Position numbers and translations under genes: made by a program. Shown piece after piece: positions 1 through 64,000 of a stretch of 64,000 bases of DNA; the first letter of the stretch is position 1, and every line of letters begins with the position of its first letter. This stretch comes from Leucothrix arctica (GTDB taxonomy: Bacteria > Pseudomonadota > Gammaproteobacteria > Thiotrichales > Thiotrichaceae). The stretch spans positions 346,001-410,000 of the forward strand of contig NZ_QGKL01000039.1 of NCBI RefSeq assembly GCF_003172895.1, read 5' to 3'. The notes beneath the pieces were generated by a model. It worked only from the letters and a program-made list of their open reading frames with translations. It made no database searches and was not told where the DNA came from.

Positions 1-350
1 AAGTGGTTGTGGAGAAAAGTAGCCGTGCCCATGCGCAGCGTTGGCAGCTTATTGATACGAATAAAACCGAAGGCTTTGTGTTTATTCAGCACTTGGAAAC
101 TGACAAGGTTTTGGCAGTTGAAGGCGGGCTTAAAAAGGATGGAGCGCCTGTGGTATTAGAGGCGCAGAAGCGACGGTCTAATAATCATCAGGAGTGGAAG
201 TTTATAGAAGTGGAAGCTGGTTTGGTTGTTGAGAATCGTGAGACTGGGTTGGCTTTAGTTATTGATGGGAGAAGTAGTAGAGTTATGGGGCTGGAGAGTA
301 AGTCTAAGGGTGCGTTAAATCAGCCTTGGCGTGTTGAGTTGAAGAACTAA
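1..350 (+). CDS. Ricin-type beta-trefoil lectin domain protein, 3' end only
   Basis: The frame is open at the left edge, so this is the C-terminal part of a longer gene. About 115 residues are visible. They contain three QxW-type signatures (QRW, QEW, QPW) spaced by roughly 45 to 50 residues, the hallmark of the ricin B beta-trefoil that binds carbohydrate. A GTG at position 3 could start translation but lies at the edge and has no visible upstream context, so I treat the gene as truncated by the window. What the lectin domain is attached to cannot be seen. Confidence 0.6.
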   Translation, partial: VVVEKSSRAHAQRWQLIDTNKTEGFVFIQHLETDKVLAVEGGLKKDGAPVVLEAQKRRSNNHQEWKFIEVEAGLVVENRETGLALVIDGRSSRVMGLESKSKGALNQPWRVELKN

Positions 351-430
351 GTAACTGTATCTTGTGGGTATCTATGAGGTAGTATTCTGGTAAAGTAATT
401 GAAATGGCTATATCTGAAAGTGAGGATGAC

Positions 431-808
431 ATGAAAATTAAACGCTTATTAACCAATATTTGTTCGCAAGATTTGGCTCAATCCAAAGCCTTTTACATCT
501 CCTTATTCGCATTTAAGGTCGACTTCGATAGTGATTGGTTTGTACACCTAGTTTCAGAAGGTAGAGAGCTGGAGCTGGGTCTAATCCTTCAAAGCCACGA
601 AGTAGTGCCTGAGCAAGCGAAAGCGAGTATTACTGGTGCGTACCTAACCTTTGTCATTGATGATGTTGATCGCTTTTATAAAAAAGCGCAGGGCTTGGAC
701 GTTAACATTCTACAAGCACCTGAAATGACGCCATACGGTCAAAAGCGTATGCTACTACAAGCACCAGAGGGTACAGTTTGCGATGTTTCGTCGCCTGTAA
801 ATGTGTAA
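431..808 (+). CDS. VOC-superfamily (glyoxalase/bleomycin-resistance fold) protein
   Basis: A 125-residue single-domain protein with the beta-alpha-beta-beta-beta pattern of VOC proteins: an N-terminal segment with DLAQSKAFYISLF, then a central strand, then YLTFVIDDVDRFYKKA and a C-terminal strand rich in the phrase APEGT. Such proteins bind a metal and small ligands or act as isomerases and dioxygenases; substrate cannot be told. An in-frame ATG exists at 404, but the ATG at 431 follows a GAGGA ribosome site at 422-426, so I chose it. A cupin gene follows 35 bases later on the same strand and may be co-transcribed. Confidence 0.7.
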   Translation: MKIKRLLTNICSQDLAQSKAFYISLFAFKVDFDSDWFVHLVSEGRELELGLILQSHEVVPEQAKASITGAYLTFVIDDVDRFYKKAQGLDVNILQAPEMTPYGQKRMLLQAPEGTVCDVSSPVNV

Positions 809-843
809 CTAAGTTATGACAGGCAATGTGCAGAGGAGGGCCT

Positions 844-1239
844 ATGAGCATTAAAGTACACAACATTCAAAAAGACTTTGTCGTTTTAAGTCCAGAGAAA
901 ACAGCCACTGTAGAAACGGCTGATTCAACGCTATATCAACGTCTTGAGCAAAACTATCAAGGCTTCAAAGGCCACGAGATGATTGCCGCGTTTGAGTTTG
1001 AGTCAGACTGGGATACATGGGAAATTCACCCCAATGGGGATGAGATTGTGATGTTGATGTCTGGAGAGATAACGTTCGTGTTAAAACTTGAAGACGGTGA
1101 GCAAACAGTCGATTTGAAAGAGTCCGGTACTTATATCATTGTGCCTAAAGGTGTATGGCACACGGCAAAGACTACTGTTAAAAGTAAGTTGCTGTTTATT
1201 ACCCCAGGTGAGGGGACGAAAAATGCTGCTGAGCCGTGA
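844..1239 (+). CDS. Cupin-domain protein
   Basis: A 131-residue protein with a single cupin barrel. The first cupin motif is recognisable around WEIHPNGDEIVMLMSGE (one His, then Glu) and the second around YIIVPKGVWHTA (His). These are the usual metal ligands, so a metal-binding small-molecule enzyme or sensor is likely. The ATG at 844 is preceded by AGAGGAGGG at 832-840, a very strong ribosome site; the ATG at 826 has none. It sits directly after the VOC gene, and both may handle a related small metabolite. The substrate is unknown. Confidence 0.7.
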   Translation: MSIKVHNIQKDFVVLSPEKTATVETADSTLYQRLEQNYQGFKGHEMIAAFEFESDWDTWEIHPNGDEIVMLMSGEITFVLKLEDGEQTVDLKESGTYIIVPKGVWHTAKTTVKSKLLFITPGEGTKNAAEP

Positions 1240-1347
1240 CAAGGCCAATGTAAGTTAGCAACAGTTTGTATTAAGTTAGGCCAGTAAAACCAGCAATCAT
1301 GGACTATATTAGTAGTTAAACACACTACATTCATAGGATAAGGACTC

Positions 1348-2577
1348 ATGCCCTGTCGCATTCGCTTGGCCAGCTTCGTGTCATTAGTACTTGTTCTAGT
1401 ACTCACAACTTCCTGTACACAAAAAAGTAGCAGTGAGCCGGAGACTAATGGCCCTGACTCCTCAGAAGGCTCCGATAAGCCTTTACCCCCAAAAGTATCA
1501 ACAGCGCCTCCATCAGCAATTGTGAGAAGAGCGCCTACTGCGGCTGCAGCTCCCATGAAAGTTGAGGCATCTGACTCATTCAGAGCGTTCGGTCAGATTC
1601 TTTACAACCCACCCACTGAAATGACGCTCAATGTTGCAGAAATGATTGAGGTCAGAATAGCCAAAAATGAAGTGAGTGATAAAGGGTTGAGCGGCAGCGG
1701 TGAGGTTAGACGGGAGGAAGTTCCAATCACTCAAGTGATGAGCGTGCGCTTGTGTTGTGGTGACTCAGGCAATGGTGATCCATTTGATATAACGACTGCA
1801 AGTGCTGAGGAGCAGTTAGTAAATTCTCCTTTGCTTATAGAGGGAGAGTTTACTGAATGGGTGTTTCAGGTGACCCCGCGTGTTAAAGGTGAGCAAAAAC
1901 TCACGCTTCATGCTATAGCAAACTACACTCTAGAAGATGGTAGAAGCGTCCCTATAGGCAAAGTACTGAGCCGCGATATTGTGGTTCAAGTCGATGCCCC
2001 GACAGAAGTTTGGCGCTGGCTAGTAGAAAACTGGTATTGGTTTGGTATTTTACTGGTGATCCCGTTGACGGCATTACTCATTAACCGCCGAAACCAAGCC
2101 TCCAGTATCCCCCATATTCCTTCAGGCAACGAGTCAGTATTTATTAGTTATCGACGGGATGACAGCAGTGGCCACACTTTGGCTGTTTACGAAAAGTTAA
2201 AGTCAGTGATGGGTGATGAACATGTGTTTATGGACTCGGATGACATCCCTCATGGTGCTGACTTTGCTGAGCATATTGAAAAGGTGCTAGACAGCGCGAG
2301 TACGGTATTGGTGATGATTGGCCCAGCTTGGTTAAACGCGAGTAATACGCAAGGTCGTCGTTTGGATAACCCTCAAGATTTTGTCCGTATGGAGGTTGCA
2401 ACGGCGTTGGAGAAAAAATTACGGGTGATTCCAGTGCTCTTACGAAACACTGAAATGCCATCTTCCGACGAGCTACCAGACGTGCTAAAGGGCTTGAGCA
2501 CGCGTAATGCTATTCGTATTTACGATGATCAGTTTGATTCAGGCATTCAACGTCTAATAAAGTCAGTGGTTAATTAG
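1348..2577 (+). CDS. Membrane-anchored TIR-domain protein with lipoprotein-like signal
   Basis: 409 residues. The N-terminus has a basic start, a hydrophobic stretch and a cysteine preceded by LTTS, which resembles but does not perfectly match a lipobox. Residues about 35 to 220 form a low-complexity linker and a beta-rich presumably periplasmic domain. A single transmembrane helix near residues 228-247 (WYWFGILLVIPLTALL) is followed by a TIR domain from about residue 262 (FISYRRDD, then FMDSDDI, later a conserved Trp-Leu). The Glu of the second helix region needed for NADase activity is plausible (FVRMEVATAL). Predicted topology puts the TIR in the cytoplasm and the sensor outside. TIR domains act in immune-like NAD depletion or signalling. 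Confidence 0.75.
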   Translation: MPCRIRLASFVSLVLVLVLTTSCTQKSSSEPETNGPDSSEGSDKPLPPKVSTAPPSAIVRRAPTAAAAPMKVEASDSFRAFGQILYNPPTEMTLNVAEMIEVRIAKNEVSDKGLSGSGEVRREEVPITQVMSVRLCCGDSGNGDPFDITTASAEEQLVNSPLLIEGEFTEWVFQVTPRVKGEQKLTLHAIANYTLEDGRSVPIGKVLSRDIVVQVDAPTEVWRWLVENWYWFGILLVIPLTALLINRRNQASSIPHIPSGNESVFISYRRDDSSGHTLAVYEKLKSVMGDEHVFMDSDDIPHGADFAEHIEKVLDSASTVLVMIGPAWLNASNTQGRRLDNPQDFVRMEVATALEKKLRVIPVLLRNTEMPSSDELPDVLKGLSTRNAIRIYDDQFDSGIQRLIKSVVN

Positions 2578-2587
2578 TCGCTGACTT

Positions 2588-3079
2588 TTAAAGCCTCGCA
2601 TCCTGCCAAGTCTCAATAGGCTCCGCAGGGTATGGCGTCAGTTTCACCGTTTTCACCGCTTCAACCGCCACAAATTCATCCTTATCAGAAGCGTCACCAC
2701 TGACACCTACCGCACCAATTACCATGCCTTCTTTATCACAAATAAGTACGCCACCTGGTACAGGTACAAATCGACCTTGCGAAGCCGCAGCTAACGCACC
2801 TTGAAAAGAAGGGCGATCTGAAAGGCGATTACGAATAGTTCGACTAGAAATACCCATACCTAGCGCACCCCATGCCTTACCTGTCGCTATATCTGCGCGC
2901 ATAATGCCCGAGCCATCTTCACGCTTCATGGCGAGCATATGACCGCCAGTGTCTAGCACCACGACAGTCAGTGGTAATAGTCCGTACTCTTTACCAAGCT
3001 TCAAAGCGTGGTCGACGATAGCTGAAGCTGCTTCAAGAGGTAGTGCTACCTTTAGATGCTTGACGTAATAATCAGACAT
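2588..3079 (-). CDS. GlcG/HbpS-like heme-degrading-fold protein (DUF336)
   Basis: 163 residues over the whole length of the GlcG/HbpS family. Recognisable segments are VVVLDTGGHMLAMKREDGS near the N-terminus and VPGGVLICD with GAVGVSGDASDKDE near the C-terminus. Family members bind heme or small ligands and are often found beside glycolate, diol or CoA-ester genes. It is convergent with the TIR gene and divergent from the malonyl-CoA decarboxylase gene, with a 190-base shared promoter region. A link to the downstream CoA pathway is possible but not shown. Confidence 0.75.
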   Translation of the reverse strand: MSDYYVKHLKVALPLEAASAIVDHALKLGKEYGLLPLTVVVLDTGGHMLAMKREDGSGIMRADIATGKAWGALGMGISSRTIRNRLSDRPSFQGALAAASQGRFVPVPGGVLICDKEGMVIGAVGVSGDASDKDEFVAVEAVKTVKLTPYPAEPIETWQDARL

Positions 3080-3270
3080 AGATGAAATCTCTTTTTTTGA
3101 TCGTTGTTTTTTAGTAGCTAGGCTCTTGGGAGAATTATGAGCCTTATTGACTAAAATGATAGATAAATTTAATACCGATTATATCGCTAAAACAAATAAA
3201 ATGTCGATTTTATTTGTTTTAGCGTGGGTATTTGTTTAATATAAAGATTCTCAATAGCCAACAGAACTCC

Positions 3271-4605
3271 ATGACTATGTTTCAATTAATAGATACTAGA
3301 AACGGATTGCTTAGCGACCTCTTAACAAGAGTGACGGATATTGGGAGAAGTCTCGACTCCGTTATTAAGCAACGGGAAAAGCCGCTGCTTGAACAGTGCG
3401 AAGGCCTGTTAGATAAGAATGGTGAGGCCGCTAGTCTTGCCAAAGCGCAACAGTTGCTAAAGCATTATGATGAGCTTAATGATGAGGAAAAGGGCGTTTT
3501 CTTCCTTGAAATATTAGCAAATTTTGGCACAGATAACGCAGCCTTAGAGAAGGCGATCAATAACTGGAAAAGTGACAGTAGTGAAGCCAATGCACGCGTT
3601 TTGCACTTTGCCAGTGAGCCAAGAAGTCAGATTTTATTACGCCGTATTAATCAAGCGCCGAATGGCACATTGGCGTTGGTAAAAATGCGTGCAGATTTGT
3701 TACGTTTTACACGTACTCACCCCGAATTAAAAATCTTAGACCAAGACTTTGCACACCTGTTTTTGTCGTGGTTTAACCGTGGTTTCCTCAAACTACAAAC
3801 GATGGACTGGGGCACACCCGCCAATATTTTAGAGAAAGTCATTGCCTACGAGGCGGTGCATGAGATCAGTAATTGGAGCGCGTTACGTCAACGCGTCGCT
3901 GACCCTGACCGACGTTTATACAGCTACTTTCATCCAGCCTTGGGTATTGAGCCGCTGATTTTCGTACAAGTGGCATTGACCGACCACGTTCCCGGTGCGA
4001 TTGCACCCATACTTGAGAAACAACGCGAGCCGCTAGATCCTGAGAAAGCGACTACGGCAGTGTTTTACTCCATCTCAAATTGCCAGACAGGTTTGAAAGG
4101 TATTTCCTTTGGTAACTTCTTAATTAAACAAGTGGTTGAGAACTTACGTGAAGAGTTCCCAAAATTGGAGACTTTCATCACCTTATCGCCAGTGCCAGGC
4201 CTGAGACGATGGGCGTTACAGCAGCTTGAAAAGCCTGACGCTGTTACGACAGCAGAGCACTTGGAGTTGATACGTGACTTAGAGCGCGCTCGGCTTGAGG
4301 GTACTTTGACTTCATTGCTGGAAAATAATAAAGCGTTTAAAAACTTAGTCGCAACTTATTTAGTGAGCGCACGCTCACCTAGAGGTGGCGCGACTGATCC
4401 AGTGTCTCGCTTTCACTTAGGAAACGGTGCGCGACTTGAAGATATTCACCTTCAAGGGGATGTCTCAGAGAATGGATTGAACAACTCATGGGGTTGCATG
4501 GTTAATTATCAGTATAGAATAAGTGACATCGAAAAAAATCATGAGACTTATGTGAATGCGGATAAAATTATTACGTCATCAGCAGTAAAAAGTCTGCTGA
4601 AATAA
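3271..4605 (+). CDS. mcd: Malonyl-CoA decarboxylase
   Basis: Converts malonyl-CoA to acetyl-CoA and CO2. 444 residues from the ATG at 3271; the frame can be extended to a TTG at 3232, but the ATG gives the normal family start. The N-terminal four-helix region is followed by the acetyltransferase-like catalytic domain. Diagnostic segments are the FFLEILANFG helix region, SYFHPALGIEPLIFV, SISNCQTGLKGISFGNFLIK (catalytic Ser region) and FHLGNGARLEDIH (catalytic His region). It is followed after 30 bases by a class III CoA-transferase and then by the stump of malonyl-CoA synthetase, as in mat-type malonate operons. Confidence 0.88.
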   Translation: MTMFQLIDTRNGLLSDLLTRVTDIGRSLDSVIKQREKPLLEQCEGLLDKNGEAASLAKAQQLLKHYDELNDEEKGVFFLEILANFGTDNAALEKAINNWKSDSSEANARVLHFASEPRSQILLRRINQAPNGTLALVKMRADLLRFTRTHPELKILDQDFAHLFLSWFNRGFLKLQTMDWGTPANILEKVIAYEAVHEISNWSALRQRVADPDRRLYSYFHPALGIEPLIFVQVALTDHVPGAIAPILEKQREPLDPEKATTAVFYSISNCQTGLKGISFGNFLIKQVVENLREEFPKLETFITLSPVPGLRRWALQQLEKPDAVTTAEHLELIRDLERARLEGTLTSLLENNKAFKNLVATYLVSARSPRGGATDPVSRFHLGNGARLEDIHLQGDVSENGLNNSWGCMVNYQYRISDIEKNHETYVNADKIITSSAVKSLLK

Positions 4606-4635
4606 AACGACCCACCAATTTAAGGAGTTTTAAAT

Positions 4636-5805
4636 ATGACAAGTTCTATGCCGCTAGAAGGCATTCGAGTGATTGATATGACGGAGGCTTTGGCTGGCCC
4701 CTATTGTGCGATGATGTTGGGTGATATGGGGGCAGATGTCATTAAGGTTGAGCGTACAGGTTCAGGTGATCAAGCACGCAAATGGGGCCCTCCGTTCTTA
4801 GAGAGCGAGAGTGCCTATTATATGTCGACCAATCGAAATAAACGCTGTATCACGGTCGACATTAAAGACCCCGATGATCTGGCGCGGTTGCATAAACTAC
4901 TGGAGACAGCGGACGTTTTTATTACCAATAATCCGCGTCTCGATTCACTAAAACGCTATAAATTAGACCCTGATTACTTGCGCTCCATCAATCCTAAGCT
5001 GATTTTTTCGGCGTTGAGTGGTTACGGCCATACGGGTCCAAAAGCAAACCGTGGAGGCTATGACCTTATCGCACAGGGCGAAACAGGTTTGATGGCGATT
5101 ACCGGTGGCCCAGAAGACGGACCGATGCGATTCCCTACACCAATTTCGGATATTACAGGTGGCCTTTACTCAACGATTGGTATTTTGAATGCCTTGTATG
5201 CCCGCGATAAAAAGGCAGGCGGATCGGGCAGCGGTCAGTTCCTTGATGTTGCTTTAGTAGACTCAGAGATGACGTGGCTAGCAAATTTAGGCGGTAGTTA
5301 CCTAAATGCAGGTCAGAAGCCTAAAAAGATGGGCAATCAGCATCCAACGATTACACCGTATCAACCGGTACGCGCTAAAGATAAAGATATCATTATTGCT
5401 GTCGGTACTCAGGCTGTCTGGGGGCGTTTTTACAAGATTTTAGACTTGGATGAGGCATTAGTGGCATCGCGCTTCGCCACCAATGAGCAACGCAACGAAC
5501 ATAGAGATGAGCTAATTGCATTGATCGAAGAGGTACTGATGACGCAAAACGCGGATCATTGGATCGATCAATTTGTCGCGCACCAAATCCCCGCTGGACC
5601 AATCAACCTACCTGACGAAATTTTAGAGGATGAGCACACCTTGGCTCGTGGCATGGTGATCGAAATGGATCATCCACTCGTGGGAACTGTTCGAAATATT
5701 GGTAACCCAATTAATTTATCGGAGACACCCGTCACTTATAGGAAGCATCCGCCAATGCTGGGGGAGCACAATGATGAGATTGATGAGGAGATTGGTTGGC
5801 AATAG
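4636..5805 (+). CDS. CaiB/BaiF class III CoA-transferase
   Basis: 389 residues, full length for the formyl-CoA/carnitine CoA-transferase family. The N-terminus has GIRVIDMTEALAGPYCAMML and the GADVIKVE motif typical of the Rossmann part. The catalytic Asp is predicted at residue 209 in the segment FLDVALVDSEM. The C-terminal HPLVGTVRNIGNPI and PPMLGEHNDEI segments are standard. An AAGGAG ribosome site sits just before the ATG. Its place between malonyl-CoA decarboxylase and a malonyl-CoA synthetase remnant suggests it may now activate malonate or another dicarboxylic acid by CoA transfer; this is inference. Confidence 0.88.
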   Translation: MTSSMPLEGIRVIDMTEALAGPYCAMMLGDMGADVIKVERTGSGDQARKWGPPFLESESAYYMSTNRNKRCITVDIKDPDDLARLHKLLETADVFITNNPRLDSLKRYKLDPDYLRSINPKLIFSALSGYGHTGPKANRGGYDLIAQGETGLMAITGGPEDGPMRFPTPISDITGGLYSTIGILNALYARDKKAGGSGSGQFLDVALVDSEMTWLANLGGSYLNAGQKPKKMGNQHPTITPYQPVRAKDKDIIIAVGTQAVWGRFYKILDLDEALVASRFATNEQRNEHRDELIALIEEVLMTQNADHWIDQFVAHQIPAGPINLPDEILEDEHTLARGMVIEMDHPLVGTVRNIGNPINLSETPVTYRKHPPMLGEHNDEIDEEIGWQ

Positions 5806-5827
5806 TGTGCTAAACGGAAGGGTTAGT

Positions 5828-5980
5828 CATGTTGAGAGCAAAGCATTGCTCAATACTGACTTGGCTAAGTACAAGCAGCCTAAGAAGATTTTCTTTGTGG
5901 ACGAGTTAACTCGTAATGCGATGGGTAAAGTTCAGAAAAAAGCGTTACGTGAAACTTATGACGGAAGTTTTTTTAAGTAA
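5828..5980 (+). pseudogene. 3' remnant of malonyl-CoA synthetase (matB-like AMP-binding enzyme)
   Basis: About 45 residues in one frame match the last part of AMP-forming acyl-CoA synthetases: DLAKYKQPKKIFFVDEL, then RNAMGKVQKKALRETY. The catalytic Lys of this family lies in the GKVQK motif. The rest of the roughly 500-residue enzyme, including all adenylate-forming motifs, is missing and no start codon fits. The open frame runs back into the end of the CoA-transferase in a different frame, so there is no intact gene. It lies just after mcd and the CoA-transferase, where matB would be expected. I read it as a deletion scar of matB. Confidence 0.8.
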
Positions 5981-6028
5981 CAATACAGTGTTAGTGAAAT
6001 AGTTACTTTTGGTTGAGTAACTACCTTG

Positions 6029-6080
6029 GGCGCTGCGGTCATGCTTTGAAATATAGGCATGGTTGCAGCGCCATTTTTTA
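6029..6080 (+). terminator. Rho-independent terminator after the mcd operon
   Basis: A 16-base stem (GGCGCTGCGGTCATGC pairing with GCATGGTTGCAGCGCC, with a few G-T pairs) with a 12-base loop, followed by ATTTTTTATT. It ends the plus-strand mcd region and lies between convergent genes. Confidence 0.8.
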
Positions 6081-6935
6081 TTGTGGCGATAAGGATAAAA
6101 AATCAAACTGGTACTTTTTGACTGACGCAATCAGTTTCTGTTTCTGTAAAGGCGCCAGTGAGTTGAATAAGTCTGACATCAACGTCAAGGTCAGCTGCTT
6201 ACGTTGCTGATAAGATTGCTTTTCAGCAGCACTAGCGTAGCGCTCTTGAGTCTTAAACTGAGCAAGAATACTTCGGTTAAATTGCTCTGGGTTAGAACGA
6301 TTGTTTAACAGCTTAGGGACGACCTCTGAAAGACGTTTATGGCGCTGCTCTCTTAGCATGTTGTTAGAGGCAGTGGCTTTTGCCCAGTCAGCAATGAGGT
6401 TGGCTTGTGATTTAGTCAATCGGCCAACTAGCTTAGCCATGCGCTTTATCATTCGGTTTTGTCGTCTGACTACTTGCTGCTTAGGTGTTCTGGCTAGGTC
6501 TTCTTTTAAGTCTTTCGTTAATTCTCGTTCAATGTTTTTAATCACGGAGGGAATTTGTTTGGCGTCTAATGAAAACAGCATGGTTGTGATAATAGGCACT
6601 AGCTCATCTACACTGGCCATTACTAAATCAAAGACCTCATCATAAATCTTGCTAACGTCCTGAGGGTTCAGTGTTTCTTGTTTGAACTGAACCGCTTTTT
6701 TAGCCATAAAGTCGGCATAGACTCGCAGCTGTGTTGATTGATGCCAGTAGTGAAATTTATTGATATCTCGATTTAACGCAGCACCTTGCGAGCTTGTTAA
6801 AGACACATAATCATTGATCTTCCAGCGTATCGCATTATCCAAAAAACGATAACTGACTTTGATGGTGCTGCAACCTACTAACAGCGACAGTAATAAGGTA
6901 ACTAGCAGCGTTTTTAGAGATATTCTTACGTGCAT
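6078..6935 (-). CDS. DUF6279-family outer-membrane lipoprotein
   Basis: 285 residues. The N-terminal signal peptide ends in a clean lipobox, LLVGC, so the protein should be lipid-anchored in the periplasm. After it comes the family signature YRFLDNAIRWKINDYVSLTSSQ, then a long all-helical region rich in Lys, Gln and Arg. Members of this family occur as single genes in marine gammaproteobacteria; their function is not known. It is a lone gene, convergent with the mcd operon. Confidence 0.75.
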   Translation of the reverse strand: MHVRISLKTLLVTLLLSLLVGCSTIKVSYRFLDNAIRWKINDYVSLTSSQGAALNRDINKFHYWHQSTQLRVYADFMAKKAVQFKQETLNPQDVSKIYDEVFDLVMASVDELVPIITTMLFSLDAKQIPSVIKNIERELTKDLKEDLARTPKQQVVRRQNRMIKRMAKLVGRLTKSQANLIADWAKATASNNMLREQRHKRLSEVVPKLLNNRSNPEQFNRSILAQFKTQERYASAAEKQSYQQRKQLTLTLMSDLFNSLAPLQKQKLIASVKKYQFDFLSLSPQ

Positions 6936-7078
6936 TGTTTGACTACCTTGCTGTTAGTTGCTGAGAGTACTTGAATGAAAGCACAGAACTTGGCTGGTTG
7001 TCCTATTACTGTTTATTTACTTTCCTTCAAACACTGACCATATAGGGTGTCATTAAAAATCAAGCTTGCTTTTGGATT

Positions 7079-7119
7079 TATTTAGACGTATAAATAAATA
7101 ATAAATATACGTCTAAATA
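7079..7119 (+). promoter_or_regulatory. Palindromic operator of the toxin-antitoxin pair
   Basis: A perfect inverted repeat with 14-base arms: TATTTAGACGTATA at 7079-7092 and its reverse complement at 7106-7119, separated by an A/T-rich 13-base spacer. It ends 11 bases before the antitoxin ATG. This is the expected position for autorepression by an antitoxin or toxin-antitoxin complex. Confidence 0.75.
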
Positions 7120-7130
7120 GGTGTAGTGAC

Positions 7131-7367
7131 ATGCAAACCAAACTTACATTGCGCGTAGAAGATTCCCTAATACAACAAGCTAAGGACTACGCAAAGAAAA
7201 ATGATAAGTCCTTATCACAGATAGTGACTGACTACTTTCGAGCTTTGACAGAAAGTAAAAAGCTTTTGGAAAACGCACCTATCACACGATCATTGATTGG
7301 TGTGTTAAGTGAGACAAAAGTTGATGAAAGCGACTACAAAAAGCATTTAGAGGATAAGTATCTGTGA
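7131..7367 (+). CDS. DUF6364/VapB-like antitoxin
   Basis: 78 residues. The N-terminus KLTLRVEDSLIQQAKDYAKK is a ribbon-helix-helix DNA-binding motif, followed by a SLSQIVTDYF helix. The C-terminal acidic tail would wrap the toxin. The stop codon overlaps the GTG of the PIN-domain gene (GTGA), so the two are translationally coupled. The palindrome just upstream is the likely operator. Antitoxins of this family pair with PIN toxins, which fits the neighbour exactly. Confidence 0.85.
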   Translation: MQTKLTLRVEDSLIQQAKDYAKKNDKSLSQIVTDYFRALTESKKLLENAPITRSLIGVLSETKVDESDYKKHLEDKYL

Positions 7368-7780
7368 AGGTTTTGATTGATACTAACGTCATTCTTGATG
7401 TGCTTCTAAATCGCGAGCCATTTGTTGAGCTTTCAGCAAATATCGTTAGCTCTGTTGAGACTAAAGATATTGAAGGCTACCTGTGTGCGACAACTGTTAC
7501 TACGTTGGATTACTTAATCTCTAAAGCGAAAAACCGTCAACAGGCTAAGTCTGAAATTAAAAAACTGCTACATCTCTTCGGAATAAGTGATGTGAATGCG
7601 CGTGTTTTAGCATTGGCAGCGGACTCTGAGTTTACGGACTTTGAAGATGCTGTTTTGTACTATTCAGGGGAGTGTACTGGCGTTGACTGCTTGGTAACGC
7701 GAAATGTTAAAGACTTTAAGCATGCAACATTGCCTGTTTATACACCTGAGGAGCTTTGGGGCATATTGCTGGTTAGATAA
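7364..7780 (+). CDS. PIN-domain ribonuclease toxin (VapC-like)
   Basis: 138 residues. The start has VLIDTNVILDVLLNRE with the first catalytic Asp; central Asp/Glu residues appear in FTDFEDAVLYYSG; the C-terminal VTRNVKDFK segment is the last conserved motif. All acidic residues expected for Mg-dependent RNA cleavage are present, so the toxin looks intact. Translation starts at GTG overlapping the antitoxin stop. It is of the PIN_3 kind, which commonly pairs with DUF6364 antitoxins. Confidence 0.88.
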   Translation: MKVLIDTNVILDVLLNREPFVELSANIVSSVETKDIEGYLCATTVTTLDYLISKAKNRQQAKSEIKKLLHLFGISDVNARVLALAADSEFTDFEDAVLYYSGECTGVDCLVTRNVKDFKHATLPVYTPEELWGILLVR

Positions 7781-7824
7781 GTAGTTAGATGTACATGTCG
7801 GTAGTATACGGAGAAGAGCAAGTT

Positions 7825-8484
7825 ATGTTATTTAGTGGCAAGGGGGCCGATAGTCGTTTTTGCGCAGTACGTGATAATGGGCCTGATTTTAATTTAGATA
7901 TAAATGGTCAAAAAGTATTTGTAGAAGCAGCTGTTGCGAGTAGAGGCACGACTGAGGATAAGATACCTGATATAGGTCAGTATGATGAGACTAGAGAACC
8001 TTTAGTTCCGTTTAAAGAGCTTGCTCTTAGAGTAACAGCTAAATTAAAGGATAAAGCCGAAGCTAATAATGCTAGGGAAAACGCTAAAGAAGGCCCCTAT
8101 ATTATTGCGATTAATTTACCTTATAAGGAAGCTTGGCTCTGTTCTAGCCCACCATTAGCTGCTCAAGCAGCACTGGGTGTTAAGGGGCAGTTAATCGAAT
8201 TTAATGAACATGGGGTGAGTTCAAGTTTTACTCATAACCCCAATATATCAAGGTCTACTGGTGCCTTGGTTCCTACAGAGTACTTTCTGAGAGATGAGTT
8301 TTCACATATTAGTGCATTAATAGTGGCATCAGTAAATCCATTTAGTACAAGTTATTCAAGCCCTTCGTTGGAGTTATTACATAACCCAAAAGCAACTAAA
8401 CCAATAGATCGTGGGTTGATCACCCTTGGGCGAGAATACTGGGTTGAATCAGGAGTATTGAAAGAACTTAACTATGATGACTAG
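7825..8484 (+). CDS. Conserved protein with nuclease-like motif, function unknown
   Basis: About 219 residues from the ATG at 7825, which follows GGAGAAGAG; a further ATG at 7789 has no ribosome site. The segment PDFNLDINGQKVFVEAAV resembles the D...ExK-like core of restriction-endonuclease-fold proteins, although the Lys is not evident. The C-terminal part (FSHISALIVA, later LLHNPKATKPI and EYWV) matches a family of about 300-residue hypothetical proteins I recognise but cannot name. The N-terminus is shorter than usual, so the gene may be truncated. It lies directly after the PIN toxin but is probably not part of that operon. Confidence 0.55.
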   Translation: MLFSGKGADSRFCAVRDNGPDFNLDINGQKVFVEAAVASRGTTEDKIPDIGQYDETREPLVPFKELALRVTAKLKDKAEANNARENAKEGPYIIAINLPYKEAWLCSSPPLAAQAALGVKGQLIEFNEHGVSSSFTHNPNISRSTGALVPTEYFLRDEFSHISALIVASVNPFSTSYSSPSLELLHNPKATKPIDRGLITLGREYWVESGVLKELNYDD

Positions 8485-8611
8485 CTCATAGGAACTAATA
8501 TTTATTCAGTAGTAGTCTTACGCATTACATGTTTTGATAGGCGAAGTTAAAATGTGTTCTGATATGTAAGGTTGTATTGACAACTTTACTGATTAAGCCT
8601 ATCGTTAAGCC

Positions 8612-9355
8612 ATGAACCTAAACAGCCAATCTCCCATCCCGCTTTATATCCAACTCGCCCAGCGTCTACGCTCGGGTATTGAGAGTGGCGTATATACCGT
8701 GGATGAGAAAATTCCCTCTGAAAATATACTGGCAGATCAGTTCAGCATTGGCCGCCCAACGGTTCGCCAAGCGACTGATTTACTCGTCAGAGAAGGGCTA
8801 TTACAACGACGTCGCGGCTCAGGTACTTACGTACTGCCACCACCACAAAAGATTGATTTATTCTCACTAACAGGCACAACTGCTGCTTTGCAAAAAAGTA
8901 AGGTAGCCAGTGAAACACAGCTACTGTGCAAACCAGTGTTATTGTCTGCCGATGAAGTCTCTACGCAGTCACAACTTCCCGCAGTACTATCTCAGCGCGA
9001 GCTTTACACGCTACAACGCCTAACTAGTCTTAACGGCAAAGCGGCGCTAGTTGAGCACATGTATTTGGTTGCAGATGTTTTCCAAGGTATCGAAAACCTC
9101 GACTTGGAAAATCAATCATTGTCACGAGTAGTGAGTGATGAGTTTCACTTACATGCAACCGCGGCAGACCAGTCATTTGATATCTGTTACCCCGAGCTAA
9201 AAGTGGCTCAAGCATTAGAATTAGAAAGCGCGCAGCCTGCGTTACACGTTAGCCGACTGCTGCACTTTGGCGATCTTCAAGGGGCGGTTTACTGCGATAT
9301 TTATTGCCGTACGGATCGTTTCCAGTTTTCACAAAATATTACGGTGACTGAGTAA
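8612..9355 (+). CDS. GntR-family transcriptional regulator with UTRA domain
   Basis: 247 residues. The N-terminal winged helix (IPLYIQLAQRLRSGIESG, then LADQFSIGRPTVRQATDLLV and RRRGSGTYV) is typical of GntR/HutC proteins. The C-terminal half carries the UTRA ligand-binding fold. It is followed after 43 bases by trpB and trpA on the same strand, so it probably controls them in response to a small ligand, but the ligand is unknown. This is an unusual partner for trpBA, which are normally ruled by TrpR, TrpI or attenuation. Confidence 0.85.
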   Translation: MNLNSQSPIPLYIQLAQRLRSGIESGVYTVDEKIPSENILADQFSIGRPTVRQATDLLVREGLLQRRRGSGTYVLPPPQKIDLFSLTGTTAALQKSKVASETQLLCKPVLLSADEVSTQSQLPAVLSQRELYTLQRLTSLNGKAALVEHMYLVADVFQGIENLDLENQSLSRVVSDEFHLHATAADQSFDICYPELKVAQALELESAQPALHVSRLLHFGDLQGAVYCDIYCRTDRFQFSQNITVTE

Positions 9356-9398
9356 TGCACTCGGCACTTTTTACCGCATTTAACGATAGGATTCACTC

Positions 9399-10631
9399 AT
9401 GAAACACAGTGGTTATCACAGCCGATTCGGTGGCGCGTTTATCCCCGAAATATTGCAAACAACTTTTGATGAGCTAGAGATAGCTTATCTTACAGCAAAA
9501 GACGACCCCACTTTTTGGGCAGAGTATATGCACCTTATGGGTACGTACTCTTGCCGTCCAACGCCAATTACGTTTGCAGAGAATCTGACGAATCACTTCG
9601 GTGGCGCACAGATTTATATCAAACGTGAAGATTTAAACCACACGGGCGCGCACAAGGCGAACAACGTGATGGGGCAGGGCTTGTTGACGAAGCGCATGGG
9701 TAAGACGCGTGTAATCGCAGAAACAGGTGCGGGTCAGCACGGTGTTGCAACGGCAACGATGGCGGCTAAGTTTGGTTTTGACTGCACGATTTACATGGGT
9801 GCGGTAGACGTTGAGCGTCAGCGTCCAAACGTATTTTGGATGGAGCAGTTGGGTGCAACGGTTGTCCCTGTGACTGACGGTAGTGGTACGCTGAAAGATG
9901 CGATTAATGAGGCATTTCGTGACTGGGTAACTAACATGGATAACACGCATTACGCTTTGGGTACGGCGTGTGGTCCTTATCCTTTCCCTGACATGGTGAC
10001 ATGGTTCCAGTCGGTTATTGGTACTGAAGCGCGTGAGCAAATCCAAACGTATGCTGGTCGTTTACCATCACGTGCTTATGCGTGTGTGGGTGGTGGCTCT
10101 AACGCGATGGGGCTTTTCAGCGGCTTTATGGATGATAAAGAGGTAGAGCTTGTTGGTGTTGAGGCTGGAGGACGTGGTCCAGGTATGGGTGAGCATGCGG
10201 CTCGCTTGGCTTATGACGATGCATCTGTCGGTGTTGCTCAAGGTTACAAGACGTACTTCTTGCAAGATAAAGACGGTCAAATGCAGGAAACACACAGTAT
10301 TTCAGCAGGTTTGGATTATGTGGGTGTATCGCCAATTTTAGCGCATTTGCATGAAACGAAACGTGTGCGTTTTGAAGCGGCAGAAGACAAAGATGTAGTT
10401 GCTGCAATGTCACTAACAATCAAGAAAGAAGGTTTGATTCCAGCACTAGAGACGTCTCATGCATTTGCTCAAGCGTTTAAAGAAGCACCAGAAATGGATA
10501 AAGATGAAGTGATTTTAATCAATCAGTCGGGTCGCGCAGACAAAGATATCTTCACCGTTGCAGACGCACTGAAAGATCCGAAATGGGAAGAGTTCATCAT
10601 CGCTAAAGCTAAGGAGTATTCAAATGCTTGA
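9399..10631 (+). CDS. trpB: Tryptophan synthase beta subunit
   Basis: Condenses indole with serine to tryptophan using PLP. 410 residues. The PLP lysine is K86 in HTGAHKANN and the catalytic Glu is E108 in AETGAGQHG. The GGGSNAMG phosphate-binding loop and the HSISAGLDYVGV monovalent-cation region are present. It overlaps trpA by 8 bases. No trpEDCF genes are visible in the window. The split gene set may support indole salvage, or the remaining trp genes may lie elsewhere. Confidence 0.95.
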   Translation: MKHSGYHSRFGGAFIPEILQTTFDELEIAYLTAKDDPTFWAEYMHLMGTYSCRPTPITFAENLTNHFGGAQIYIKREDLNHTGAHKANNVMGQGLLTKRMGKTRVIAETGAGQHGVATATMAAKFGFDCTIYMGAVDVERQRPNVFWMEQLGATVVPVTDGSGTLKDAINEAFRDWVTNMDNTHYALGTACGPYPFPDMVTWFQSVIGTEAREQIQTYAGRLPSRAYACVGGGSNAMGLFSGFMDDKEVELVGVEAGGRGPGMGEHAARLAYDDASVGVAQGYKTYFLQDKDGQMQETHSISAGLDYVGVSPILAHLHETKRVRFEAAEDKDVVAAMSLTIKKEGLIPALETSHAFAQAFKEAPEMDKDEVILINQSGRADKDIFTVADALKDPKWEEFIIAKAKEYSNA

Positions 10632-11388
10632 GCAATACATTCGCGATAAACGAAAAGAGAAAGACCTGCTGTTAATGACGCACATCGTACTGGGTTATCC
10701 TTCGTATGATCACTCGATGCGCATGGTTGAATCGATGGTTGAGGCGGGCGTTGATCTCATGGAGTTACAGATTCCATTTTCAGAGCCGATGGCTGATGGC
10801 TCGGTGATTTTGCGTGCAAATGCAGAAGCACTAAAGTCTGGTGCGACGGTTGAAAAGAGTTTGGAAATGGCGGAGAAGATCACCGCTGCGTTTGATATTC
10901 CTTTCTTATTCATGACGTACTACAACATTTTGTACCGCAACGGCGTGACGCACTTTGTGGATAATATGAAGCGTATTGGTATTCAAGGTTCTATCATTCC
11001 TGACTTGCCGCCAGAAGAGGCTGAGGAATACTTGGCAGCGATGGCGAAGAACGAGCTTTGCCCAATTCACATTTACACACCAAACACGAGCGAAGAGCGT
11101 TTGAAGTTTTTGGGTGAGAAGAGTGAAGGCTTTGTTTATGTGACGGCGCGTAAAGGTGTGACAGGTAAAGACACTGCGTTTGACCAAGACATCGCTGATT
11201 ACCTTGGCAAATGTCGCAAGGCAACAGACTTACCATTAGCACTAGGCTTTGGTGTGAAGTCGCGTGAAGATATGGAATTCATCAAGGGCAAAGCTGATAT
11301 TGCGGTTGTTGGTTCTGAGTCTATTCGTGTGATGGAAGAGCAGGGCGTTAAGGCTGTTGGTGGGTTTATTAAGAGCTTGATTCTATAA
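10624..11388 (+). CDS. trpA: Tryptophan synthase alpha subunit
   Basis: Cleaves indole-glycerol phosphate to indole and glyceraldehyde 3-phosphate. 254 residues, TIM barrel. Catalytic acids are present: E47 and D58, spaced by 11 as in the standard enzyme (E49/D60). The conserved loop reads ELQIPFSEPMADGSVI, where the common form is ELGIPFSDPLADGPVI, so Gly, Asp and Pro have changed at three positions. The VTARKGVTG segment replaces the usual VSRxGVTG. The enzyme is probably active but belongs to a divergent branch. Confidence 0.93.
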   Translation: MLEQYIRDKRKEKDLLLMTHIVLGYPSYDHSMRMVESMVEAGVDLMELQIPFSEPMADGSVILRANAEALKSGATVEKSLEMAEKITAAFDIPFLFMTYYNILYRNGVTHFVDNMKRIGIQGSIIPDLPPEEAEEYLAAMAKNELCPIHIYTPNTSEERLKFLGEKSEGFVYVTARKGVTGKDTAFDQDIADYLGKCRKATDLPLALGFGVKSREDMEFIKGKADIAVVGSESIRVMEEQGVKAVGGFIKSLIL

Positions 11389-11435
11389 TTGCTTTGACTA
11401 GTAACTACTGCCTCAGCAGTTATGAGGCACAGATT

Positions 11436-11470
11436 TGGTGAAGTCTTTAATGTACTCAAGGGCTTCACCA
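11436..11470. terminator. Possible terminator between trpA and the diguanylate cyclase gene
   Basis: An inverted repeat with 8-base arms (TGGTGAAG at 11436-11443 and CTTCACCA at 11463-11470) and a 19-base loop sits between convergent genes and is followed by TTTATTT on the plus strand. It abuts the stop codon of the cyclase gene. Confidence 0.4.
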
Positions 11471-11471
11471 T

Positions 11472-13010
11472 TTATTTGGTGTCTTCAGCGACCTCTGAAA
11501 CATCATCATAAAACGCAAAGTTATTCTTACCCTTTCGCTTCACAGCATACATCATGTCATCCGCTTTCTTGATCAATAGACCAGGTTCTTTCTCATGATC
11601 AGGGTAGAGGGCAATACCCACGCTGGCACCGATGGAGGCAACTTCTCCGCTGATTGTGAATGATGCCGACATCGTATCAATAATTTTTTGAGCGACAGCC
11701 GAGACATCGTCACGGTTCTGAATGTCACTCAGCACAATAATAAATTCATCACCGCCTAAGCGTGCAACCGTGTCTACTTCACGAATACACTGAGTCAGTC
11801 TTTCAGCGACCTTCATTAATAAAATATCACCAATGTTGTGCCCAAGCGTGTCGTTAACGTTTTTGAAGCCATCCAGATCAATAAATAAAACCGCTGCTTT
11901 ACTATGATTGCGACGCGCAATCGCGAGCGCACTCATTAGTTTTTCCTGAAACACACGACGCATGGGTAGGCCTGTTAGCGTGTCGTGATCGGCAAGGTAT
12001 TTAAGTCGCTGCTCGGCTTTCTTCTGCTTGGTAATCTCAGTACGAATGGCGATATAGCGCTCAGGTTTTCCGTGATCATCTAAGCAAGGGACGATACTGG
12101 CGCTAACCCAATACTCTTCACCTTTTTTATTCAGATTACATAACTCACCACGCCAGACCTTGCCCTGCGTAATCGTTTCCCACATCTCTTTGAAAAACGT
12201 CGGGGAATATATATTCGTTCTTATCATGTTATGAGTTTTGCCAATTAACTCTTTGCGAGAGTAGCCGGTGATATCAACAAACTTTCTATTTACACTAGTG
12301 ATTAAGCCGTTTTTATCCGTCGTGCTTACAATCGCATGTTCATCAACGACATGCTTTTGAAACGTTAACTCTGCTGACATCACACTGAAAGAGTTTGTCA
12401 GCGCACCGATTTCATCGGGTGTAACCTTGGGTAATTGGACATTAAAGTCACCTAGTGTGATTTTGTTGGTGGCTTCGATGAGTTTTTTAAGCGGCCTGTA
12501 AATAATCCGATACTGACTGAGCGTGTTGATAAACAAGATTAGAATGATCGTTAATATGATCATGTCCCTAATGCTTTTCAGGTTCTCTTGGATAAGCTCT
12601 TTTTCATGACTCCAATCGACATCGACCTCAAACTGCCCAAGCTCCGACGTCCCCATTTTAAGAGGATAGACAACGTGTAAAATATTGTCTTCATGATCTG
12701 TAGCATCGCGCTTTTTCTCGAATAACGGATAGATCAGTTTTTTGTTTTCGTTATAGAGTTTTATATTTAACCAGCGGTTTTGATAAGTCTCTTTTATATA
12801 ATCCATGCTGGAATAAAGTGCACCGAGGTCTCGCTCCAACAGTTGTTGAATGATGCCTGACTCGGTCGCAACGAGTAACTCTTGCGTATGCTCGGTAAAG
12901 TGGGCCTTGGCCTTTTTCAGTTGTATTGGCTCCCAATAGTTATGGATTAGCACAATAGTGACTACTAATCCGATAACGGAAGGGAGCGCGAGTTTAAACT
13001 TAATTCGCAT
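11472..13010 (-). CDS. Membrane HAMP-PAS diguanylate cyclase
   Basis: 512 residues. Two transmembrane helices (about 7-26 and 147-166) flank a periplasmic sensor. Then come a HAMP domain (PLKKLIEATNKITLGDF), a PAS domain with PAC repeat (about 225-345) and a GGDEF domain. The active motif GGDEF is intact at residues 419-423 and an RxxD inhibitory site is present at 410-413, so synthesis of cyclic di-GMP with product feedback is expected. It overlaps by 1 base the stop of the binding-protein gene upstream, so both are one operon and the periplasmic protein probably feeds the sensor. Confidence 0.9.
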   Translation of the reverse strand: MRIKFKLALPSVIGLVVTIVLIHNYWEPIQLKKAKAHFTEHTQELLVATESGIIQQLLERDLGALYSSMDYIKETYQNRWLNIKLYNENKKLIYPLFEKKRDATDHEDNILHVVYPLKMGTSELGQFEVDVDWSHEKELIQENLKSIRDMIILTIILILFINTLSQYRIIYRPLKKLIEATNKITLGDFNVQLPKVTPDEIGALTNSFSVMSAELTFQKHVVDEHAIVSTTDKNGLITSVNRKFVDITGYSRKELIGKTHNMIRTNIYSPTFFKEMWETITQGKVWRGELCNLNKKGEEYWVSASIVPCLDDHGKPERYIAIRTEITKQKKAEQRLKYLADHDTLTGLPMRRVFQEKLMSALAIARRNHSKAAVLFIDLDGFKNVNDTLGHNIGDILLMKVAERLTQCIREVDTVARLGGDEFIIVLSDIQNRDDVSAVAQKIIDTMSASFTISGEVASIGASVGIALYPDHEKEPGLLIKKADDMMYAVKRKGKNNFAFYDDVSEVAEDTK

Positions 13011-13849
13011 TATTCGTTTATTGGTGACATATAAAAGCGTTCAAGGCCTAAGCTTTTAAGTGGTAAGTAATCATCCATACTCGCTAAACCGATTTCTTTC
13101 ATAGGGATTTTAGACAGTAGTTCTTTGCCTTCTTCTGACTCCCCAATCTCCATCAACGCTTTGTGAATGCTCTCTCTTATTTCTTTATCAACACTAGGAA
13201 GAATGGCAATAGGGTGAGGGGGAACAGCCTTGGTCTTATGAATGACGCGTAACATGTCTTGGTACTCTTCCTTTTGACGGCCGAGCGTCTTTTGTACGCC
13301 ACCGCCCGCAGCGGCCTCGCCTAATAGGACGTTTAAATAAACCGAGTCATGTGTTTTTACAAAGTTAGACTTAAACTTGATGCCAAAGTCATCCTCAAGC
13401 TCCTGACGCATTTGCAAGGAAGCGCCCAGTGCATTGGGTGCGGGAAAGGCTAACGTCTTGCCATCCAGTTGTTTAGGATCAGTGATGTCACTGTCTTTTT
13501 TTACAACCAATACGCCAGACAAACTACGTCCATGATCTCTCACTAGCGGGATATACCCTGCGTATTCATTGGCGATCACTAGGTGATAAGGGTTCATATA
13601 GGCAATATCAAATTTGCCCTCAGTCAGTTCTTTTTCAAATTTTGGGATGGATGGCGAACCACGAAGCTTAAATTTATAACCTGATTTTTCTTCTAAAAGA
13701 TCAAGTATAGGCCGCCAAGTGCTGTGGAGCACACGTGCCTCAAACTGAGGAACAACACCCACAATAAAGACGCCGTCATGGTTGTCAGCATAAGTGACAG
13801 GGCTGATGGCGCTCAACGCTAAAACAATCGTGCCTAATAATCTTTTCAT
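13010..13849 (-). CDS. PhnD/SsuA-like periplasmic substrate-binding protein
   Basis: 279 residues. A signal peptide (ends near SPVTYA) is followed by a type 2 periplasmic binding fold with VGVVPQFEARVLHSTWRPIL and the YMNPYHLVIAN and AFPAPNALGASL segments of phosphonate/phosphite-binding PhnD relatives. There are no ABC permease or ATPase genes nearby; instead the next gene is a membrane diguanylate cyclase. The pair thus looks like a ligand sensor rather than a transporter. The ligand is unknown. Confidence 0.85.
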   Translation of the reverse strand: MKRLLGTIVLALSAISPVTYADNHDGVFIVGVVPQFEARVLHSTWRPILDLLEEKSGYKFKLRGSPSIPKFEKELTEGKFDIAYMNPYHLVIANEYAGYIPLVRDHGRSLSGVLVVKKDSDITDPKQLDGKTLAFPAPNALGASLQMRQELEDDFGIKFKSNFVKTHDSVYLNVLLGEAAAGGGVQKTLGRQKEEYQDMLRVIHKTKAVPPHPIAILPSVDKEIRESIHKALMEIGESEEGKELLSKIPMKEIGLASMDDYLPLKSLGLERFYMSPINE

Positions 13850-14002
13850 ATGCTGTAAGCCTAGTTATAAAAACTTCGTTTGTCTCATTTTAAACTTATA
13901 TTCATTAACCTAGTTTAAATATGACCTAGCTAATGTACTCGTTCACGCACTGTGTAAAGAGTTATTGCTTAAAGTTTAGTATATCTGGCTCAGGGGTTTG
14001 GT

Positions 14003-15379
14003 TCATTGACTGGCTTCAATAACAGCCTTTAAGCGTTCGACGAGATACAAAGGCAGAGAATGTAGTGGGTATTTCACCGCTTTTGTTTTTTGTCCGTTTT
14101 GAATGGTTGTTTCTACTGTGCTAACTGAGGGAAGAGAGGCGTCAAAACGAACCGCTATTGGCGATTGTTTCTCGCCCATAAATTGGTGCAAAGATTTCAT
14201 ACTGCCGTTCTTGCCCGCTTTAATTTCAATTGGAACAATTTGCCCTGAAAGCGCTACGACATAATCGACCTCAGCATTTGCCGAACGACCTTCTCTAAGC
14301 CAATAAGTAAGTTCTCTATTGGGTGAGTCAGCTAATAGCCCTTGTAGGTGCTGCCCAATGAATTGCTCAGCGATTGATCCCTCGTTCACCAGTTTGTGCT
14401 CATCCATTTGGGAAAGTGTATTGTAATTTAAGCCGCAAATCGCATTCATCAAACCGACATCTAAAAACAGTAACTTATAGGCTTTTTCATCTAAGTCAGC
14501 TTGCAGAGGTAAGCCTGAACAATGGCTATGAACAACCTTGCTAATAACACGCGCCATACACAATAACTCTAAGTCGGCTTTCAATGTAACGCTCTGTTCC
14601 TCCCTAGAAATATTGCTATATTTCACTTTTACCCCTGCATTACGCGCAGCGAAGTTAAATACGTTCAACATCCTAGCGAGGTTACGACGGTCACCGTACT
14701 TCGGAAAATCTTCACGGTAGGTGTCAATAATCGAGTTGTGCACCTCACTAACGGCTCTAAAGCTTTTGGTTTCTGCATACACCGCAACAGCTTCTGGCAT
14801 ACCACCAACGAAATAGTAAGTACGTAACAAACTTAGTAGGCGTTTATGGGCGATGTCAGGAATAACATCATGGGGTAGATAGTTACTGATTAGTTGATGT
14901 AGTTTGTCTTCTCCAATCGCAGCTAAAAACTCAGTAAATGTCATTGGCCCCATTTGTAGGTACTGGACTCTGCCTACGGGCATGGAAAACTTGTGGTCGG
15001 ATAATGTGAACTCTAGCAGTGAACCAGCACTGATTAATGGTAACTCAGGCATATCTTCATAGAAGTAACGTAAAGCGGGGATTGCCTCTGAAACCGCTTG
15101 GATTTCATCCAAAAACAACAGTGATGACGGATCGAGAGCTGGAGTGCGGGGTAGCATTTCAAGCGCACTGACTATTTGTTGAGGATCGTTACTGATAAAT
15201 GTGGTTGCTAGCTCAGGATAACGCTCAAGGTTTACATTCATTAATGTACGTGACTGCTCTTTGGCAAATAGCTCAACAAGAGTTGATTTTCCTACTTGGC
15301 GCGCACCTCGGATGATCAGTGGTTTACGATTTTTATTATTAAGCCATTCTTGTAGGAGGTTGAGTTGTTGACGATACAT
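14003..15379 (-). CDS. DUF4143-family AAA ATPase
   Basis: 458 residues. Walker A is GARQVGKST (residues 25-33) and Walker B is LLFLDEIQ. The C-terminal DUF4143 domain is present with REGRSANAEVDYVV and IPIEIKAGK, a segment shaped like a restriction-endonuclease fold (E, then ExK). Proteins of this kind occur across bacteria and archaea in patchy distribution, often near defence or mobile genes, with no firmly established role. It is a single gene. Confidence 0.85.
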   Translation of the reverse strand: MYRQQLNLLQEWLNNKNRKPLIIRGARQVGKSTLVELFAKEQSRTLMNVNLERYPELATTFISNDPQQIVSALEMLPRTPALDPSSLLFLDEIQAVSEAIPALRYFYEDMPELPLISAGSLLEFTLSDHKFSMPVGRVQYLQMGPMTFTEFLAAIGEDKLHQLISNYLPHDVIPDIAHKRLLSLLRTYYFVGGMPEAVAVYAETKSFRAVSEVHNSIIDTYREDFPKYGDRRNLARMLNVFNFAARNAGVKVKYSNISREEQSVTLKADLELLCMARVISKVVHSHCSGLPLQADLDEKAYKLLFLDVGLMNAICGLNYNTLSQMDEHKLVNEGSIAEQFIGQHLQGLLADSPNRELTYWLREGRSANAEVDYVVALSGQIVPIEIKAGKNGSMKSLHQFMGEKQSPIAVRFDASLPSVSTVETTIQNGQKTKAVKYPLHSLPLYLVERLKAVIEASQ

Positions 15380-15595
15380 TGTGCTAGTCCGTGGTTGGTT
15401 CTTTTTATGATACCATTTTCTTATGAGATTATCATTTTAAGGGGGTGTTTTAGTGTCCTTGTTATTATTTTAGAGGGGTCTTTTTTTTCTGGTGTCATCT
15501 ATTCAGACTACAGGGCTAGCCGTCATTGTTGCTGACTATAGAAGCCTGTACCACCATGCTAGTATAGGTAATAACATAATTCTTGGTGGAAAAGT

Positions 15596-15973
15596 ATGCA
15601 AACAATAAAGCAAGAAACACTAACGGTTACAGAAGCAAACCAAGCGCTTGAGGTAAATTACGAATCTGGTCTATGGGCATTAATTGTCAAAATGATGGCC
15701 TATCCAGAGCTAACGTTTGACGCCAAAAAAGAAACCATCGTTTTTGAAGGATTTGTGCCTTTCCAAGAGCTTGCTAAGGAGTGGATTATTGGCATCAACG
15801 ATGGCACTTATGATGTACAGCAATGCCAGTCTTGTGATGCGTATTTCGATATCAATACCGCAGAAGGAATCTATGGCAAACCTGAAGAGTTTGAGGAATT
15901 CATTTGTATTCCTTGCGCAGATAAAATGACGGCACGTGAGTATTATCAGCGGTTTGTGGAACGCACGGTTTGA
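15596..15973 (+). CDS. Small zinc-ribbon-like protein, function unknown
   Basis: 125 residues with an N-terminal alpha/beta part and two CxxC pairs, C77/C80 and C104/C107, which could bind one zinc ion. I do not recognise a family. Ribosome site GGTGGAAAAGT precedes the ATG. It stands alone between the DUF4143 gene and fabV. Confidence 0.55.
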   Translation: MQTIKQETLTVTEANQALEVNYESGLWALIVKMMAYPELTFDAKKETIVFEGFVPFQELAKEWIIGINDGTYDVQQCQSCDAYFDINTAEGIYGKPEEFEEFICIPCADKMTAREYYQRFVERTV

Positions 15974-16068
15974 TCTGTCTAAAAATGCTTTTCCCTCAAT
16001 CTTACTCATCTTAGGCAAATGCTCTATAATGTTGTTTTTTGACTCTGAACCAATAGAAAGGCTCTTCC

Positions 16069-17259
16069 ATGATCATAGCACCCAAAGTCCGTGGATTTAT
16101 TTGTATCAACTCGCATCCAACAGGTTGTGCGGCCAATGTACAAGCGCAAATTGACTACATCAAAGCACAAGAAGGTTATGTTGATGGTCCGAAGAATGTA
16201 CTAGTCATTGGTTCATCGACTGGCTACGGCATGGCTTCTCGTATTACAGCGGCCTTTGGATATGGCGCTAAGACGCTGGGTGTATTCTTTGAAAAGCCAC
16301 CAAAAGCTAAGAAAACGGGTTCTGCGGGTTATTACAATGCCGCTGCATTTGATCAAGCGGCTAAAGACGCTGGCTTGTACGCTAAAAGCATCAATGGTGA
16401 CGCATTCTCTGATGAGTGCAAAGCAAAAACGATTGAGCTGATCAAAGAGAACATGGGCAAAATTGACCTAGTCATCTACAGCTTGGCATCGCCTCGTCGT
16501 ACTGACCCAGTCAGTGGTGAAGTGTTTAACTCAACGCTAAAGCCAATCGGTAACAGCTACACGGCTAAAAACCTAAACACAGACACAAAAGTAGTCGGTG
16601 AAGTTACGGTAGAGCCAGCAAACGAAGAAGAAATCGCTAACACTGTAAAGGTGATGGGTGGTGAAGATTGGGAGCGTTGGATGAGCGCACTTGCGGATGC
16701 AGACGTTCTGGATCAAGGCGTTCAAACCGTTGCTTACACATACCTTGGCGAAAAGCTGACTTGGCCTATCTATGGTCACGCGACGATTGGTAAAGCGAAG
16801 GAAGATCTTGACCGCGCAGCAAGCGCACTTCGTGACTCACTGAAAGGCCTAAACGGTAATGCGTCTGTTGGTGTGTTGAAAGCGGTTGTTACACAGGCGA
16901 GTTCTGCAATTCCTGTGATGCCTTTATACCTAGCGGTTTTGTTTAAAGTAATGAAAGCAGAAGGTACGCACGAAGGTTGTATTGAGCAACTAGATCGCCT
17001 TTACCGCGAATGCTTATACACAGATACGCCACGTCTTGATGATGCATTGCGTATGCGTGTTGATGATTTGGAGTTGACGCCAGAAGTACAAAGCAAAGTA
17101 GAAGCAATTTGGCCACAGGTTACGACTGAAAGCTTGGATGAGTTGTCAGACTTTGCGGGTTACCAAGATGAGTTCTTGAAGCTGTTTGGTTTTGGTGTGG
17201 ATAGCGTTGACTATGATGCTGAAGTATCACCACTTGTAGACGCTGATTTCATTAGTTAA
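16069..17259 (+). CDS. fabV: FabV enoyl-[acyl-carrier-protein] reductase (NADH)
   Basis: Last reductive step of each fatty acid elongation cycle. 396 residues, normal for FabV. The N-terminus [19 protein letters not shown] is the family signature, [12 protein letters not shown] is the nucleotide loop, and the catalytic Tyr-x8-Lys pair is Y235 and K244, the exact numbering known for FabV. FabV confers intrinsic triclosan tolerance compared with FabI. It is a single gene with an AGAAAGG ribosome site. Confidence 0.95.
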
Positions 17260-17588
17260 TAAAGCTCAATTAGAAAAAACTAAGGAGTTATCTCGATAGA
17301 TAACTTCTTGGGGATAACGTGGAATGATTTAAGCCTTCTGAGTTGAGCGGTTTTAGTATCCAAAACCCACTCTTTCATCTGTTTGAGCTTTATACATAGC
17401 TGGTTAGCCGTAACATTGTTTTTATTCGGAATAACAAATGAGGCACTACGTGCACGAAGTGCGGACGCATAGGCCGTCGGTATATTGGTTGCGTAAAGAT
17501 AAGCCAAGTATTCTCTTTCAAGTTATTTTGTGTTGAAATAATGGTCAATATAGATTGAGCCTTGAGTTAATCGCTTAAGTAATAAACG
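17260..17588. other. Intergenic region with a short palindrome
   Basis: A perfect 20-base palindrome (AGTTATCTCGATAGATAACT, 17286-17305) follows fabV and may end its transcript, although the T tract is weak. A 75-codon minus-strand open frame at 17280-17507 overlaps it; I find no family likeness, no ribosome site and no support for it as a gene. Nothing else is clear. Confidence 0.4.
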
Positions 17589-18221
17589 ATGAATGCATTG
17601 ATTATTGAACCTTCAGATGTTGTCAGAACGTTTCTACGTGAAATTTTTGAAAAAGCAGGCTTTGATGTTGATACTCCTTATGGGGAAGAAGGCTTGTATA
17701 TCGGCGTGCATGATGAGTACCAGTTTATTATTTGTAATGCATGGCTTTTTTCTGACACCTCTGAGAACTACACAATGTCAGGACTTGCTGCAATAAGGGT
17801 GTTTCGAAATGAGGGAGTTAATTGCCCAATTTTGATGTATTCAGCAAGAATTAGCTGGGATGACCTGCTTGCGGGGTACATGGCAGGTACTGATGACTAC
17901 ATCCGTAATGGAGAGGGAGCAACAGAGGATAGTATTTTATTACGAGCTAGGCAGTTAATGGCTGGAGAAGAGAGTGCTGAAAAATCGACCGATATAAGCT
18001 ATATCAGGCAAAAAATGCAGGAAGAGGGAGAACTAAAAAGAATAGCTTCAGCTAAAATTTTGGACCACTGCAAGGCTGATCGCGTCTGGCTTCCCTACGA
18101 AGTTGAAGAGGAGTGGCTGTTTCGAGAGAAAAGTAGGCAGGAAAGAATAGAAGCAAGACTTAGGGCCGTTTCGCAACTTTCCCGTATAATTAACGAGAAT
18201 CATCACACCCGTAATACGTAG
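17589..18221 (+). CDS. Receiver-like protein lacking the phosphorylation Asp
   Basis: 210 residues. The first 120 fold as a CheY-like receiver: MNALIIEPSDVVRTFLREI, the strand FIICN, the strand ILMYSAR and then AGTDDYI. The phospho-acceptor Asp is replaced by Asn (N50), and the conserved Lys after DDY is Asn; only the Ser/Thr switch is kept as Ser. So it is a pseudo-receiver that is probably not phosphorylated. The C-terminal 80 residues are helical and charged, without a known output domain. No kinase gene is near. Confidence 0.65.
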   Translation: MNALIIEPSDVVRTFLREIFEKAGFDVDTPYGEEGLYIGVHDEYQFIICNAWLFSDTSENYTMSGLAAIRVFRNEGVNCPILMYSARISWDDLLAGYMAGTDDYIRNGEGATEDSILLRARQLMAGEESAEKSTDISYIRQKMQEEGELKRIASAKILDHCKADRVWLPYEVEEEWLFREKSRQERIEARLRAVSQLSRIINENHHTRNT

Positions 18222-18369
18222 TACTCACCGCGCTTTTATACCCGCGATGTCCAGTTTTTTTGTATTGCTTTAGTGCTGTTTACCACTGTTATTGCTTATT
18301 TTTGCTGAGCTTACTTAAGCAAAGCTGCAGGTGTTAACTATCGACACTTGCAGCAGACTTCTTTACTTA

Positions 18370-21300
18370 TCACTGAATAGACAGCCTAGCTCCACTAGAG
18401 TACGCATTAAACTCAGGCGCATACACACTCTGTACCTGCGCTGGCGCAACTCTAAACTGTCCCGACGTGGTCGCTCTCAAACGATACTTAAACGTGTACT
18501 GCCCAGTCCGCAGCGAATCAAAGAAGTAGTTCATTCCACTATCTCGAATCTCTTGATAGAAACCTGTCCCACCTTGCCAACGATAACCTGACTCAGTCTC
18601 CATCGGCTCAAAACCTGCACCACGCGGCGCACGTAAATGCACGTATTCCGCATTGTGCTTGGAGCGTAATACCAACTGCACTTCCAGTTGATCACCGACT
18701 TTAACCGTCGCACCTTCTGCCAACGGTTGCAGCGTCCAGTTGTTATTCACCTGTACTCGTTTAAAGAACTTTCGTGTCACACCAAAGAAGTCACCTTGCG
18801 CACTCGTTGGGGATTTCTCTGTGGAGAAGTGCCATGTCGCAGAGGCAAACATCAACGACTTACTCTGGTTATTCAGTTTGATCGTCGCCATGTCAGGCGT
18901 GATGTCTTTATCCTTTACTACTAAGTGCTGCTTGCCGCCTGTGTACTTGCTTGGCTCAAAGACAAAGTCCTTTTGCAGCGTGTTACCGACCTTAACCGAC
19001 ATGCGTTCTTGCTGGTTGAGCTGTCCTTCTTTCTTCATGTAGTGAACAAGGGAATAGATGCTCTCAGCCGTGGCGCGTGTTGACTTCCAGTGGTTGAGTT
19101 TCTTGTTCAACATCAGCCACTGAACCAAGCCGTGACGACGCTCATCTTGCGGTGTAATTTCCATCATCGCGCGCAACATAAAGGCATGCGTGTCGATGCG
19201 GTCGTTATACCAAAGCCATGAGCGATTTTGCTGCGGCCAGTAAGTCCCATTGTCCTTATCAGTACGTGCTGAGTTCATGATGCTGTCAAAAATCAACGCA
19301 GCTTCTTTGGTTCGTCCAGCACGTTTCATGCTGAGTGCAAGTTGTGCCTTTAGCATGGTCGGTAGCTTGAGCCAGTCAGCAAACGCGAGATTCAAAATGT
19401 ACTGTTTGTCAGCCGCCGTAAACACATTATTCGTCCAGCTTGTGTCAGGGTAACTCGACAACATGTAACTCAAGGTCGCTAACGAACTCACGTTTGTACG
19501 CTTGTTTGCGATCTCAGGTTTCAGCGTTTTGACGTAGTGATCATGCAGGTATTTCCAAGCACGCTGCACATTCGCCTTTGGCACTGGGATATTAAACTCA
19601 GTCGCTTTAGCAAAGCTTTGGAGCAAGTAGCGAGTCATGTAATACGACGAATTACCACCGTCCCACCACGGGAATCCACCGTCGCTATTTTGCGCTTTGA
19701 GCAGCTTAGCAAGCGCACTTTTTTGCTGTGCATTGGCAATAGCAGGGTTGAGGATATTAAGTACTTCATTATCATTCGCACCGCTTTCTGCTTGTCTCAG
19801 CCATGGTGTTTCTTCTAGTAAAATACGGTTGTTTGGATCTTTGTTAATCGCATCCCACTTCTCAAGCTTAGTACCCCGAGTGGCAAAGCTTCGAGCCATG
19901 GTGCGTAGTGCAGGGGACTGAGCAAAGGTTTGATTGATAATCCCCGTCGATAAGAAACGGTTCATGGTCTGCTCAGTACACTCATACGGGTACTGCGTCA
20001 GGTACGGCAGCGCTTTGAGTGTTGAGTAAAACAGTTGGCCGTCTACCGTGACCACAAAGCTGTCATTAACCAGCGTTGAGTCGTTGTTACGCGCTAGCTC
20101 GCTGAACTGCAGTGTGCTTTGCGTGTTGCCTTGCATGGCAGCGAAACGGCTTTGCGCGAGATGGATACGACTCGGCAATACAGGCAGTGGACGTTGCTCG
20201 CCATCGCCAAACTGTTGTGTACCGTCTGAAGCGCTGGCCTTGGCGCGTATGGTTACCATGCCTAAGTCTTTCGGTGTGGTTATTGAGTAACGTAAGCGCG
20301 TGCTTTGTCCTGCTTTGACGTTGAATGCGCGAGGTTGTGGGTTGAGCTTAAACGTCGATGCGATGGTCTTGTCAGTTGCAGGGTCGATAATGTCAAAACT
20401 CATCTTTCCTGACATAGCTTTGTCGCTAGCGTTGTTAACAAGTACTTCGATGTTGGCCTGATCACCTGTGCGCAAGAAGCGCGGTAGGTAAGGGCGAACC
20501 ATCAGTTCTTTGCTGGTACGAGAAAGAGCGGTTGTGCTGCCGCCGCGTAGGTCGCGAGTGATAGCAGATACCCAAACTTTCCACTGTGTTAGTGACTCAG
20601 GGACTTCGAACTCAAAGGTCACGGTGCCGTCTTTTTCAAGGATTAAGTGAGGTTTGAAAAAGGCGACTTCGTTAAAGTTTTTGCGGGTTTCTATGTTGTC
20701 TAGGTCAGTATTTGAAGAACCATTGTCGGTATTGCTATCATCGCTATCACCTTCAGCTTTGATCTTAGACTGCTGGGCAAACACATCGACCGCTCCCCCT
20801 GAGGTGCGCTTGTAAACGCGTTTCTCTACTGCTCTGACCATCCGCGGAGCAGCCGCTGGTGCTGCCATCGCTACCATAGGTTTTGGAGCACCATAACCAT
20901 GACTACCAGCATTCCCCTTATGACAATGCTTAATCTCCTTCGTCAAAGCATTAGCAGGGTGAGTATGGCAGTTCAAATCAGAGAAGATATTAACCGTTAG
21001 ATTAAGGTCAGTACTTGCATAAGGCGCAGGCGTTGGTGTTTTATAAGGGGGTCTAACATAGTTAGATGCGCGGTTTTCACCAAGACTATCGTAACGACTT
21101 AAGGTGTTACTTTTACTACGATAAAGCCCCTGAACCGACGGATACGTGTGGTTACCAAATAACTCTAAGCTTCGATCAAACATAGACGCGAGCACTTCTG
21201 CTGCACCTTGTTCCAGTGGTCTATTTTTCGAGTCTTTAACGCTAATGCGCCAAGTCTCTTTTTGTCCAGGACGTAGCTTATCTCTAAACGTTGAGAAGCT

Positions 21301-24300
21301 AACGTTGAGGTTACGGTCAGTCCACGGCACGTTAACGAACTTTTCTTGGCGAATCAGTTGGTAGTCTTTTAATGTCGTCAGTACAAAGCTCAAACCACCA
21401 CGGTGCTCTGCGGTGACTGCAAACTGTTGAGTCTTAATCCCACCTTGTAACGTGGTGCGTTTAAGCAAGGTATTACCGTGATAAACCTCTAGTAAACTCG
21501 GTGTCTGAGTAAAACCAGAGCCTGCCAATAACGACACTCGCTGGCCCACTTCAACACTCGACTGAGCTGTTTCTAGGTAAGCAGGTAGTTGAGCGACCGT
21601 TTGCTGCTGGTTACTAACCACAATAGTTTTCACTGCTTTAACGACTTGCCCCCACTTATCTTTCGTGGTGTAACGCAGACGGTATAAACCCGCTTTTGGC
21701 GCTTTTAAGGTCACAACCACATCGCCACTTTCAGGGTGACGTATTGAGCCTTGGGCAACTTTACCCGCATCTCGCCACTCATCTATGTAGTCGGCTACTT
21801 CTGGATAGCTGGTCCAGCGGGCGTGTTGTTTGTCGCCTTTAGTTGCGTAGCGAAGCTCAGCTTTTGAGAGTCCTGTAACAGGTCTTTCAGAAGGCATAAT
21901 GATATTTTGTGGTTGCTGAATAGGGTGGAAAGACCAGAAGCCAGAACCCGCACGACCGTTACTGTCTAAGTCCTGTCGGCTAATGGTTAACTTAAACGGA
22001 CGACCCGCTGTAACAAACGCAGCATCACTATTAATCTGAGCTTTGATGGTTGCCTTCGCAATAGTAAATGTGCGGCTTGTACTACGTGTCTCGCCACCAG
22101 TATCTGTAATGTCTGCACTAATTGTATAATTGAGTGCTGAGGCGTCATTAGAGCCACTAGTCGGTATAGCACTTGGTTTAAAGGCAATTGTAAATTCACC
22201 TTTGTCGTTGAGTTGCACTGTTCCGTTGGCGACTGTTTTAGAGCTATAAGACTGTCGGTTAGTATAAATCGCATTTCTAGTTACTCGCCAAGTAACCTTT
22301 CCTTCGGTCACTGCGCCACCAAAATAATACTCAGCAGAACCTGTCACTTTAGCTGCTTGATCTAGTCGCAGCGCTTGTTTTGGTTTGCTGATGCTGGCTT
22401 TAAAAGTAGGGCGTTTGTACTCCTCGACCTTAAGGGATTTGCTGCCACCCCAGACGGTTTCAATACGCCATTGCCCAAGTAGACGGTCAGCTTTAGCAGT
22501 GAACTCACCGGAGGCAGAGCCAAATGCATTCGTCGTGACAGCGACTTTCTGTACCTCTTTATTGTTGGCGTCGAGTAGTCTGACCCAGCCTTTAGCATTG
22601 GGTGAAACGCGGTACTTGCTCTTATCCGAGTCACCACTGTAGGCAACGACCTTCCAGTTAATTGTTTGGCTAGGACGGTAGATGGCGCGATCAGTAAAGA
22701 CGAGTGCGCTTTTTACTGTATTTTGATTAGCGTAGCCGCGGCCGTAAGTATTAACGTGACTCACAATGGCGGTGCTGCTTTGATGGTTTAACAGTAGGCT
22801 GTATTGCTTATTCTTATCAGCATTTAATAGCGCAACACCTTGAGCATTGGAGCTCACTCGTTGCACGGCTTGTGCGCCATTTTCAGGCCATAACTCGACT
22901 GATACATTGGGCGTTATTTTTCCTGACTCGCCATCGTAAGTGAGGACTTCCAGCTTATCGTTTGTATAACGAATGTCTGCGGTGAGCTTGGTCAAGTCAA
23001 GTAGATCCGTTAGTACGTATTTTCCCTCGACTTGTTTCTCTGAAAAATCATCCTGACTAGATGCAGCGATCAACCAATAGCCTTCTTCACTGATAGGCGG
23101 TGTGATGTAGCTGTCGTGGTTTTTATAGTTCGTGTTTTTCTCTAACGTTGACTGCCACACAGCATCAGGCTTAGTACCTTGTCTCAGCTTTATACCTAGG
23201 AAAATACTGCTGCGTGAGTGGGTAGGGGTTGTCAGCGCTTGCTTAGGATCAATTTTCCATGCTCTAAAATAAACCGTCTCGACATTATTGTGAGTCAGCT
23301 CAATAGAGCGCTTACCCAAACCGTCAGATAGGCTCATAGACATACCAAGAAAAGGCGCTTTGATGCTCTCTTCAAGGTTTTTACACAGTGTTAATAGCTC
23401 AGGTAACTGCTGGCTAGTTAGACACGGCTTTAACGCTGCCAGACTTTGAATATTTGAATCTGGAGTGTTGAGTGCTTTTAGCTTCGTCGCCAACTCAAGT
23501 CGAAGTCTGTTTAGCCATGGCGTATGCTGCTTCGCGTTTTCTTGCTGCTTAATGCGTAAACGCAGCGCGTGAAGAATTTGTTTTTTATCAGTTTCAGACG
23601 ACTTGTTATTGCCAATAACGTTGAGCTTAACTCTAAATGCTTCCAAGTTGCCGTCAACATTGCGTCGTGACAGTTGGTGTTGCTCTAAGTCACTCAATAT
23701 TTTAACCGCACGCTTTAACGGATGCTGTTTCAAGTCGTAAGGGTTAACCGTCTCACGATACGGCGTCGCTAATAGCTTCGGCGTTAACAATTTAGCACTT
23801 TGTGCGTCTTGCTCTGGTGTCCAGTAGCTGCTGTTTTGAAGCGCGTCTACCCACAGGTAGGTCACCGTGTCTTTCAGTGTGCCACGGACATTTTTTGGGT
23901 AAGGGTTTTCACTCGTAAAGTAACTGTCTAAACGCTGCAGTGACAGCTGACTGACTTGCTCAACTCTTTCACCACGTTGCTGTGCCAGTCGGTGAGTCTT
24001 TGAAAATGCAGTATGCATGGCTGTTTGTAACTGCGTCATGGTTTGTTTTGCGACAGGTATCGGCTCTTTAGACTTCACTTCTTCACGATTACGAATCTGC
24101 CAGCGGTGGTTGCCGATGTACTTTGTTAAATAATAACCAAGGTGCAAGTTAAGCAGTAATTGAGAGTCTTGGTCAGTTGGCCAAGCTTGTTTAGTGAGTG
24201 TGTCGATTGCTGTTTGTGCATCTTGGCTATATTCGCCCAGTGCTGCACTAGCATTGAGAAGCAGTGCCTCGCGCCATGCTTTATTGTCTTTGCGTTGTTT

Positions 24301-24456
24301 AGCTTGCTCAATAATGAGCGGGATTTGTTTTTGTACGTCTGCAAGCTTGCCTTGTTTGGCGAGGGCTTCTACCTGCGTCCAGTTGGGAGCAGCGATGGAG
24401 GTGGAGGCAGTCGCCCAGAGGCATAGAAAGAAAATTAGGCAGTTTAATAAACGCAT
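18370..24456 (-). CDS. Bacterial alpha-2-macroglobulin, thioester type
   Basis: 2028 residues, the largest gene of the window. A signal peptide without lipobox cysteine (ends near TSIAA) points to the periplasm. The order is a long helical N-terminal region (1-350), then macroglobulin-like beta domains including MG2/MG3 (TDRAIYRPSQTINWKVVAY), the bait region with a low-complexity Ala/Pro and Ser/Asp/Asn stretch (about 1190-1250), and the A2M core (ETRKNFNEVAFFKPHL). The thioester motif CTEQ is at C1493-Q1496, followed by alpha/alpha toroid repeats. Such proteins trap proteases. It is monocistronic; the usual pbpC partner is not next to it. Confidence 0.9.
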   Translation of the reverse strand: MRLLNCLIFFLCLWATASTSIAAPNWTQVEALAKQGKLADVQKQIPLIIEQAKQRKDNKAWREALLLNASAALGEYSQDAQTAIDTLTKQAWPTDQDSQLLLNLHLGYYLTKYIGNHRWQIRNREEVKSKEPIPVAKQTMTQLQTAMHTAFSKTHRLAQQRGERVEQVSQLSLQRLDSYFTSENPYPKNVRGTLKDTVTYLWVDALQNSSYWTPEQDAQSAKLLTPKLLATPYRETVNPYDLKQHPLKRAVKILSDLEQHQLSRRNVDGNLEAFRVKLNVIGNNKSSETDKKQILHALRLRIKQQENAKQHTPWLNRLRLELATKLKALNTPDSNIQSLAALKPCLTSQQLPELLTLCKNLEESIKAPFLGMSMSLSDGLGKRSIELTHNNVETVYFRAWKIDPKQALTTPTHSRSSIFLGIKLRQGTKPDAVWQSTLEKNTNYKNHDSYITPPISEEGYWLIAASSQDDFSEKQVEGKYVLTDLLDLTKLTADIRYTNDKLEVLTYDGESGKITPNVSVELWPENGAQAVQRVSSNAQGVALLNADKNKQYSLLLNHQSSTAIVSHVNTYGRGYANQNTVKSALVFTDRAIYRPSQTINWKVVAYSGDSDKSKYRVSPNAKGWVRLLDANNKEVQKVAVTTNAFGSASGEFTAKADRLLGQWRIETVWGGSKSLKVEEYKRPTFKASISKPKQALRLDQAAKVTGSAEYYFGGAVTEGKVTWRVTRNAIYTNRQSYSSKTVANGTVQLNDKGEFTIAFKPSAIPTSGSNDASALNYTISADITDTGGETRSTSRTFTIAKATIKAQINSDAAFVTAGRPFKLTISRQDLDSNGRAGSGFWSFHPIQQPQNIIMPSERPVTGLSKAELRYATKGDKQHARWTSYPEVADYIDEWRDAGKVAQGSIRHPESGDVVVTLKAPKAGLYRLRYTTKDKWGQVVKAVKTIVVSNQQQTVAQLPAYLETAQSSVEVGQRVSLLAGSGFTQTPSLLEVYHGNTLLKRTTLQGGIKTQQFAVTAEHRGGLSFVLTTLKDYQLIRQEKFVNVPWTDRNLNVSFSTFRDKLRPGQKETWRISVKDSKNRPLEQGAAEVLASMFDRSLELFGNHTYPSVQGLYRSKSNTLSRYDSLGENRASNYVRPPYKTPTPAPYASTDLNLTVNIFSDLNCHTHPANALTKEIKHCHKGNAGSHGYGAPKPMVAMAAPAAAPRMVRAVEKRVYKRTSGGAVDVFAQQSKIKAEGDSDDSNTDNGSSNTDLDNIETRKNFNEVAFFKPHLILEKDGTVTFEFEVPESLTQWKVWVSAITRDLRGGSTTALSRTSKELMVRPYLPRFLRTGDQANIEVLVNNASDKAMSGKMSFDIIDPATDKTIASTFKLNPQPRAFNVKAGQSTRLRYSITTPKDLGMVTIRAKASASDGTQQFGDGEQRPLPVLPSRIHLAQSRFAAMQGNTQSTLQFSELARNNDSTLVNDSFVVTVDGQLFYSTLKALPYLTQYPYECTEQTMNRFLSTGIINQTFAQSPALRTMARSFATRGTKLEKWDAINKDPNNRILLEETPWLRQAESGANDNEVLNILNPAIANAQQKSALAKLLKAQNSDGGFPWWDGGNSSYYMTRYLLQSFAKATEFNIPVPKANVQRAWKYLHDHYVKTLKPEIANKRTNVSSLATLSYMLSSYPDTSWTNNVFTAADKQYILNLAFADWLKLPTMLKAQLALSMKRAGRTKEAALIFDSIMNSARTDKDNGTYWPQQNRSWLWYNDRIDTHAFMLRAMMEITPQDERRHGLVQWLMLNKKLNHWKSTRATAESIYSLVHYMKKEGQLNQQERMSVKVGNTLQKDFVFEPSKYTGGKQHLVVKDKDITPDMATIKLNNQSKSLMFASATWHFSTEKSPTSAQGDFFGVTRKFFKRVQVNNNWTLQPLAEGATVKVGDQLEVQLVLRSKHNAEYVHLRAPRGAGFEPMETESGYRWQGGTGFYQEIRDSGMNYFFDSLRTGQYTFKYRLRATTSGQFRVAPAQVQSVYAPEFNAYSSGARLSIQ

Positions 24457-24588
24457 TTTTTATAGTCTCAATAAATCGCAAAGGAGCAGCTGTTTTAGAG
24501 TTTTAGTGGCTATAAGTTAACGCGTTTGGTGGTTTAAATCTACGGCTAAAGAGAGAGGTTAATAATATTTGAGTGCCCGCAGAGTGGC

Positions 24589-25521
24589 TCAGAAAGCCAC
24601 TTGCAGGGATGAATTATAGAGTTTGTTGGTTTGTCTTTTAATAACCGCAGTCAGGATATTATGATCAGACAGGACTTCGTCTAATACGGTTTGCTCAGCG
24701 ATCTCAAACGCTGGGCTCACTAATATCCAATCGATACGTGAGTTCAAAAAAGGAAACGTAACGATTGAAGGATCATCCACTTTCCATGCTTTCAGTTGAG
24801 TCTCTTTGAGAAATGCAGGGAGTAACTCTTCCGACATATCCGTATTAAAGTCGCCCATCATAATGACTGGCTTACCTGAATTTTTCACAGTCTCACTAAG
24901 GACGGCTAACTGCTTTTCTCGCACGTCATTACTCGCAAAATCAAGGTGCAAGGAGATTACATCAAACTTAAATGAAGGGTCACCGGGCCACTCGGAAGCA
25001 ACCACAACAAAGCCTTTACTCAAGGTCGGGACGTTCTTTTCAAAGGTAACCTGACGGGCTTCTGACACTTCTAACTGAGTGACAACCGCAGTGCCATACT
25101 GCAAGCCTAAGCCTTCAATATTGGTGCCTTGAACCGCTGACTTCATCCCTGCTAGTTTACCGATAGCGTTCACATGTGAGTAATTACCACTCCACCAAGA
25201 CGGTGCGTCCGCTTCTTGTAACGCGACAACTTGAGCAGCTTCCTTTGCTATTAAATGCCCGATTGCAGTGACGTTCTCTTTAATGGCGTCATTGGATTGG
25301 AGTATCTGACTTGTGCCGTCACCTCTACCGTGTGCGAGGTTAATGGTCATCACCTTTATCTGGTCTGTGTCGAGTGTTTGCTGCTGGTTCTCTATGGAAA
25401 ACACACTCACCGATTTACTTTGGCCATGAGTCGCATGAACGGTTGCGTAGCTACAGATTGCCAAAGCGATAATAAATAAGAAGGGTAAAGCTATCCGCTT
25501 TTTTTTAAGAGTTTTTATCAT
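24589..25521 (-). CDS. Endonuclease/exonuclease/phosphatase-family protein, secreted
   Basis: About 310 residues from the Met at 25521, which begins a signal peptide (MIKTLKKKRIALPFLFII). The frame can extend to 25623 but then the hydrophobic leader is no longer N-terminal. Motifs of the DNase I-like fold are present: INLAHGRGDG, VALQEAD, MGDFNTDMS and the C-terminal SDHN. These form the metal site for phosphodiester or phosphate ester cleavage. Substrate (DNA, lipid or sugar phosphate) cannot be told. It is a lone gene divergent from the dehydrogenase gene. Confidence 0.8.
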   Translation of the reverse strand: MIKTLKKKRIALPFLFIIALAICSYATVHATHGQSKSVSVFSIENQQQTLDTDQIKVMTINLAHGRGDGTSQILQSNDAIKENVTAIGHLIAKEAAQVVALQEADAPSWWSGNYSHVNAIGKLAGMKSAVQGTNIEGLGLQYGTAVVTQLEVSEARQVTFEKNVPTLSKGFVVVASEWPGDPSFKFDVISLHLDFASNDVREKQLAVLSETVKNSGKPVIMMGDFNTDMSEELLPAFLKETQLKAWKVDDPSIVTFPFLNSRIDWILVSPAFEIAEQTVLDEVLSDHNILTAVIKRQTNKLYNSSLQVAF

Positions 25522-25731
25522 GTATATAGCCAATAGGTTGTTTATTTTTAAAAGCATCGTGCCACTTAAAAAGAACACAATATTGCTTGATATTATTAAT
25601 GATGGGGGCATTGTCACTACCACACAAGTAGTTCGAGATTACAAATGATGCAGAAGATAGGGTTGAGGCGTATATTTAATGTGCCGACAATAATGCTGTC
25701 TGTATTAGACATAAGAACTCAGGAGCGTTCC

Positions 25732-26691
25732 ATGAAAGTTGCAGTGTTAGATGACTATCAAGAAGCCGTAAAAACGTTAGATTGCTTTGATCTACTCAGT
25801 GGTCATGACGTGACTGTCTTTAATAAAACGTATACCAACGAAGACGAGCTTGCTCAAAAGCTCGCTGATGTTGAAGCGGTGGTACTGATAAGAGAGCGAA
25901 CTATTATTACCGACTCTCTACTCTCCAAATTGCCCAAGCTGAAACTGATTAGTCAAACAGGCAAGATCAGTAATCACTTAGACCTCGCGACCTGTCATAA
26001 GTTCGGTGTTGCTGTGGCAGAAGGTAGAGGCTCACCAGTGGCTCCTTCTGAGTTGTGCTGGGCTTTGATTATGGCTGCTTCACGCAACATTCCTGAATAC
26101 GTTAATAACCTTGAACAGTCACAATGGCAACAGTCCGGCGCTGTTGGGCTAGGGCGCACCTTAAACGGTTTGACGTTGGGTATTTGGGGTTATGGCAAGA
26201 TCGGTCAACGTATTGCGCAGTACGCAAAAGCCTTCGGAATGTCTGTGCTGGTTTGGGGAAGTGTGTCATCCAGAGCCTTAGCGGTGTCGCATGGCTTTAG
26301 TGCTGCGCAGACTAAGCAAGCGTTCTTCAGTGCAGCAGATGTGGTGTCACTGCACCTGCGCCTAAACGAGGCAACGAAGCACTGCGTCACACAAGAAGAC
26401 TTGTCAGTGATGAAGAAAGACTCGCTGTTTGTAAATACGAGTCGAGCTGAGTTAGTTCAGTCAGGTGCTTTGTACTTAGAAATGAAAGCCAACCCAACAA
26501 AGCGTGCCGCGTTAGATGTGTTTGAAATAGAGCCTGCTACGCTAGACAATGAACCTTTAATTTCATTAGCTAACGTGTTGTGCGCACCGCATATTGGCTA
26601 TGTAGAGAAGGGGAGTTACGCGCTGTATTTTAAGATTGCGTTTGAGAATGTGGTCGCGTTTGCAGAAGGGCGGCCGGAGAATATTGCCTGA
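25732..26691 (+). CDS. D-isomer-specific 2-hydroxyacid dehydrogenase
   Basis: 319 residues from the ATG at 25732, preceded by AGGAGCG. The Rossmann motif is GIWGYGKIGQRIAQYAKA. Catalytic Arg lies in NTSRAELV, the Glu in the segment FEIEPA and the His in CAPHIGYVEKG. It reduces a 2-keto acid or oxidises a D-2-hydroxy acid with NAD(P); substrate unknown. The frame extends to 25645 but without a ribosome site. Confidence 0.88.
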   Translation: MKVAVLDDYQEAVKTLDCFDLLSGHDVTVFNKTYTNEDELAQKLADVEAVVLIRERTIITDSLLSKLPKLKLISQTGKISNHLDLATCHKFGVAVAEGRGSPVAPSELCWALIMAASRNIPEYVNNLEQSQWQQSGAVGLGRTLNGLTLGIWGYGKIGQRIAQYAKAFGMSVLVWGSVSSRALAVSHGFSAAQTKQAFFSAADVVSLHLRLNEATKHCVTQEDLSVMKKDSLFVNTSRAELVQSGALYLEMKANPTKRAALDVFEIEPATLDNEPLISLANVLCAPHIGYVEKGSYALYFKIAFENVVAFAEGRPENIA

Positions 26692-26844
26692 TACTTACAA
26701 CATAGCTAGGGTCACCAAAATGGGTAATATGTGTTTTGGAAGAGCACATATTAATTCGGACAGCTCACTAAGTTAGTGTACTTATAGGCAAGCATTAAAT
26801 GCTGTCAGGTTAAGTGGTGATTCCTCGTTGTTCAATTTCTGCCT

Positions 26845-27297
26845 TTGAAGACCGATGTGGTGTCTGAGAAAAAGTACTCTGACCGCATACTAGAAACACT
26901 ACGCAAGTACCACAACCGAGCGATTGAAACTGCGCAAGTCATTGAAGAAATGATTCAAATGGCTAAGGATATGGCGGCAGATGCTGAGCTTGCGGAGAAG
27001 TCGGGGTTAAATACGGATGAGTTGGCGTTCTATCGTGCATTGATTCAAAACGAGAGTGCGGTGAAGGAGTTGGGTGATAATACGCTTAAGGCTTTAGCGA
27101 CTCATGTGACTGAGCAGCTAAGAAAATCTACAACGGTGGATTGGCAGGTGCGGGATAGTGTGCGAGCTAAGTTGAGAAACTTAGTGCGTCGTGCTTTGCG
27201 TAAGTGGAAGTACCCACCAGATGGGGCTGATGAGGCGATTGAGTTGTGTCTTAAGCAGGCTGAGGCGCTGAGTGAGCACTGGAGTGCTGGCGTTTAG
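26845..27297 (+). pseudogene. C-terminal remnant of a type I restriction subunit HsdR
   Basis: About 145 residues match the end of HsdR: ILETLRKYHNRAIETAQVIEE is almost the consensus, followed by LAFYRALIQNESAVKELGD and VDWQVRDSVRAKLRNLVRR. The gene should be over 1000 residues. The upstream frame is full of stops (for example in the segment 26700-26820) and only a TTG could start the fragment. No hsdM or hsdS is present. It is a decayed fragment, although it is itself uninterrupted, so expression of a small protein cannot be excluded. Confidence 0.85.
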
Positions 27298-27440
27298 CTA
27301 AATTGTGCATGTTGTAGCGTTTGCAGATGTGAAACCGTAGAACACAGTGAAGATATAGCGCAAATGAAAATAGCTTTCCCATGAGCTGGAAAGCTATTAG
27401 TTATTCGAAGGGTTAGGTGTCGCTTTATAAAGCAATGCCA

Positions 27441-27923
27441 TTAACTAGCCCGGGAGATTGGTAAAAACATAGTGTTTATATAGTTTGAAGCCGAATCCTG
27501 AGGCATACGCATATGTCTGATTTTAGGTTCTTTCACAAAGTCAGCGAGCGTTATGTCATTCAAAAACTCATAAAGCTTGAAGCTCAAGTCTTCCCACAAC
27601 TTGTGAGTTAAGCAACGATCACCACTGCTACAGTCTTCTGCACCCAAGCACTGTGTGCTATCGATGGATACATCTGCTGCTTGCATGATTTGAGCAATCG
27701 TAATCTGGTTGATTGGTCTTGCTAGTCGGTATCCGCCACCTGGTCCACGCACACCTTCTACCAAGTCTGCCTTTCTAAGTTTAGAAAAGATCTGCTCTAG
27801 GTATGAGAGCGAGATACTTTGATTCTTAGAAATGTCAGCCAAACTCATTGGGCCTGTGCGGTGGTTGATCGCTAGATCCATCATTGCCGTTACTGCGTAA
27901 CGCCCTTTTGTTGATAATTTCAT
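27441..27923 (-). CDS. iscR: IscR, iron-sulfur cluster regulator (Rrf2 family)
   Basis: 160 residues. MKLSTKGRYAVTAMMDLAI and the winged-helix SLSYLEQIFSKLRKADLVEG with the GPGGGYRLARP wing are diagnostic. The three cluster-binding cysteines are in CLGAEDCSSGDRC, with the His ligand in the following LTHKLW, so a [2Fe-2S] cluster should bind. The usual iscSUA-hscBA-fdx genes do not follow; an hsdR stump lies downstream. Hence it is a stand-alone regulator. A self-regulated promoter is seen upstream. Confidence 0.93.
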   Translation of the reverse strand: MKLSTKGRYAVTAMMDLAINHRTGPMSLADISKNQSISLSYLEQIFSKLRKADLVEGVRGPGGGYRLARPINQITIAQIMQAADVSIDSTQCLGAEDCSSGDRCLTHKLWEDLSFKLYEFLNDITLADFVKEPKIRHMRMPQDSASNYINTMFLPISRAS

Positions 27924-28004
27924 TCTCGAATACCTCAGTCTATGACTGATTGAAGGTTAAAAATGCTTGGTTTTGGTAATAACCAAGTAACTTACTAGGT
28001 ATTA

Positions 28005-28032
28005 ATTATATATAACCTACTAACTCAGTCAA
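28005..28032 (-). promoter_or_regulatory. iscR promoter with overlapping IscR-like site
   Basis: On the minus strand TTGACT (28027-28032) and TATAAT (28005-28010) are 16 bases apart, an almost ideal sigma-70 promoter. The -35 lies in TTGACTGAGTTAGTAGG, which resembles a type 1 IscR box, and a second similar half-palindrome (ACCTAGTAAGTTACTTGGTT) lies just downstream at about 27981-28002. This suggests negative autoregulation. Confidence 0.75.
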
Positions 28033-28219
28033 GAATATAGGATATTATGTTTTGTTTAGGTGTTAAGTTTATGATTTAAAATGTTTTTAATGGTTTTTTT
28101 TCAAACCCTACTTAATGAAGGTTAAGTGTTAGAGAGGTGATCTAGGAGGGATTTGCACTAGTTTGTACGCGGAGAGAGGGAAGGTTGGATCTCAAAAGTG
28201 CAGTGGATTTCTTTGAGAT

Positions 28220-28254
28220 AAAAAAAAGCCTACTTATGAAAAGCAGGCTTTCTT
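28220..28254 (-). terminator. Rho-independent terminator of the DUF397 gene
   Basis: On the minus strand AAAGCCTGCTT pairs with AAGTAGGCTTT and is followed by a run of T. It lies just after the DUF397 stop codon. Confidence 0.8.
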
Positions 28255-28272
28255 CTAACATTCGGTGTTGTC

Positions 28273-28476
28273 TTACTTCTCTACGCCGATATCAAACTCA
28301 TTTTGCTTCACGCCTTGAACGAATGCTTGCCACTCTTGCTTTGAAAAGCTAAGCGTTTTGCCTGTCTCTTCTGTGTGACGAACTAGGATATTACCTTCTA
28401 GGTCACTTGCTACTTCAACGCAGCATTTATCGGTGCAGCAAAGGCTGGATTTTTTGAAGTCTAAATCTAAACTCAT
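28273..28476 (-). CDS. DUF397-like small protein
   Basis: 67 residues with the DUF397 pattern: FKKSSLCC, CVEVASDLEGNILVRHTEE, LSFSKQEWQAFVQGVK and a terminal EFD. DUF397 proteins are abundant in actinomycetes, where they pair with XRE regulators as toxin-antitoxin-like switches; they are rare in gammaproteobacteria. Here no XRE partner is seen. Four clustered cysteines (CC and CC around residues 13-19) are an odd feature that could bind metal. A ribosome site GGGAAAG precedes the ATG on the minus strand. Confidence 0.75.
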   Translation of the reverse strand: MSLDLDFKKSSLCCTDKCCVEVASDLEGNILVRHTEETGKTLSFSKQEWQAFVQGVKQNEFDIGVEK

Positions 28477-28824
28477 AATCTTTCCCTGTATTTTAAAAGT
28501 TAAGTTTTACGTTAATGAAGTCATAATCATATACGAGTAATGATATGTTGTATCATTTTATTTGAATACAGAGATAGAAAGATTAATAAGTGCTCGCCAC
28601 TTCTTGTTTTGGCATGTAGTACTGGTGAGAAGTTGGAGGATCTTTGTGGTCTCTAAAGACCTAAGGGTAGTATTTAGACCGTGATGATGGAATCTCATGT
28701 GAAAACGTTTGCTTATAGTTTAAGGTTCTACTTAGGCTGATAGGGAACAACAAGATGGTTAAAGCAGACGGTCTGAAAGCCATCATTGAACCACTCAAAA
28801 ATATAACTTAAAAGGTCAGTATAT
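28477..28824. other. Intergenic region without visible gene
   Basis: About 350 bases between divergent DUF397 and TerD genes. It must hold both promoters but I see no convincing pair of -35 and -10 boxes. An imperfect inverted repeat (CCACTTCT near 28598 and AGAAGTTGG near 28628) is present. A minus-strand open frame overlapping the terD start is a shadow. Confidence 0.4.
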
Positions 28825-30012
28825 ATGGTAACTGAAATACAGAAAGGCGGAAACTGTGCCTTAGAATGCTCTAGTGGGACTATTCTTATTAAACATCCGG
28901 CTTCAACAGCAATAGATATAAACCTTACTGCATTTTTACTAGATGATTCAGGCAAAGTAAAAAATGAAAATGATATGGTATTTTTTAATCAACCTAGCGA
29001 TCCAGCCAAAATCGCACAGTTCAAATTACCTGTAGATGCCCAAGGCATAACAATCCACCAAATTGATTTTTCCCTTAATACATCTACTGATATCACTAAA
29101 ATCGCCATTACCTTAACTGAAGATAATGGTATTGGTTTTACTGACTTAAACTTAACCGCTGAAATTCATTGTAATGGTAATGTTACTCTACTAACTCCTC
29201 AGGAGTTTAGCAGCGAAAAAGGTATTATAGTTGCTGAAATATATAGTCGTAATGGACAAATCAAAGTTCGATCTGTTTGGCAGGGTTTTGCAACTGGACT
29301 TGCTGGTTTGTGTGAACGTTATGGTGTCGAAGTAGATGACAAGCCAGAGCCGAAACAAGTAGAAAAAGTCAGTTCCAATATCAGTCTGGAAAAAGTTAGC
29401 GGGAAAATAGATTTATCCAAGGGTAAAAAAGCTATTCTCATTGAAAAAACACCCGTGATCACCGCGTCTATTTCTTGGGATAGCAATACCGACTACGATG
29501 TATATGCTTTGGTTTATCTCAATAATGGGGAGCAGGTTGATGTTGCTATGTTTGGAGCTGATGGGATACCAAGTTTGCAAAGCTATGATAAAGGGGTAGT
29601 GCATCACTGTGGAGATGTTGGCAACGTTAAAAAAGGTTTGTTTCAGCGAAAAAATAATACATGCAAAGAAGAAATAAAAATCCGTCTAAATGACACAATT
29701 AAAGCGGTCGTGCCTGTTGCTTATTCAGCCCAGTCTAATGGTACTGGTTCATTTCATAAATATAATGTGTCTATGTTGATTGATAATCATCAAGGTACGG
29801 AAGTTAATATTCCTGCAGAAAATGCTAATAAAGATAATAATATTTATACCTGTGTTCCGGGCGTGATTACCAACACGCCAGATGGTGTAGTCATTAAGGC
29901 GTTAGAATATTACAGCAAGCCTGGTTCAGAAAATCGACCTAAATTAAAAATGGGCTCAGACGGTATTGTGGATGTATTAATGGACGAGGGGGCAAAGAAT
30001 GATTATAAATAA
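28825..30012 (+). CDS. Protein with two TerD domains (tellurium-resistance family)
   Basis: 395 residues. The first TerD domain spans about 5-175, with DINLTAFLLDDSGKV and DMVFFNQPSDP as its signature Ca-binding segments. The second spans about 200-385, with ITASISWDSNTDYDVYALVY. TerD proteins bind calcium and act at the inner membrane in stress response and phage or colicin resistance. No other ter genes (terB, terC, terY) are visible here. The domain doubling is like TerX or TerF-type proteins. Confidence 0.82.
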   Translation: MVTEIQKGGNCALECSSGTILIKHPASTAIDINLTAFLLDDSGKVKNENDMVFFNQPSDPAKIAQFKLPVDAQGITIHQIDFSLNTSTDITKIAITLTEDNGIGFTDLNLTAEIHCNGNVTLLTPQEFSSEKGIIVAEIYSRNGQIKVRSVWQGFATGLAGLCERYGVEVDDKPEPKQVEKVSSNISLEKVSGKIDLSKGKKAILIEKTPVITASISWDSNTDYDVYALVYLNNGEQVDVAMFGADGIPSLQSYDKGVVHHCGDVGNVKKGLFQRKNNTCKEEIKIRLNDTIKAVVPVAYSAQSNGTGSFHKYNVSMLIDNHQGTEVNIPAENANKDNNIYTCVPGVITNTPDGVVIKALEYYSKPGSENRPKLKMGSDGIVDVLMDEGAKNDYK

Positions 30013-30151
30013 TGCTTCTACTTGTGTTGGTTCTGAATACCTGACAGCACTGTGAAGTGCTGATTTTTATCTTTTGGTTTAGAGATTACCTAATAAGTTC
30101 ATTAGGTAATCTTGGGGAGCGGTATTTACGGATAAGTCATTATTTTTAGGC

Positions 30152-30183
30152 AAAAAAAAGCCCATCAACTAGTGATAGGCTCT
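30152..30183 (-). terminator. Terminator after tRNA-Leu
   Basis: On the minus strand GAGCCTATCAC and GTTGATGGGC form a stem with a short loop, followed by eight T. It lies 29 bases past the CCA end of the tRNA. Confidence 0.75.
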
Positions 30184-30211
30184 TAGGTCGTCACTACGCA
30201 GCGACTTAAAT

Positions 30212-30296
30212 TGGTGCCGGGAGGGGGAATCGAACCCCCACTCCGTGAGGAACCGGATTTTGAATCCGGCGCGTCTACCAGTTCCGCCATCCCGGC
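30212..30296 (-). tRNA. tRNA-Leu (anticodon CAA)
   Basis: 85 bases including an encoded CCA. The acceptor stem GCCGGGA pairs with TCCCGGC, the D arm begins TGGCGGAACTGGTAGACGC, the anticodon stem CCGGA/TCCGG holds TTCAAAA with anticodon CAA, there is a long variable arm (class II) and the T arm GGGGGTTCGATTCCCCC. It decodes UUG leucine codons. Confidence 0.97.
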
Positions 30297-30389
30297 AAAA
30301 GCTATATAAATACAGCTAGTTTTGAGGGACGTATTCTACCTGAATCAAACCATTTGTCATTGGTTTTTTCACCCAATTTGTCATTTTGT

Positions 30390-31682
30390 TTAGTGCGCAT
30401 TCATTTCACTCACCACAGTACAGATCGCAGCTGTAAGTTTGCTCAACTCTGTAGGCTCAATAATAAAGGGCGGCATGATATAAACCAGCTTACCAAACGG
30501 ACGAATCCACACACCCAGCTCAACCAATCGCGGCTGTATCCAAAACGAATCCACAGGTTCTTTCAACTCAACGACGCCAATCGCACCCTTCGTTCGCACA
30601 TCCGCAACGATTGAAAGCGAACGACAAGGCTCAAGCTCGGCAGTCATTTGCTGTTCAATATTGGAAACGCGTGTTTGCCAGTTAGATGCTAGGAGTAGCT
30701 CGATGCTTTTAACTGACACAGCACAAGCAAGCGGGTTAGCCATAAAAGTAGGGCCGTGCATCAACACCCCTTGGCCATCACTCCCAATACCATGGGCTAC
30801 TTCACGACTCGTTAGCACGGCAGATAGCGTCATATATCCCCCCGTTAACGCTTTGCCCAGTACTAAAATATCCGGTTGAATATCTGCATGTTCGTAAGCA
30901 AACATCTTACCCGTGCGGCCAAAGCCAGTCGCGATTTCATCTAAGATAAGCAGTACGTCAAACTCATCACACAGCGCGCGCACCTGACGTAAATACTCAG
31001 GATGATAAAAGCGAATGCCACCAGCGTTTTGCACGATAGGCTCAAGGATGACGGCTGCAACTTCGGCATGATGTTGAGTGATCATTGCCTTAAATGAGTT
31101 AATATCACTAGGGTTCCAATCATCGCCCGCTTTATGTATCGGTGGCGCTTCTGCAAACAAGTGTTTAACCAGCACACCCGTAAACATATCGTGCATGCCG
31201 TTTACAGGGTCGCACACTGACATCGCAGCAAAAGTGTCACCGTGATAGCCACTGCGTACGGTGAGGAGTTTGTGTTTTTCAGAACGGCCTTGAGCTATCC
31301 AGTATTGCAACGCCATTTTGATCGAGACTTCGACGCCTACCGAGCCAGAGTCAGCAAAAAACACATGCTGCAAATTGTCTGCGGTCATATCAATGAGTTG
31401 CTTGGCTAGGTTCACCGCGGGCGCGTGAGTCAGTCCACCAAACATGATGTGGGACATTTTCCCAAGTTGTTCAGTGGCCGCTGCGTTTAGCGCTGGGTGG
31501 TTGTAACCGTGCAGCGCAGTCCACCATGAAGATGTTCCATCAACTAACACTTCACCTGTTTCTAGCGTGATTTCGACGCCGCTTGCGGAGGCAACAGCGT
31601 AAGCAGGAATGGGGCGCTGCATGCTGGTATAAGGGTGCCATATATGATCTTTATCATAGGCGATGAGTTGTTCTGGCGTCAT
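30390..31682 (-). CDS. bioA: Adenosylmethionine-8-amino-7-oxononanoate aminotransferase (BioA)
   Basis: Makes 7,8-diaminopelargonate in biotin synthesis using S-adenosylmethionine as amino donor and PLP as cofactor. 430 residues. HIWHPYTSM at the start is the family mark, HGYNHPALN and FADSGSVGVEVSIKMALQYW follow, and the PLP lysine is in VLGKALTGG. It is alone: bioB, bioF, bioC and bioD are not in the window. Divergent from yciA. Confidence 0.95.
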   Translation of the reverse strand: MTPEQLIAYDKDHIWHPYTSMQRPIPAYAVASASGVEITLETGEVLVDGTSSWWTALHGYNHPALNAAATEQLGKMSHIMFGGLTHAPAVNLAKQLIDMTADNLQHVFFADSGSVGVEVSIKMALQYWIAQGRSEKHKLLTVRSGYHGDTFAAMSVCDPVNGMHDMFTGVLVKHLFAEAPPIHKAGDDWNPSDINSFKAMITQHHAEVAAVILEPIVQNAGGIRFYHPEYLRQVRALCDEFDVLLILDEIATGFGRTGKMFAYEHADIQPDILVLGKALTGGYMTLSAVLTSREVAHGIGSDGQGVLMHGPTFMANPLACAVSVKSIELLLASNWQTRVSNIEQQMTAELEPCRSLSIVADVRTKGAIGVVELKEPVDSFWIQPRLVELGVWIRPFGKLVYIMPPFIIEPTELSKLTAAICTVVSEMNAH

Positions 31683-31815
31683 GGCATTCCTGCGGGAGCG
31701 ATTCTGGTTTACAATTGCGCGTTACTCTAGCTGTAATCACGAGTAGCTGCAAATGACAGTCACGGTGATACATGACAAATCGGCCTGAGTTTTTATAACT
31801 ATATTAGAGAAAGAC

Positions 31816-32241
31816 ATGACTGAAACAACAAGGGGTCGCATTACGACTCGTACCATTGCTATGCCTGCTGACACAAATCCTTCTGGGGATATTTTTGGTG
31901 GGTGGGTATTATCTCAAATGGATATTGCCGCAGGTATTTGTGCAGGTCAGCGTGCTCAAGCGCGTGTAGTCACGGTCTCATTAGAAGGGATGAGTTTTAT
32001 TCGTCCTGTAAAAGTCGGTGATATTTTGGGTATTTATACCGAAGTTGATCGCGTAGGACGTTCATCGATGGATATTCACGTAGAGGCATGGGTGCGACGC
32101 GGTCGTATCGGCATCCGTGAAAAGGTAACAGAAGGCACGTTTAAATTTGTCGCGGTTGATGACGAAGGTCACTCTATCGCAGTACCGAAAGAAGAAGATT
32201 TACCCGCGTATGCACTAGAAGCGCTTCGCTCTACAACGTAA
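31816..32241 (+). CDS. YciA-type acyl-CoA thioesterase (hotdog fold)
   Basis: Hydrolyses acyl-CoA. 141 residues. The signature PADTNPSGDIFGGWVLSQMD contains the catalytic Asp. ARVVTVSLEGMSFIRPVKVGD and the GTFKFVAVDDEG end are standard. It precedes queA by 26 bases and may share its transcript. Confidence 0.9.
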   Translation: MTETTRGRITTRTIAMPADTNPSGDIFGGWVLSQMDIAAGICAGQRAQARVVTVSLEGMSFIRPVKVGDILGIYTEVDRVGRSSMDIHVEAWVRRGRIGIREKVTEGTFKFVAVDDEGHSIAVPKEEDLPAYALEALRSTT

Positions 32242-32267
32242 AAAGGCAGTAGATTGTGATTCCAAAT

Positions 32268-33302
32268 ATGAAGTTAAGTGATTTTGATTATGAGTTGCCA
32301 CCGGAGCTAATCGCTCAGCAGGCATTGAGTGATCGTGCCGCGAGCCGTTTGTTAGTGGTTGCTGATGATGGTGAGTGCAAAGACCAAACCTTCCGCGATA
32401 TCGTGGATTTGATCGAGCCAAACGACCTGCTGGTGTTTAACAATACTAAAGTACTACCGGCGCGTTTATTTGGAGAGAAAGCGACCGGCGGAAAGCTGGA
32501 AGTGTTGGTCGAGCGTTTACTCGATGATAATAATCTTCTGGCACATGTTCGCTGTAGTAAGTCGCCTAAGCCGGGTGCTTTCATCCAGCTAGAAGGTGCG
32601 TTTGACGCAGAAGTGGTTAGACGCCATGACACGTTGTTTGAATTACGTTTTATCTCTGGTGATGAGCGCAACGCGATTGATCTGCTTGAGCAATATGGCC
32701 ACATGCCATTGCCACCGTATATTGAACGCGATGATACGCAGGATGACCGTACGCGTTACCAAACTGTGTTCGCAGAAAAGCCAGGTGCGGTTGCTGCGCC
32801 AACGGCGGGTTTACACTTTAACGAAGCGTTATTTAAAGCGATTCTCGCGAAAGGCGTGGAAACAGCCGAAGTTACTTTGCATGTAGGAGCTGGAACGTTC
32901 CAACCTGTACGTGTAGAAGAGTTGTCAGAGCATGTTATGCATTCTGAGTGGATTGATGTGCCACAGTCTGTGTGTGATGCGGTAGCGGATTGTCGTGCGC
33001 GTGGCGGTCGAGTGATTGCGGTCGGGACGACGACGGTTAGAAGTTTAGAAACGGCTGCTCAAAGTGGTGAGTTAAAACCGTTTCAGGGTGATACCAATAT
33101 CTTCATTACACCGGGGTATCAGTATCAGGTAGTTGATCGTTTGATTACTAACTTCCATTTGCCTAAGTCGACATTGTTGATGCTAGTGTCTGCATTTTCT
33201 GGTTATGACACCATGAAAAAAGCATATGCGCATGCGGTGGAGCAGAAGTATCGTTTCTTTAGTTATGGCGATGCGATGTTTCTTAAGCGCAAGTCAGACT
33301 GA
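32268..33302 (+). CDS. queA: tRNA epoxyqueuosine-precursor synthase QueA (SAM:tRNA ribosyltransferase-isomerase)
   Basis: Transfers and rearranges the ribosyl of S-adenosylmethionine onto preQ1 in tRNA. 344 residues from the ATG at 32268; the GTG at 32256 is in frame but gives an extra four residues. [50 protein letters not shown] and [13 protein letters not shown] are all conserved motifs. The tgt, yajC and secDF genes that often follow are absent. Confidence 0.95.
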
Positions 33303-33322
33303 TTGAACGTTGTTTCTAAAGG

Positions 33323-34015
33323 CTATAAGTACAAGCTACTAAAGAATCGCTTCCAACGAGGCGTATAATCTTCTAGCCACTTTATCGAAATCATAATGCC
33401 AAAGGCACGGCCCAATAACTCACTACGAGGGGCTGTGCCGTAAGTGCGAGAGTCTGCACTGTTGTCACGGTTATCACCCATAAAAAAGTAATGATCTTCA
33501 GGCACAACAATAGCCACGGTATCGCGGCTAGGGTTGTACTTCGTGTCATCTATTATGATTAGGTGTTCGTCCATGTCTGGCATAGATTCTAATGCGTAGA
33601 ATCCGTTATCACGATCGGGTGCAACAGCAGGGATGCGAGGATCATCCATCGGCAGTTTTTGGTACGTTGCCATTTTGCCGTTGATGATGATCTGGTCGTT
33701 AGTCACTTGAACCTTATCGCCCGGCAAACCAATTAGTCGTTTAATCAAACGCTTGCCTGATTTCTCCGAACTAAACACAATGATGTCACCACGCTCAGGT
33801 TCGTTTAAGCGCATTAGCGTGGTATCACTAAACGGCAGCTTCAAGTCATAAGCAATCTTGCTTTCAACAATCACATCGCCTTCTAATATAGTGGGTTTCA
33901 TTGACCCTGTTGGAACAGGGTGCCAGTCAAAAATAGAGCCACGTACAATGAACAGTGCAAATAGGAATAAAATAAACCCACTGTTGTTTTTGATGACGCT
34001 CATAATTTTTGACAT
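33323..34015 (-). CDS. lepB: Signal peptidase I
   Basis: Cleaves signal peptides at the outer face of the inner membrane. 230 residues with one N-terminal transmembrane helix (about 12-28). The catalytic Ser is in PTGSMKPT and the Lys in RLIKRLIGLPGD. The C-terminal GDNRDNSADSRTYG motif is complete. No rnc/era neighbour. The protein is on the same strand as gshA and ilvD. Confidence 0.93.
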   Translation of the reverse strand: MSKIMSVIKNNSGFILFLFALFIVRGSIFDWHPVPTGSMKPTILEGDVIVESKIAYDLKLPFSDTTLMRLNEPERGDIIVFSSEKSGKRLIKRLIGLPGDKVQVTNDQIIINGKMATYQKLPMDDPRIPAVAPDRDNGFYALESMPDMDEHLIIIDDTKYNPSRDTVAIVVPEDHYFFMGDNRDNSADSRTYGTAPRSELLGRAFGIMISIKWLEDYTPRWKRFFSSLYL

Positions 34016-34046
34016 GCGTTTATTATTTCCTAAGGGGAGTGACGCC

Positions 34047-35630
34047 CTATAGTGTTCCGGCGAAGTACTTTTGTAAGAACTCGTCGAAGTTTATTTGTGG
34101 TTCTGCTTCTAGTTTTTGTTGTTCTAGTATTGAGTCAGCAGCCTTTTTGGTAAATTTATCCCATGTCGCTTGGTCAAGTTTACGTTCCTTGAAGTAGTCA
34201 GCATTTCTTTGTGACTGGTGGCGCGCAAACGCATAGTAATTACCATGCTCATTCATAATACTGTCGAGCACTTTCGCAGAAGGTGTCAGGTCACTATTTT
34301 GGAATAGTTCTGTCTGTTCTCCTAATGCTTTTTGATAGCAGGTGTTGGTGTTTGCGTGATCCAGTAGCTTAGCCACAGGTAACATCGCACCCATAAGTTC
34401 CTCTCCCCACGCTTTCAAACCAATAGATTTGCCATTGCGCTGTAGTTGTAAGTCTGGCTTACGGCCACTGTGAGCAACAGTACTTTGATTATCATCGATC
34501 TCTTTGCGTTCTTCGTCAGTAATCGCAGGGCTGTCTTGCAGTAAGCAGAACAGCATAAAGATTTCGAGATAGAACAACTGTAAATGAGTGATGCCAGCAG
34601 GGTGGAAGGCATTAATATCAACCGAGCGTAACTCGACATAGCGCACACCACGATTAAGCAGTGAATCAATCGGCTTTTCAAAGCCTTTCAAAATCTGTTT
34701 AGGGCGAACGGTACTGTAATACTCGTTTTCTATTTGCAGAATATTGGTGTTTAGCTGGCGATATTTACCATCGACCTTAACGCCAATTTCTTCATAGCCT
34801 GAGTAAGACGTTTCGATCGCATGGCGCAAGCTATCGGTATACGTCTTAACGGAGGTGTAGTCTGCTTTAATACCGACTTTATTTGTTTTGCGGTTAGTGT
34901 AACCGATGTCACCCATGCGTAAGGACGTTCCCCACGGTGCGTAACAGGTGTTTGTGTTAAATATTTCTAGTGCATCTGGTACATCATTACCGTCTAAAAA
35001 CGATTTGCAGATAGCGGGAGAGCAACCAAATAGGTAAGGAATCACCCAACCATATCGTTGAAGGTTTCTAGTCATACCCATGTAACGAGCATTAGAAAAC
35101 TCCACTGGTTCGCCGCCGTCCTTTTCTATCTCTTTAAAGAATGGCCAGAACTCTTCTGCAACGGAGTGGTTAAAGTGTATGCCTGCAATCACTTGCATCA
35201 TCTTGCCATAACGCGATGCTAAACCTTGACGGTACACACTCTTCATACGGCCACCATTTGAGGTGCCATAGTCTGCAATTTTGATGTCTGCTTCGCCGTT
35301 GATAATACAAGGCATGCTAGACGTCCAGAGTAATTCCTTATCCAATTTTTGGTAAACAAATGACTCAATATCTTGTAAAAAGTCCAAAGACTTATAAGCG
35401 GGATTACATGGTGGTGTGATCAACTCAAGTAACGACTCTGAATAGTCCGTCGTGATCACATCATTTTTTAACGCTGAGCCTAATTGCTTAGGGTGAGGGC
35501 GTTGAGAGATGTAGCCATCTTCGTCCACACGTAAGCTTTCTTTTTCCAGACCTGTCAGAGATTCTTTTAGCAGCCGCTGAGCATTATTGTCTTCGATATA
35601 ACGAATACGTTTGTTGAGTAAAGTATACAA
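34047..35630 (-). CDS. gshA: Glutamate-cysteine ligase
   Basis: First step of glutathione synthesis. 527 residues, the normal length of the gammaproteobacterial type. Signatures are GLEKESLRVDEDGYIS, the TDYSESLLELITPP segment near the N-terminus, GIHFNHSV and YVELRSVDINAFHP. It is 31 bases upstream of lepB on the same strand, so read-through is possible. Confidence 0.95.
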   Translation of the reverse strand: MYTLLNKRIRYIEDNNAQRLLKESLTGLEKESLRVDEDGYISQRPHPKQLGSALKNDVITTDYSESLLELITPPCNPAYKSLDFLQDIESFVYQKLDKELLWTSSMPCIINGEADIKIADYGTSNGGRMKSVYRQGLASRYGKMMQVIAGIHFNHSVAEEFWPFFKEIEKDGGEPVEFSNARYMGMTRNLQRYGWVIPYLFGCSPAICKSFLDGNDVPDALEIFNTNTCYAPWGTSLRMGDIGYTNRKTNKVGIKADYTSVKTYTDSLRHAIETSYSGYEEIGVKVDGKYRQLNTNILQIENEYYSTVRPKQILKGFEKPIDSLLNRGVRYVELRSVDINAFHPAGITHLQLFYLEIFMLFCLLQDSPAITDEERKEIDDNQSTVAHSGRKPDLQLQRNGKSIGLKAWGEELMGAMLPVAKLLDHANTNTCYQKALGEQTELFQNSDLTPSAKVLDSIMNEHGNYYAFARHQSQRNADYFKERKLDQATWDKFTKKAADSILEQQKLEAEPQINFDEFLQKYFAGTL

Positions 35631-35665
35631 AGCGTTGCCTCTAATTGATCTCTGATTTAATGCAA

Positions 35666-35691
35666 ATGCCCTCAGCTTACACTGAGGGCAT
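35666..35691 (-). terminator. Stem-loop after ilvD
   Basis: A perfect 10-base stem (ATGCCCTCAG and CTGAGGGCAT) with a 6-base loop. T-run is weak on both strands. It lies 36 bases past the ilvD stop and upstream of gshA. Confidence 0.55.
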
Positions 35692-35726
35692 TATTACCGT
35701 CATTCAAGTGAATGAATGGTTGGAAA

Positions 35727-37577
35727 TTATTTTTCTACTTGTGTCACGTCACGAACTGCACCGCGAGATGCAGATGTTGCCATGGCTGCATAAGCACGAA
35801 GTGCGGTAGTGATTTTACGTGTACGTACTTCAAGTGGCTTCCAAGCTTGGGTTCCACGTGAATCCATCTCTACGCGACGTGCTGCAAGCTCTTCATCAGA
35901 GATGTCTACGTTGATAGTACGGTTCGGGATGTCGATTTTAATCGTATCGCCTTCCTGTACCAAGCCAATTGCGCCACCTTCAGCTGCTTCTGGAGAAGCA
36001 TGACCGATAGATAGACCAGACGTACCACCTGAGAAACGACCATCAGTGATTAGTGCGCACTCTTTGCCAAGACCTTTTGATTTAAGGTAGCTTGTTGGGT
36101 ACAGCATTTCCTGCATACCCGGGCCTCCTTTAGGCCCTTCATAACGAATCAATACAACATCACGTGCCACAACTTCGTCAGCAAGAATCGCTGCAACCGC
36201 TGAGTTTTGCGACTCAAAGATACGTGCGCGACCGTCAAACTTAAGAATGTGGTCATCAACACCCGCCGTTTTAACAACACAACCATCTAGGGCAATGTTT
36301 CCGTAAAGTACTGCTAAACCACCATCTAGTGAGTAAGCGTGCTCGATGTCATGAATACAACCATTCTTAGCATCTAAGTCTAAGTCCCAGCGCTTGTTTT
36401 GGCTAAACGCTGTTTGTGTGGGTACGTTACCCGGTGCAGCACTGTAGAACTTACGTACTTCAGGATCATCTGAACGACTGATGTCCCACTTCTCAAGTGC
36501 TTCACCCATCGTTGCGCTGTGAACGGTTGGAATGTCTGTGTGGATCAATCCGCCTTTCTCAAGCTCACCCAAGATACGCATCACACCACCGGCACGATGA
36601 ACATCTTCCATGTGGTAGTCCTGAGTCGCAGGCGCTACCTTACTTAGGTTAGGGACTTTACGAGATAGACGATCGATATCATCCATTGTGAAGTCTACTT
36701 CTCCTTCGTGAGCCGCAGCCAGTAGGTGAAGAATGGTGTTTGTAGAACCACCCATAGTGATGTCTAGACTCATAGCATTTTCAAACGCTTTGAAGTTTGC
36801 GATGTTACGAGGCAATACTGACTCGTCATCTTCTTCATAATAACGACGTGCCAAGCTAACAATCTCACGACCAGCGCGTAGGAATAGTTCCTTACGATCA
36901 GCGTGCGTAGCAAGTAGCGAACCATTACCAGGCAGTGAAAGACCTAGTGCTTCTGTTAGGCAGTTCATTGAGTTAGCAGTGAACATACCTGAGCAAGAAC
37001 CACAGGTAGGGCATGCTGAACGCTCAATGTTATCGACGTCTTCATCGCTTTGCTTGTCGTCTGCTGCTGACACCATCGCGTCAACTAAGTCTAGCTTGAT
37101 TACTTTACCTTGGATGACTGCTTTACCAGACTCCATTGGGCCGCCAGATACAAAGATCACAGGAATGTTTAGACGCAGTGCAGCGTTCAACATACCCGGT
37201 GTGATTTTGTCACAGTTTGAAATACATACTAATGCGTCAGCACAATGCGCATTACACATGTACTCAACCGCGTCAGAGATAACTTCACGTGAAGGCAGGC
37301 TGTAAAGCATACCGTCGTGACCCATCGCGATACCGTCATCAACAGCGATTGTATTAAATTCTTTTGCGACACCACCAGCGGCTTCGATTTCACGTGCAAC
37401 TAGCTGACCAAGGTCTTTTAGGTGAACATGACCCGGTACAAACTGTGTGAATGAGTTTGAGATAGCAATGATTGGCTTGTCGAAATCGCCATCCTTCATG
37501 CCAGTGGCGCGCCACAATGCGCGAGCACCGGCCATGTTGCGGCCGTGTGTAGTGGTGCGGGAACGATATTCAGGCAT
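35727..37577 (-). CDS. ilvD: Dihydroxy-acid dehydratase
   Basis: Branched-chain amino acid pathway, dehydrating dihydroxy-isovalerate and -methylvalerate. 616 residues from the Met at 37577, with GGAG upstream on the minus strand; the open frame continues to 37664 without family likeness. Iron-sulfur cysteines are visible in [11 protein letters not shown] and [28 protein letters not shown] and [15 protein letters not shown] are conserved. Confidence 0.95.
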
Positions 37578-37761
37578 GGTGGATCTCCAGAGCAAATAAT
37601 TGTGTGTCAGACATTCTACCCCGACAGAGTCGACTTTTGAATAAGCTTGACGCAACTGAGGCATTTTAAAATTAAGGAGAGAGGGCTTGGCGAGGAAATA
37701 ATAACAAATGAGGCGCTTGGAAAAGCTAAAAAGCAGGGGTGCTAAGGTGAGGTGATTTGCT

Positions 37762-37796
37762 ACCTAAGTACTCTACATTGGGTTGAGTACTTAGGT
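37762..37796. repeat. Perfect inverted repeat
   Basis: Arms ACCTAAGTACTC and GAGTACTTAGGT (12 bases each) with an 11-base spacer. TTTTATAA follows on the plus strand. Only minus-strand genes lie on either side, so it is not an obvious terminator for any known gene. Confidence 0.6.
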
Positions 37797-37821
37797 TTTA
37801 TAACGCTTACTTGCGGCTATA

Positions 37822-37977
37822 TCAGCAGTTAAGTAAGGTATTTGTCGAACGAGACTGATCTACTAGTATCACCTTTTTAAGCATAAGCTTTTGTTTCTTT
37901 GGTGGGACTCGAGTGCAGCCTTGTAATAAAGAGATAGCGAGTACAGTGACGAGGCATGCTGCTACTTTTGTATTCAT
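37822..37977 (-). CDS. Small lipoprotein of 51 residues
   Basis: Starts at ATG 37977 and ends at TGA. The N-terminus MNTKVAACLVTVLAISLLQGC is a complete lipoprotein signal with lipobox LLQGC at residues 18-21, followed by a short, Lys-rich mature part of 30 residues. No homologue is recognised. The coding evidence is the signal peptide only; the ribosome site is weak. The inverted repeat at 37762-37796 lies 26 bases past the stop. Confidence 0.5.
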   Translation of the reverse strand: MNTKVAACLVTVLAISLLQGCTRVPPKKQKLMLKKVILVDQSRSTNTLLNC

Positions 37978-38081
37978 TTTACAATCCATGTAATTACCTG
38001 ACGAATAAACTACAAAATACCACCACCAGGGGAGGCTAACCTAGCAATATCGACCTTGATGATCAGTATTTGAACAAAAAG

Positions 38082-39125
38082 TTATGGTTTGATATAAGTT
38101 GCTGGGGGAAGGTTATCCCAGCTTGTGAAACCCTCTCCACTGCGAGTTATGGTGTAACCCAGTAAGCCATTTTCTTTAATAAACTGCTTACCTTTCTCTT
38201 CACCTAGCACCATGATCGCGGTTGCAAAGCCGTCAGCCATCATTGCGCTTTTATGAAGGACAGAGATCGAAGCTAGTTGGTGCGTAATCGGCTTGCCAGT
38301 CACAGCGTTAATAGTGTGAGAGTAACGCTTACCGTCACGTTCAAAGTAGTTTCGGTAGCTACCAGACGTCGCTACGCCGATATCTTCAAGCACCAAGCCA
38401 CGTTCTATCGCTCGTTCTTTAGTACTTGGCTTCTCAATAGCGATTCGCCATAGGCTGCCGTTTATTTTTCGGCCACTTGCACGTATCTCTCCACCAATCT
38501 CAACTAAGTAGTCACTAATCCCCGATGCTGCTAGCTCGTCAGCAATCGCATCAACAGCATAGCCTTTCGCTATCGCACTAAGGTTAATACGTAGGACAGG
38601 GATAGATTTACGTAACGCGGGTGGGTTTTCACGCACTTCAAGATTTTGGTAGCCCACGGATTTCTTAGCTTCAAAAATTGCGTCATCGCTAGGGTTGTTG
38701 TTTTTAAAGTCTTTGCCAAAGCCCCACAAGGTGATCAGCGGGCCAAGCGTAATATCAAACGCACCATCACTTAACTGACTGATGTTTTGTGCGGCTTGAG
38801 TGACTTTTAAAAACTCAGGCGAAACAGGAAACCACTCTGTTGACTGTGAGTTATTAAAGTGACTAATCTCAGAGTCTTCAATCCACGTCGACATCTGCTG
38901 GTTGATGCGCACCAGTGAGCTATCTATCTTATTTTGCAGTACTTTGCTGTCGAGTGTTTTACCTTCTGCGGGGTAGAGCGTGATGTGATAGCTCGTCCCC
39001 ATTGTTGGGCCGGTAATTTTGGTGGCTTCAACCGGCTCACTACAACCACTCAGTTGAGTGGTTAGTAGCACTAATGCAGTCAGTGTAAGAAGAGACTTAA
39101 AAGGTAGGAGTGAGAATTTGTTCAT
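38082..39125 (-). CDS. apbE: FAD:protein FMN transferase (ApbE), lipoprotein
   Basis: Attaches FMN to threonine of periplasmic redox proteins. 347 residues, lipobox LSGC near residue 28. GPTMGTSYHITLYP and the SAIAKGYAVDAIADEL and HTINAVTGKPITHQLASISVLH motifs are complete. Its start overlaps the gspC-like gene by 29 bases, so the genes form an operon with purC. Targets such as NqrC or RnfG are not in the window. Confidence 0.92.
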   Translation of the reverse strand: MNKFSLLPFKSLLTLTALVLLTTQLSGCSEPVEATKITGPTMGTSYHITLYPAEGKTLDSKVLQNKIDSSLVRINQQMSTWIEDSEISHFNNSQSTEWFPVSPEFLKVTQAAQNISQLSDGAFDITLGPLITLWGFGKDFKNNNPSDDAIFEAKKSVGYQNLEVRENPPALRKSIPVLRINLSAIAKGYAVDAIADELAASGISDYLVEIGGEIRASGRKINGSLWRIAIEKPSTKERAIERGLVLEDIGVATSGSYRNYFERDGKRYSHTINAVTGKPITHQLASISVLHKSAMMADGFATAIMVLGEEKGKQFIKENGLLGYTITRSGEGFTSWDNLPPATYIKP

Positions 39126-40050
39126 TGCCGCCGCGAAGTATCGTAATTTCTAAAGAAGGTGAGTCAGCAAATTGCTGAAGAACTGACAGGTTAGAAGGTG
39201 ATCCATCAATCACAACATCATTTACTTGTTTAATGATGTCTCCATTTCTAAAGCCAAGTTCTCTAAATAACGCTCTATTTTGACTTGGGTATACTCTAAG
39301 TCCAGTCACTTGGCCATTTTCCCTTACGAGTGATGGCGTTATAACGGTCGTAATAATCTGAGAGTCTTCCAATAGTGCATCACGTAGCTCAGCTAATGTT
39401 TGTAGCTGGTTTGGGTCGTTGCTACCTAGTCTATTGGTTGCTGCACGAGTCGGCCTTGCTTTTCTGGCAGTAGTCGCTCTTGTTGGTGCTGCTTTGGCTG
39501 CGCTGCTTGAGCTAGTTAGGCTCGCCTCTGCCAGCTCCAAAAGCTGCTCCGTGCCGTTATTATCGATCACGACTGAGTTGTTATCCACTCGCTTTAAAAT
39601 AACACCGCTGAGCTCACGCTCTTTATCCATTTCTTTTTTTGGAAGCTCTTCACCGCGTTTGTAAGTCTCTTGCGTTTTACCGTTGAAAGAGATCATTGCA
39701 AAACCATTGCCATCCTTATTGGACGCGACTATACCGTGCAACTTGAGGTTTAGGTTTTTTGCGACAGGTGGCGCCACTGTTTTAGGTAGGTCTCGTCTTA
39801 CGGGAGCTGCCTTAGGCGCTTGCTTTGGAACAGCACCGAACATGTGCTCGTCAGCAATTAATTTGCCGTAGTTTTGCTTGGGCGAACTAATCGCTCTGGG
39901 CGCACTTGCAAGGACTGCGGCTTCAGCCGTAGCTGCTGCGGGTGTTAATACCAACCACAGAAGATTGGCTAGGGTTATACCTAGCGCAATCACAAGAAAA
40001 AAAGTCAAAAGGCCGGGTACTTTATGTAACCACTTTTGTGCATCATTCAT
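39097..40050 (-). CDS. GspC-like type II secretion inner-membrane protein
   Basis: 317 residues. One transmembrane helix (about 12-34) is followed by a Pro/Ala-rich linker, a homology-region domain with NLKLHGIVASNKDGNGFAMISF (about 95-165), a Lys/Ala/Thr-rich linker and a PDZ-like C-terminal domain (GLRVYPSQNRALFRELGFRNGDIIKQVNDVVID). This matches GspC, which links the inner-membrane platform to the outer-membrane secretin. No other gsp gene is in view, and its neighbours are purC (4-base overlap) and apbE. An orphan copy, possibly serving other gsp genes elsewhere. Confidence 0.82.
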   Translation of the reverse strand: MNDAQKWLHKVPGLLTFFLVIALGITLANLLWLVLTPAAATAEAAVLASAPRAISSPKQNYGKLIADEHMFGAVPKQAPKAAPVRRDLPKTVAPPVAKNLNLKLHGIVASNKDGNGFAMISFNGKTQETYKRGEELPKKEMDKERELSGVILKRVDNNSVVIDNNGTEQLLELAEASLTSSSSAAKAAPTRATTARKARPTRAATNRLGSNDPNQLQTLAELRDALLEDSQIITTVITPSLVRENGQVTGLRVYPSQNRALFRELGFRNGDIIKQVNDVVIDGSPSNLSVLQQFADSPSLEITILRGGNEQILTPTF

Positions 40051-40934
40051 GCAGTAGACTCAGTCAGACGGCTAGCAACTTCCTTGTACTTTTCTGCCGT
40101 TTTTTCTAATACTTCCGCGGGCAAATCCGGCCCCGGCGCTTTTTTGTTCCAGTTTAACGTTTCTAAATAATCACGTAAGAACTGCTTGTCGAATGACGGT
40201 GGGCTAGTGCCTTCCGCATATTCGTCGGCTGGCCAGAAACGTGATGAGTCAGGTGTTAGGATCTCATCAATAAGAATAAGCTTGTCATTCTCATCAAGAC
40301 CAAACTCAAATTTTGTGTCAGCAATAATAATACCGCGCGCTAGTGCGTACTCAGCGGCTTCTGTATAAAGCTGCAAACTAGTGTCGCGAACTTGCTTAGC
40401 GAGTGCTGGACCAATCTTTTGTTCCATGACGTCATAGCTAATATTCTCATCATGATCCCCAACGTCAGCTTTACTAGCAGGGGTAAAAATAGTCTCTGGT
40501 AATTTACTCGCTTGATTTAAACCTGCAGGTAATTTAACGCCACAAACTTCGCCAGTTTCTTGATAATCTTTCCAGCCAGAACCAATTAAGTAACCTCGAA
40601 CAACCGCTTCAACCGGTAACGGACGTAAACGACGAACCACAATCGCACGACCTTCTAAGTATTCTGCTTCTTCATCAGTTACTGATAACTCGTCAATGTC
40701 GATATCTGTTAGGTGGTTTTCAATCACATGAGACAACTTGTCAAACCAAAAATTTGATACCTGCAACAGTACCTTACCTTTGTCTGGAATAGGCTGATCC
40801 ATGATTACGTCAAACGCCGATAAACGGTCAGTTGTTACGATCAACATGTGCTGCTCATCGATCGCATAGATGTCACGAACTTTACCTTGGGCAATCAGTT
40901 CATAGTTCTTTAATTGTTTCATTGGTTGACTCAT
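40047..40934 (-). CDS. purC: SAICAR synthase
   Basis: Purine pathway: makes SAICAR from CAIR and Asp. 295 residues of the longer type. [27 protein letters not shown] and [26 protein letters not shown] are signature segments. It is divergent from purE with a 74-base gap, so a purine operator (PurR box) would be expected there, although I cannot define one. Confidence 0.95.
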
Positions 40935-41008
40935 ATATCGTTTACGTAGAGATAATAGAAAACGGTGTTATAATATCAGGTTTTTTGCAGGATATTGGAG
41001 TGAATGTT

Positions 41009-41500
41009 ATGTCACAACCTGTGGTAGGTATCGTGATGGGCAGTAGTAGTGACTGGCCAGTGATGTGTAAAGCGGTAGAAATACTAGAATCCTTTGGAAT
41101 TCCTCATGAATACAAAGTGGTTTCAGCGCATCGTACGCCGGATCTATTGTTTGAATATGCAGAACAAGCGAAGTCTCGTGGACTAAAGGCAATCATTGCC
41201 GGCGCGGGCGGTGCAGCACACTTACCAGGTATGCTGGCTGCGAAGACAATTGTCCCTGTTTTAGGCGTTCCTGCGCCATCGAAATATTTGAAAGGTGTTG
41301 ATTCTTTGCATTCCATCGTTCAAATGCCTAAAGGTATTCCTGTTGCAACGTTTGCAATTGGTGAAGCAGGTGCTGCAAACGCTGCATTATTTGCTATCCA
41401 AATGCTGGGTAATAATGACCCTAAGATTGCAGAACAATTAGTAGAATATCGTGAATCACAGCGCCAGCACGCGCTGAATATGAGTTTGCCACCAGAATAA
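41009..41500 (+). CDS. purE: N5-CAIR mutase
   Basis: 163 residues from ATG 41009, preceded by GGAG. The open frame extends upstream through the divergent region but purE starts with [19 protein letters not shown]. Active-site GSSSDWP and HRTPD segments are present. The stop overlaps the purK start by one base. Confidence 0.95.
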
Positions 41501-42645
41501 TGAACAAAGAAATGATTTTACCGGGCGCAACCATCGGCATGATTGGCGGTGGACAATTGGGGCGCATGTTTACTATCGCTGCGAAATATCTAGGTTACAA
41601 AGTCATCGTGCTTGAGCCAGATGAGCATAGTCCTGCAGGTCAAGTAGCGGATACGCAATTCATCGCACCTTATGATGATGCGGATGCCTTAGCGGTATTT
41701 GCTGAACAGTGTGATGTGATTACCACCGAATTTGAAAATATTCCTGCCTCTGTGTTAGAGAAGCTTGCTGAAAGTTGCCCTGTGCATCCTTCCGCTGCTG
41801 CACTGTCTAAAACACAAGATCGTATTATCGAGAAAGACTTTATTCGGTCATGTGGTTTGTTGCCTGTGCCTTATGGTGTGATTCGCACGCGTTCTGACGT
41901 TGCGACGGCGGTTGCTGCGATTGAGTTTCCTGCGATACTCAAAACAGCGCGCTTTGGTTATGACGGTAAAGGTCAAATCACCGTCAATACACCTGAAGAA
42001 GCGGTTGAAGGCTACGAGAAAACGCATAAGTCAGCAGACTGTGTATTAGAGCAGCGTGTTGATCTTGCTTGCGAAATCTCAGTAGTACTGGCGCGTAATG
42101 TTGACGGTGAAATGCAGGTTTTCCCTGTGTCTGAAAACGTTCATGTAGACGGAATACTATTCCAAAGCATCGTGCCTGCACGCGTTGAAGAAGATATTGC
42201 TCGTGCAGCACAGACAGCAGCTAAGCGTTTGGCTGATGAGTTGGGTTATGTGGGTGTATTGGCTGTTGAGTTCTTTGTGACAAAGCAGGGCGCGTTACTG
42301 GTTAATGAGATTGCACCGCGTACCCATAACAGTGGTCACTTCACGATAGATGCTTGCGTCACGTCTCAGTTTGAACAGCAAGTACGTACCGTGTGCAACT
42401 TGCCATTTGGCTCGACTGAGTTATTGAGTCCTGTCGTGATGACTAACTTGCTAGGTGATGTGTGGGGTGACTCGCAGCCTGATTGGACGAAAGTACTAAG
42501 TAGTCCAAAGAGCAAGCTACATTTATATGGTAAAGCAGCTGCACGTCCTGGCCGTAAGATGGGACACTTTTGTACGCTAGCAGAAACAAATGAAGCGGCT
42601 GAGCAAGAAGCAAAGCAAATATTTAACGACTTGAGTAAAGCATAA
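41500..42645 (+). CDS. purK: N5-CAIR synthase
   Basis: ATP-grasp enzyme that carboxylates AIR. 381 residues. IGMIGGGQLGRMFTIAA at the start, FPAILKTARFGYDGKGQ for ATP binding and VNEIAPRTHNSGHFT near the C-terminus. It forms a tight purE-purK-methyltransferase operon with one-base overlaps. Confidence 0.95.
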   Translation: MNKEMILPGATIGMIGGGQLGRMFTIAAKYLGYKVIVLEPDEHSPAGQVADTQFIAPYDDADALAVFAEQCDVITTEFENIPASVLEKLAESCPVHPSAAALSKTQDRIIEKDFIRSCGLLPVPYGVIRTRSDVATAVAAIEFPAILKTARFGYDGKGQITVNTPEEAVEGYEKTHKSADCVLEQRVDLACEISVVLARNVDGEMQVFPVSENVHVDGILFQSIVPARVEEDIARAAQTAAKRLADELGYVGVLAVEFFVTKQGALLVNEIAPRTHNSGHFTIDACVTSQFEQQVRTVCNLPFGSTELLSPVVMTNLLGDVWGDSQPDWTKVLSSPKSKLHLYGKAAARPGRKMGHFCTLAETNEAAEQEAKQIFNDLSKA

Positions 42646-43238
42646 TGGCTAGCAATGAAGCTTATTTAAATACACTGCGTAAAGACATCCTGTTCTCTGC
42701 GACGCTTGCTGGTAAAGAAATGAAGTTCAGCTCAACGTGGGGGATTTTTTCACCTCGTGAAATTGATGCGGGAACAGAGCTTATTTTACGTTATCTCAAG
42801 CCTGCGGAAGATGCGAGCATCTTTGACTTGGGTTGTGGTTATGGCCCTATCGGTTTGACGCTGGCTAAGCTTGCGCCTAAAGGCGATGTGCTGATGGCAG
42901 ACAAAGACTTTATGGCGGTTGAGTACGCTAACAAAAATGCGACGTTAAATGGCATTACTAATGCTGAGGCGATTTTGTGTAATGGCTTTCAGCACGTTGA
43001 TAAAGATCGTCGTTTTGACTTAGTGGTATCTAATGTACCTGCGAAAGTCGGTAACGAAATGATGTCGTTGATGCTGCATGATGCGTATCGCCACATGAAT
43101 CCGGGTGCGAAGATTTACTTGGTGACGGTGAATGGCTTGCGTCAGTATATGAAGCGTAATTTGAAAGAAGTGTTTGGCAATTATAAGAAAGAAAAGCAGG
43201 GTGCGGCTTATACGGTTCAGTGGGCTGTTAAAGAGTAA
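42645..43238 (+). CDS. RsmC-like class I SAM methyltransferase
   Basis: 197 residues. The SAM motif is FDLGCGYGPIGLTLAKL; MADKDFMAVEYANKNA is motif II. The NPPF catalytic motif typical for N-methylation of RNA bases is changed to SNVPAK. It probably methylates rRNA or a related substrate, but the altered motif leaves doubt. Start overlaps purK by one base. Confidence 0.82.
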   Translation: MASNEAYLNTLRKDILFSATLAGKEMKFSSTWGIFSPREIDAGTELILRYLKPAEDASIFDLGCGYGPIGLTLAKLAPKGDVLMADKDFMAVEYANKNATLNGITNAEAILCNGFQHVDKDRRFDLVVSNVPAKVGNEMMSLMLHDAYRHMNPGAKIYLVTVNGLRQYMKRNLKEVFGNYKKEKQGAAYTVQWAVKE

Positions 43239-43270
43239 GCTTCTTCGTTAGATTTTTGTATATCCGTCCG

Positions 43271-43345
43271 TAAGGCATCGGGTACCTTCAACGGCTCCTC
43301 CTCCTTCGTCGGGAAGTCGCTCTTTTGAAAGTACCCGATGCCTTA
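43271..43345 (-). repeat. Hairpin element copy A with 33-nt conserved loop
   Basis: Arms 43271-43291 and 43325-43345 pair over 20 of 21 positions. The loop 43292-43324 is the exact reverse complement of the loop of copy B at 51416-51448. The stem sequences of the two copies are unrelated. It lies between the methyltransferase gene and vapB and forms the left border of the 8-kb island. Confidence 0.85.
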
Positions 43346-43450
43346 CTGCTACTTCCCTTCTGAGTTTCTTTAGGTAGCTTCTGCCTAATATCTTCATCGC
43401 TTGTTATTGTTTATAGTCTGGATAAGTCTTGCTACGGAGTACTTACTAAT

Positions 43451-43693
43451 ATGCAACCAATAAATACAGCGCGAAAAGTCAGTCTCTTTTGTGACGGCCG
43501 AAATCAAGCTATTCGTATTCCCAAAGAATATGAGTTAGAAGGCTCGGAAGCGGTTATTCGTCGCGTGGGCAACTGTTTGATTATTGAGCCAGTTACCAAG
43601 CTAAAGCTGTTAGATTTGTTGGCTACGCTTCAACCTATGGATGAGTTACAACCAGAAGTTGATGACCTACCTTTGGATGATATTGATCGATGA
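43451..43693 (+). CDS. vapB: VapB-type antitoxin, orphan
   Basis: 80 residues with an AbrB/SpoVT-like N-terminus: KVSLFCDGRNQAIRIPKEYELEG is the VapB DNA-binding motif, then VIRRVGNCLIIEPV. The C-terminal tail LDLLATLQPMDELQPE would hold the toxin. Its stop overlaps an ATG, as usual for vapBC, but the toxin gene after it is only a stump. Confidence 0.87.
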   Translation: MQPINTARKVSLFCDGRNQAIRIPKEYELEGSEAVIRRVGNCLIIEPVTKLKLLDLLATLQPMDELQPEVDDLPLDDIDR

Positions 43694-43750
43694 GAATGAT
43701 TTATTTATCGTGTGCCAGCGCTTAAAGTTGAAAACTGGGTGGCTAATTGA
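43690..43750 (+). pseudogene. vapC internal-deletion remnant
   Basis: The ATG at 43690 overlaps the vapB stop and gives MRMIY, the normal VapC beginning. In another frame 43709-43750 reads RVPALKVENWVAN and stop, which is the conserved VapC C-terminus (consensus RVPGLKVENW). The middle of about 115 codons is gone and the two ends are out of frame. No toxin can be made. Confidence 0.82.
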
Positions 43751-43912
43751 ATTTAGAAGATTAACCTCTGATTAATAGTGTTGCATTTTTGTGATATCCT
43801 TCGGTAATATTGCTGGGACTTAGGGGTAAGTTTCAGCTATTTTCCAAAAGGAGAAGTAGTTTGCTGTCATTCAATATCATCTCAAAAAAAGTAATACGTA
43901 GAGCAGCCAATA

Positions 43913-44764
43913 GTGAAGAATAATCTTGGTATTCATGCCATTGCGGGCACAGAAAACTCACAGCGGAAGTTAGATGTACTCTTTATTCACGGCTTAGGTG
44001 GTGACGCTTTTACGACTTGGCAATATGAAAATAAAGCTGAGTACTTCTGGCCTAAAGGTTTGGTAGGCGATTTTCCAGAAGTAGGCGTTTGGACTATTGC
44101 TTACGGTGCGACACCTTCTCGTTGGGTAGAGGATGTTATGCCGATGGAAAGACGGGCTACAAATTTACTGAAGCAATTTGTCTTAAGTGGTATTGGGAAG
44201 AGACCTTTTACCTTTGTAGCACATAGTATGGGAGGTTTAATTGCGAAATACATACTGACTCAGGCTGAAATCAGTAATGATCCTGATTATCAAGAGGTAG
44301 CTGATAATTGTCGCGGTGTTATTTTTTTAGCTGTGCCACATGCAGGTTCAGGTGGGAGCAACGCACTAGGTTACGTGAATGTATTGGTTCGTGGTAATTA
44401 CATATTGAAGCAATTAGCAAAAGACTCAGCAGCACTTAATAATGTTGATAACCACTTTCGCCAACTGAGTAAGAGAAAGGGGTTGAGGAACTATGCTTTT
44501 ATTGAAACTAAAGAGGTTCGTATAAGAACCAAACTACTTTGTTTTTTCTCAATACCGAAAGGCATTAAAATAGTTAGCGAAACTAGTGCTAGTGCAACAG
44601 AGTTAGCAGAGCCTCCTGTTCCGATGGAGGACGACCATCTTTCTATTTGTAAGTTAGACTCAAAAGACAATTTGCTCTATCAAAGTGTGATAGACATCAT
44701 AAAAAAATACCTTGCTGTGCGCCCAAAAGAAGATCCCGAAAAAAAAAGGCTGAAGACGAAGTAA
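43913..44764 (+). CDS. Alpha/beta-hydrolase (lipase/esterase-like), candidate effector
   Basis: 283 residues from GTG 43913. Segments DVLFIHGLGGDAFTTWQ (oxyanion region), the nucleophile S105 in VAHSMGGLIAKYIL, VIFLAVPHAGSGGSN and the catalytic His in MEDDHLSICK are all present, so the triad looks intact. The C-terminus is short and charged. This hydrolase type often occurs as the effector in bacterial conflict systems. It starts an operon with the next genes. A strong AAAAGGAG (43846-43853) lies 60 bases upstream, before a TTG-initiated 20-codon frame that overlaps the GTG; coupling through that frame is possible. Confidence 0.8.
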   Translation: MKNNLGIHAIAGTENSQRKLDVLFIHGLGGDAFTTWQYENKAEYFWPKGLVGDFPEVGVWTIAYGATPSRWVEDVMPMERRATNLLKQFVLSGIGKRPFTFVAHSMGGLIAKYILTQAEISNDPDYQEVADNCRGVIFLAVPHAGSGGSNALGYVNVLVRGNYILKQLAKDSAALNNVDNHFRQLSKRKGLRNYAFIETKEVRIRTKLLCFFSIPKGIKIVSETSASATELAEPPVPMEDDHLSICKLDSKDNLLYQSVIDIIKKYLAVRPKEDPEKKRLKTK

Positions 44765-44793
44765 GAAGTCATAGGCATTGGCTTTACTACACA

Positions 44794-45468
44794 ATGGCTC
44801 ATGACTATCTCAGTAACCTATCTATGAAGAAGTGCTTTCAAAACCAAAACTACTTTGTTGGTTTCTACACAGGTGAACGAAATGACATCCCTTACAGTTT
44901 TGCCGTGGATTATTATACAAAGCTGAAAATACCGTTGCTGTCAGATGAGGTTTGGGAACAAATTTTGGAAATTGAGTTAGATGGTGCGGTAGAGGATAGT
45001 TTTCGTAATGGCCTTTATAAGAAACTCTTGCCGAAAGATTACTTAAAACTACAAAAAATTGATTTAGATGAGGTGGTTACTTCTAGGATGAAGGCTGACC
45101 GACAGCTTGTGATTTACGTTCAAATAGATAGAAACAGATCAGAGAAAACAGACATTATTATTAATGGTGCTATTACTTATCTTCAGAGTCTCAATATCCA
45201 AGATAGCCACTTTGCCGTTTTGTTTAATCGCAAAGAGGCTGTGGTAGCGCTTCCAAACTTCTGTAACGATATGGCTGGATTAAGAAAGCTAACTTCTGAA
45301 GATATTGAAGATTGGATGGAAGTGGTAGAAAAGAAAAAAGTAGACACATCAAGACTTGAACAAGCGCTTTCCCAGTTTAATGATAAGCAACAGTTCAGCT
45401 ACAAAGACGCGTTGAAACAACTAGAAACACTCCCACCAGCAGAAGTATTAAAAGGTAAATATTCATGA
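44794..45468 (+). CDS. Unknown operon partner of the MoxR/FGE system
   Basis: 224 residues; I do not recognise the family. It is a soluble alpha/beta protein (RQLVIYVQIDRNRS, HFAVLFNRKEAVVALP) with a charged helical C-terminal region. It lies 29 bases after the hydrolase gene and overlaps the MoxR gene by 4 bases (ATGA), so it belongs to the module. It may be an adaptor or an inactive NTPase-like partner. The start is uncertain because no ribosome site is seen. Confidence 0.6.
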   Translation: MAHDYLSNLSMKKCFQNQNYFVGFYTGERNDIPYSFAVDYYTKLKIPLLSDEVWEQILEIELDGAVEDSFRNGLYKKLLPKDYLKLQKIDLDEVVTSRMKADRQLVIYVQIDRNRSEKTDIIINGAITYLQSLNIQDSHFAVLFNRKEAVVALPNFCNDMAGLRKLTSEDIEDWMEVVEKKKVDTSRLEQALSQFNDKQQFSYKDALKQLETLPPAEVLKGKYS

Positions 45469-46505
45469 GTAAGCGCTTCTACAACGGTCAAGGCAAACGT
45501 AACTCCGAGCCGTTAATACTCCCCACAATTAATCACGATATTCAAACTACCCCAGAAGGTTACTTAGCCACAGCTGATCTAGCTGCGGCAGTGGACACAG
45601 CGCTCACGCTTGGGATGCCTTTATTACTGACAGGTGAGCCGGGCTCAGGTAAGTCAGCTCTGGCCAAAAGTATCGCCTGGGAAGTGTTAGGTGAAAACGA
45701 AAAGCCACTAGAGTTTACGGTAAAGTCAGATACACGTGCGACCGATTTGTTTTACCGTTTCGACACTGTTGGGCGTTTCCATGCGGCCAATGCGCCTGAT
45801 GGTGAGGTTTCTGCAAAGAACTTCTTACACTTCAATGCGATGGGTAGAGCGATCTTGCAAGCTAAGCCTTTTAAGTACACTCAAGACTTACTTCAAAGTG
45901 AGCAGCGCGCGCAACAAGTTCATACAGGTGAGCAGAAGCGCAGTGTGGTGTTAATTGATGAAATAGACAAAGCGCCACGCGATGTTCCCAATGACATGTT
46001 GGTAGAGCTAGAGCGACTTTGTTTTGATATTCATGAGTTACAAACCCTCGTTGAATTAGAAGGAGATGAGTGTAACCACCAGCCAATTATCATTATCACC
46101 AGCAACTCAGAAAAAGCGCTACCCGAAGCCTTTTTACGTCGCTGTGTATATCACCACCTAGAGTTCCCCGCGTTTGATGCGGAAGAGGGTAACACTGTCA
46201 CCGTAAGAGATATTGTGGATCGTCGTTTAGGCAACCGTTTTACATGGGAAGAAGGTTTACTCAAGGACGCGATTAGTTGGTTTAAGTTTTTGCGACAAGT
46301 GCGCGGTATAGAGAAAAAACCATCGATGGCTGAATTCCTAAGCTGGTTGGAATACCTGCAAGCTACAAACCCTCATGCAACGGAATTAAACCCTGACTCG
46401 GTACAGCTACAGCAAAGTATTTCCCACGTACTGTTAAAAAAGTCCCAAGACCAAGACCAAGCGCAATGTAAGCAGTGGTTGAGTCAGTGGAAAGCCGAAG
46501 ACTAA
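45465..46505 (+). CDS. MoxR-family AAA+ ATPase
   Basis: 346 residues. Walker A GEPGSGKSALAKSIAW, Walker B VVLIDEIDKAP, sensor 1 IIITSNSEK and the RRC-type arginine finger segment PEAFLRRCVYHHLEF are complete. MoxR ATPases assemble or activate von Willebrand A-like partners. It is followed after 3 bases by the large membrane protein with a vWA-like region, the expected client. Confidence 0.9.
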   Translation: MSKRFYNGQGKRNSEPLILPTINHDIQTTPEGYLATADLAAAVDTALTLGMPLLLTGEPGSGKSALAKSIAWEVLGENEKPLEFTVKSDTRATDLFYRFDTVGRFHAANAPDGEVSAKNFLHFNAMGRAILQAKPFKYTQDLLQSEQRAQQVHTGEQKRSVVLIDEIDKAPRDVPNDMLVELERLCFDIHELQTLVELEGDECNHQPIIIITSNSEKALPEAFLRRCVYHHLEFPAFDAEEGNTVTVRDIVDRRLGNRFTWEEGLLKDAISWFKFLRQVRGIEKKPSMAEFLSWLEYLQATNPHATELNPDSVQLQQSISHVLLKKSQDQDQAQCKQWLSQWKAED

Positions 46506-46508
46506 GCA

Positions 46509-49500
46509 ATGTCTGACGTTGATAAAACACCTTATGCTTGGTTGGAGAAACTACCCCAGCTAAATAGCCTGCTACTAGCGAACGGCATCACAGTGAATGC
46601 CGATGTATGGGTGCGTGTGTATGATTTATTCATCGCCCAATACCAGCAAAACCGTTTACCAGAAGACCCTGCGCGTTTAGAAAATGCCTTAAGCGGTTTA
46701 ATAGTGACTAGTGCTGAGCAGCAAAAGCAGTTTAAGGGACTATATCGACAATGGCTCAGCACGATTGGTTCAGCGGAAGCGGCCCAAGCTGATCAAGATA
46801 AAAAAAGCAGACAGGAAAAACAACAAGCTGAGTTTGAAAACAAAGAACAAGAGCAAAGGAAAAACCGTAGCGTAGTAAAAACCATTACCATAGCTTTATT
46901 GCTACTAGCCATTATCAGTATGGTAGTGGTCTACCTTTGGCCTGAAAAAGTGGTAGAGCCACCAATAGTTCCAACGCCAGTGGTATCAACAAGTATCGCA
47001 ACTACCACGACTACTAAACCTATAATGGCGCTTCAACCGACGCCACTAAGGCAAGACCTGCTGCCGAAAGCGCAGTCAGCGAGTCAAAATTTCGTGCTCG
47101 ACCTAATTGGCAAAGGCTTACCGTTTCTACCAATTAGCCTGTTTGGCTTTTTCCTATGGGCAAGGTGGCAACGCTGGCAAGAAGTGTTAAAACAGCAAAA
47201 AGGCGACCCTAAAGATCCTTTGAGTGTGATTAGCCTGTCGGATAAGGCCGAGTCGGCGGAAAGCTTGTTTAGTAGTCCGCTACTATCCAGTGCACTCAGA
47301 GCGTTGCACAATCCTATCAAAGTACTTAGCCAAACGCTGAGTATGCGGGAAACTGCGGAAGCAACCGCTAATGCAGCTGGTTATTTCACACCAAAGTATC
47401 AACAGCGCGCTTATATCCCACAGTGCATCATGATGATCAGCTATCAACACGGGCAAGACCAAGCCAGTGGTTTGGCCTTGCTGATGCAGCAACGCCTACT
47501 TCACGCAGGTTTAGAGGTTTACACCTACCTGTTTCAAGGTACACCTGAGCACCTGTATGCTTTAGAGGGTATGAAAGCGACTAGTCTTGCAGAAGTGACG
47601 ATGCGCTACCCGCAGGGTAATTTATTACTGATCTCTGACCCTGACATCTACTTGAGTGCATGGTCAGGCGAGCTACAGCCGTGGGCTAACGCGATTAGTC
47701 AGTGGCAACAACGCGCACTGCTGACAACACGCCCGACAACCGAAGCGATGCGTAAAGCGTTCGATGCGCTGCAACTGCATAGTGCTAGCCTAAGTAGCGA
47801 AGGGTTAAAGCAAATTAGCCAAACACTGGCAGGTGTGCGTAAAGCGAGTGAGGTAAATACTAGCCAACACCCATTGCCGCCAGAGCTGGCGCGTTTAACG
47901 ATTAATGAATGTGGCGAAGAGTTAAGCGAAGAAGAACAGCAAGAACAGATTGATGCACTGCATTTGTTCTGTGACCCGCAAACCTTCCGCTTGCTGACGG
48001 TTGTTGCAGCTTACCCTGAGTTGCACTGGCCGTTGACTCAACGAATAGAAAGTGAGCTATGCGCTGATCAGTCAATGGTGCAGCGTGAGCAACGCTTGCT
48101 TAACTTGCTGCGCTTGCCGTGGTTACGTGCAGGAAAAATACCTAAGTGGCTACGTTTATACTGTTACTACGAACAAAGCCTGAAACAACACCAAGAAACC
48201 CAAGCGCTATATCGGTCGCTGTTTCATCAGGCAGAAATAAAAGCCGAAGGTAATGATTCAAAGGATTATTTAGCGCTACCGTTTAACGCCAGTGCCGCGA
48301 AAAAGCCACATCAAGCTGCGTTTTTACGTTGGTTAAAAACACTTAACAAGGCGCAGGAAAGCACACTAGATGATAGCTTGTGGGAAGACCAAATATTTGT
48401 CGATACGCTCTGGGGTAAGCCAAAAGACCTAGATGTACCATTAACCAAGCGGCTAGCAGTCCGTTTGCCAAAAGGTCGCTGGGGGCGTTTATACCCTCGT
48501 ATCGCCTTATGGTCGACAGCTGCTTTATTGTTGGGTGTTATATTGCATCAAAGCTGGCAAAGTAAAGGGCGAGAGGAGTTTCAGGCGCTATTACCCCCTG
48601 CTGGATTGAGCGCAGGGCTTGCGAGTACTCCTATTGAAATCCTAATAAACAAACCTGAAAGCTACGAAACAGGTGCGCAACTAGTACAGTTTGAACAACA
48701 AAAACAAGCAGCGAAACTGTTGACGGAAGCCTTGAAGCAACAAGGTGTGACGGGTGAAATTAATACCAGCATAGCGATTGCTGCGACCAGTGATCAAGTG
48801 AGTCGTATTAGTTACAACACAACTCAACAAGAGCTTGCAGCGTTAGCGGCAAAGCAACTGGCCCATATCACTTGGGGTAATACATCAGAACTATCCGCTG
48901 CTAACACAAGTGATACCTTAAAAATTCAGCTCAATCGATTAATCCAAGAAGGGTCTACTTTTAGTGATCAAGCAAAGCCTTTAAGTAAGAGTGAAAAGGA
49001 GACTCAGTTAATACTCTTTAATAGTACCGATGTGACATTAACTGATATGAATAAATACATATTTGGTTCTAATGACACACCATTCACTGTGTTTAGTGAT
49101 GTCAGCAAAGACAATGTGCCACTACCGCAAATGGTCGCCTTACCCAGTGGGACTTTTCTGATGGGGTCACCAGAAAGTGAGCATGAATCTCCCCAGCATG
49201 ACGTAACCATAAGTGCTTTTGCCATGAGTCAAACTGAAATCACTTTCGAGCAATATGATGCTTTTGCCGATGCAACCAAACGCGAGAAGCCAAGTGATCA
49301 AGGCTGGGGAAGAGGACAGCGTCCTGTGATAAATGTGAGTTGGGATGATGCCAAAGCTTATACCGCATGGGTTAGTGAACAAACTGGACAAGTGTACCGT
49401 TTGCCGAGTGAGTCAGAATGGGAGTATGCCGCTCGTGCAGGCACACAAACGCAATTTTCCACGGGAGACTGTATTCATACTGACGTTGCTAATTACAATG

Positions 49501-49826
49501 ATAACTTTGAATACAATAACTGTGGTGCAAAAACAGATGTCTACCGTGAAAAAACAACGACAGTAAGCGAGCTAGCACCGAACTCTTGGGGGTTGTATGC
49601 CATGCACGGTAATGTTTGGGAGTGGGTGGAGGATTGTTACCAAGGTGGTTATGACGGCGCGCCTGATGATGGTTCAGCGAGGCAGGAGGCTGAGTGTGCT
49701 ATTCGAGTCTTGCGCGGCGGGGGGTGGAACCTCAATCATAACTACATCCGTTCTGCCTTCCGCTTCTGGAGCGATCCTGATGTTGCTATCAACCTTACGG
49801 GTTTTCGTATTGCCAGGGCGTTATGA
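46509..49826 (+). CDS. Membrane vWA-like/FGE (C-type lectin fold) protein, DGR target 1
   Basis: 1105 residues. After a soluble helical N-terminus there are transmembrane helices at about 126-145 and 200-220, then a Rossmann-like region (CIMMISYQHGQDQASGLALL to LLLISDPDIYL) that looks like a divergent vWA domain without MIDAS. A third helix at about 666-684 (IALWSTAALLLGVILHQSW) leads to a segment with a repeated domain and a terminal FGE/sulfatase-modifying domain from residue 875. The FGE part has MVALPSGTFLMGS, RLPSESEWEYAAR and VLRGGGW, but both catalytic cysteines of real formylglycine-generating enzymes are missing, so it is a binding domain. The last 23 residues are the hypervariable stretch VR1. 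Confidence 0.85.
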   Translation: MSDVDKTPYAWLEKLPQLNSLLLANGITVNADVWVRVYDLFIAQYQQNRLPEDPARLENALSGLIVTSAEQQKQFKGLYRQWLSTIGSAEAAQADQDKKSRQEKQQAEFENKEQEQRKNRSVVKTITIALLLLAIISMVVVYLWPEKVVEPPIVPTPVVSTSIATTTTTKPIMALQPTPLRQDLLPKAQSASQNFVLDLIGKGLPFLPISLFGFFLWARWQRWQEVLKQQKGDPKDPLSVISLSDKAESAESLFSSPLLSSALRALHNPIKVLSQTLSMRETAEATANAAGYFTPKYQQRAYIPQCIMMISYQHGQDQASGLALLMQQRLLHAGLEVYTYLFQGTPEHLYALEGMKATSLAEVTMRYPQGNLLLISDPDIYLSAWSGELQPWANAISQWQQRALLTTRPTTEAMRKAFDALQLHSASLSSEGLKQISQTLAGVRKASEVNTSQHPLPPELARLTINECGEELSEEEQQEQIDALHLFCDPQTFRLLTVVAAYPELHWPLTQRIESELCADQSMVQREQRLLNLLRLPWLRAGKIPKWLRLYCYYEQSLKQHQETQALYRSLFHQAEIKAEGNDSKDYLALPFNASAAKKPHQAAFLRWLKTLNKAQESTLDDSLWEDQIFVDTLWGKPKDLDVPLTKRLAVRLPKGRWGRLYPRIALWSTAALLLGVILHQSWQSKGREEFQALLPPAGLSAGLASTPIEILINKPESYETGAQLVQFEQQKQAAKLLTEALKQQGVTGEINTSIAIAATSDQVSRISYNTTQQELAALAAKQLAHITWGNTSELSAANTSDTLKIQLNRLIQEGSTFSDQAKPLSKSEKETQLILFNSTDVTLTDMNKYIFGSNDTPFTVFSDVSKDNVPLPQMVALPSGTFLMGSPESEHESPQHDVTISAFAMSQTEITFEQYDAFADATKREKPSDQGWGRGQRPVINVSWDDAKAYTAWVSEQTGQVYRLPSESEWEYAARAGTQTQFSTGDCIHTDVANYNDNFEYNNCGAKTDVYREKTTTVSELAPNSWGLYAMHGNVWEWVEDCYQGGYDGAPDDGSARQEAECAIRVLRGGGWNLNHNYIRSAFRFWSDPDVAINLTGFRIARAL
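49750..49816 (+). repeat. DGR variable repeat VR1
   Basis: 67 bases at the 3' end of the large gene. Against the template repeat it has 15 differences, 14 of them at positions where the template has A. The GGTTTTCGTATTGCCAG end is invariant. The identity with the second variable region continues about 40 bases past the stop, including a small hairpin AGGGCGTTATGACCCT at 49815-49830, the position of the initiation site in known retroelements. Confidence 0.87.
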
Positions 49827-49905
49827 CCCTTTGTTCTTTTGCCCTTTTGCACTTTGATTTTTCAGAGAGCTTCGGTTTTACGAAGGTGCTTGTTAGGAGC
49901 TGGTT

Positions 49906-50034
49906 ATGAATAAATTCCACCAATTACCACAGGTGATTCAAGATACTCATAAGGTCATTGAGTGGTTTATTCCCCAAATTGAAAAGCTGCCACGTAGTCG
50001 GAAGTTCTGCCAACCGCAACAGGAACAATCCTAA
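49906..50034 (+). pseudogene. avd: Avd-like accessory gene stump
   Basis: A 42-codon frame from ATG 49906, with AGGAG upstream. Residues 1-34 (LPQVIQDTHKVIEWFIPQIE, then KLPRSRKF) match the first helices of Avd, the four-helix accessory protein of diversity-generating retroelements. After that the frame runs into the template repeat and stops. A normal Avd has about 110 to 130 residues, so three quarters are lost. Confidence 0.75.
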
Positions 50035-50070
50035 TGAAGCAAACAACAACACGGGTTTTCGTATTGCCAG
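50004..50070 (+). repeat. DGR template repeat TR
   Basis: 67 bases that encode SSANRNRNNPNEANNNTGF in the target frame: many AAC/AAT codons, the usual template design that allows wide change at A. It differs from VR1 at 14 A and one C, and from VR2 only at A plus one inserted codon. It begins right at the Avd stump. About 205 bases of unassigned sequence lie between it and the second target; no reverse transcriptase is found. Confidence 0.87.
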
Positions 50071-50279
50071 TACGCCTAGCGTTTTGGGTTTTTAACAAAG
50101 CTCAAACGTGGCCAGAGTGGTTGACTCTTAGGAGCCAAACAGTGTGCCGCTGGGTGCCCATGAGGTGTTTTCCTGTGCAACAAAAGGAAGGTTGCCAAAG
50201 AAAGCGGCAAGGACTGCCACAAGTAGGGGTTAGTAGCCTATTGATTGGTTTTAGGCGAAACCCCTTGCTTGATTTTATG

Positions 50280-51218
50280 ATGTTTTCTCTGCTGTGCTTA
50301 TTTTTGACCCTTCCTCAAGCGAGTCACGCAGCCGTAGGTGATGAGCCTGTAACGCTTCCACCCAAGCCTTGCGTTAATACTTTGAATACGCTGCCAGAGA
50401 TGCAGTTAATCCCAGCAGGTCAATTTCAAATGGGTTCACCTGAGACAGAAGAAGGTCGTAGTAATGATGAAGGCCCAGTTCATGCAGTCAGTGTTTATCG
50501 CCCCTTTGCCTTATCACGTTGTGAGATTACCGTAGGTCAGTTTAAGCGCTTTGTGAATGATACAGGCTACAAGACAGATGCAGAGCGTGGTGACGGGTGC
50601 TTTGTTTTAAATGAAAAAGGAGATAGTGGAGAGAAGCAAAAAACGGCTAACTGGCGTTTACCTAATTTCACACAAACAGATGATCACCCTGTTGTTTGTG
50701 TTTCTTGGCAAGATGCTAAGGCTTATACACGTTGGTTGTCATCGGTAACGGGTGCGGTGTATCGTCTACCCACAGAAGCAGAGTGGGAATATGCCGCTAG
50801 AACAACTACGGCAAGTGAGCTAAGTCGCTATTGGGGTGATGAACCTAATGGCTGCGCTTATGCTAATGGTGCAGATCAAGCTTTAAAAGAAGTGGTTTCT
50901 TCCGTTACTACTATAGCTGATTGTAATGACGGGGCTGTTTTTACACAGCTAGCTGGGAGTTACCAGCGTAATGCGTTTGGTTTATCGGATATGCTAGGTA
51001 ATGCATTGGAATGGGTTGAGGACTGCTACAAAGATAATTATGAAGGGGTAGCGATAGATGGTTCAGCAAAGCAAGAAGCTGAGTGTGCTCGTCGAGTGTT
51101 GCGCGGCGGGGGCTGGAACGACGAACCAGACCTCATCCGTTCTGCCAACCGCAACAGGTACGATCCTTATGTTGCAAACATCTACTTCACGGGTTTTCGT
51201 ATTGCCAGGGCGTTATGA
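50280..51218 (+). CDS. Secreted FGE/C-type-lectin-fold protein, DGR target 2
   Basis: 312 residues from ATG 50280 (or 50277). A signal peptide MFSLLCLFLTLPQASHA is followed directly by the FGE fold: LIPAGQFQMGSPETEEGRSN, RPFALSRCEITVGQFKRFV, VCVSWQDAKAYTRWLS, RLPTEAEWEYAAR and VLRGGGWNDEP. The catalytic cysteines of true enzymes are absent. The open frame extends to 50034, but that start lies inside the template repeat and the extra residues look unreal. The end is VR2. It is likely exported and acts as a variable ligand binder. Confidence 0.85.
   Translation: MFSLLCLFLTLPQASHAAVGDEPVTLPPKPCVNTLNTLPEMQLIPAGQFQMGSPETEEGRSNDEGPVHAVSVYRPFALSRCEITVGQFKRFVNDTGYKTDAERGDGCFVLNEKGDSGEKQKTANWRLPNFTQTDDHPVVCVSWQDAKAYTRWLSSVTGAVYRLPTEAEWEYAARTTTASELSRYWGDEPNGCAYANGADQALKEVVSSVTTIADCNDGAVFTQLAGSYQRNAFGLSDMLGNALEWVEDCYKDNYEGVAIDGSAKQEAECARRVLRGGGWNDEPDLIRSANRNRYDPYVANIYFTGFRIARAL
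51139..51208 (+). repeat. DGR variable repeat VR2
   Basis: 70 bases, one codon longer than the template. All substitutions against the template fall at A, giving Tyr, Asp, Tyr, Val, Ile and Phe where the template has Asn or Glu. The flanking 3' sequence is nearly identical to that of VR1. Confidence 0.85.
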
Positions 51219-51395
51219 CCCTTTGTTCTCTTGCCCTTTTGCCCTTTGAAATTTTATTAGTAAAGAGATCTACTAACAGATTGAAAGTAGGCTTAGACAT
51301 CCCCCCCTGTAGTAAAAAGCTAACCGTCAACCACCAAACTAGATTTACAAACCCTCTAGCAAGCGCAGTATGTTGAAAAAGTGAATTTGAACCAA

Positions 51396-51468
51396 GAGGC
51401 CATTCATAGTTTCGTAAGAGCGACTTCCCGACGAAGGAGGAGGAGCCGTCGAAACTATGGATCGCCTC
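51396..51468 (+). repeat. Hairpin element copy B with 33-nt conserved loop
   Basis: Arms 51396-51414 and 51450-51468 pair at 18 of 19 positions (one G-T). The loop contains the 33-nt core 51416-51448, the exact reverse complement of the core of copy A. Its stem has no likeness to that of copy A. It stands between convergent target 2 and ftsY and forms the right border of the island. Confidence 0.85.
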
Positions 51469-51477
51469 GACTACAAC

Positions 51478-52605
51478 TCAACTTTTTTCACCACCCAGCA
51501 AAGCCCCAACAAACGTCTCAGCATCAAACGTCTGCAAGTCATCAATGCTCTCACCAACGCCTACAAATCTAACTGGTATTCCAGTCTGATTCGCAATCGC
51601 AAACAAAATACCACCCTTAGCCGTACCATCCAGCTTAGTAACAGTAATACCCGTCAAGCCCAATGCCGCGTTAAACTCTTTCGCCTGCGCCAATGCGTTC
51701 TGACCAATACTTGCATCTACCACCAACATGATTTCATGCGGTGCAGTCGGATCAATCTTCTGCATTACACGCTTAACTTTCTTAAGCTCTTCCATCAGGT
51801 TAGTCTGCGTGTGCAAACGCCCAGCGGTATCTGCTAACAAAATATCAACGCCACGCGCTTTCGCTGCTTCCATACCATCGTAAATAACCGATGCAGTGTC
51901 CGAGCCTTGGCCTTGTGCAATCACTGCAACATTATTGCGCTCGCCCCAAGTTTGAAGCTGCTCAACCGCTGCTGCACGGAAAGTATCACCCGCTGCCAAC
52001 ATGACAGTCTTGCCTTCGTTTTGGAATTTCTTAGCAAGCTTACCAATAGTAGTCGTTTTACCCGCACCATTAATGCCGACCATCAAGATTACATTTAGCT
52101 TACGACTTTCATCAAAGACTAATGGCTTAGCAACAGGCTCCAATATCTCCGTCATGCTTTTGTAAAGCACCTGCATCAACGCTTCAGTATCCGCTAATTC
52201 GTTACGTGCAACTTGCTGAGTGATCGTGTCGATGATTTTAGTCGTTGCTTCGACGCCAACATCGGCCATCAAAAGGCGTGTTTCTAGCTCTTCTAAAACA
52301 TCTTCATCAATCTTCTTAGAGCCAAGGAAAAGGTTCCCCATGCCTTCAGTAAGGGAGCTTCCTGTTTTCGCTAGGCCATTTTTAAGGCGTGAAAATAAAC
52401 CCTTTTTGTCAGTAGTGCCTGGGCGTTCTGCTGTTTCTAAAGCATCTGTAATAACACTTTTAGGCGTATCTTCTGTAGTCTCAACGACGGCGATTGGCGC
52501 TTCGGGTTCGCTTACTTCTACAGTAGCTTCCGGCGCTTCGATTACGTCAGTTTGAGTTTCATTTCCTTGTTCAGGCTGTTTTTTCTTCTTGAAAAAATTG
52601 AACAT
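51478..52605 (-). CDS. ftsY: Signal recognition particle receptor FtsY
   Basis: Docks SRP-ribosome complexes at the membrane. 375 residues: an acidic Glu/Thr/Val-rich N-terminal part (1-90), then the N domain and the G domain with GINGAGKTTTIGKLAKKF, DTAGRLHTQ and TKLDGTAKGG. It is divergent from the M16 peptidase genes. The ftsE and ftsX genes that often follow are absent. Confidence 0.95.
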   Translation of the reverse strand: MFNFFKKKKQPEQGNETQTDVIEAPEATVEVSEPEAPIAVVETTEDTPKSVITDALETAERPGTTDKKGLFSRLKNGLAKTGSSLTEGMGNLFLGSKKIDEDVLEELETRLLMADVGVEATTKIIDTITQQVARNELADTEALMQVLYKSMTEILEPVAKPLVFDESRKLNVILMVGINGAGKTTTIGKLAKKFQNEGKTVMLAAGDTFRAAAVEQLQTWGERNNVAVIAQGQGSDTASVIYDGMEAAKARGVDILLADTAGRLHTQTNLMEELKKVKRVMQKIDPTAPHEIMLVVDASIGQNALAQAKEFNAALGLTGITVTKLDGTAKGGILFAIANQTGIPVRFVGVGESIDDLQTFDAETFVGALLGGEKS

Positions 52606-52676
52606 CGTTTATACTTCATTTTTGGTTAATAAATGTGAATCTAGTTATGCAGAGAATCTTATCACTTGGGGCGCCA

Positions 52677-54053
52677 ATGCGTAACTGCCGATTGTTACTC
52701 GCGGCGATTACACTGGTTACGTCGTCAGCAATGGCAGAAAGTACCGCAACCACTCCAGAGAAAGCGCCTAGCGTTTCCGAAAAAGTTTTAAAAAATGGTT
52801 TAAAGGTGCTGGTCAAAGAAGACCATCGAGCACCGATCGCCGTTGTGCAAGTTTGGTACCGTGTGGGTACGAGCTACGAGCACGAAGGTATTACCGGTTT
52901 ATCACACGCACTTGAGCACATGATGTTTAAGGGCACAACCAAGCGTAAGTCAGGCGATTTTGAAGTCGTTTTGTCACGTATTGGCGCGCAAAACAACGCA
53001 TTCACTTCTCAAGACTACACGGCTTATTACGAAGTACTTGCCGCAAAGCATATTGAAACAGCTTTCGAGTTAGAAGGTGACCGTATGCGTAACCTTGTAC
53101 TCGATAAAGATGAGTTTGCTAAAGAAATCGAAGTCGTTAAAGAAGAGCGCCGCATGCGCACAGACGATAATCCAAACGGTGTTATGCGTGAGCAGTTCAA
53201 CGCTGTGGCTTACTTAAATAACCCGTACCGTGCGCCTGTTATTGGTTGGATGAATGATTTGGATCATATGAATCTTGATGATCTAAAAGACTGGTACAAA
53301 AAATGGTATGGCCCAAATAATGCAACGCTAGTGGTTGCAGGTGACGTTGATCCTGAAAAGGTTTTTGAGTTAGCTGAAAAGTATTTTGGTCACTACGAAA
53401 AGTCAGTGCTTCCAGAGGTTAAGCCTCGTACAGAGATCCCTCAAATTGGTAAGCGCGAGATACGTATTAAAGCACCTGCAAAAGTACCAAGCTTTAGAAT
53501 GGGCTTCAAAACACCGGGCCTGATTACGGCGAAGCAAGGCAAAGTCGAAGAGTGGGAGCCTTATGCATTAGACGTTCTGGCTAATGTTTTAGACGGCGGT
53601 AGTAGTGCTCGTTTAACCAAGAAGCTGATTCGCGGAAAAGAAATTGCTGCGGGTACAGGTGTGGGGTATATGAGTTATGGCCGTATGCCTGAGATGTTTA
53701 TTATGACGGGTGTTCCAGCGACTGACGTCAGTGTTGATACGTTGCGTAAAGCCTTTATGGAAGAAATCGAGTTGATGAAGACGACGCTAGTGACTCAGGA
53801 TGAATTAGATCGAGTGACGGCGCAGGTTATCGCTTCAGAAATTTATCAGCGTGATTCGGTTCAGCACATGGCGACGACACTAGGTATGTTGGAATCTACG
53901 GGTATCGGTTGGCAGTTAATGGATGAGTACGAAGAAAAGATATTGGCAGTGACTGCTGAGCAAATCCAAACGGTTGCGAAAAAATACCTAAACGAAGATC
54001 AAATGACCTTTGCTGAGTTAGTACCGCAGTCATTAACAGAAGGAGCGAAGTAA
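52677..54053 (+). CDS. M16 zinc metallopeptidase, active subunit
   Basis: About 458 residues from ATG 52677, which starts a signal peptide (MRNCRLLLAAITLVTSSAMA); starts at 52635 or 52647 would add about 10 to 14 residues. The zinc motif HALEH with the downstream Glu in the EVVKEERRMR helix region is intact. It pairs with the next gene, which lacks the motif, as in two-subunit bacterial pitrilysin-like proteases of the periplasm. Divergent from ftsY, as in many gammaproteobacteria. Confidence 0.9.
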   Translation: MRNCRLLLAAITLVTSSAMAESTATTPEKAPSVSEKVLKNGLKVLVKEDHRAPIAVVQVWYRVGTSYEHEGITGLSHALEHMMFKGTTKRKSGDFEVVLSRIGAQNNAFTSQDYTAYYEVLAAKHIETAFELEGDRMRNLVLDKDEFAKEIEVVKEERRMRTDDNPNGVMREQFNAVAYLNNPYRAPVIGWMNDLDHMNLDDLKDWYKKWYGPNNATLVVAGDVDPEKVFELAEKYFGHYEKSVLPEVKPRTEIPQIGKREIRIKAPAKVPSFRMGFKTPGLITAKQGKVEEWEPYALDVLANVLDGGSSARLTKKLIRGKEIAAGTGVGYMSYGRMPEMFIMTGVPATDVSVDTLRKAFMEEIELMKTTLVTQDELDRVTAQVIASEIYQRDSVQHMATTLGMLESTGIGWQLMDEYEEKILAVTAEQIQTVAKKYLNEDQMTFAELVPQSLTEGAK

Positions 54054-54055
54054 TC

Positions 54056-55405
54056 ATGCGTAGTTTATTAAAAGTAAGCGCGACTCTGTCATTAGTCGGC
54101 TGTTTGTTCGCTTCTATGGCTGCTTCGGCTGGCCCAAAAATTGAGTTTTGGACGTTAGACTCTGGTTTGCGTGTTTATTATGTCGGTATCGATGATTTAC
54201 CGATGTTGGACATTAACGTCACTTTCGATGCAGGTAGCGCGCGTGACGGTGATAAGTACGGTTTAGCAAACTTAACACTGTCTATGTTGGATGAAGGTGC
54301 GGCAGGTAAAGATGCCGATGAGTTGTCGGAAGCCTTTGAATCAGTCGGTGCTAATTTTTACGCGAGTGCGTCAAAAGACATGGCTAATATTGGTCTTCGC
54401 ACAATTACGCTGAAGAAGCCGTTTGATTCAGCTGTTAATGATTGGTTGTCAGTGATTAAGTCACCTGAGTTTCCAGAAGCAAACCTTGAGCGCCTTAAAA
54501 AGCAGTTGATGGTTAGTTTTGAAGGTGCAAAACAGCGTCCAAGTAGTATTGCGGGTAAAGCGTTTAACGAGAACCTTTATGGTGACCACCCTTACGCTAA
54601 TCCTGGTAGTGGAACAGAAGAGTCGATTGTGACGATCAGCACTGATGATCTGAAAGCCTTTTATAAGCAATACGTCGTTGAAGAAAATGCGATGGTGAGT
54701 ATTGTGGGTAACGTGTCACGGGCTGAGGCTGAGGCGTTAGCTAAGCGTGTGGCGGATGTGTTGATTGCAGGTAAAAAGCCTGAGCCTATTCCAGAAGTTA
54801 AGCCGTTAACTGAGTCAAAGACAGTTTTCATTCCTTTTCCATCGAGTCAAGCGACAGTCATTATGGGGCAGACGGGTTATAAGCGCGGAGACCCTGATTA
54901 CTTCAAACTTTACTTGGCGAATCACCCATTTGGCGGAAGTGGATTTACATCTCGTCTTATGAAAGAGGTGCGTGTAAAGCGTGGTCTTAGTTATGGTGTG
55001 TCGAGTTATTTCTCGCCTTCACGTGAGTTAGGTCCGTTTGTGATGAGTTTGCAGACGAAGATTGCTCAGGTTGATGAAGCGAAGAAAGTCATGACAGATA
55101 TGTTGGCGACTTATTTAAAAGAAGGGCCGACTAAAGAAGAAATTGAAGGCTCTAAGCTAAATATCTCAGGTGGTTTCCCAATGAATATTGCGGGTAATAG
55201 TAATATTGGTAATTACGTTGATGTGATTGGTTTCTTCGGTTTGCCACTTGATTATCTTGAGCGTTTCACTGATGAAATAGACTCTATTACACAAGAGCAG
55301 GCGAAAGAGGCAATGCAACGCCGTGTGAATCCAGATGCCATGCTAACGATCGTTGTTGGTGGTGAAAGTAAAGAAGACGAGAAGAAAGATGGCGCAAGCA
55401 AATAA
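54056..55405 (+). CDS. M16 peptidase-like partner subunit, catalytically inactive
   Basis: 449 residues with a signal peptide (ends near SMAASA). The M16 fold is seen (INVTFDAGSARDGDKYGLANL), but the HxxEH site is replaced by LANLTLSMLDEG. The Arg-Tyr pair that binds substrate C-termini in such partners is plausible in the GLSYGVSSYF segment. Two bases after the active subunit, and the gene overlaps rsmD. Confidence 0.88.
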   Translation: MRSLLKVSATLSLVGCLFASMAASAGPKIEFWTLDSGLRVYYVGIDDLPMLDINVTFDAGSARDGDKYGLANLTLSMLDEGAAGKDADELSEAFESVGANFYASASKDMANIGLRTITLKKPFDSAVNDWLSVIKSPEFPEANLERLKKQLMVSFEGAKQRPSSIAGKAFNENLYGDHPYANPGSGTEESIVTISTDDLKAFYKQYVVEENAMVSIVGNVSRAEAEALAKRVADVLIAGKKPEPIPEVKPLTESKTVFIPFPSSQATVIMGQTGYKRGDPDYFKLYLANHPFGGSGFTSRLMKEVRVKRGLSYGVSSYFSPSRELGPFVMSLQTKIAQVDEAKKVMTDMLATYLKEGPTKEEIEGSKLNISGGFPMNIAGNSNIGNYVDVIGFFGLPLDYLERFTDEIDSITQEQAKEAMQRRVNPDAMLTIVVGGESKEDEKKDGASK

Positions 55406-55970
55406 AGGTGTAAACAAGCTGCGGATTATTGGAGGGGAGTGGCGCAGTCGTCAGCTCCCTTTCATTGACGCACCAAGCTTGAGACCGACACCTAACCGTG
55501 TCAGAGAAACGCTGTTTAACTGGTTACAAGGTGATATTGCAGGTGCACGTTGTTTGGATCTGTTCGCTGGTAGTGGCGCGATAGCGTTTGAAGCGCTATC
55601 TCGTTATGCCGCTGAAGTTGTGCTGGTTGAAATGCATAAAAAAGCAGCGAAACAACTGACTGAAAATCTCTCCATATTAGAAGGCGAGAGTGAGTCTCGT
55701 GGTTTGGTGGTTAATCAAGATGCGTTGAAGTATGTTGCGTCGTCACCAGAGCCGTTTGATGTGATCTTTTTAGACCCGCCCTATCGTAAGAACTTTTTGC
55801 CTACTGTCTTAGATCAAGTGAATAGCTTGGCGCTTTTGAAGCCAGGCGGTGTGATCTATTTAGAGCACGAGCGAGAAGAGTCTTTTGACTGGAGTGACTG
55901 GGGCTTGGAAGTGATTAAGCAGAGTAAAGCGGGGCAGGTGATGTGCTTCTTATTAAAAAAGGGAGCGTGA
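55389..55970 (+). CDS. rsmD: 16S rRNA (guanine966-N2)-methyltransferase
   Basis: 193 residues from ATG 55389, overlapping the peptidase gene by 17 bases. KLRIIGGEWRSRQLPF, RPTPNRVRETLFNWL, CLDLFAGSGAIAFEALSR (SAM site) and VIFLDPPYRK (catalytic DPPY) are complete. The gene order ftsY, M16 pair, rsmD is a common one. Confidence 0.93.
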   Translation: MAQANKGVNKLRIIGGEWRSRQLPFIDAPSLRPTPNRVRETLFNWLQGDIAGARCLDLFAGSGAIAFEALSRYAAEVVLVEMHKKAAKQLTENLSILEGESESRGLVVNQDALKYVASSPEPFDVIFLDPPYRKNFLPTVLDQVNSLALLKPGGVIYLEHEREESFDWSDWGLEVIKQSKAGQVMCFLLKKGA

Positions 55971-55987
55971 TTAGCTCCCCTCTCGTA

Positions 55988-56305
55988 TTAGTTTAACGTC
56001 TGTAGAGAGCGGTATTGGCCGTTCTCGTCAGATGACAACATGTCTAGGATCAGTGGGTTTTCCACATTCAGATCTGACACATCAGAGCAAATATTTTGTT
56101 CTGATACATAAGCCATCACAGAGTCATCATCCACGAGTACATGGTACCAAGGCTGATCTTTTGATGGCTTATTTTTTGCGTGTTCTTCGTACCATTCATC
56201 ATCGCCGCTAAATTCAGCGTCAACGTCTACAATGATTCCACGGAAGTTATAGTGTTTGTGGTAAATCACTTGTCCAATATTATAATCAGCTCTACGAATT
56301 TCCAT
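55988..56305 (-). CDS. hspQ: HspQ/YccV heat-shock and hemimethylated-DNA-binding protein
   Basis: 105 residues. YNIGQVIYHKHYNFRGIIVDVD, PWYHVLVDDDSVMAYVSEQNI and the terminal MLSSDENGQYRSL are family signatures. HspQ modulates Lon degradation in enterobacteria. Convergent with rsmD. Confidence 0.9.
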   Translation of the reverse strand: MEIRRADYNIGQVIYHKHYNFRGIIVDVDAEFSGDDEWYEEHAKNKPSKDQPWYHVLVDDDSVMAYVSEQNICSDVSDLNVENPLILDMLSSDENGQYRSLQTLN

Positions 56306-56496
56306 TCTGTACCCGATGGTCTGTTTTCTATTACCCTAAAGTGGGGATTTAATGCCTCAATTCAAGGTGTGATATGTGTAAAAAAGAGTAACGGTAGCGT
56401 TTGTAATAGCCTATTAAGTTAAATACTACCTATAATGTAGGGCTAAATCAGTATCCACTCTTTTCGATTAACTCTGTCTTTGTAGTCCCCTTGTAT

Positions 56497-57138
56497 ATGA
56501 ATAACGTGAACGCTTCAAATAACCATCCTGTTTTTATTTCAATCGTAGGTGCTTCTTGCTCCGGTAAAACAGCTTTAGCCCGCAATATCGCTAAGCGCTT
56601 TAGCGGTAGCCAAGTATCTGTGATTTCTGAGGATAATTACTATAAGCGACAAGATCAGCTAACGCCTGAGCAACGTGTCAGTATCAATTACGATCACCCA
56701 AGCGCTTTTGACCATGACTTGTTACTTGAGCATATAGCGAAGCTAAGTAAAGGTGAGTCGATTGATTGTCCAACATACGATTATTCTCTACACAACAGAT
56801 CAGAAACTACGGTTGAGGTTCAAGCGACACCGGTTATCATCTGTGAAGGTATTATGCTGTATCAGGCAGAAGTGCTGCGTAACCTGTTTGCACTGAAGTT
56901 GTTTGTCGATACACCTTTAGATATTTGCTTAGCGCGTCGTATTGGCCGTGATGTGAGTGAGCGTAATCGTTCGGTAGAGTCTGTGTTGACTCAGTATCAA
57001 GATACGGTACGTCCAATGTATTTAGAATTTATTGAGCCGTCTAAGTATTACGCAGATATCATTCTGCCGATGGGTGGTCACAATGAAATCGCACTTGATG
57101 TACTCAGCAGCAAGATTACACAGCTTGTAAATCGCTGA
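56497..57138 (+). CDS. udk: Uridine kinase-like P-loop kinase
   Basis: 213 residues from ATG 56497. P-loop GASCSGKTALARNIAK, VISEDNYYKRQDQL, NYDHPSAFDHDLLLEHI and CPTYDYSLHNR are as in Udk, and RRIGRDVSERNRSVESV is the lid. It phosphorylates uridine and cytidine. Alone on its strand before gap. Confidence 0.87.
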   Translation: MNNVNASNNHPVFISIVGASCSGKTALARNIAKRFSGSQVSVISEDNYYKRQDQLTPEQRVSINYDHPSAFDHDLLLEHIAKLSKGESIDCPTYDYSLHNRSETTVEVQATPVIICEGIMLYQAEVLRNLFALKLFVDTPLDICLARRIGRDVSERNRSVESVLTQYQDTVRPMYLEFIEPSKYYADIILPMGGHNEIALDVLSSKITQLVNR

Positions 57139-57307
57139 TCCTAATTACCCTTTTGATGTATCAAAGTGCTAGCGAGAAGTTGGCGATTTTGATATTATCT
57201 AGTATATTTGTAGTTTAAGTACTGGATTATGTACTTAATGGCTTTTGAAAAGCTTGAAACTTCAATTTAATGAAGTTAAACTACATTTTACTTACACAGA
57301 TGAATAA

Positions 57308-58321
<1,014 letters not shown>

Positions 58322-58355
58322 TACACCACACGCCATTGGCTACCAGCGTTTCTTC

Positions 58356-58392
58356 AGCCGGCCCCTTTCTCTAGGTGGGTCGGCTTTTTTTT
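58356..58392 (+). terminator. Rho-independent terminator of gap
   Basis: AGCCGGCCC pairs with GGGTCGGCT (one G-T pair), with a 12-base loop, followed by a run of eight T. Confidence 0.85.
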
Positions 58393-58515
58393 GTCTAAAT
58401 TTTATCCCTTGTGAAATTAAATTAATAGAAACTAACAGGTGGAGCGTTTAGACTGCTTAGTCCTTTATTATGAGATTACTCATAATCATCTAATTGCAGA
58501 GAAAGAAATTATCAA

Positions 58516-59205
58516 ATGACCGATCAGCAAAAACAAAACCCGTTTATGGATCTCATTGTGAGCATCGTGCTTCCCTCTGTAGTTTTAATGAAATTTAGTG
58601 GAGAAGATAACTTAGGGCCTGTCATGGGTCTGATTGTTGCGCTAGCATTCCCATTAGGTTGGGGTTTGTATGAATTGATCGTTCACAAGAAACGTAACTT
58701 CGTTGCCTTATTAGGTCTGATTAGTGTGCTTTTAACTGGTGGTATTGGTTTGATGAAGCTAGATAACCAATGGCTGGCAATTAAAGAAGCGGCTATCCCA
58801 GCGTTGATTGGTATTGGAGTCGTTATTTCGACTTATACAAAATACCCACTAGTTAAAACCTTGCTGTTCAATCCAAAAATTCTTCACGTTGATAAAATCA
58901 ATGAGAAGCTGGAAGAGAAGAATAATAAGGAACAGTTTGATAAGCAGCTGTTGAATACAAATTATTTACTGGCGGGGACATTTTTGTTTTCTTCAATAAT
59001 GAACTACATTCTCGCTAAGTGGATTGTTGTAAGCCCATCAGGCACCGAAGCTTTTAATGAAGAGCTGGGAAAGATGACGTTGATGAGCTATCCAATGATC
59101 GCAATACCTTCCATGATTATGATGTTAGGTGTGTTCTATTACTTATGGAAAACAATCAATAAATTGTCTGGCCTCACGCTAGAAGAAGTAATTGCCGCAA
59201 AATAA
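58516..59205 (+). CDS. VC0807-family integral membrane protein
   Basis: 229 residues with about six transmembrane helices (for example LIVSIVLPSVVLMKF, VMGLIVALAFPLGWGLYELI, NFVALLGLISVLLTGGIGLM, MIAIPSMIMMLGVFYYLW). It resembles the VC0807 family, related to septation protein A-like membrane proteins; function unknown. Lone gene with its own upstream space. Confidence 0.72.
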   Translation: MTDQQKQNPFMDLIVSIVLPSVVLMKFSGEDNLGPVMGLIVALAFPLGWGLYELIVHKKRNFVALLGLISVLLTGGIGLMKLDNQWLAIKEAAIPALIGIGVVISTYTKYPLVKTLLFNPKILHVDKINEKLEEKNNKEQFDKQLLNTNYLLAGTFLFSSIMNYILAKWIVVSPSGTEAFNEELGKMTLMSYPMIAIPSMIMMLGVFYYLWKTINKLSGLTLEEVIAAK

Positions 59206-59272
59206 ACGTGGTCGTTTCCGTCACATAGTCTGGCTTTCTTATTAAAGCCAGATTGCTTGGTATACTGTGAAA

Positions 59273-61381
59273 ATGAATAAAAAATTACCTGAATTACTGG
59301 AACAATACGAAGATATTGTCATCCTTTGGTCTTTACGTGTTTTATATGACCTAAAGGGTTATATGAAGATGGATACAGAGTTTGGTCTGTATGGTCATGA
59401 TCGTGCGTTAAGTGTGGTTGGGCTGGAGCATTTGATTGATAAGCATGATGCAGATAATCCAATTTCAAAGAAGAAGTTTCGTAAGATACTCAGGCAGCAA
59501 AGTGAGCTCTATGAGCAGAAGGTCATTTCAAATGACGGTGTACTGTTTCGCAATATTGAAGAGTTAGGTAAGTTAGTTGAGCTGAGTGATACTGAGAAAA
59601 AGTTATTGGTCTTCGGTACGCTTATTCATGCGATTAAAGACTTGAGTGAAGTCTGTGGTGTTCTAGGTGATTTGACGGCTCGTGGTGTTGTTAACTCGGT
59701 TAGCATGATTTTGGATATTGATCCTGCGACCATTCGCCAAGCACTCTCTTCGGATGGCTTGCTTAATCGCACAGGTTTGTTACGTCTTGATTGTGGCTAC
59801 CCAGATCAGTTGGATGATCAGTTAGAGTTGCTAGACGATATTACTGATGTACTGTTAGATGATGTTGAACTAGATATCATGAAGTCATTACGTCGGTTCT
59901 TTAAAGTGAGTCGTGAGCCGACATTAGCGCCAGAAGACTTCGCTCACGCGATAAAAGACTACAGTCTAGTGAGTAGCTACCTAAAGTCGGCGAGTGATAA
60001 GAGTATTAAGGGCGTTAATATTCTCATCTATGGGCCGCCTGGTACGGGTAAAACGGAAATGGTACGTACCCTTGCTAAGGATATCGGTTGCCCACTGTAT
60101 GAAGTAAATAATACGGGTGAAGGTGACTCTGATGAGTATGATAAGGCGCGCGTTGATTCTTATCAGTTATCTCAGCAAGTACTGAAGCGGACGCCAGATA
60201 CTCTGATTCTATTTGATGAAATTGAAGATGTATTTTTGCGTGACGGTAGTATGGAGCGTTTTGGTATTCGCACGAGTACTGACACTAAAAAAGGTTGGTT
60301 TAATCAGCTTTTAGAAGAAAATATGCTGCCAGCTATTTGGGTATCAAATGTTATTAATCATATCGACGAAGCCATCATTCGTCGTTTTGATTATGTCATG
60401 GAGCTCAAGACACCGCCTCGTAAGACGCGTGTTCGTATTTTCCGTGAGTACGCTAAAGGTTTAGATGTTAGTGAAAAATGGTTAGAGAAAATTGCGACTA
60501 ATGAATACCTAGCGCCGGGTTTAATTGCACGTGCGGTAAAAGTCGTTCAAGAGTTGGGTTTGAAAACTCAGGAAGAAGTGGAGTCTCACTTAGAGCGAGT
60601 GGTTAGTAATACGCTGGGAGCAATGGGTTACGACAAAGATTTAACGAAGGGTGTCACGCCGCCAATATCATATAGGCTAGAGGCGCTTAATCCTGACTAT
60701 GACTTGGTGACTTTGCAGGAAGCGCTGAAGGTGCAGCCTAAAGGTCGTATCTGTTTATACGGACAGCCTGGAACAGGAAAGAGTGAATATGCTCGGTATA
60801 TTGCTGATGCATTAGATATTCCGCTGATAACTAAGCGTGCGTCTGATATTTTGGATCCTTACATTGGTATGACAGAGCGACACATCAGTGAAATGTTTGA
60901 GCAGGCTAACGAAGAAAAATCGATTTTGTTGCTCGACGAAGCTGATAGTTTCTTGCAAGATAGAACGAAGGCGCGAGAGAGCTGGCAAGTAACGCAAGTA
61001 AACGAGTTGCTTACTCAGATGGAGCAATTTGATGGTTTGTTCTTTTGCTCAACCAATTTAATGGAGCAGCTAGATCAAGCATCTCTACGTCGTTTTGATC
61101 TGAAAATAAAGTTCGACTTTATTAAATCAGAGCAGTTATGGAATCTGTTTCAGCAGGTGTTGAGTGACTATAACGCTGAGGCTGCGGTAGAGTCCGAATG
61201 GAAAAAGCGTGTTTCAGCAATGGAGAATATGACACCGGGTGACTTCGCAACGGTAGCGCGTCAGAGTCGTTTTTCTGGTAAGCCATTAAGCGCACAAAGC
61301 CTTTATGATGGGCTAGAGCGTGAGTTGAAATTTAAGGCTTACGGTGCGTATAAAAACATGGGCTTTATTCAAAACACATAA
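59273..61381 (+). CDS. Double AAA+ ATPase (CDC48-like arrangement)
   Basis: 702 residues from ATG 59273. An N-terminal region of about 240 residues precedes two AAA modules. Module 1 has Walker A GPPGTGKTEMVRTL near residue 255 and Walker B TLILFDEIEDVF. Module 2 has Walker A GQPGTGKSEYARYIA near residue 497 and Walker B SILLLDEADSFLQDR, and NLMEQLDQASLRRFD as sensor and finger region. It probably remodels proteins; its client is unknown. Confidence 0.87.
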   Translation: MNKKLPELLEQYEDIVILWSLRVLYDLKGYMKMDTEFGLYGHDRALSVVGLEHLIDKHDADNPISKKKFRKILRQQSELYEQKVISNDGVLFRNIEELGKLVELSDTEKKLLVFGTLIHAIKDLSEVCGVLGDLTARGVVNSVSMILDIDPATIRQALSSDGLLNRTGLLRLDCGYPDQLDDQLELLDDITDVLLDDVELDIMKSLRRFFKVSREPTLAPEDFAHAIKDYSLVSSYLKSASDKSIKGVNILIYGPPGTGKTEMVRTLAKDIGCPLYEVNNTGEGDSDEYDKARVDSYQLSQQVLKRTPDTLILFDEIEDVFLRDGSMERFGIRTSTDTKKGWFNQLLEENMLPAIWVSNVINHIDEAIIRRFDYVMELKTPPRKTRVRIFREYAKGLDVSEKWLEKIATNEYLAPGLIARAVKVVQELGLKTQEEVESHLERVVSNTLGAMGYDKDLTKGVTPPISYRLEALNPDYDLVTLQEALKVQPKGRICLYGQPGTGKSEYARYIADALDIPLITKRASDILDPYIGMTERHISEMFEQANEEKSILLLDEADSFLQDRTKARESWQVTQVNELLTQMEQFDGLFFCSTNLMEQLDQASLRRFDLKIKFDFIKSEQLWNLFQQVLSDYNAEAAVESEWKKRVSAMENMTPGDFATVARQSRFSGKPLSAQSLYDGLERELKFKAYGAYKNMGFIQNT

Positions 61382-61413
61382 AAAAAGCCTGCGAGGTGAT
61401 TCACTTCGCAGGC
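61379..61413 (-). terminator. Terminator of the second GAPDH gene
   Basis: GCCTGCGAAGTGA and its partner form a long stem with a short loop, followed by seven T on the minus strand. The hairpin may also serve the convergent AAA gene. Confidence 0.85.
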
Positions 61414-61434
61414 CTTAAGCTTATTTTGGATTAA

Positions 61435-62877
61435 TTAAGCTGGAACTTGTGGGATGTGCATTCCGACCATCTCACGCATAACACGCAATACCTGTGTGCT
61501 ATACCCAAACTCGTTGTCATACCAAACATACAATACGCAGCTATTGTCTTGAGTGATGGTCGCAACTGAATCAAAAATACCCGGCTCCGGTGTGCCAACG
61601 AAGTCTGTAGAAACAACTTCTGTTGATGATGAGTAAGCAATTTGCTCGCTCATGTCAGAGTTAAGCGCGATATCACGAATGTGGTCGTTAATTTCTTCGC
61701 GAGTAGGTGCTTTTTCAAGGTTAAGCTTGATAACAGCCATCGACACATTTGGCGTTGGGACGCGAATAGCGTTTCCGGTTAGCTTGCCAGATAGTTCAGG
61801 TAGTGCTTTAGCGACAGCCTTAGCAGCGCCTGTTGAAGTTAGTACCATATTAAGTGGCGCACTACGTCCTCGGCGGTCAGCTTTGTGGTAGTTATCAATC
61901 AAGTTCTGATCATTAGTGTATGAGTGAATGGTTTCAACATGTCCATTTACAACACCATAGGCATCATTCATGACTTTCAAGACTGGAGTGATTGCATTCG
62001 TTGTACAAGATGCCGCGCAAACAATTGTATCCGTCGTTTTGATGTCACTATGGTTAACACCGTACACGATGTTCTTGATAGATCCACTTGCTGGAGCTGT
62101 TAGAAGTACTTTTGAAGCACCTTTAGGTACTAAGTGGCGGCTAAGTGCTTCTTCATCTTTAAATACACCTGTGTTATCGACGATTAGTGCGTTATCAATG
62201 CCATGGGCAGTGTAATCAATATCTTCAGGTTGGTTGGCGTAGATCACTTTAATGTAGTTACCATTAGCAATGATTGCACTATTTTCATGGTCGACTGAAA
62301 TAGAACCATTAAAAGGGCCGTGAATAGAGTCACGACGCAATAAGCTTGCGCGTTTCTCAAGGTCACCAGCGCCTTTACTACGAACAACGATCGCTTTAAG
62401 TCGCAACTTGTTTCCAGCAGTCGTACGCTCAATAAGCAAACGCGCAAGAATTCGGCCTATGCGACCAAAACCATAAAGGACAACATCTTGAGGTTGTTCA
62501 AGAAGGCTGATCTGACCATGGTTTGCAGAGCTAACTTCTTCTGAAAGGTAGTCTGCGAGTGATTGACCATTACTTAGTTGTGAAAAGTTATAAGCAAGCT
62601 TGCCTATGTCGACTCTTGAAACACCAAGATTCATCGTTTTCAATGCTTCTAATACTGCAGCAGTCGCAGTAAGATCGATACGTTCTCCAACCATGTGGAT
62701 ACCAAGGCGATGTGCCTTGATAATATCGATAGTTGAAGAGTTCATTAACTTACGTCCGAAGACAGTTAAGATAACGCCCATCTCCCGGTACATTTGTCCC
62801 ACTTCAGGGATCATTTTCTCAGCTAAGGTTTGTTCGTTTAGGTAGTCCGCTAGGTAAGCGTCACTTGTAATAGTCAA
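61435..62877 (-). CDS. Long GapB-type glyceraldehyde-3-phosphate dehydrogenase
   Basis: 480 residues with an extra N-terminal region of about 130 residues before the NAD site YGFGRIGRILARLLIE. The catalytic Cys is in CAASCTTNAITP and the C-terminus reads WYDNEFGYSTQVLRVM. This long form is known from vibrios and pseudomonads and is usually assigned a gluconeogenic or alternative cofactor role, which cannot be proved here. It differs clearly from the nearby gap. Confidence 0.9.
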   Translation of the reverse strand: MTITSDAYLADYLNEQTLAEKMIPEVGQMYREMGVILTVFGRKLMNSSTIDIIKAHRLGIHMVGERIDLTATAAVLEALKTMNLGVSRVDIGKLAYNFSQLSNGQSLADYLSEEVSSANHGQISLLEQPQDVVLYGFGRIGRILARLLIERTTAGNKLRLKAIVVRSKGAGDLEKRASLLRRDSIHGPFNGSISVDHENSAIIANGNYIKVIYANQPEDIDYTAHGIDNALIVDNTGVFKDEEALSRHLVPKGASKVLLTAPASGSIKNIVYGVNHSDIKTTDTIVCAASCTTNAITPVLKVMNDAYGVVNGHVETIHSYTNDQNLIDNYHKADRRGRSAPLNMVLTSTGAAKAVAKALPELSGKLTGNAIRVPTPNVSMAVIKLNLEKAPTREEINDHIRDIALNSDMSEQIAYSSSTEVVSTDFVGTPEPGIFDSVATITQDNSCVLYVWYDNEFGYSTQVLRVMREMVGMHIPQVPA

Positions 62878-63069
62878 AAGGAAATCCTCTCAGATATGTT
62901 GATACAAAAAAATAGCCCCTACCATTAATCAGCTCTCTAGTTCTGTAATAGGGACGTCATGCACAGGTTGGCTGGCCTGTTGTAACAAAGTATTATCACA
63001 TTAGTATGTGAAAGTTTAGCTCTATACAGTCTTAAGAAGCTGTTTATAGATGTTATTTATGATGAATGG

Positions 63070-63543
63070 TTACAGTAACGCTAATACGCTTTCTGCGCTA
63101 CTCACTTCAAATGCTTTTGGTACTTCGACGTTTAAGTGTGTCAGTTTGCCATTCTGGATAATCATGGCATACCGTTGTGAGCGAATACCGCCAAAATTAC
63201 CAGTATCCATCTCTAGCCCTAAAGCTTTGGTTAGCACAGCGTTACCGTCGGCAATCATGGCAATACTTTCAGCGTTTTGATCTTGCGCCCAAGCTTTCAT
63301 CACAAAAGAGTCATTAACTGAAAGGCAGGCGATAAGATCAACCCCTTTGTCCTTGAATCCTTCAAAGTTTGTGATGTAGCCGGGTAGGTGGGACTGGGAG
63401 CATGTCGGAGTAAATGCTCCTGGGACTGCAAATAACACAACTTTCTTATTGTCAAAAAACTCGCTTGTTGATGTGTTCGAGGTTTCTTCGTTAAGAACGG
63501 TGGTGATATCTATTAACGGGAGGCTGTTACCGACTTTGATCAT
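63070..63543 (-). CDS. Prx5-type peroxiredoxin
   Basis: 157 residues. The peroxidatic Cys is in VPGAFTPTCSQSHLPGY, the mark of the Prx5 class, and the FGGIRSQRYAMII segment holds the conserved Arg. It reduces peroxides with glutathione or thioredoxin. Lone gene. The upstream 456 bases to the window end carry the rRNA promoter region. Confidence 0.92.
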   Translation of the reverse strand: MIKVGNSLPLIDITTVLNEETSNTSTSEFFDNKKVVLFAVPGAFTPTCSQSHLPGYITNFEGFKDKGVDLIACLSVNDSFVMKAWAQDQNAESIAMIADGNAVLTKALGLEMDTGNFGGIRSQRYAMIIQNGKLTHLNVEVPKAFEVSSAESVLALL

Positions 63544-63713
63544 GGTTGTTCCTGAGTAAGCGTTATTTAATGAAGTAATACTGCCATAGCGGTTACTCCT
63601 CTAGCAATGGGTATAGGCTCTACTATGTATAGACCATATGGATGACTATATACGTTGTGTTGGTGCTTAAATTTCTGTTTTGAAACTAAATTCACAAAAG
63701 GTTCATAAAGGGG

Positions 63714-63741
63714 TTGACGGGTGCTCAGATCTGTCTATAAT
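63714..63741 (+). promoter_or_regulatory. rRNA promoter P1 (predicted)
   Basis: TTGACG (63714-63719) and TATAAT (63736-63741) with a 16-base spacer. The discriminator GCGCCGCTC is G/C-rich, as in stringently controlled rRNA promoters. Confidence 0.7.
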
Positions 63742-63892
63742 GCGCCGCTCTTGAGACGGAAGTTGTTCATCTGAACTGCATCTTAAGTGGTTGAAAGGTC
63801 TTGGTTTTTCCTCGATTGATCATCAGTATTAAGTCAGTGTTTTGTTGTTCGGTTCGGTTGGGTGTTTAATCGAATTAAAGTTCAAAAAAACG

Positions 63893-63920
63893 TTGACAAG
63901 ATCTGAGGCTTATATATAAT
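63893..63920 (+). promoter_or_regulatory. rRNA promoter P2 (predicted)
   Basis: TTGACA (63893-63898) and TATAAT (63915-63920) with a 16-base spacer, both perfect consensus hexamers. An A-rich stretch lies just upstream (possible UP element) and a G/C-rich discriminator follows. Confidence 0.8.
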
Positions 63921-64000
63921 TCGCCTCCTTCCTGCGGTAGAGATCGCAGGCGCTACATTAAAAATATAGACCAAATAACTTGTGTGGGGATTTGTAGCTT
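63921..64000 (+). other. Probable 5' leader of an rRNA operon, cut by the window
   Basis: A small hairpin (CCTGCG/CGCAGG, 63931-63950) is followed by ACTTGTGTGGGGATTTGT, which resembles the leader segment before 16S rRNA in gammaproteobacteria. The 16S start is not reached. Confidence 0.6.

Follow-up and report, generated by a model that had tools for sequence, protein, structure and literature searches.

The window analysed here is a 64,000-nt stretch of a Leucothrix arctica contig, and it contains an island of genes and short repeats, all on the forward strand. The first gene (43913-44764) encodes an alpha/beta hydrolase (DUF676) with a predicted effector role, which matched PF05057 over the cut-off (6.4e-8) and, among the PADLOC models, DUF626_VIII (7.2e-21; the retron VIII effector model) and LmuA (1.5e-9). 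It is followed by a 224-aa protein (44794-45468), to which no Pfam or PADLOC family could be assigned, and by an AAA ATPase (45465-46505; AAA_5, 2.1e-10; AAA, 6.2e-10), for which the label MoxR-like was adopted from Dore et al. 2024 (PMC10907252). The ATPase gene ends directly upstream of target 1, 4 nt before it; target 1 (46509-49826) is a protein of 1105 aa whose C-terminal FGE/C-type-lectin domain (PF03781, 1.1e-55 at residues 872-1103) carries the first variable repeat (VR1). Downstream stand the first 34 codons of an accessory gene (avd; 49906-50007), a template repeat truncated at its 5' end (TR; 50004-50070), a spacer (50071-50278), and target 2 (50279-51218, start uncertain), a short FGE/C-type-lectin protein (PF03781, 5.6e-64) with the second variable repeat (VR2). 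A pair of a long (1105 aa) and a short CLec target is thus present, and Pfam at E <= 0.05 revealed no vWA or VMAP family, as in the classical VMAP ternary system, in the six proteins scanned.

In both targets PF03781 extends to the C-terminus, where the VRs are located, bearing out the first-pass annotation, in which both were said to end in an FGE/C-type-lectin fold. Target 2 additionally matched PvdO (5hha, 9.4e-47), FGE (2q17, 1.7e-24), and a Treponema variable protein (2y3c, 3.3e-6) in the PDB. The targets resemble the FGE/PvdO fold in these PDB matches and in PF03781, but differ in that neither VR tail contains a cysteine. As the catalytic cysteines of FGE would fall in this stretch, the targets are not expected to be FGE enzymes; the earlier remark that these cysteines are lacking agrees with the tails. 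The N-terminal part of target 1 matched no Pfam family over the cut-off, and its AlphaFold2 model had low scores (mean pLDDT 52.5, pTM 0.26). By hydropathy count, target 1 has two membrane helices, whereas its homologues in L079 (see below) and P0006 have a third one at about residue 200; judging from these predicted helices, the lectin domain would lie outside with three of them and in the cytoplasm with two. Target 2, the open frame of which spans 394 codons, has a signal-like hydrophobic start according to its hydropathy.

The first-pass annotation had described a diversity-generating retroelement (DGR) signature at this place, and alignment of the TR (50004-50070) with VR1 (the portion matching the remaining template, 49750-49816) and VR2 (51139-51208, with one inserted codon) located all three repeats where they had been claimed. 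Adenine makes up 23 of the 67 TR bases. VR1 differs from the TR at 15 of 67 bases, 14 of them template A (A>T 10, A>G 3, A>C 1, plus one C>T; hypergeometric P 1.1e-7), and VR2 at seven, all of them A (A>T 6, A>G 1), in addition to a 3-base gap; the P of 2.8e-4 for VR2 is somewhat optimistic, since the gap was placed at the best of 68 positions, three of which tie. This re-count reproduced the A-limited changes reported before (14/15 in VR1; A alone, plus the inserted codon, in VR2), and a non-A difference between the TR and the VRs exists at one position only. Read in the frame of the targets, the TR gives SANRNRNNPNEANNNTGFRIA, VR1 gives SAFRFWSDPDVAINLTGFRIA, and VR2 gives SANRNRYDPYVANIYFTGFRIA; both VR frames are open through the common end TGFRIARAL, again in line with what had been noted. 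The extra codon of VR2 sits within a run of AAC codons and resembles an altered AAC, with which slippage during copying would fit as its origin, and a residue at this site was found in P0023 as well, alone among 12 aligned target-2 homologues. Identity between the TR and the VRs stops after CCAG, where the template continues with TACGCC and both targets with GGCGTT, so that a defined 3' break point is present. The IMH* (template) and IMH (targets) of known DGRs diverge in this way. Beyond the VR the targets share about 46 further bases (91% over 75 nt in all), and they are also paralogous outside the VR (74% over 190 nt). Besides VR2, no further good match to 49740-50350 was detected in the own genome.

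The most informative comparison was provided by L079, a locus in the genome G383, which belongs to the same class as the window and to another family. L079 encodes, on one strand, a TIR protein, a MoxR-like ATPase, target 1 (1036 aa), bAvd, a DGR-type reverse transcriptase (RT) with the motifs PLGNLTSQ and YVDD, the TR, a spacer, and target 2. Its template spans 117 nt and overlaps the end of the RT frame, and all changes in its VRs fall at A (10/10 in VR1 and 14/14 in VR2). The two loci agree in MoxR (43% identical over 345 aa), target 1, target 2, gene order, and the 3' end of the template, which is 79% identical over 70 nt through the TACGC that follows the template in both. They differ in that L079 has a full bAvd and RT and a 117-nt template, and a TIR protein where the window has the hydrolase; outside the FGE domain, moreover, the two target 1 proteins are only about 24-27% identical. 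The window template begins at position 51 of the 117-nt template, suggesting that the repeats of the window likely once extended about 50 bases further 5', and by the measure of the 117-nt VR of L079, VR1 likely reaches back to about 49700. The 224-aa protein of the window was considered as a homologue of the L079 TIR protein, which was not supported (E 0.18).

The spacer is predicted to fold at the RNA level (z -2.55), 3 of 200 shuffles being at least as stable. An Rfam search gave no match, and the similarity of the spacer to that of L079 was not significant, 59 of 500 shuffles scoring as high. An ATG within the template, at 50034, opens a frame that crosses the spacer and continues into target 2 (50034-50279), and ORFs beginning at the equivalent place of the template were seen in 17 of the 119 listed target-2 homologues.

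No complete avd gene was found at the locus, where the 34 codons left from the start at 49906 encode MNKFHQLPQVIQDTHKVIEWFIPQIEKLPRSRKF, and their frame runs directly into the template and then stops. The stub is 79% identical to the N-terminus of P0023, 44% to bAvd of P0025, and 50% over 26 residues to avd of L018, which lies beside a NACHT/FGE-like gene. As a query, it matched nothing in PHROGs, Pfam, or the PDB; its full-length relatives belong to the family PF22296. Pattern matches for avd were limited to two acidobacterial stretches in genome_contigs, and none occurred in viral_contigs. L018 (69-2997, from an acidobacterial MAG) is itself likely a DGR locus, in which an intact bAvd comes after a gene whose end is FGE-like. 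Searching the own assembly with PF22296 uncovered no bAvd elsewhere at E <= 1, although this model is blind to the stub itself, so that other avd fragments could escape it; a PF05635 search of the own genome likewise returned no accessory gene, PF05635 being a poor model for these accessory proteins, which PF22296 fits. Relative to the L079 locus, an uninterrupted segment of about 1.4 kb is missing from the window (1389 bp by subtraction of the L079 coordinates); it covers avd beyond codon 34, the RT gene, and template bases 1-50, with avd residue 34 a phenylalanine in both loci. All three features, the stub, the missing RT, and the shortened template, would be accounted for by a single deletion of about 1.4 kb. 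At the joint of stub and template, about 4 common bases (GTTC) fit either side, and the position of the break is thus uncertain by a few bases.

An RT that could serve the locus was searched for in the own assembly, a single draft genome of 4.75 Mb in 44 contigs with 99.58% completeness. RVT_1 retrieved two RTs, L001 (G000:C37) and L002 (G000:C16), for both of which retron models gave the best match (PADLOC types XIII and III-A). Both read LPQGAPTSP, as against PIGNLTSQ and PLGNLTSQ in the DGR RTs of L061 and L079. As RVT_1 recognizes the RTs of BPP-1, L061, and L079 alike, a DGR RT should have shown in this search. With the L079 RT as query, nothing better than one retron RT (E 0.015) was obtained, compared with 7e-237 for itself and 1e-75 for G002 of the same genus as controls; the RT of G002 gave no match in the own genome at E <= 10, with its self control present, and the BPP-1 RT gave none in a search that had no positive control. 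No DGR-type RT was therefore found in the own assembly, and the locus is not a complete DGR. The first-pass annotation had proposed this genome search and had tied plain paralogue divergence to identical VRs in many strains with changes spread evenly over all bases, together with a genome lacking the RT; the assembly searches agree with the second half of this combination. Its DGR claim accordingly stands in the A-limited differences, the FGE-type targets, and the intact homologous cassette, and falls short in the RT.

Relatives of the targets carry the same pattern of variation. Among target-1 homologues (P0002-P0009), codons whose template counterpart has A as its first or second base match the window in 15 of 60 cells and other template codons in 41 of 45, compared with 726 of 966 cells in the FGE domain outside the VR (five of six aligned homologues, P0007 being left out for having no FGE end). 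The corresponding values for target-2 homologues are 24/84, 63/63, and 1315/1645 (seven of 12 aligned homologues, without the five least similar). Across relatives, template-A codons are hypervariable, in contrast to the conserved codons beside them.

Cassette loss was likewise recorded in relatives. For target 2, the best 120 of 7959 matches were taken, the window's own included, and the other 119 were scanned with motifs built from the window, P0025, and P0117. A template-like stretch was detected in 19 of these 119 listed homologues, followed by target 2 in each; 17 of the 19 ORFs start within the template, and P0025 and P0117 read through it. That TR, spacer, and target 2 follow each other in relatives points to an old order. 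The start of avd was found in three of the 119 (P0023, P0025, and P0117), which are public, mostly metagenomic sequences known as ORFs, in a search that favours in-frame fusions. P0025 consists of bAvd, about 90 residues of RT (51% identical over 81 residues to the RT of G002), the template, and target 2; P0117 runs from bAvd, to about residue 88, into the template and target 2; and P0023 joins avd, to codon 33, to the target 2 leader. The breaks in P0025 and P0117 are unlike that of the window, indicating likely separate losses, whereas the loss in P0023, the avd break of which coincides with the window's to within a codon, may be related to it. Among 63 genomes of the family, target 1 was found only in the window's own genome (a search across the taxonomic order returned the same 63), and four other genomes with a relative of target 1 were present among 369 genomes of the class, drawn evenly from a larger group. 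One of these four, that of L079, has avd and RT; in the stretches taken from the others (L080, L081, and L082), tblastn found no match to avd or RT at 1e-3. No relative of target 1 was confirmed in genome_contigs or viral_contigs.

Taken together, the locus most probably represents the remains of a DGR (probability about 0.8), of which the TR and two VRs are left after one deletion of about 1.4 kb took away the RT, the template's 5' portion, and all but the start of avd, with the receptors likely frozen. What argues for a DGR rather than for paralogue divergence is the A-limited pattern of differences, the FGE type of the targets, and most of all the L079 cassette. Before the deletion, the RT would have made errors at A while copying the template RNA, and the resulting cDNA would have rewritten the ends of both target genes. 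One deletion, beginning at avd codon 34, would then have taken out the RT gene and ended within the template, after which the last two variants would have been kept by ordinary selection or drift. Target 1 may be a membrane-anchored receptor signalling via the MoxR-like ATPase to the hydrolase, the putative effector of the receptor pair, and target 2 may be an exported lectin. On balance, the two targets are best read as a receptor pair coupled to MoxR and diversified by a DGR, of the type that Dore et al. 2024 described (PMC10907252), and as likely frozen now.

The single non-A difference between the TR and the VRs implies either that the deletion is recent or that the template is still used. 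In the latter case, the targets would still be diversified by an RT and Avd acting in trans, encoded on unassembled DNA or by intact copies of the locus in other cells. Dore et al. 2024 report both such trans action and variants without the RT that coexist with intact ones (PMC10907252), and it is possible that an RT lies on DNA missing from the draft assembly. The sequence itself may be compatible with template use in trans, as the window template keeps 8 bp ahead of its first A and the targets have about 46 bases in common past the VR; 8 bp of identity are reported as enough to complete homing in BPP-1, and up to 35 bp after the VR as needed by the target (PMC3240598). Against this stand the loss of the 5' part of the template and an assembly that is 99.58% complete yet shows no DGR RT, bAvd, or other matching template, which makes continuing diversification unlikely.

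It is very improbable that the deletion is an assembly error and that the real locus has the whole avd-RT-TR cassette. Three similar repeats within 1.5 kb can confuse assembly, but stub and template share only the GTTC at their joint and so offer no bridging repeat, the RT is found on no other contig, and fusions of avd to the template or a target also occur in the three public ORFs of relatives. Hardly credible is the view that two paralogous FGE genes simply diverged and that a third copy arose by chance: the similarity of the targets outside the VR would suit it, while the A bias of both VRs and an intact homologous DGR with the same order contradict it. Within the preferred reading of a DGR remnant, a more speculative and rather doubtful extension is that such cassettes repeatedly lose avd and RT via breaks inside the template or at the short target, the template being a recombinogenic end, whereby the mutator is turned off and the receptor pair fixed. 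The window, P0023, P0025, and P0117 would then be snapshots of this switch-off, caused perhaps by the cassette's own cDNA.

As regards known systems, the nearest are the clade 5 DGR loci that are associated with MoxR in multicellular bacteria, in particular the clade 5A/DGR 8 arrangement and, in Thiohalocapsa sp. PB-PSB1, the degenerate loci (PMC10907252). The likeness to clade 5A rests on gene arrangement, the window having no RT to place by phylogeny, and the upstream gene of the window, a hydrolase, sets it apart from those clade 5 loci. The same paper proposes the targets as antigen sensors signalling through the MoxR ATPase, and it reports degenerate DGR loci without RT or template, so that this kind of locus is already known (PMC10907252). 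In PB-PSB1, the RT was reportedly lost in connection with MITE-like arrays, transposons, or deletions, other complete DGRs are present in the genome, and intact copies of the degenerate loci persist in other cells of the population (PMC10907252); in the window, by contrast, a single likely deletion has brought the avd stub up against a shortened template, and the assembly searches detected no further DGR. The DGR of the Bordetella phage BPP-1 is similar in its order of target with VR, avd, and TR and in an accessory protein of the same Pfam family, but it has its RT after the TR and a single target, and is phage-borne and complete. A literature search found no paper on DGRs in Leucothrix or Thiotrichales, and one on DGR remnants gave no DGR title among the matches listed. 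Since the mutator of this receptor pair is likely gone and an intact relative can be set beside it, the locus could reveal which variants persist once diversification stops. Moreover, template/target pairs can outlive the RT, and RT-based surveys would miss such loci, more of which could be sought by the gene order avd, RT, TR, spacer, and second target.

With respect to its surroundings, the island lies between a methyltransferase gene and ftsY, which in three of the six other genomes of the genus (the sister species G001, G002, and G003) are separated by about 60 bp, 4.6 kb, and 0.7 kb, respectively. At this site, these three genomes gave no match to any of the six island proteins at E <= 1e-5, and the 4.6-kb stretch of G002 contains other genes; acquisition of the island is the simpler reading. 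Its GC content (44.6%) equals that of the flanks (45.0-45.1%), so composition gives no foreign mark. Two hairpins in inverted orientation (43270-43346 and 51396-51468) flank the island, with an identical 33-nt core (43292-43324 and 51416-51448) and arms that are unlike each other but self-complementary. No further copy of the core was found within the window at up to 3 mismatches, and one with 3 mismatches and its own arms was seen in the ftsY locus of G006 (L024); from its sequence, the hairpin looks like a dispersed MITE-like element. A different DGR-like locus was also observed in the same genus (L061 of G002, 4433-12139), with bAvd, an RT bearing PIGNLTSQ, and two targets of the TIR or SEFIR/NACHT/FGE type.
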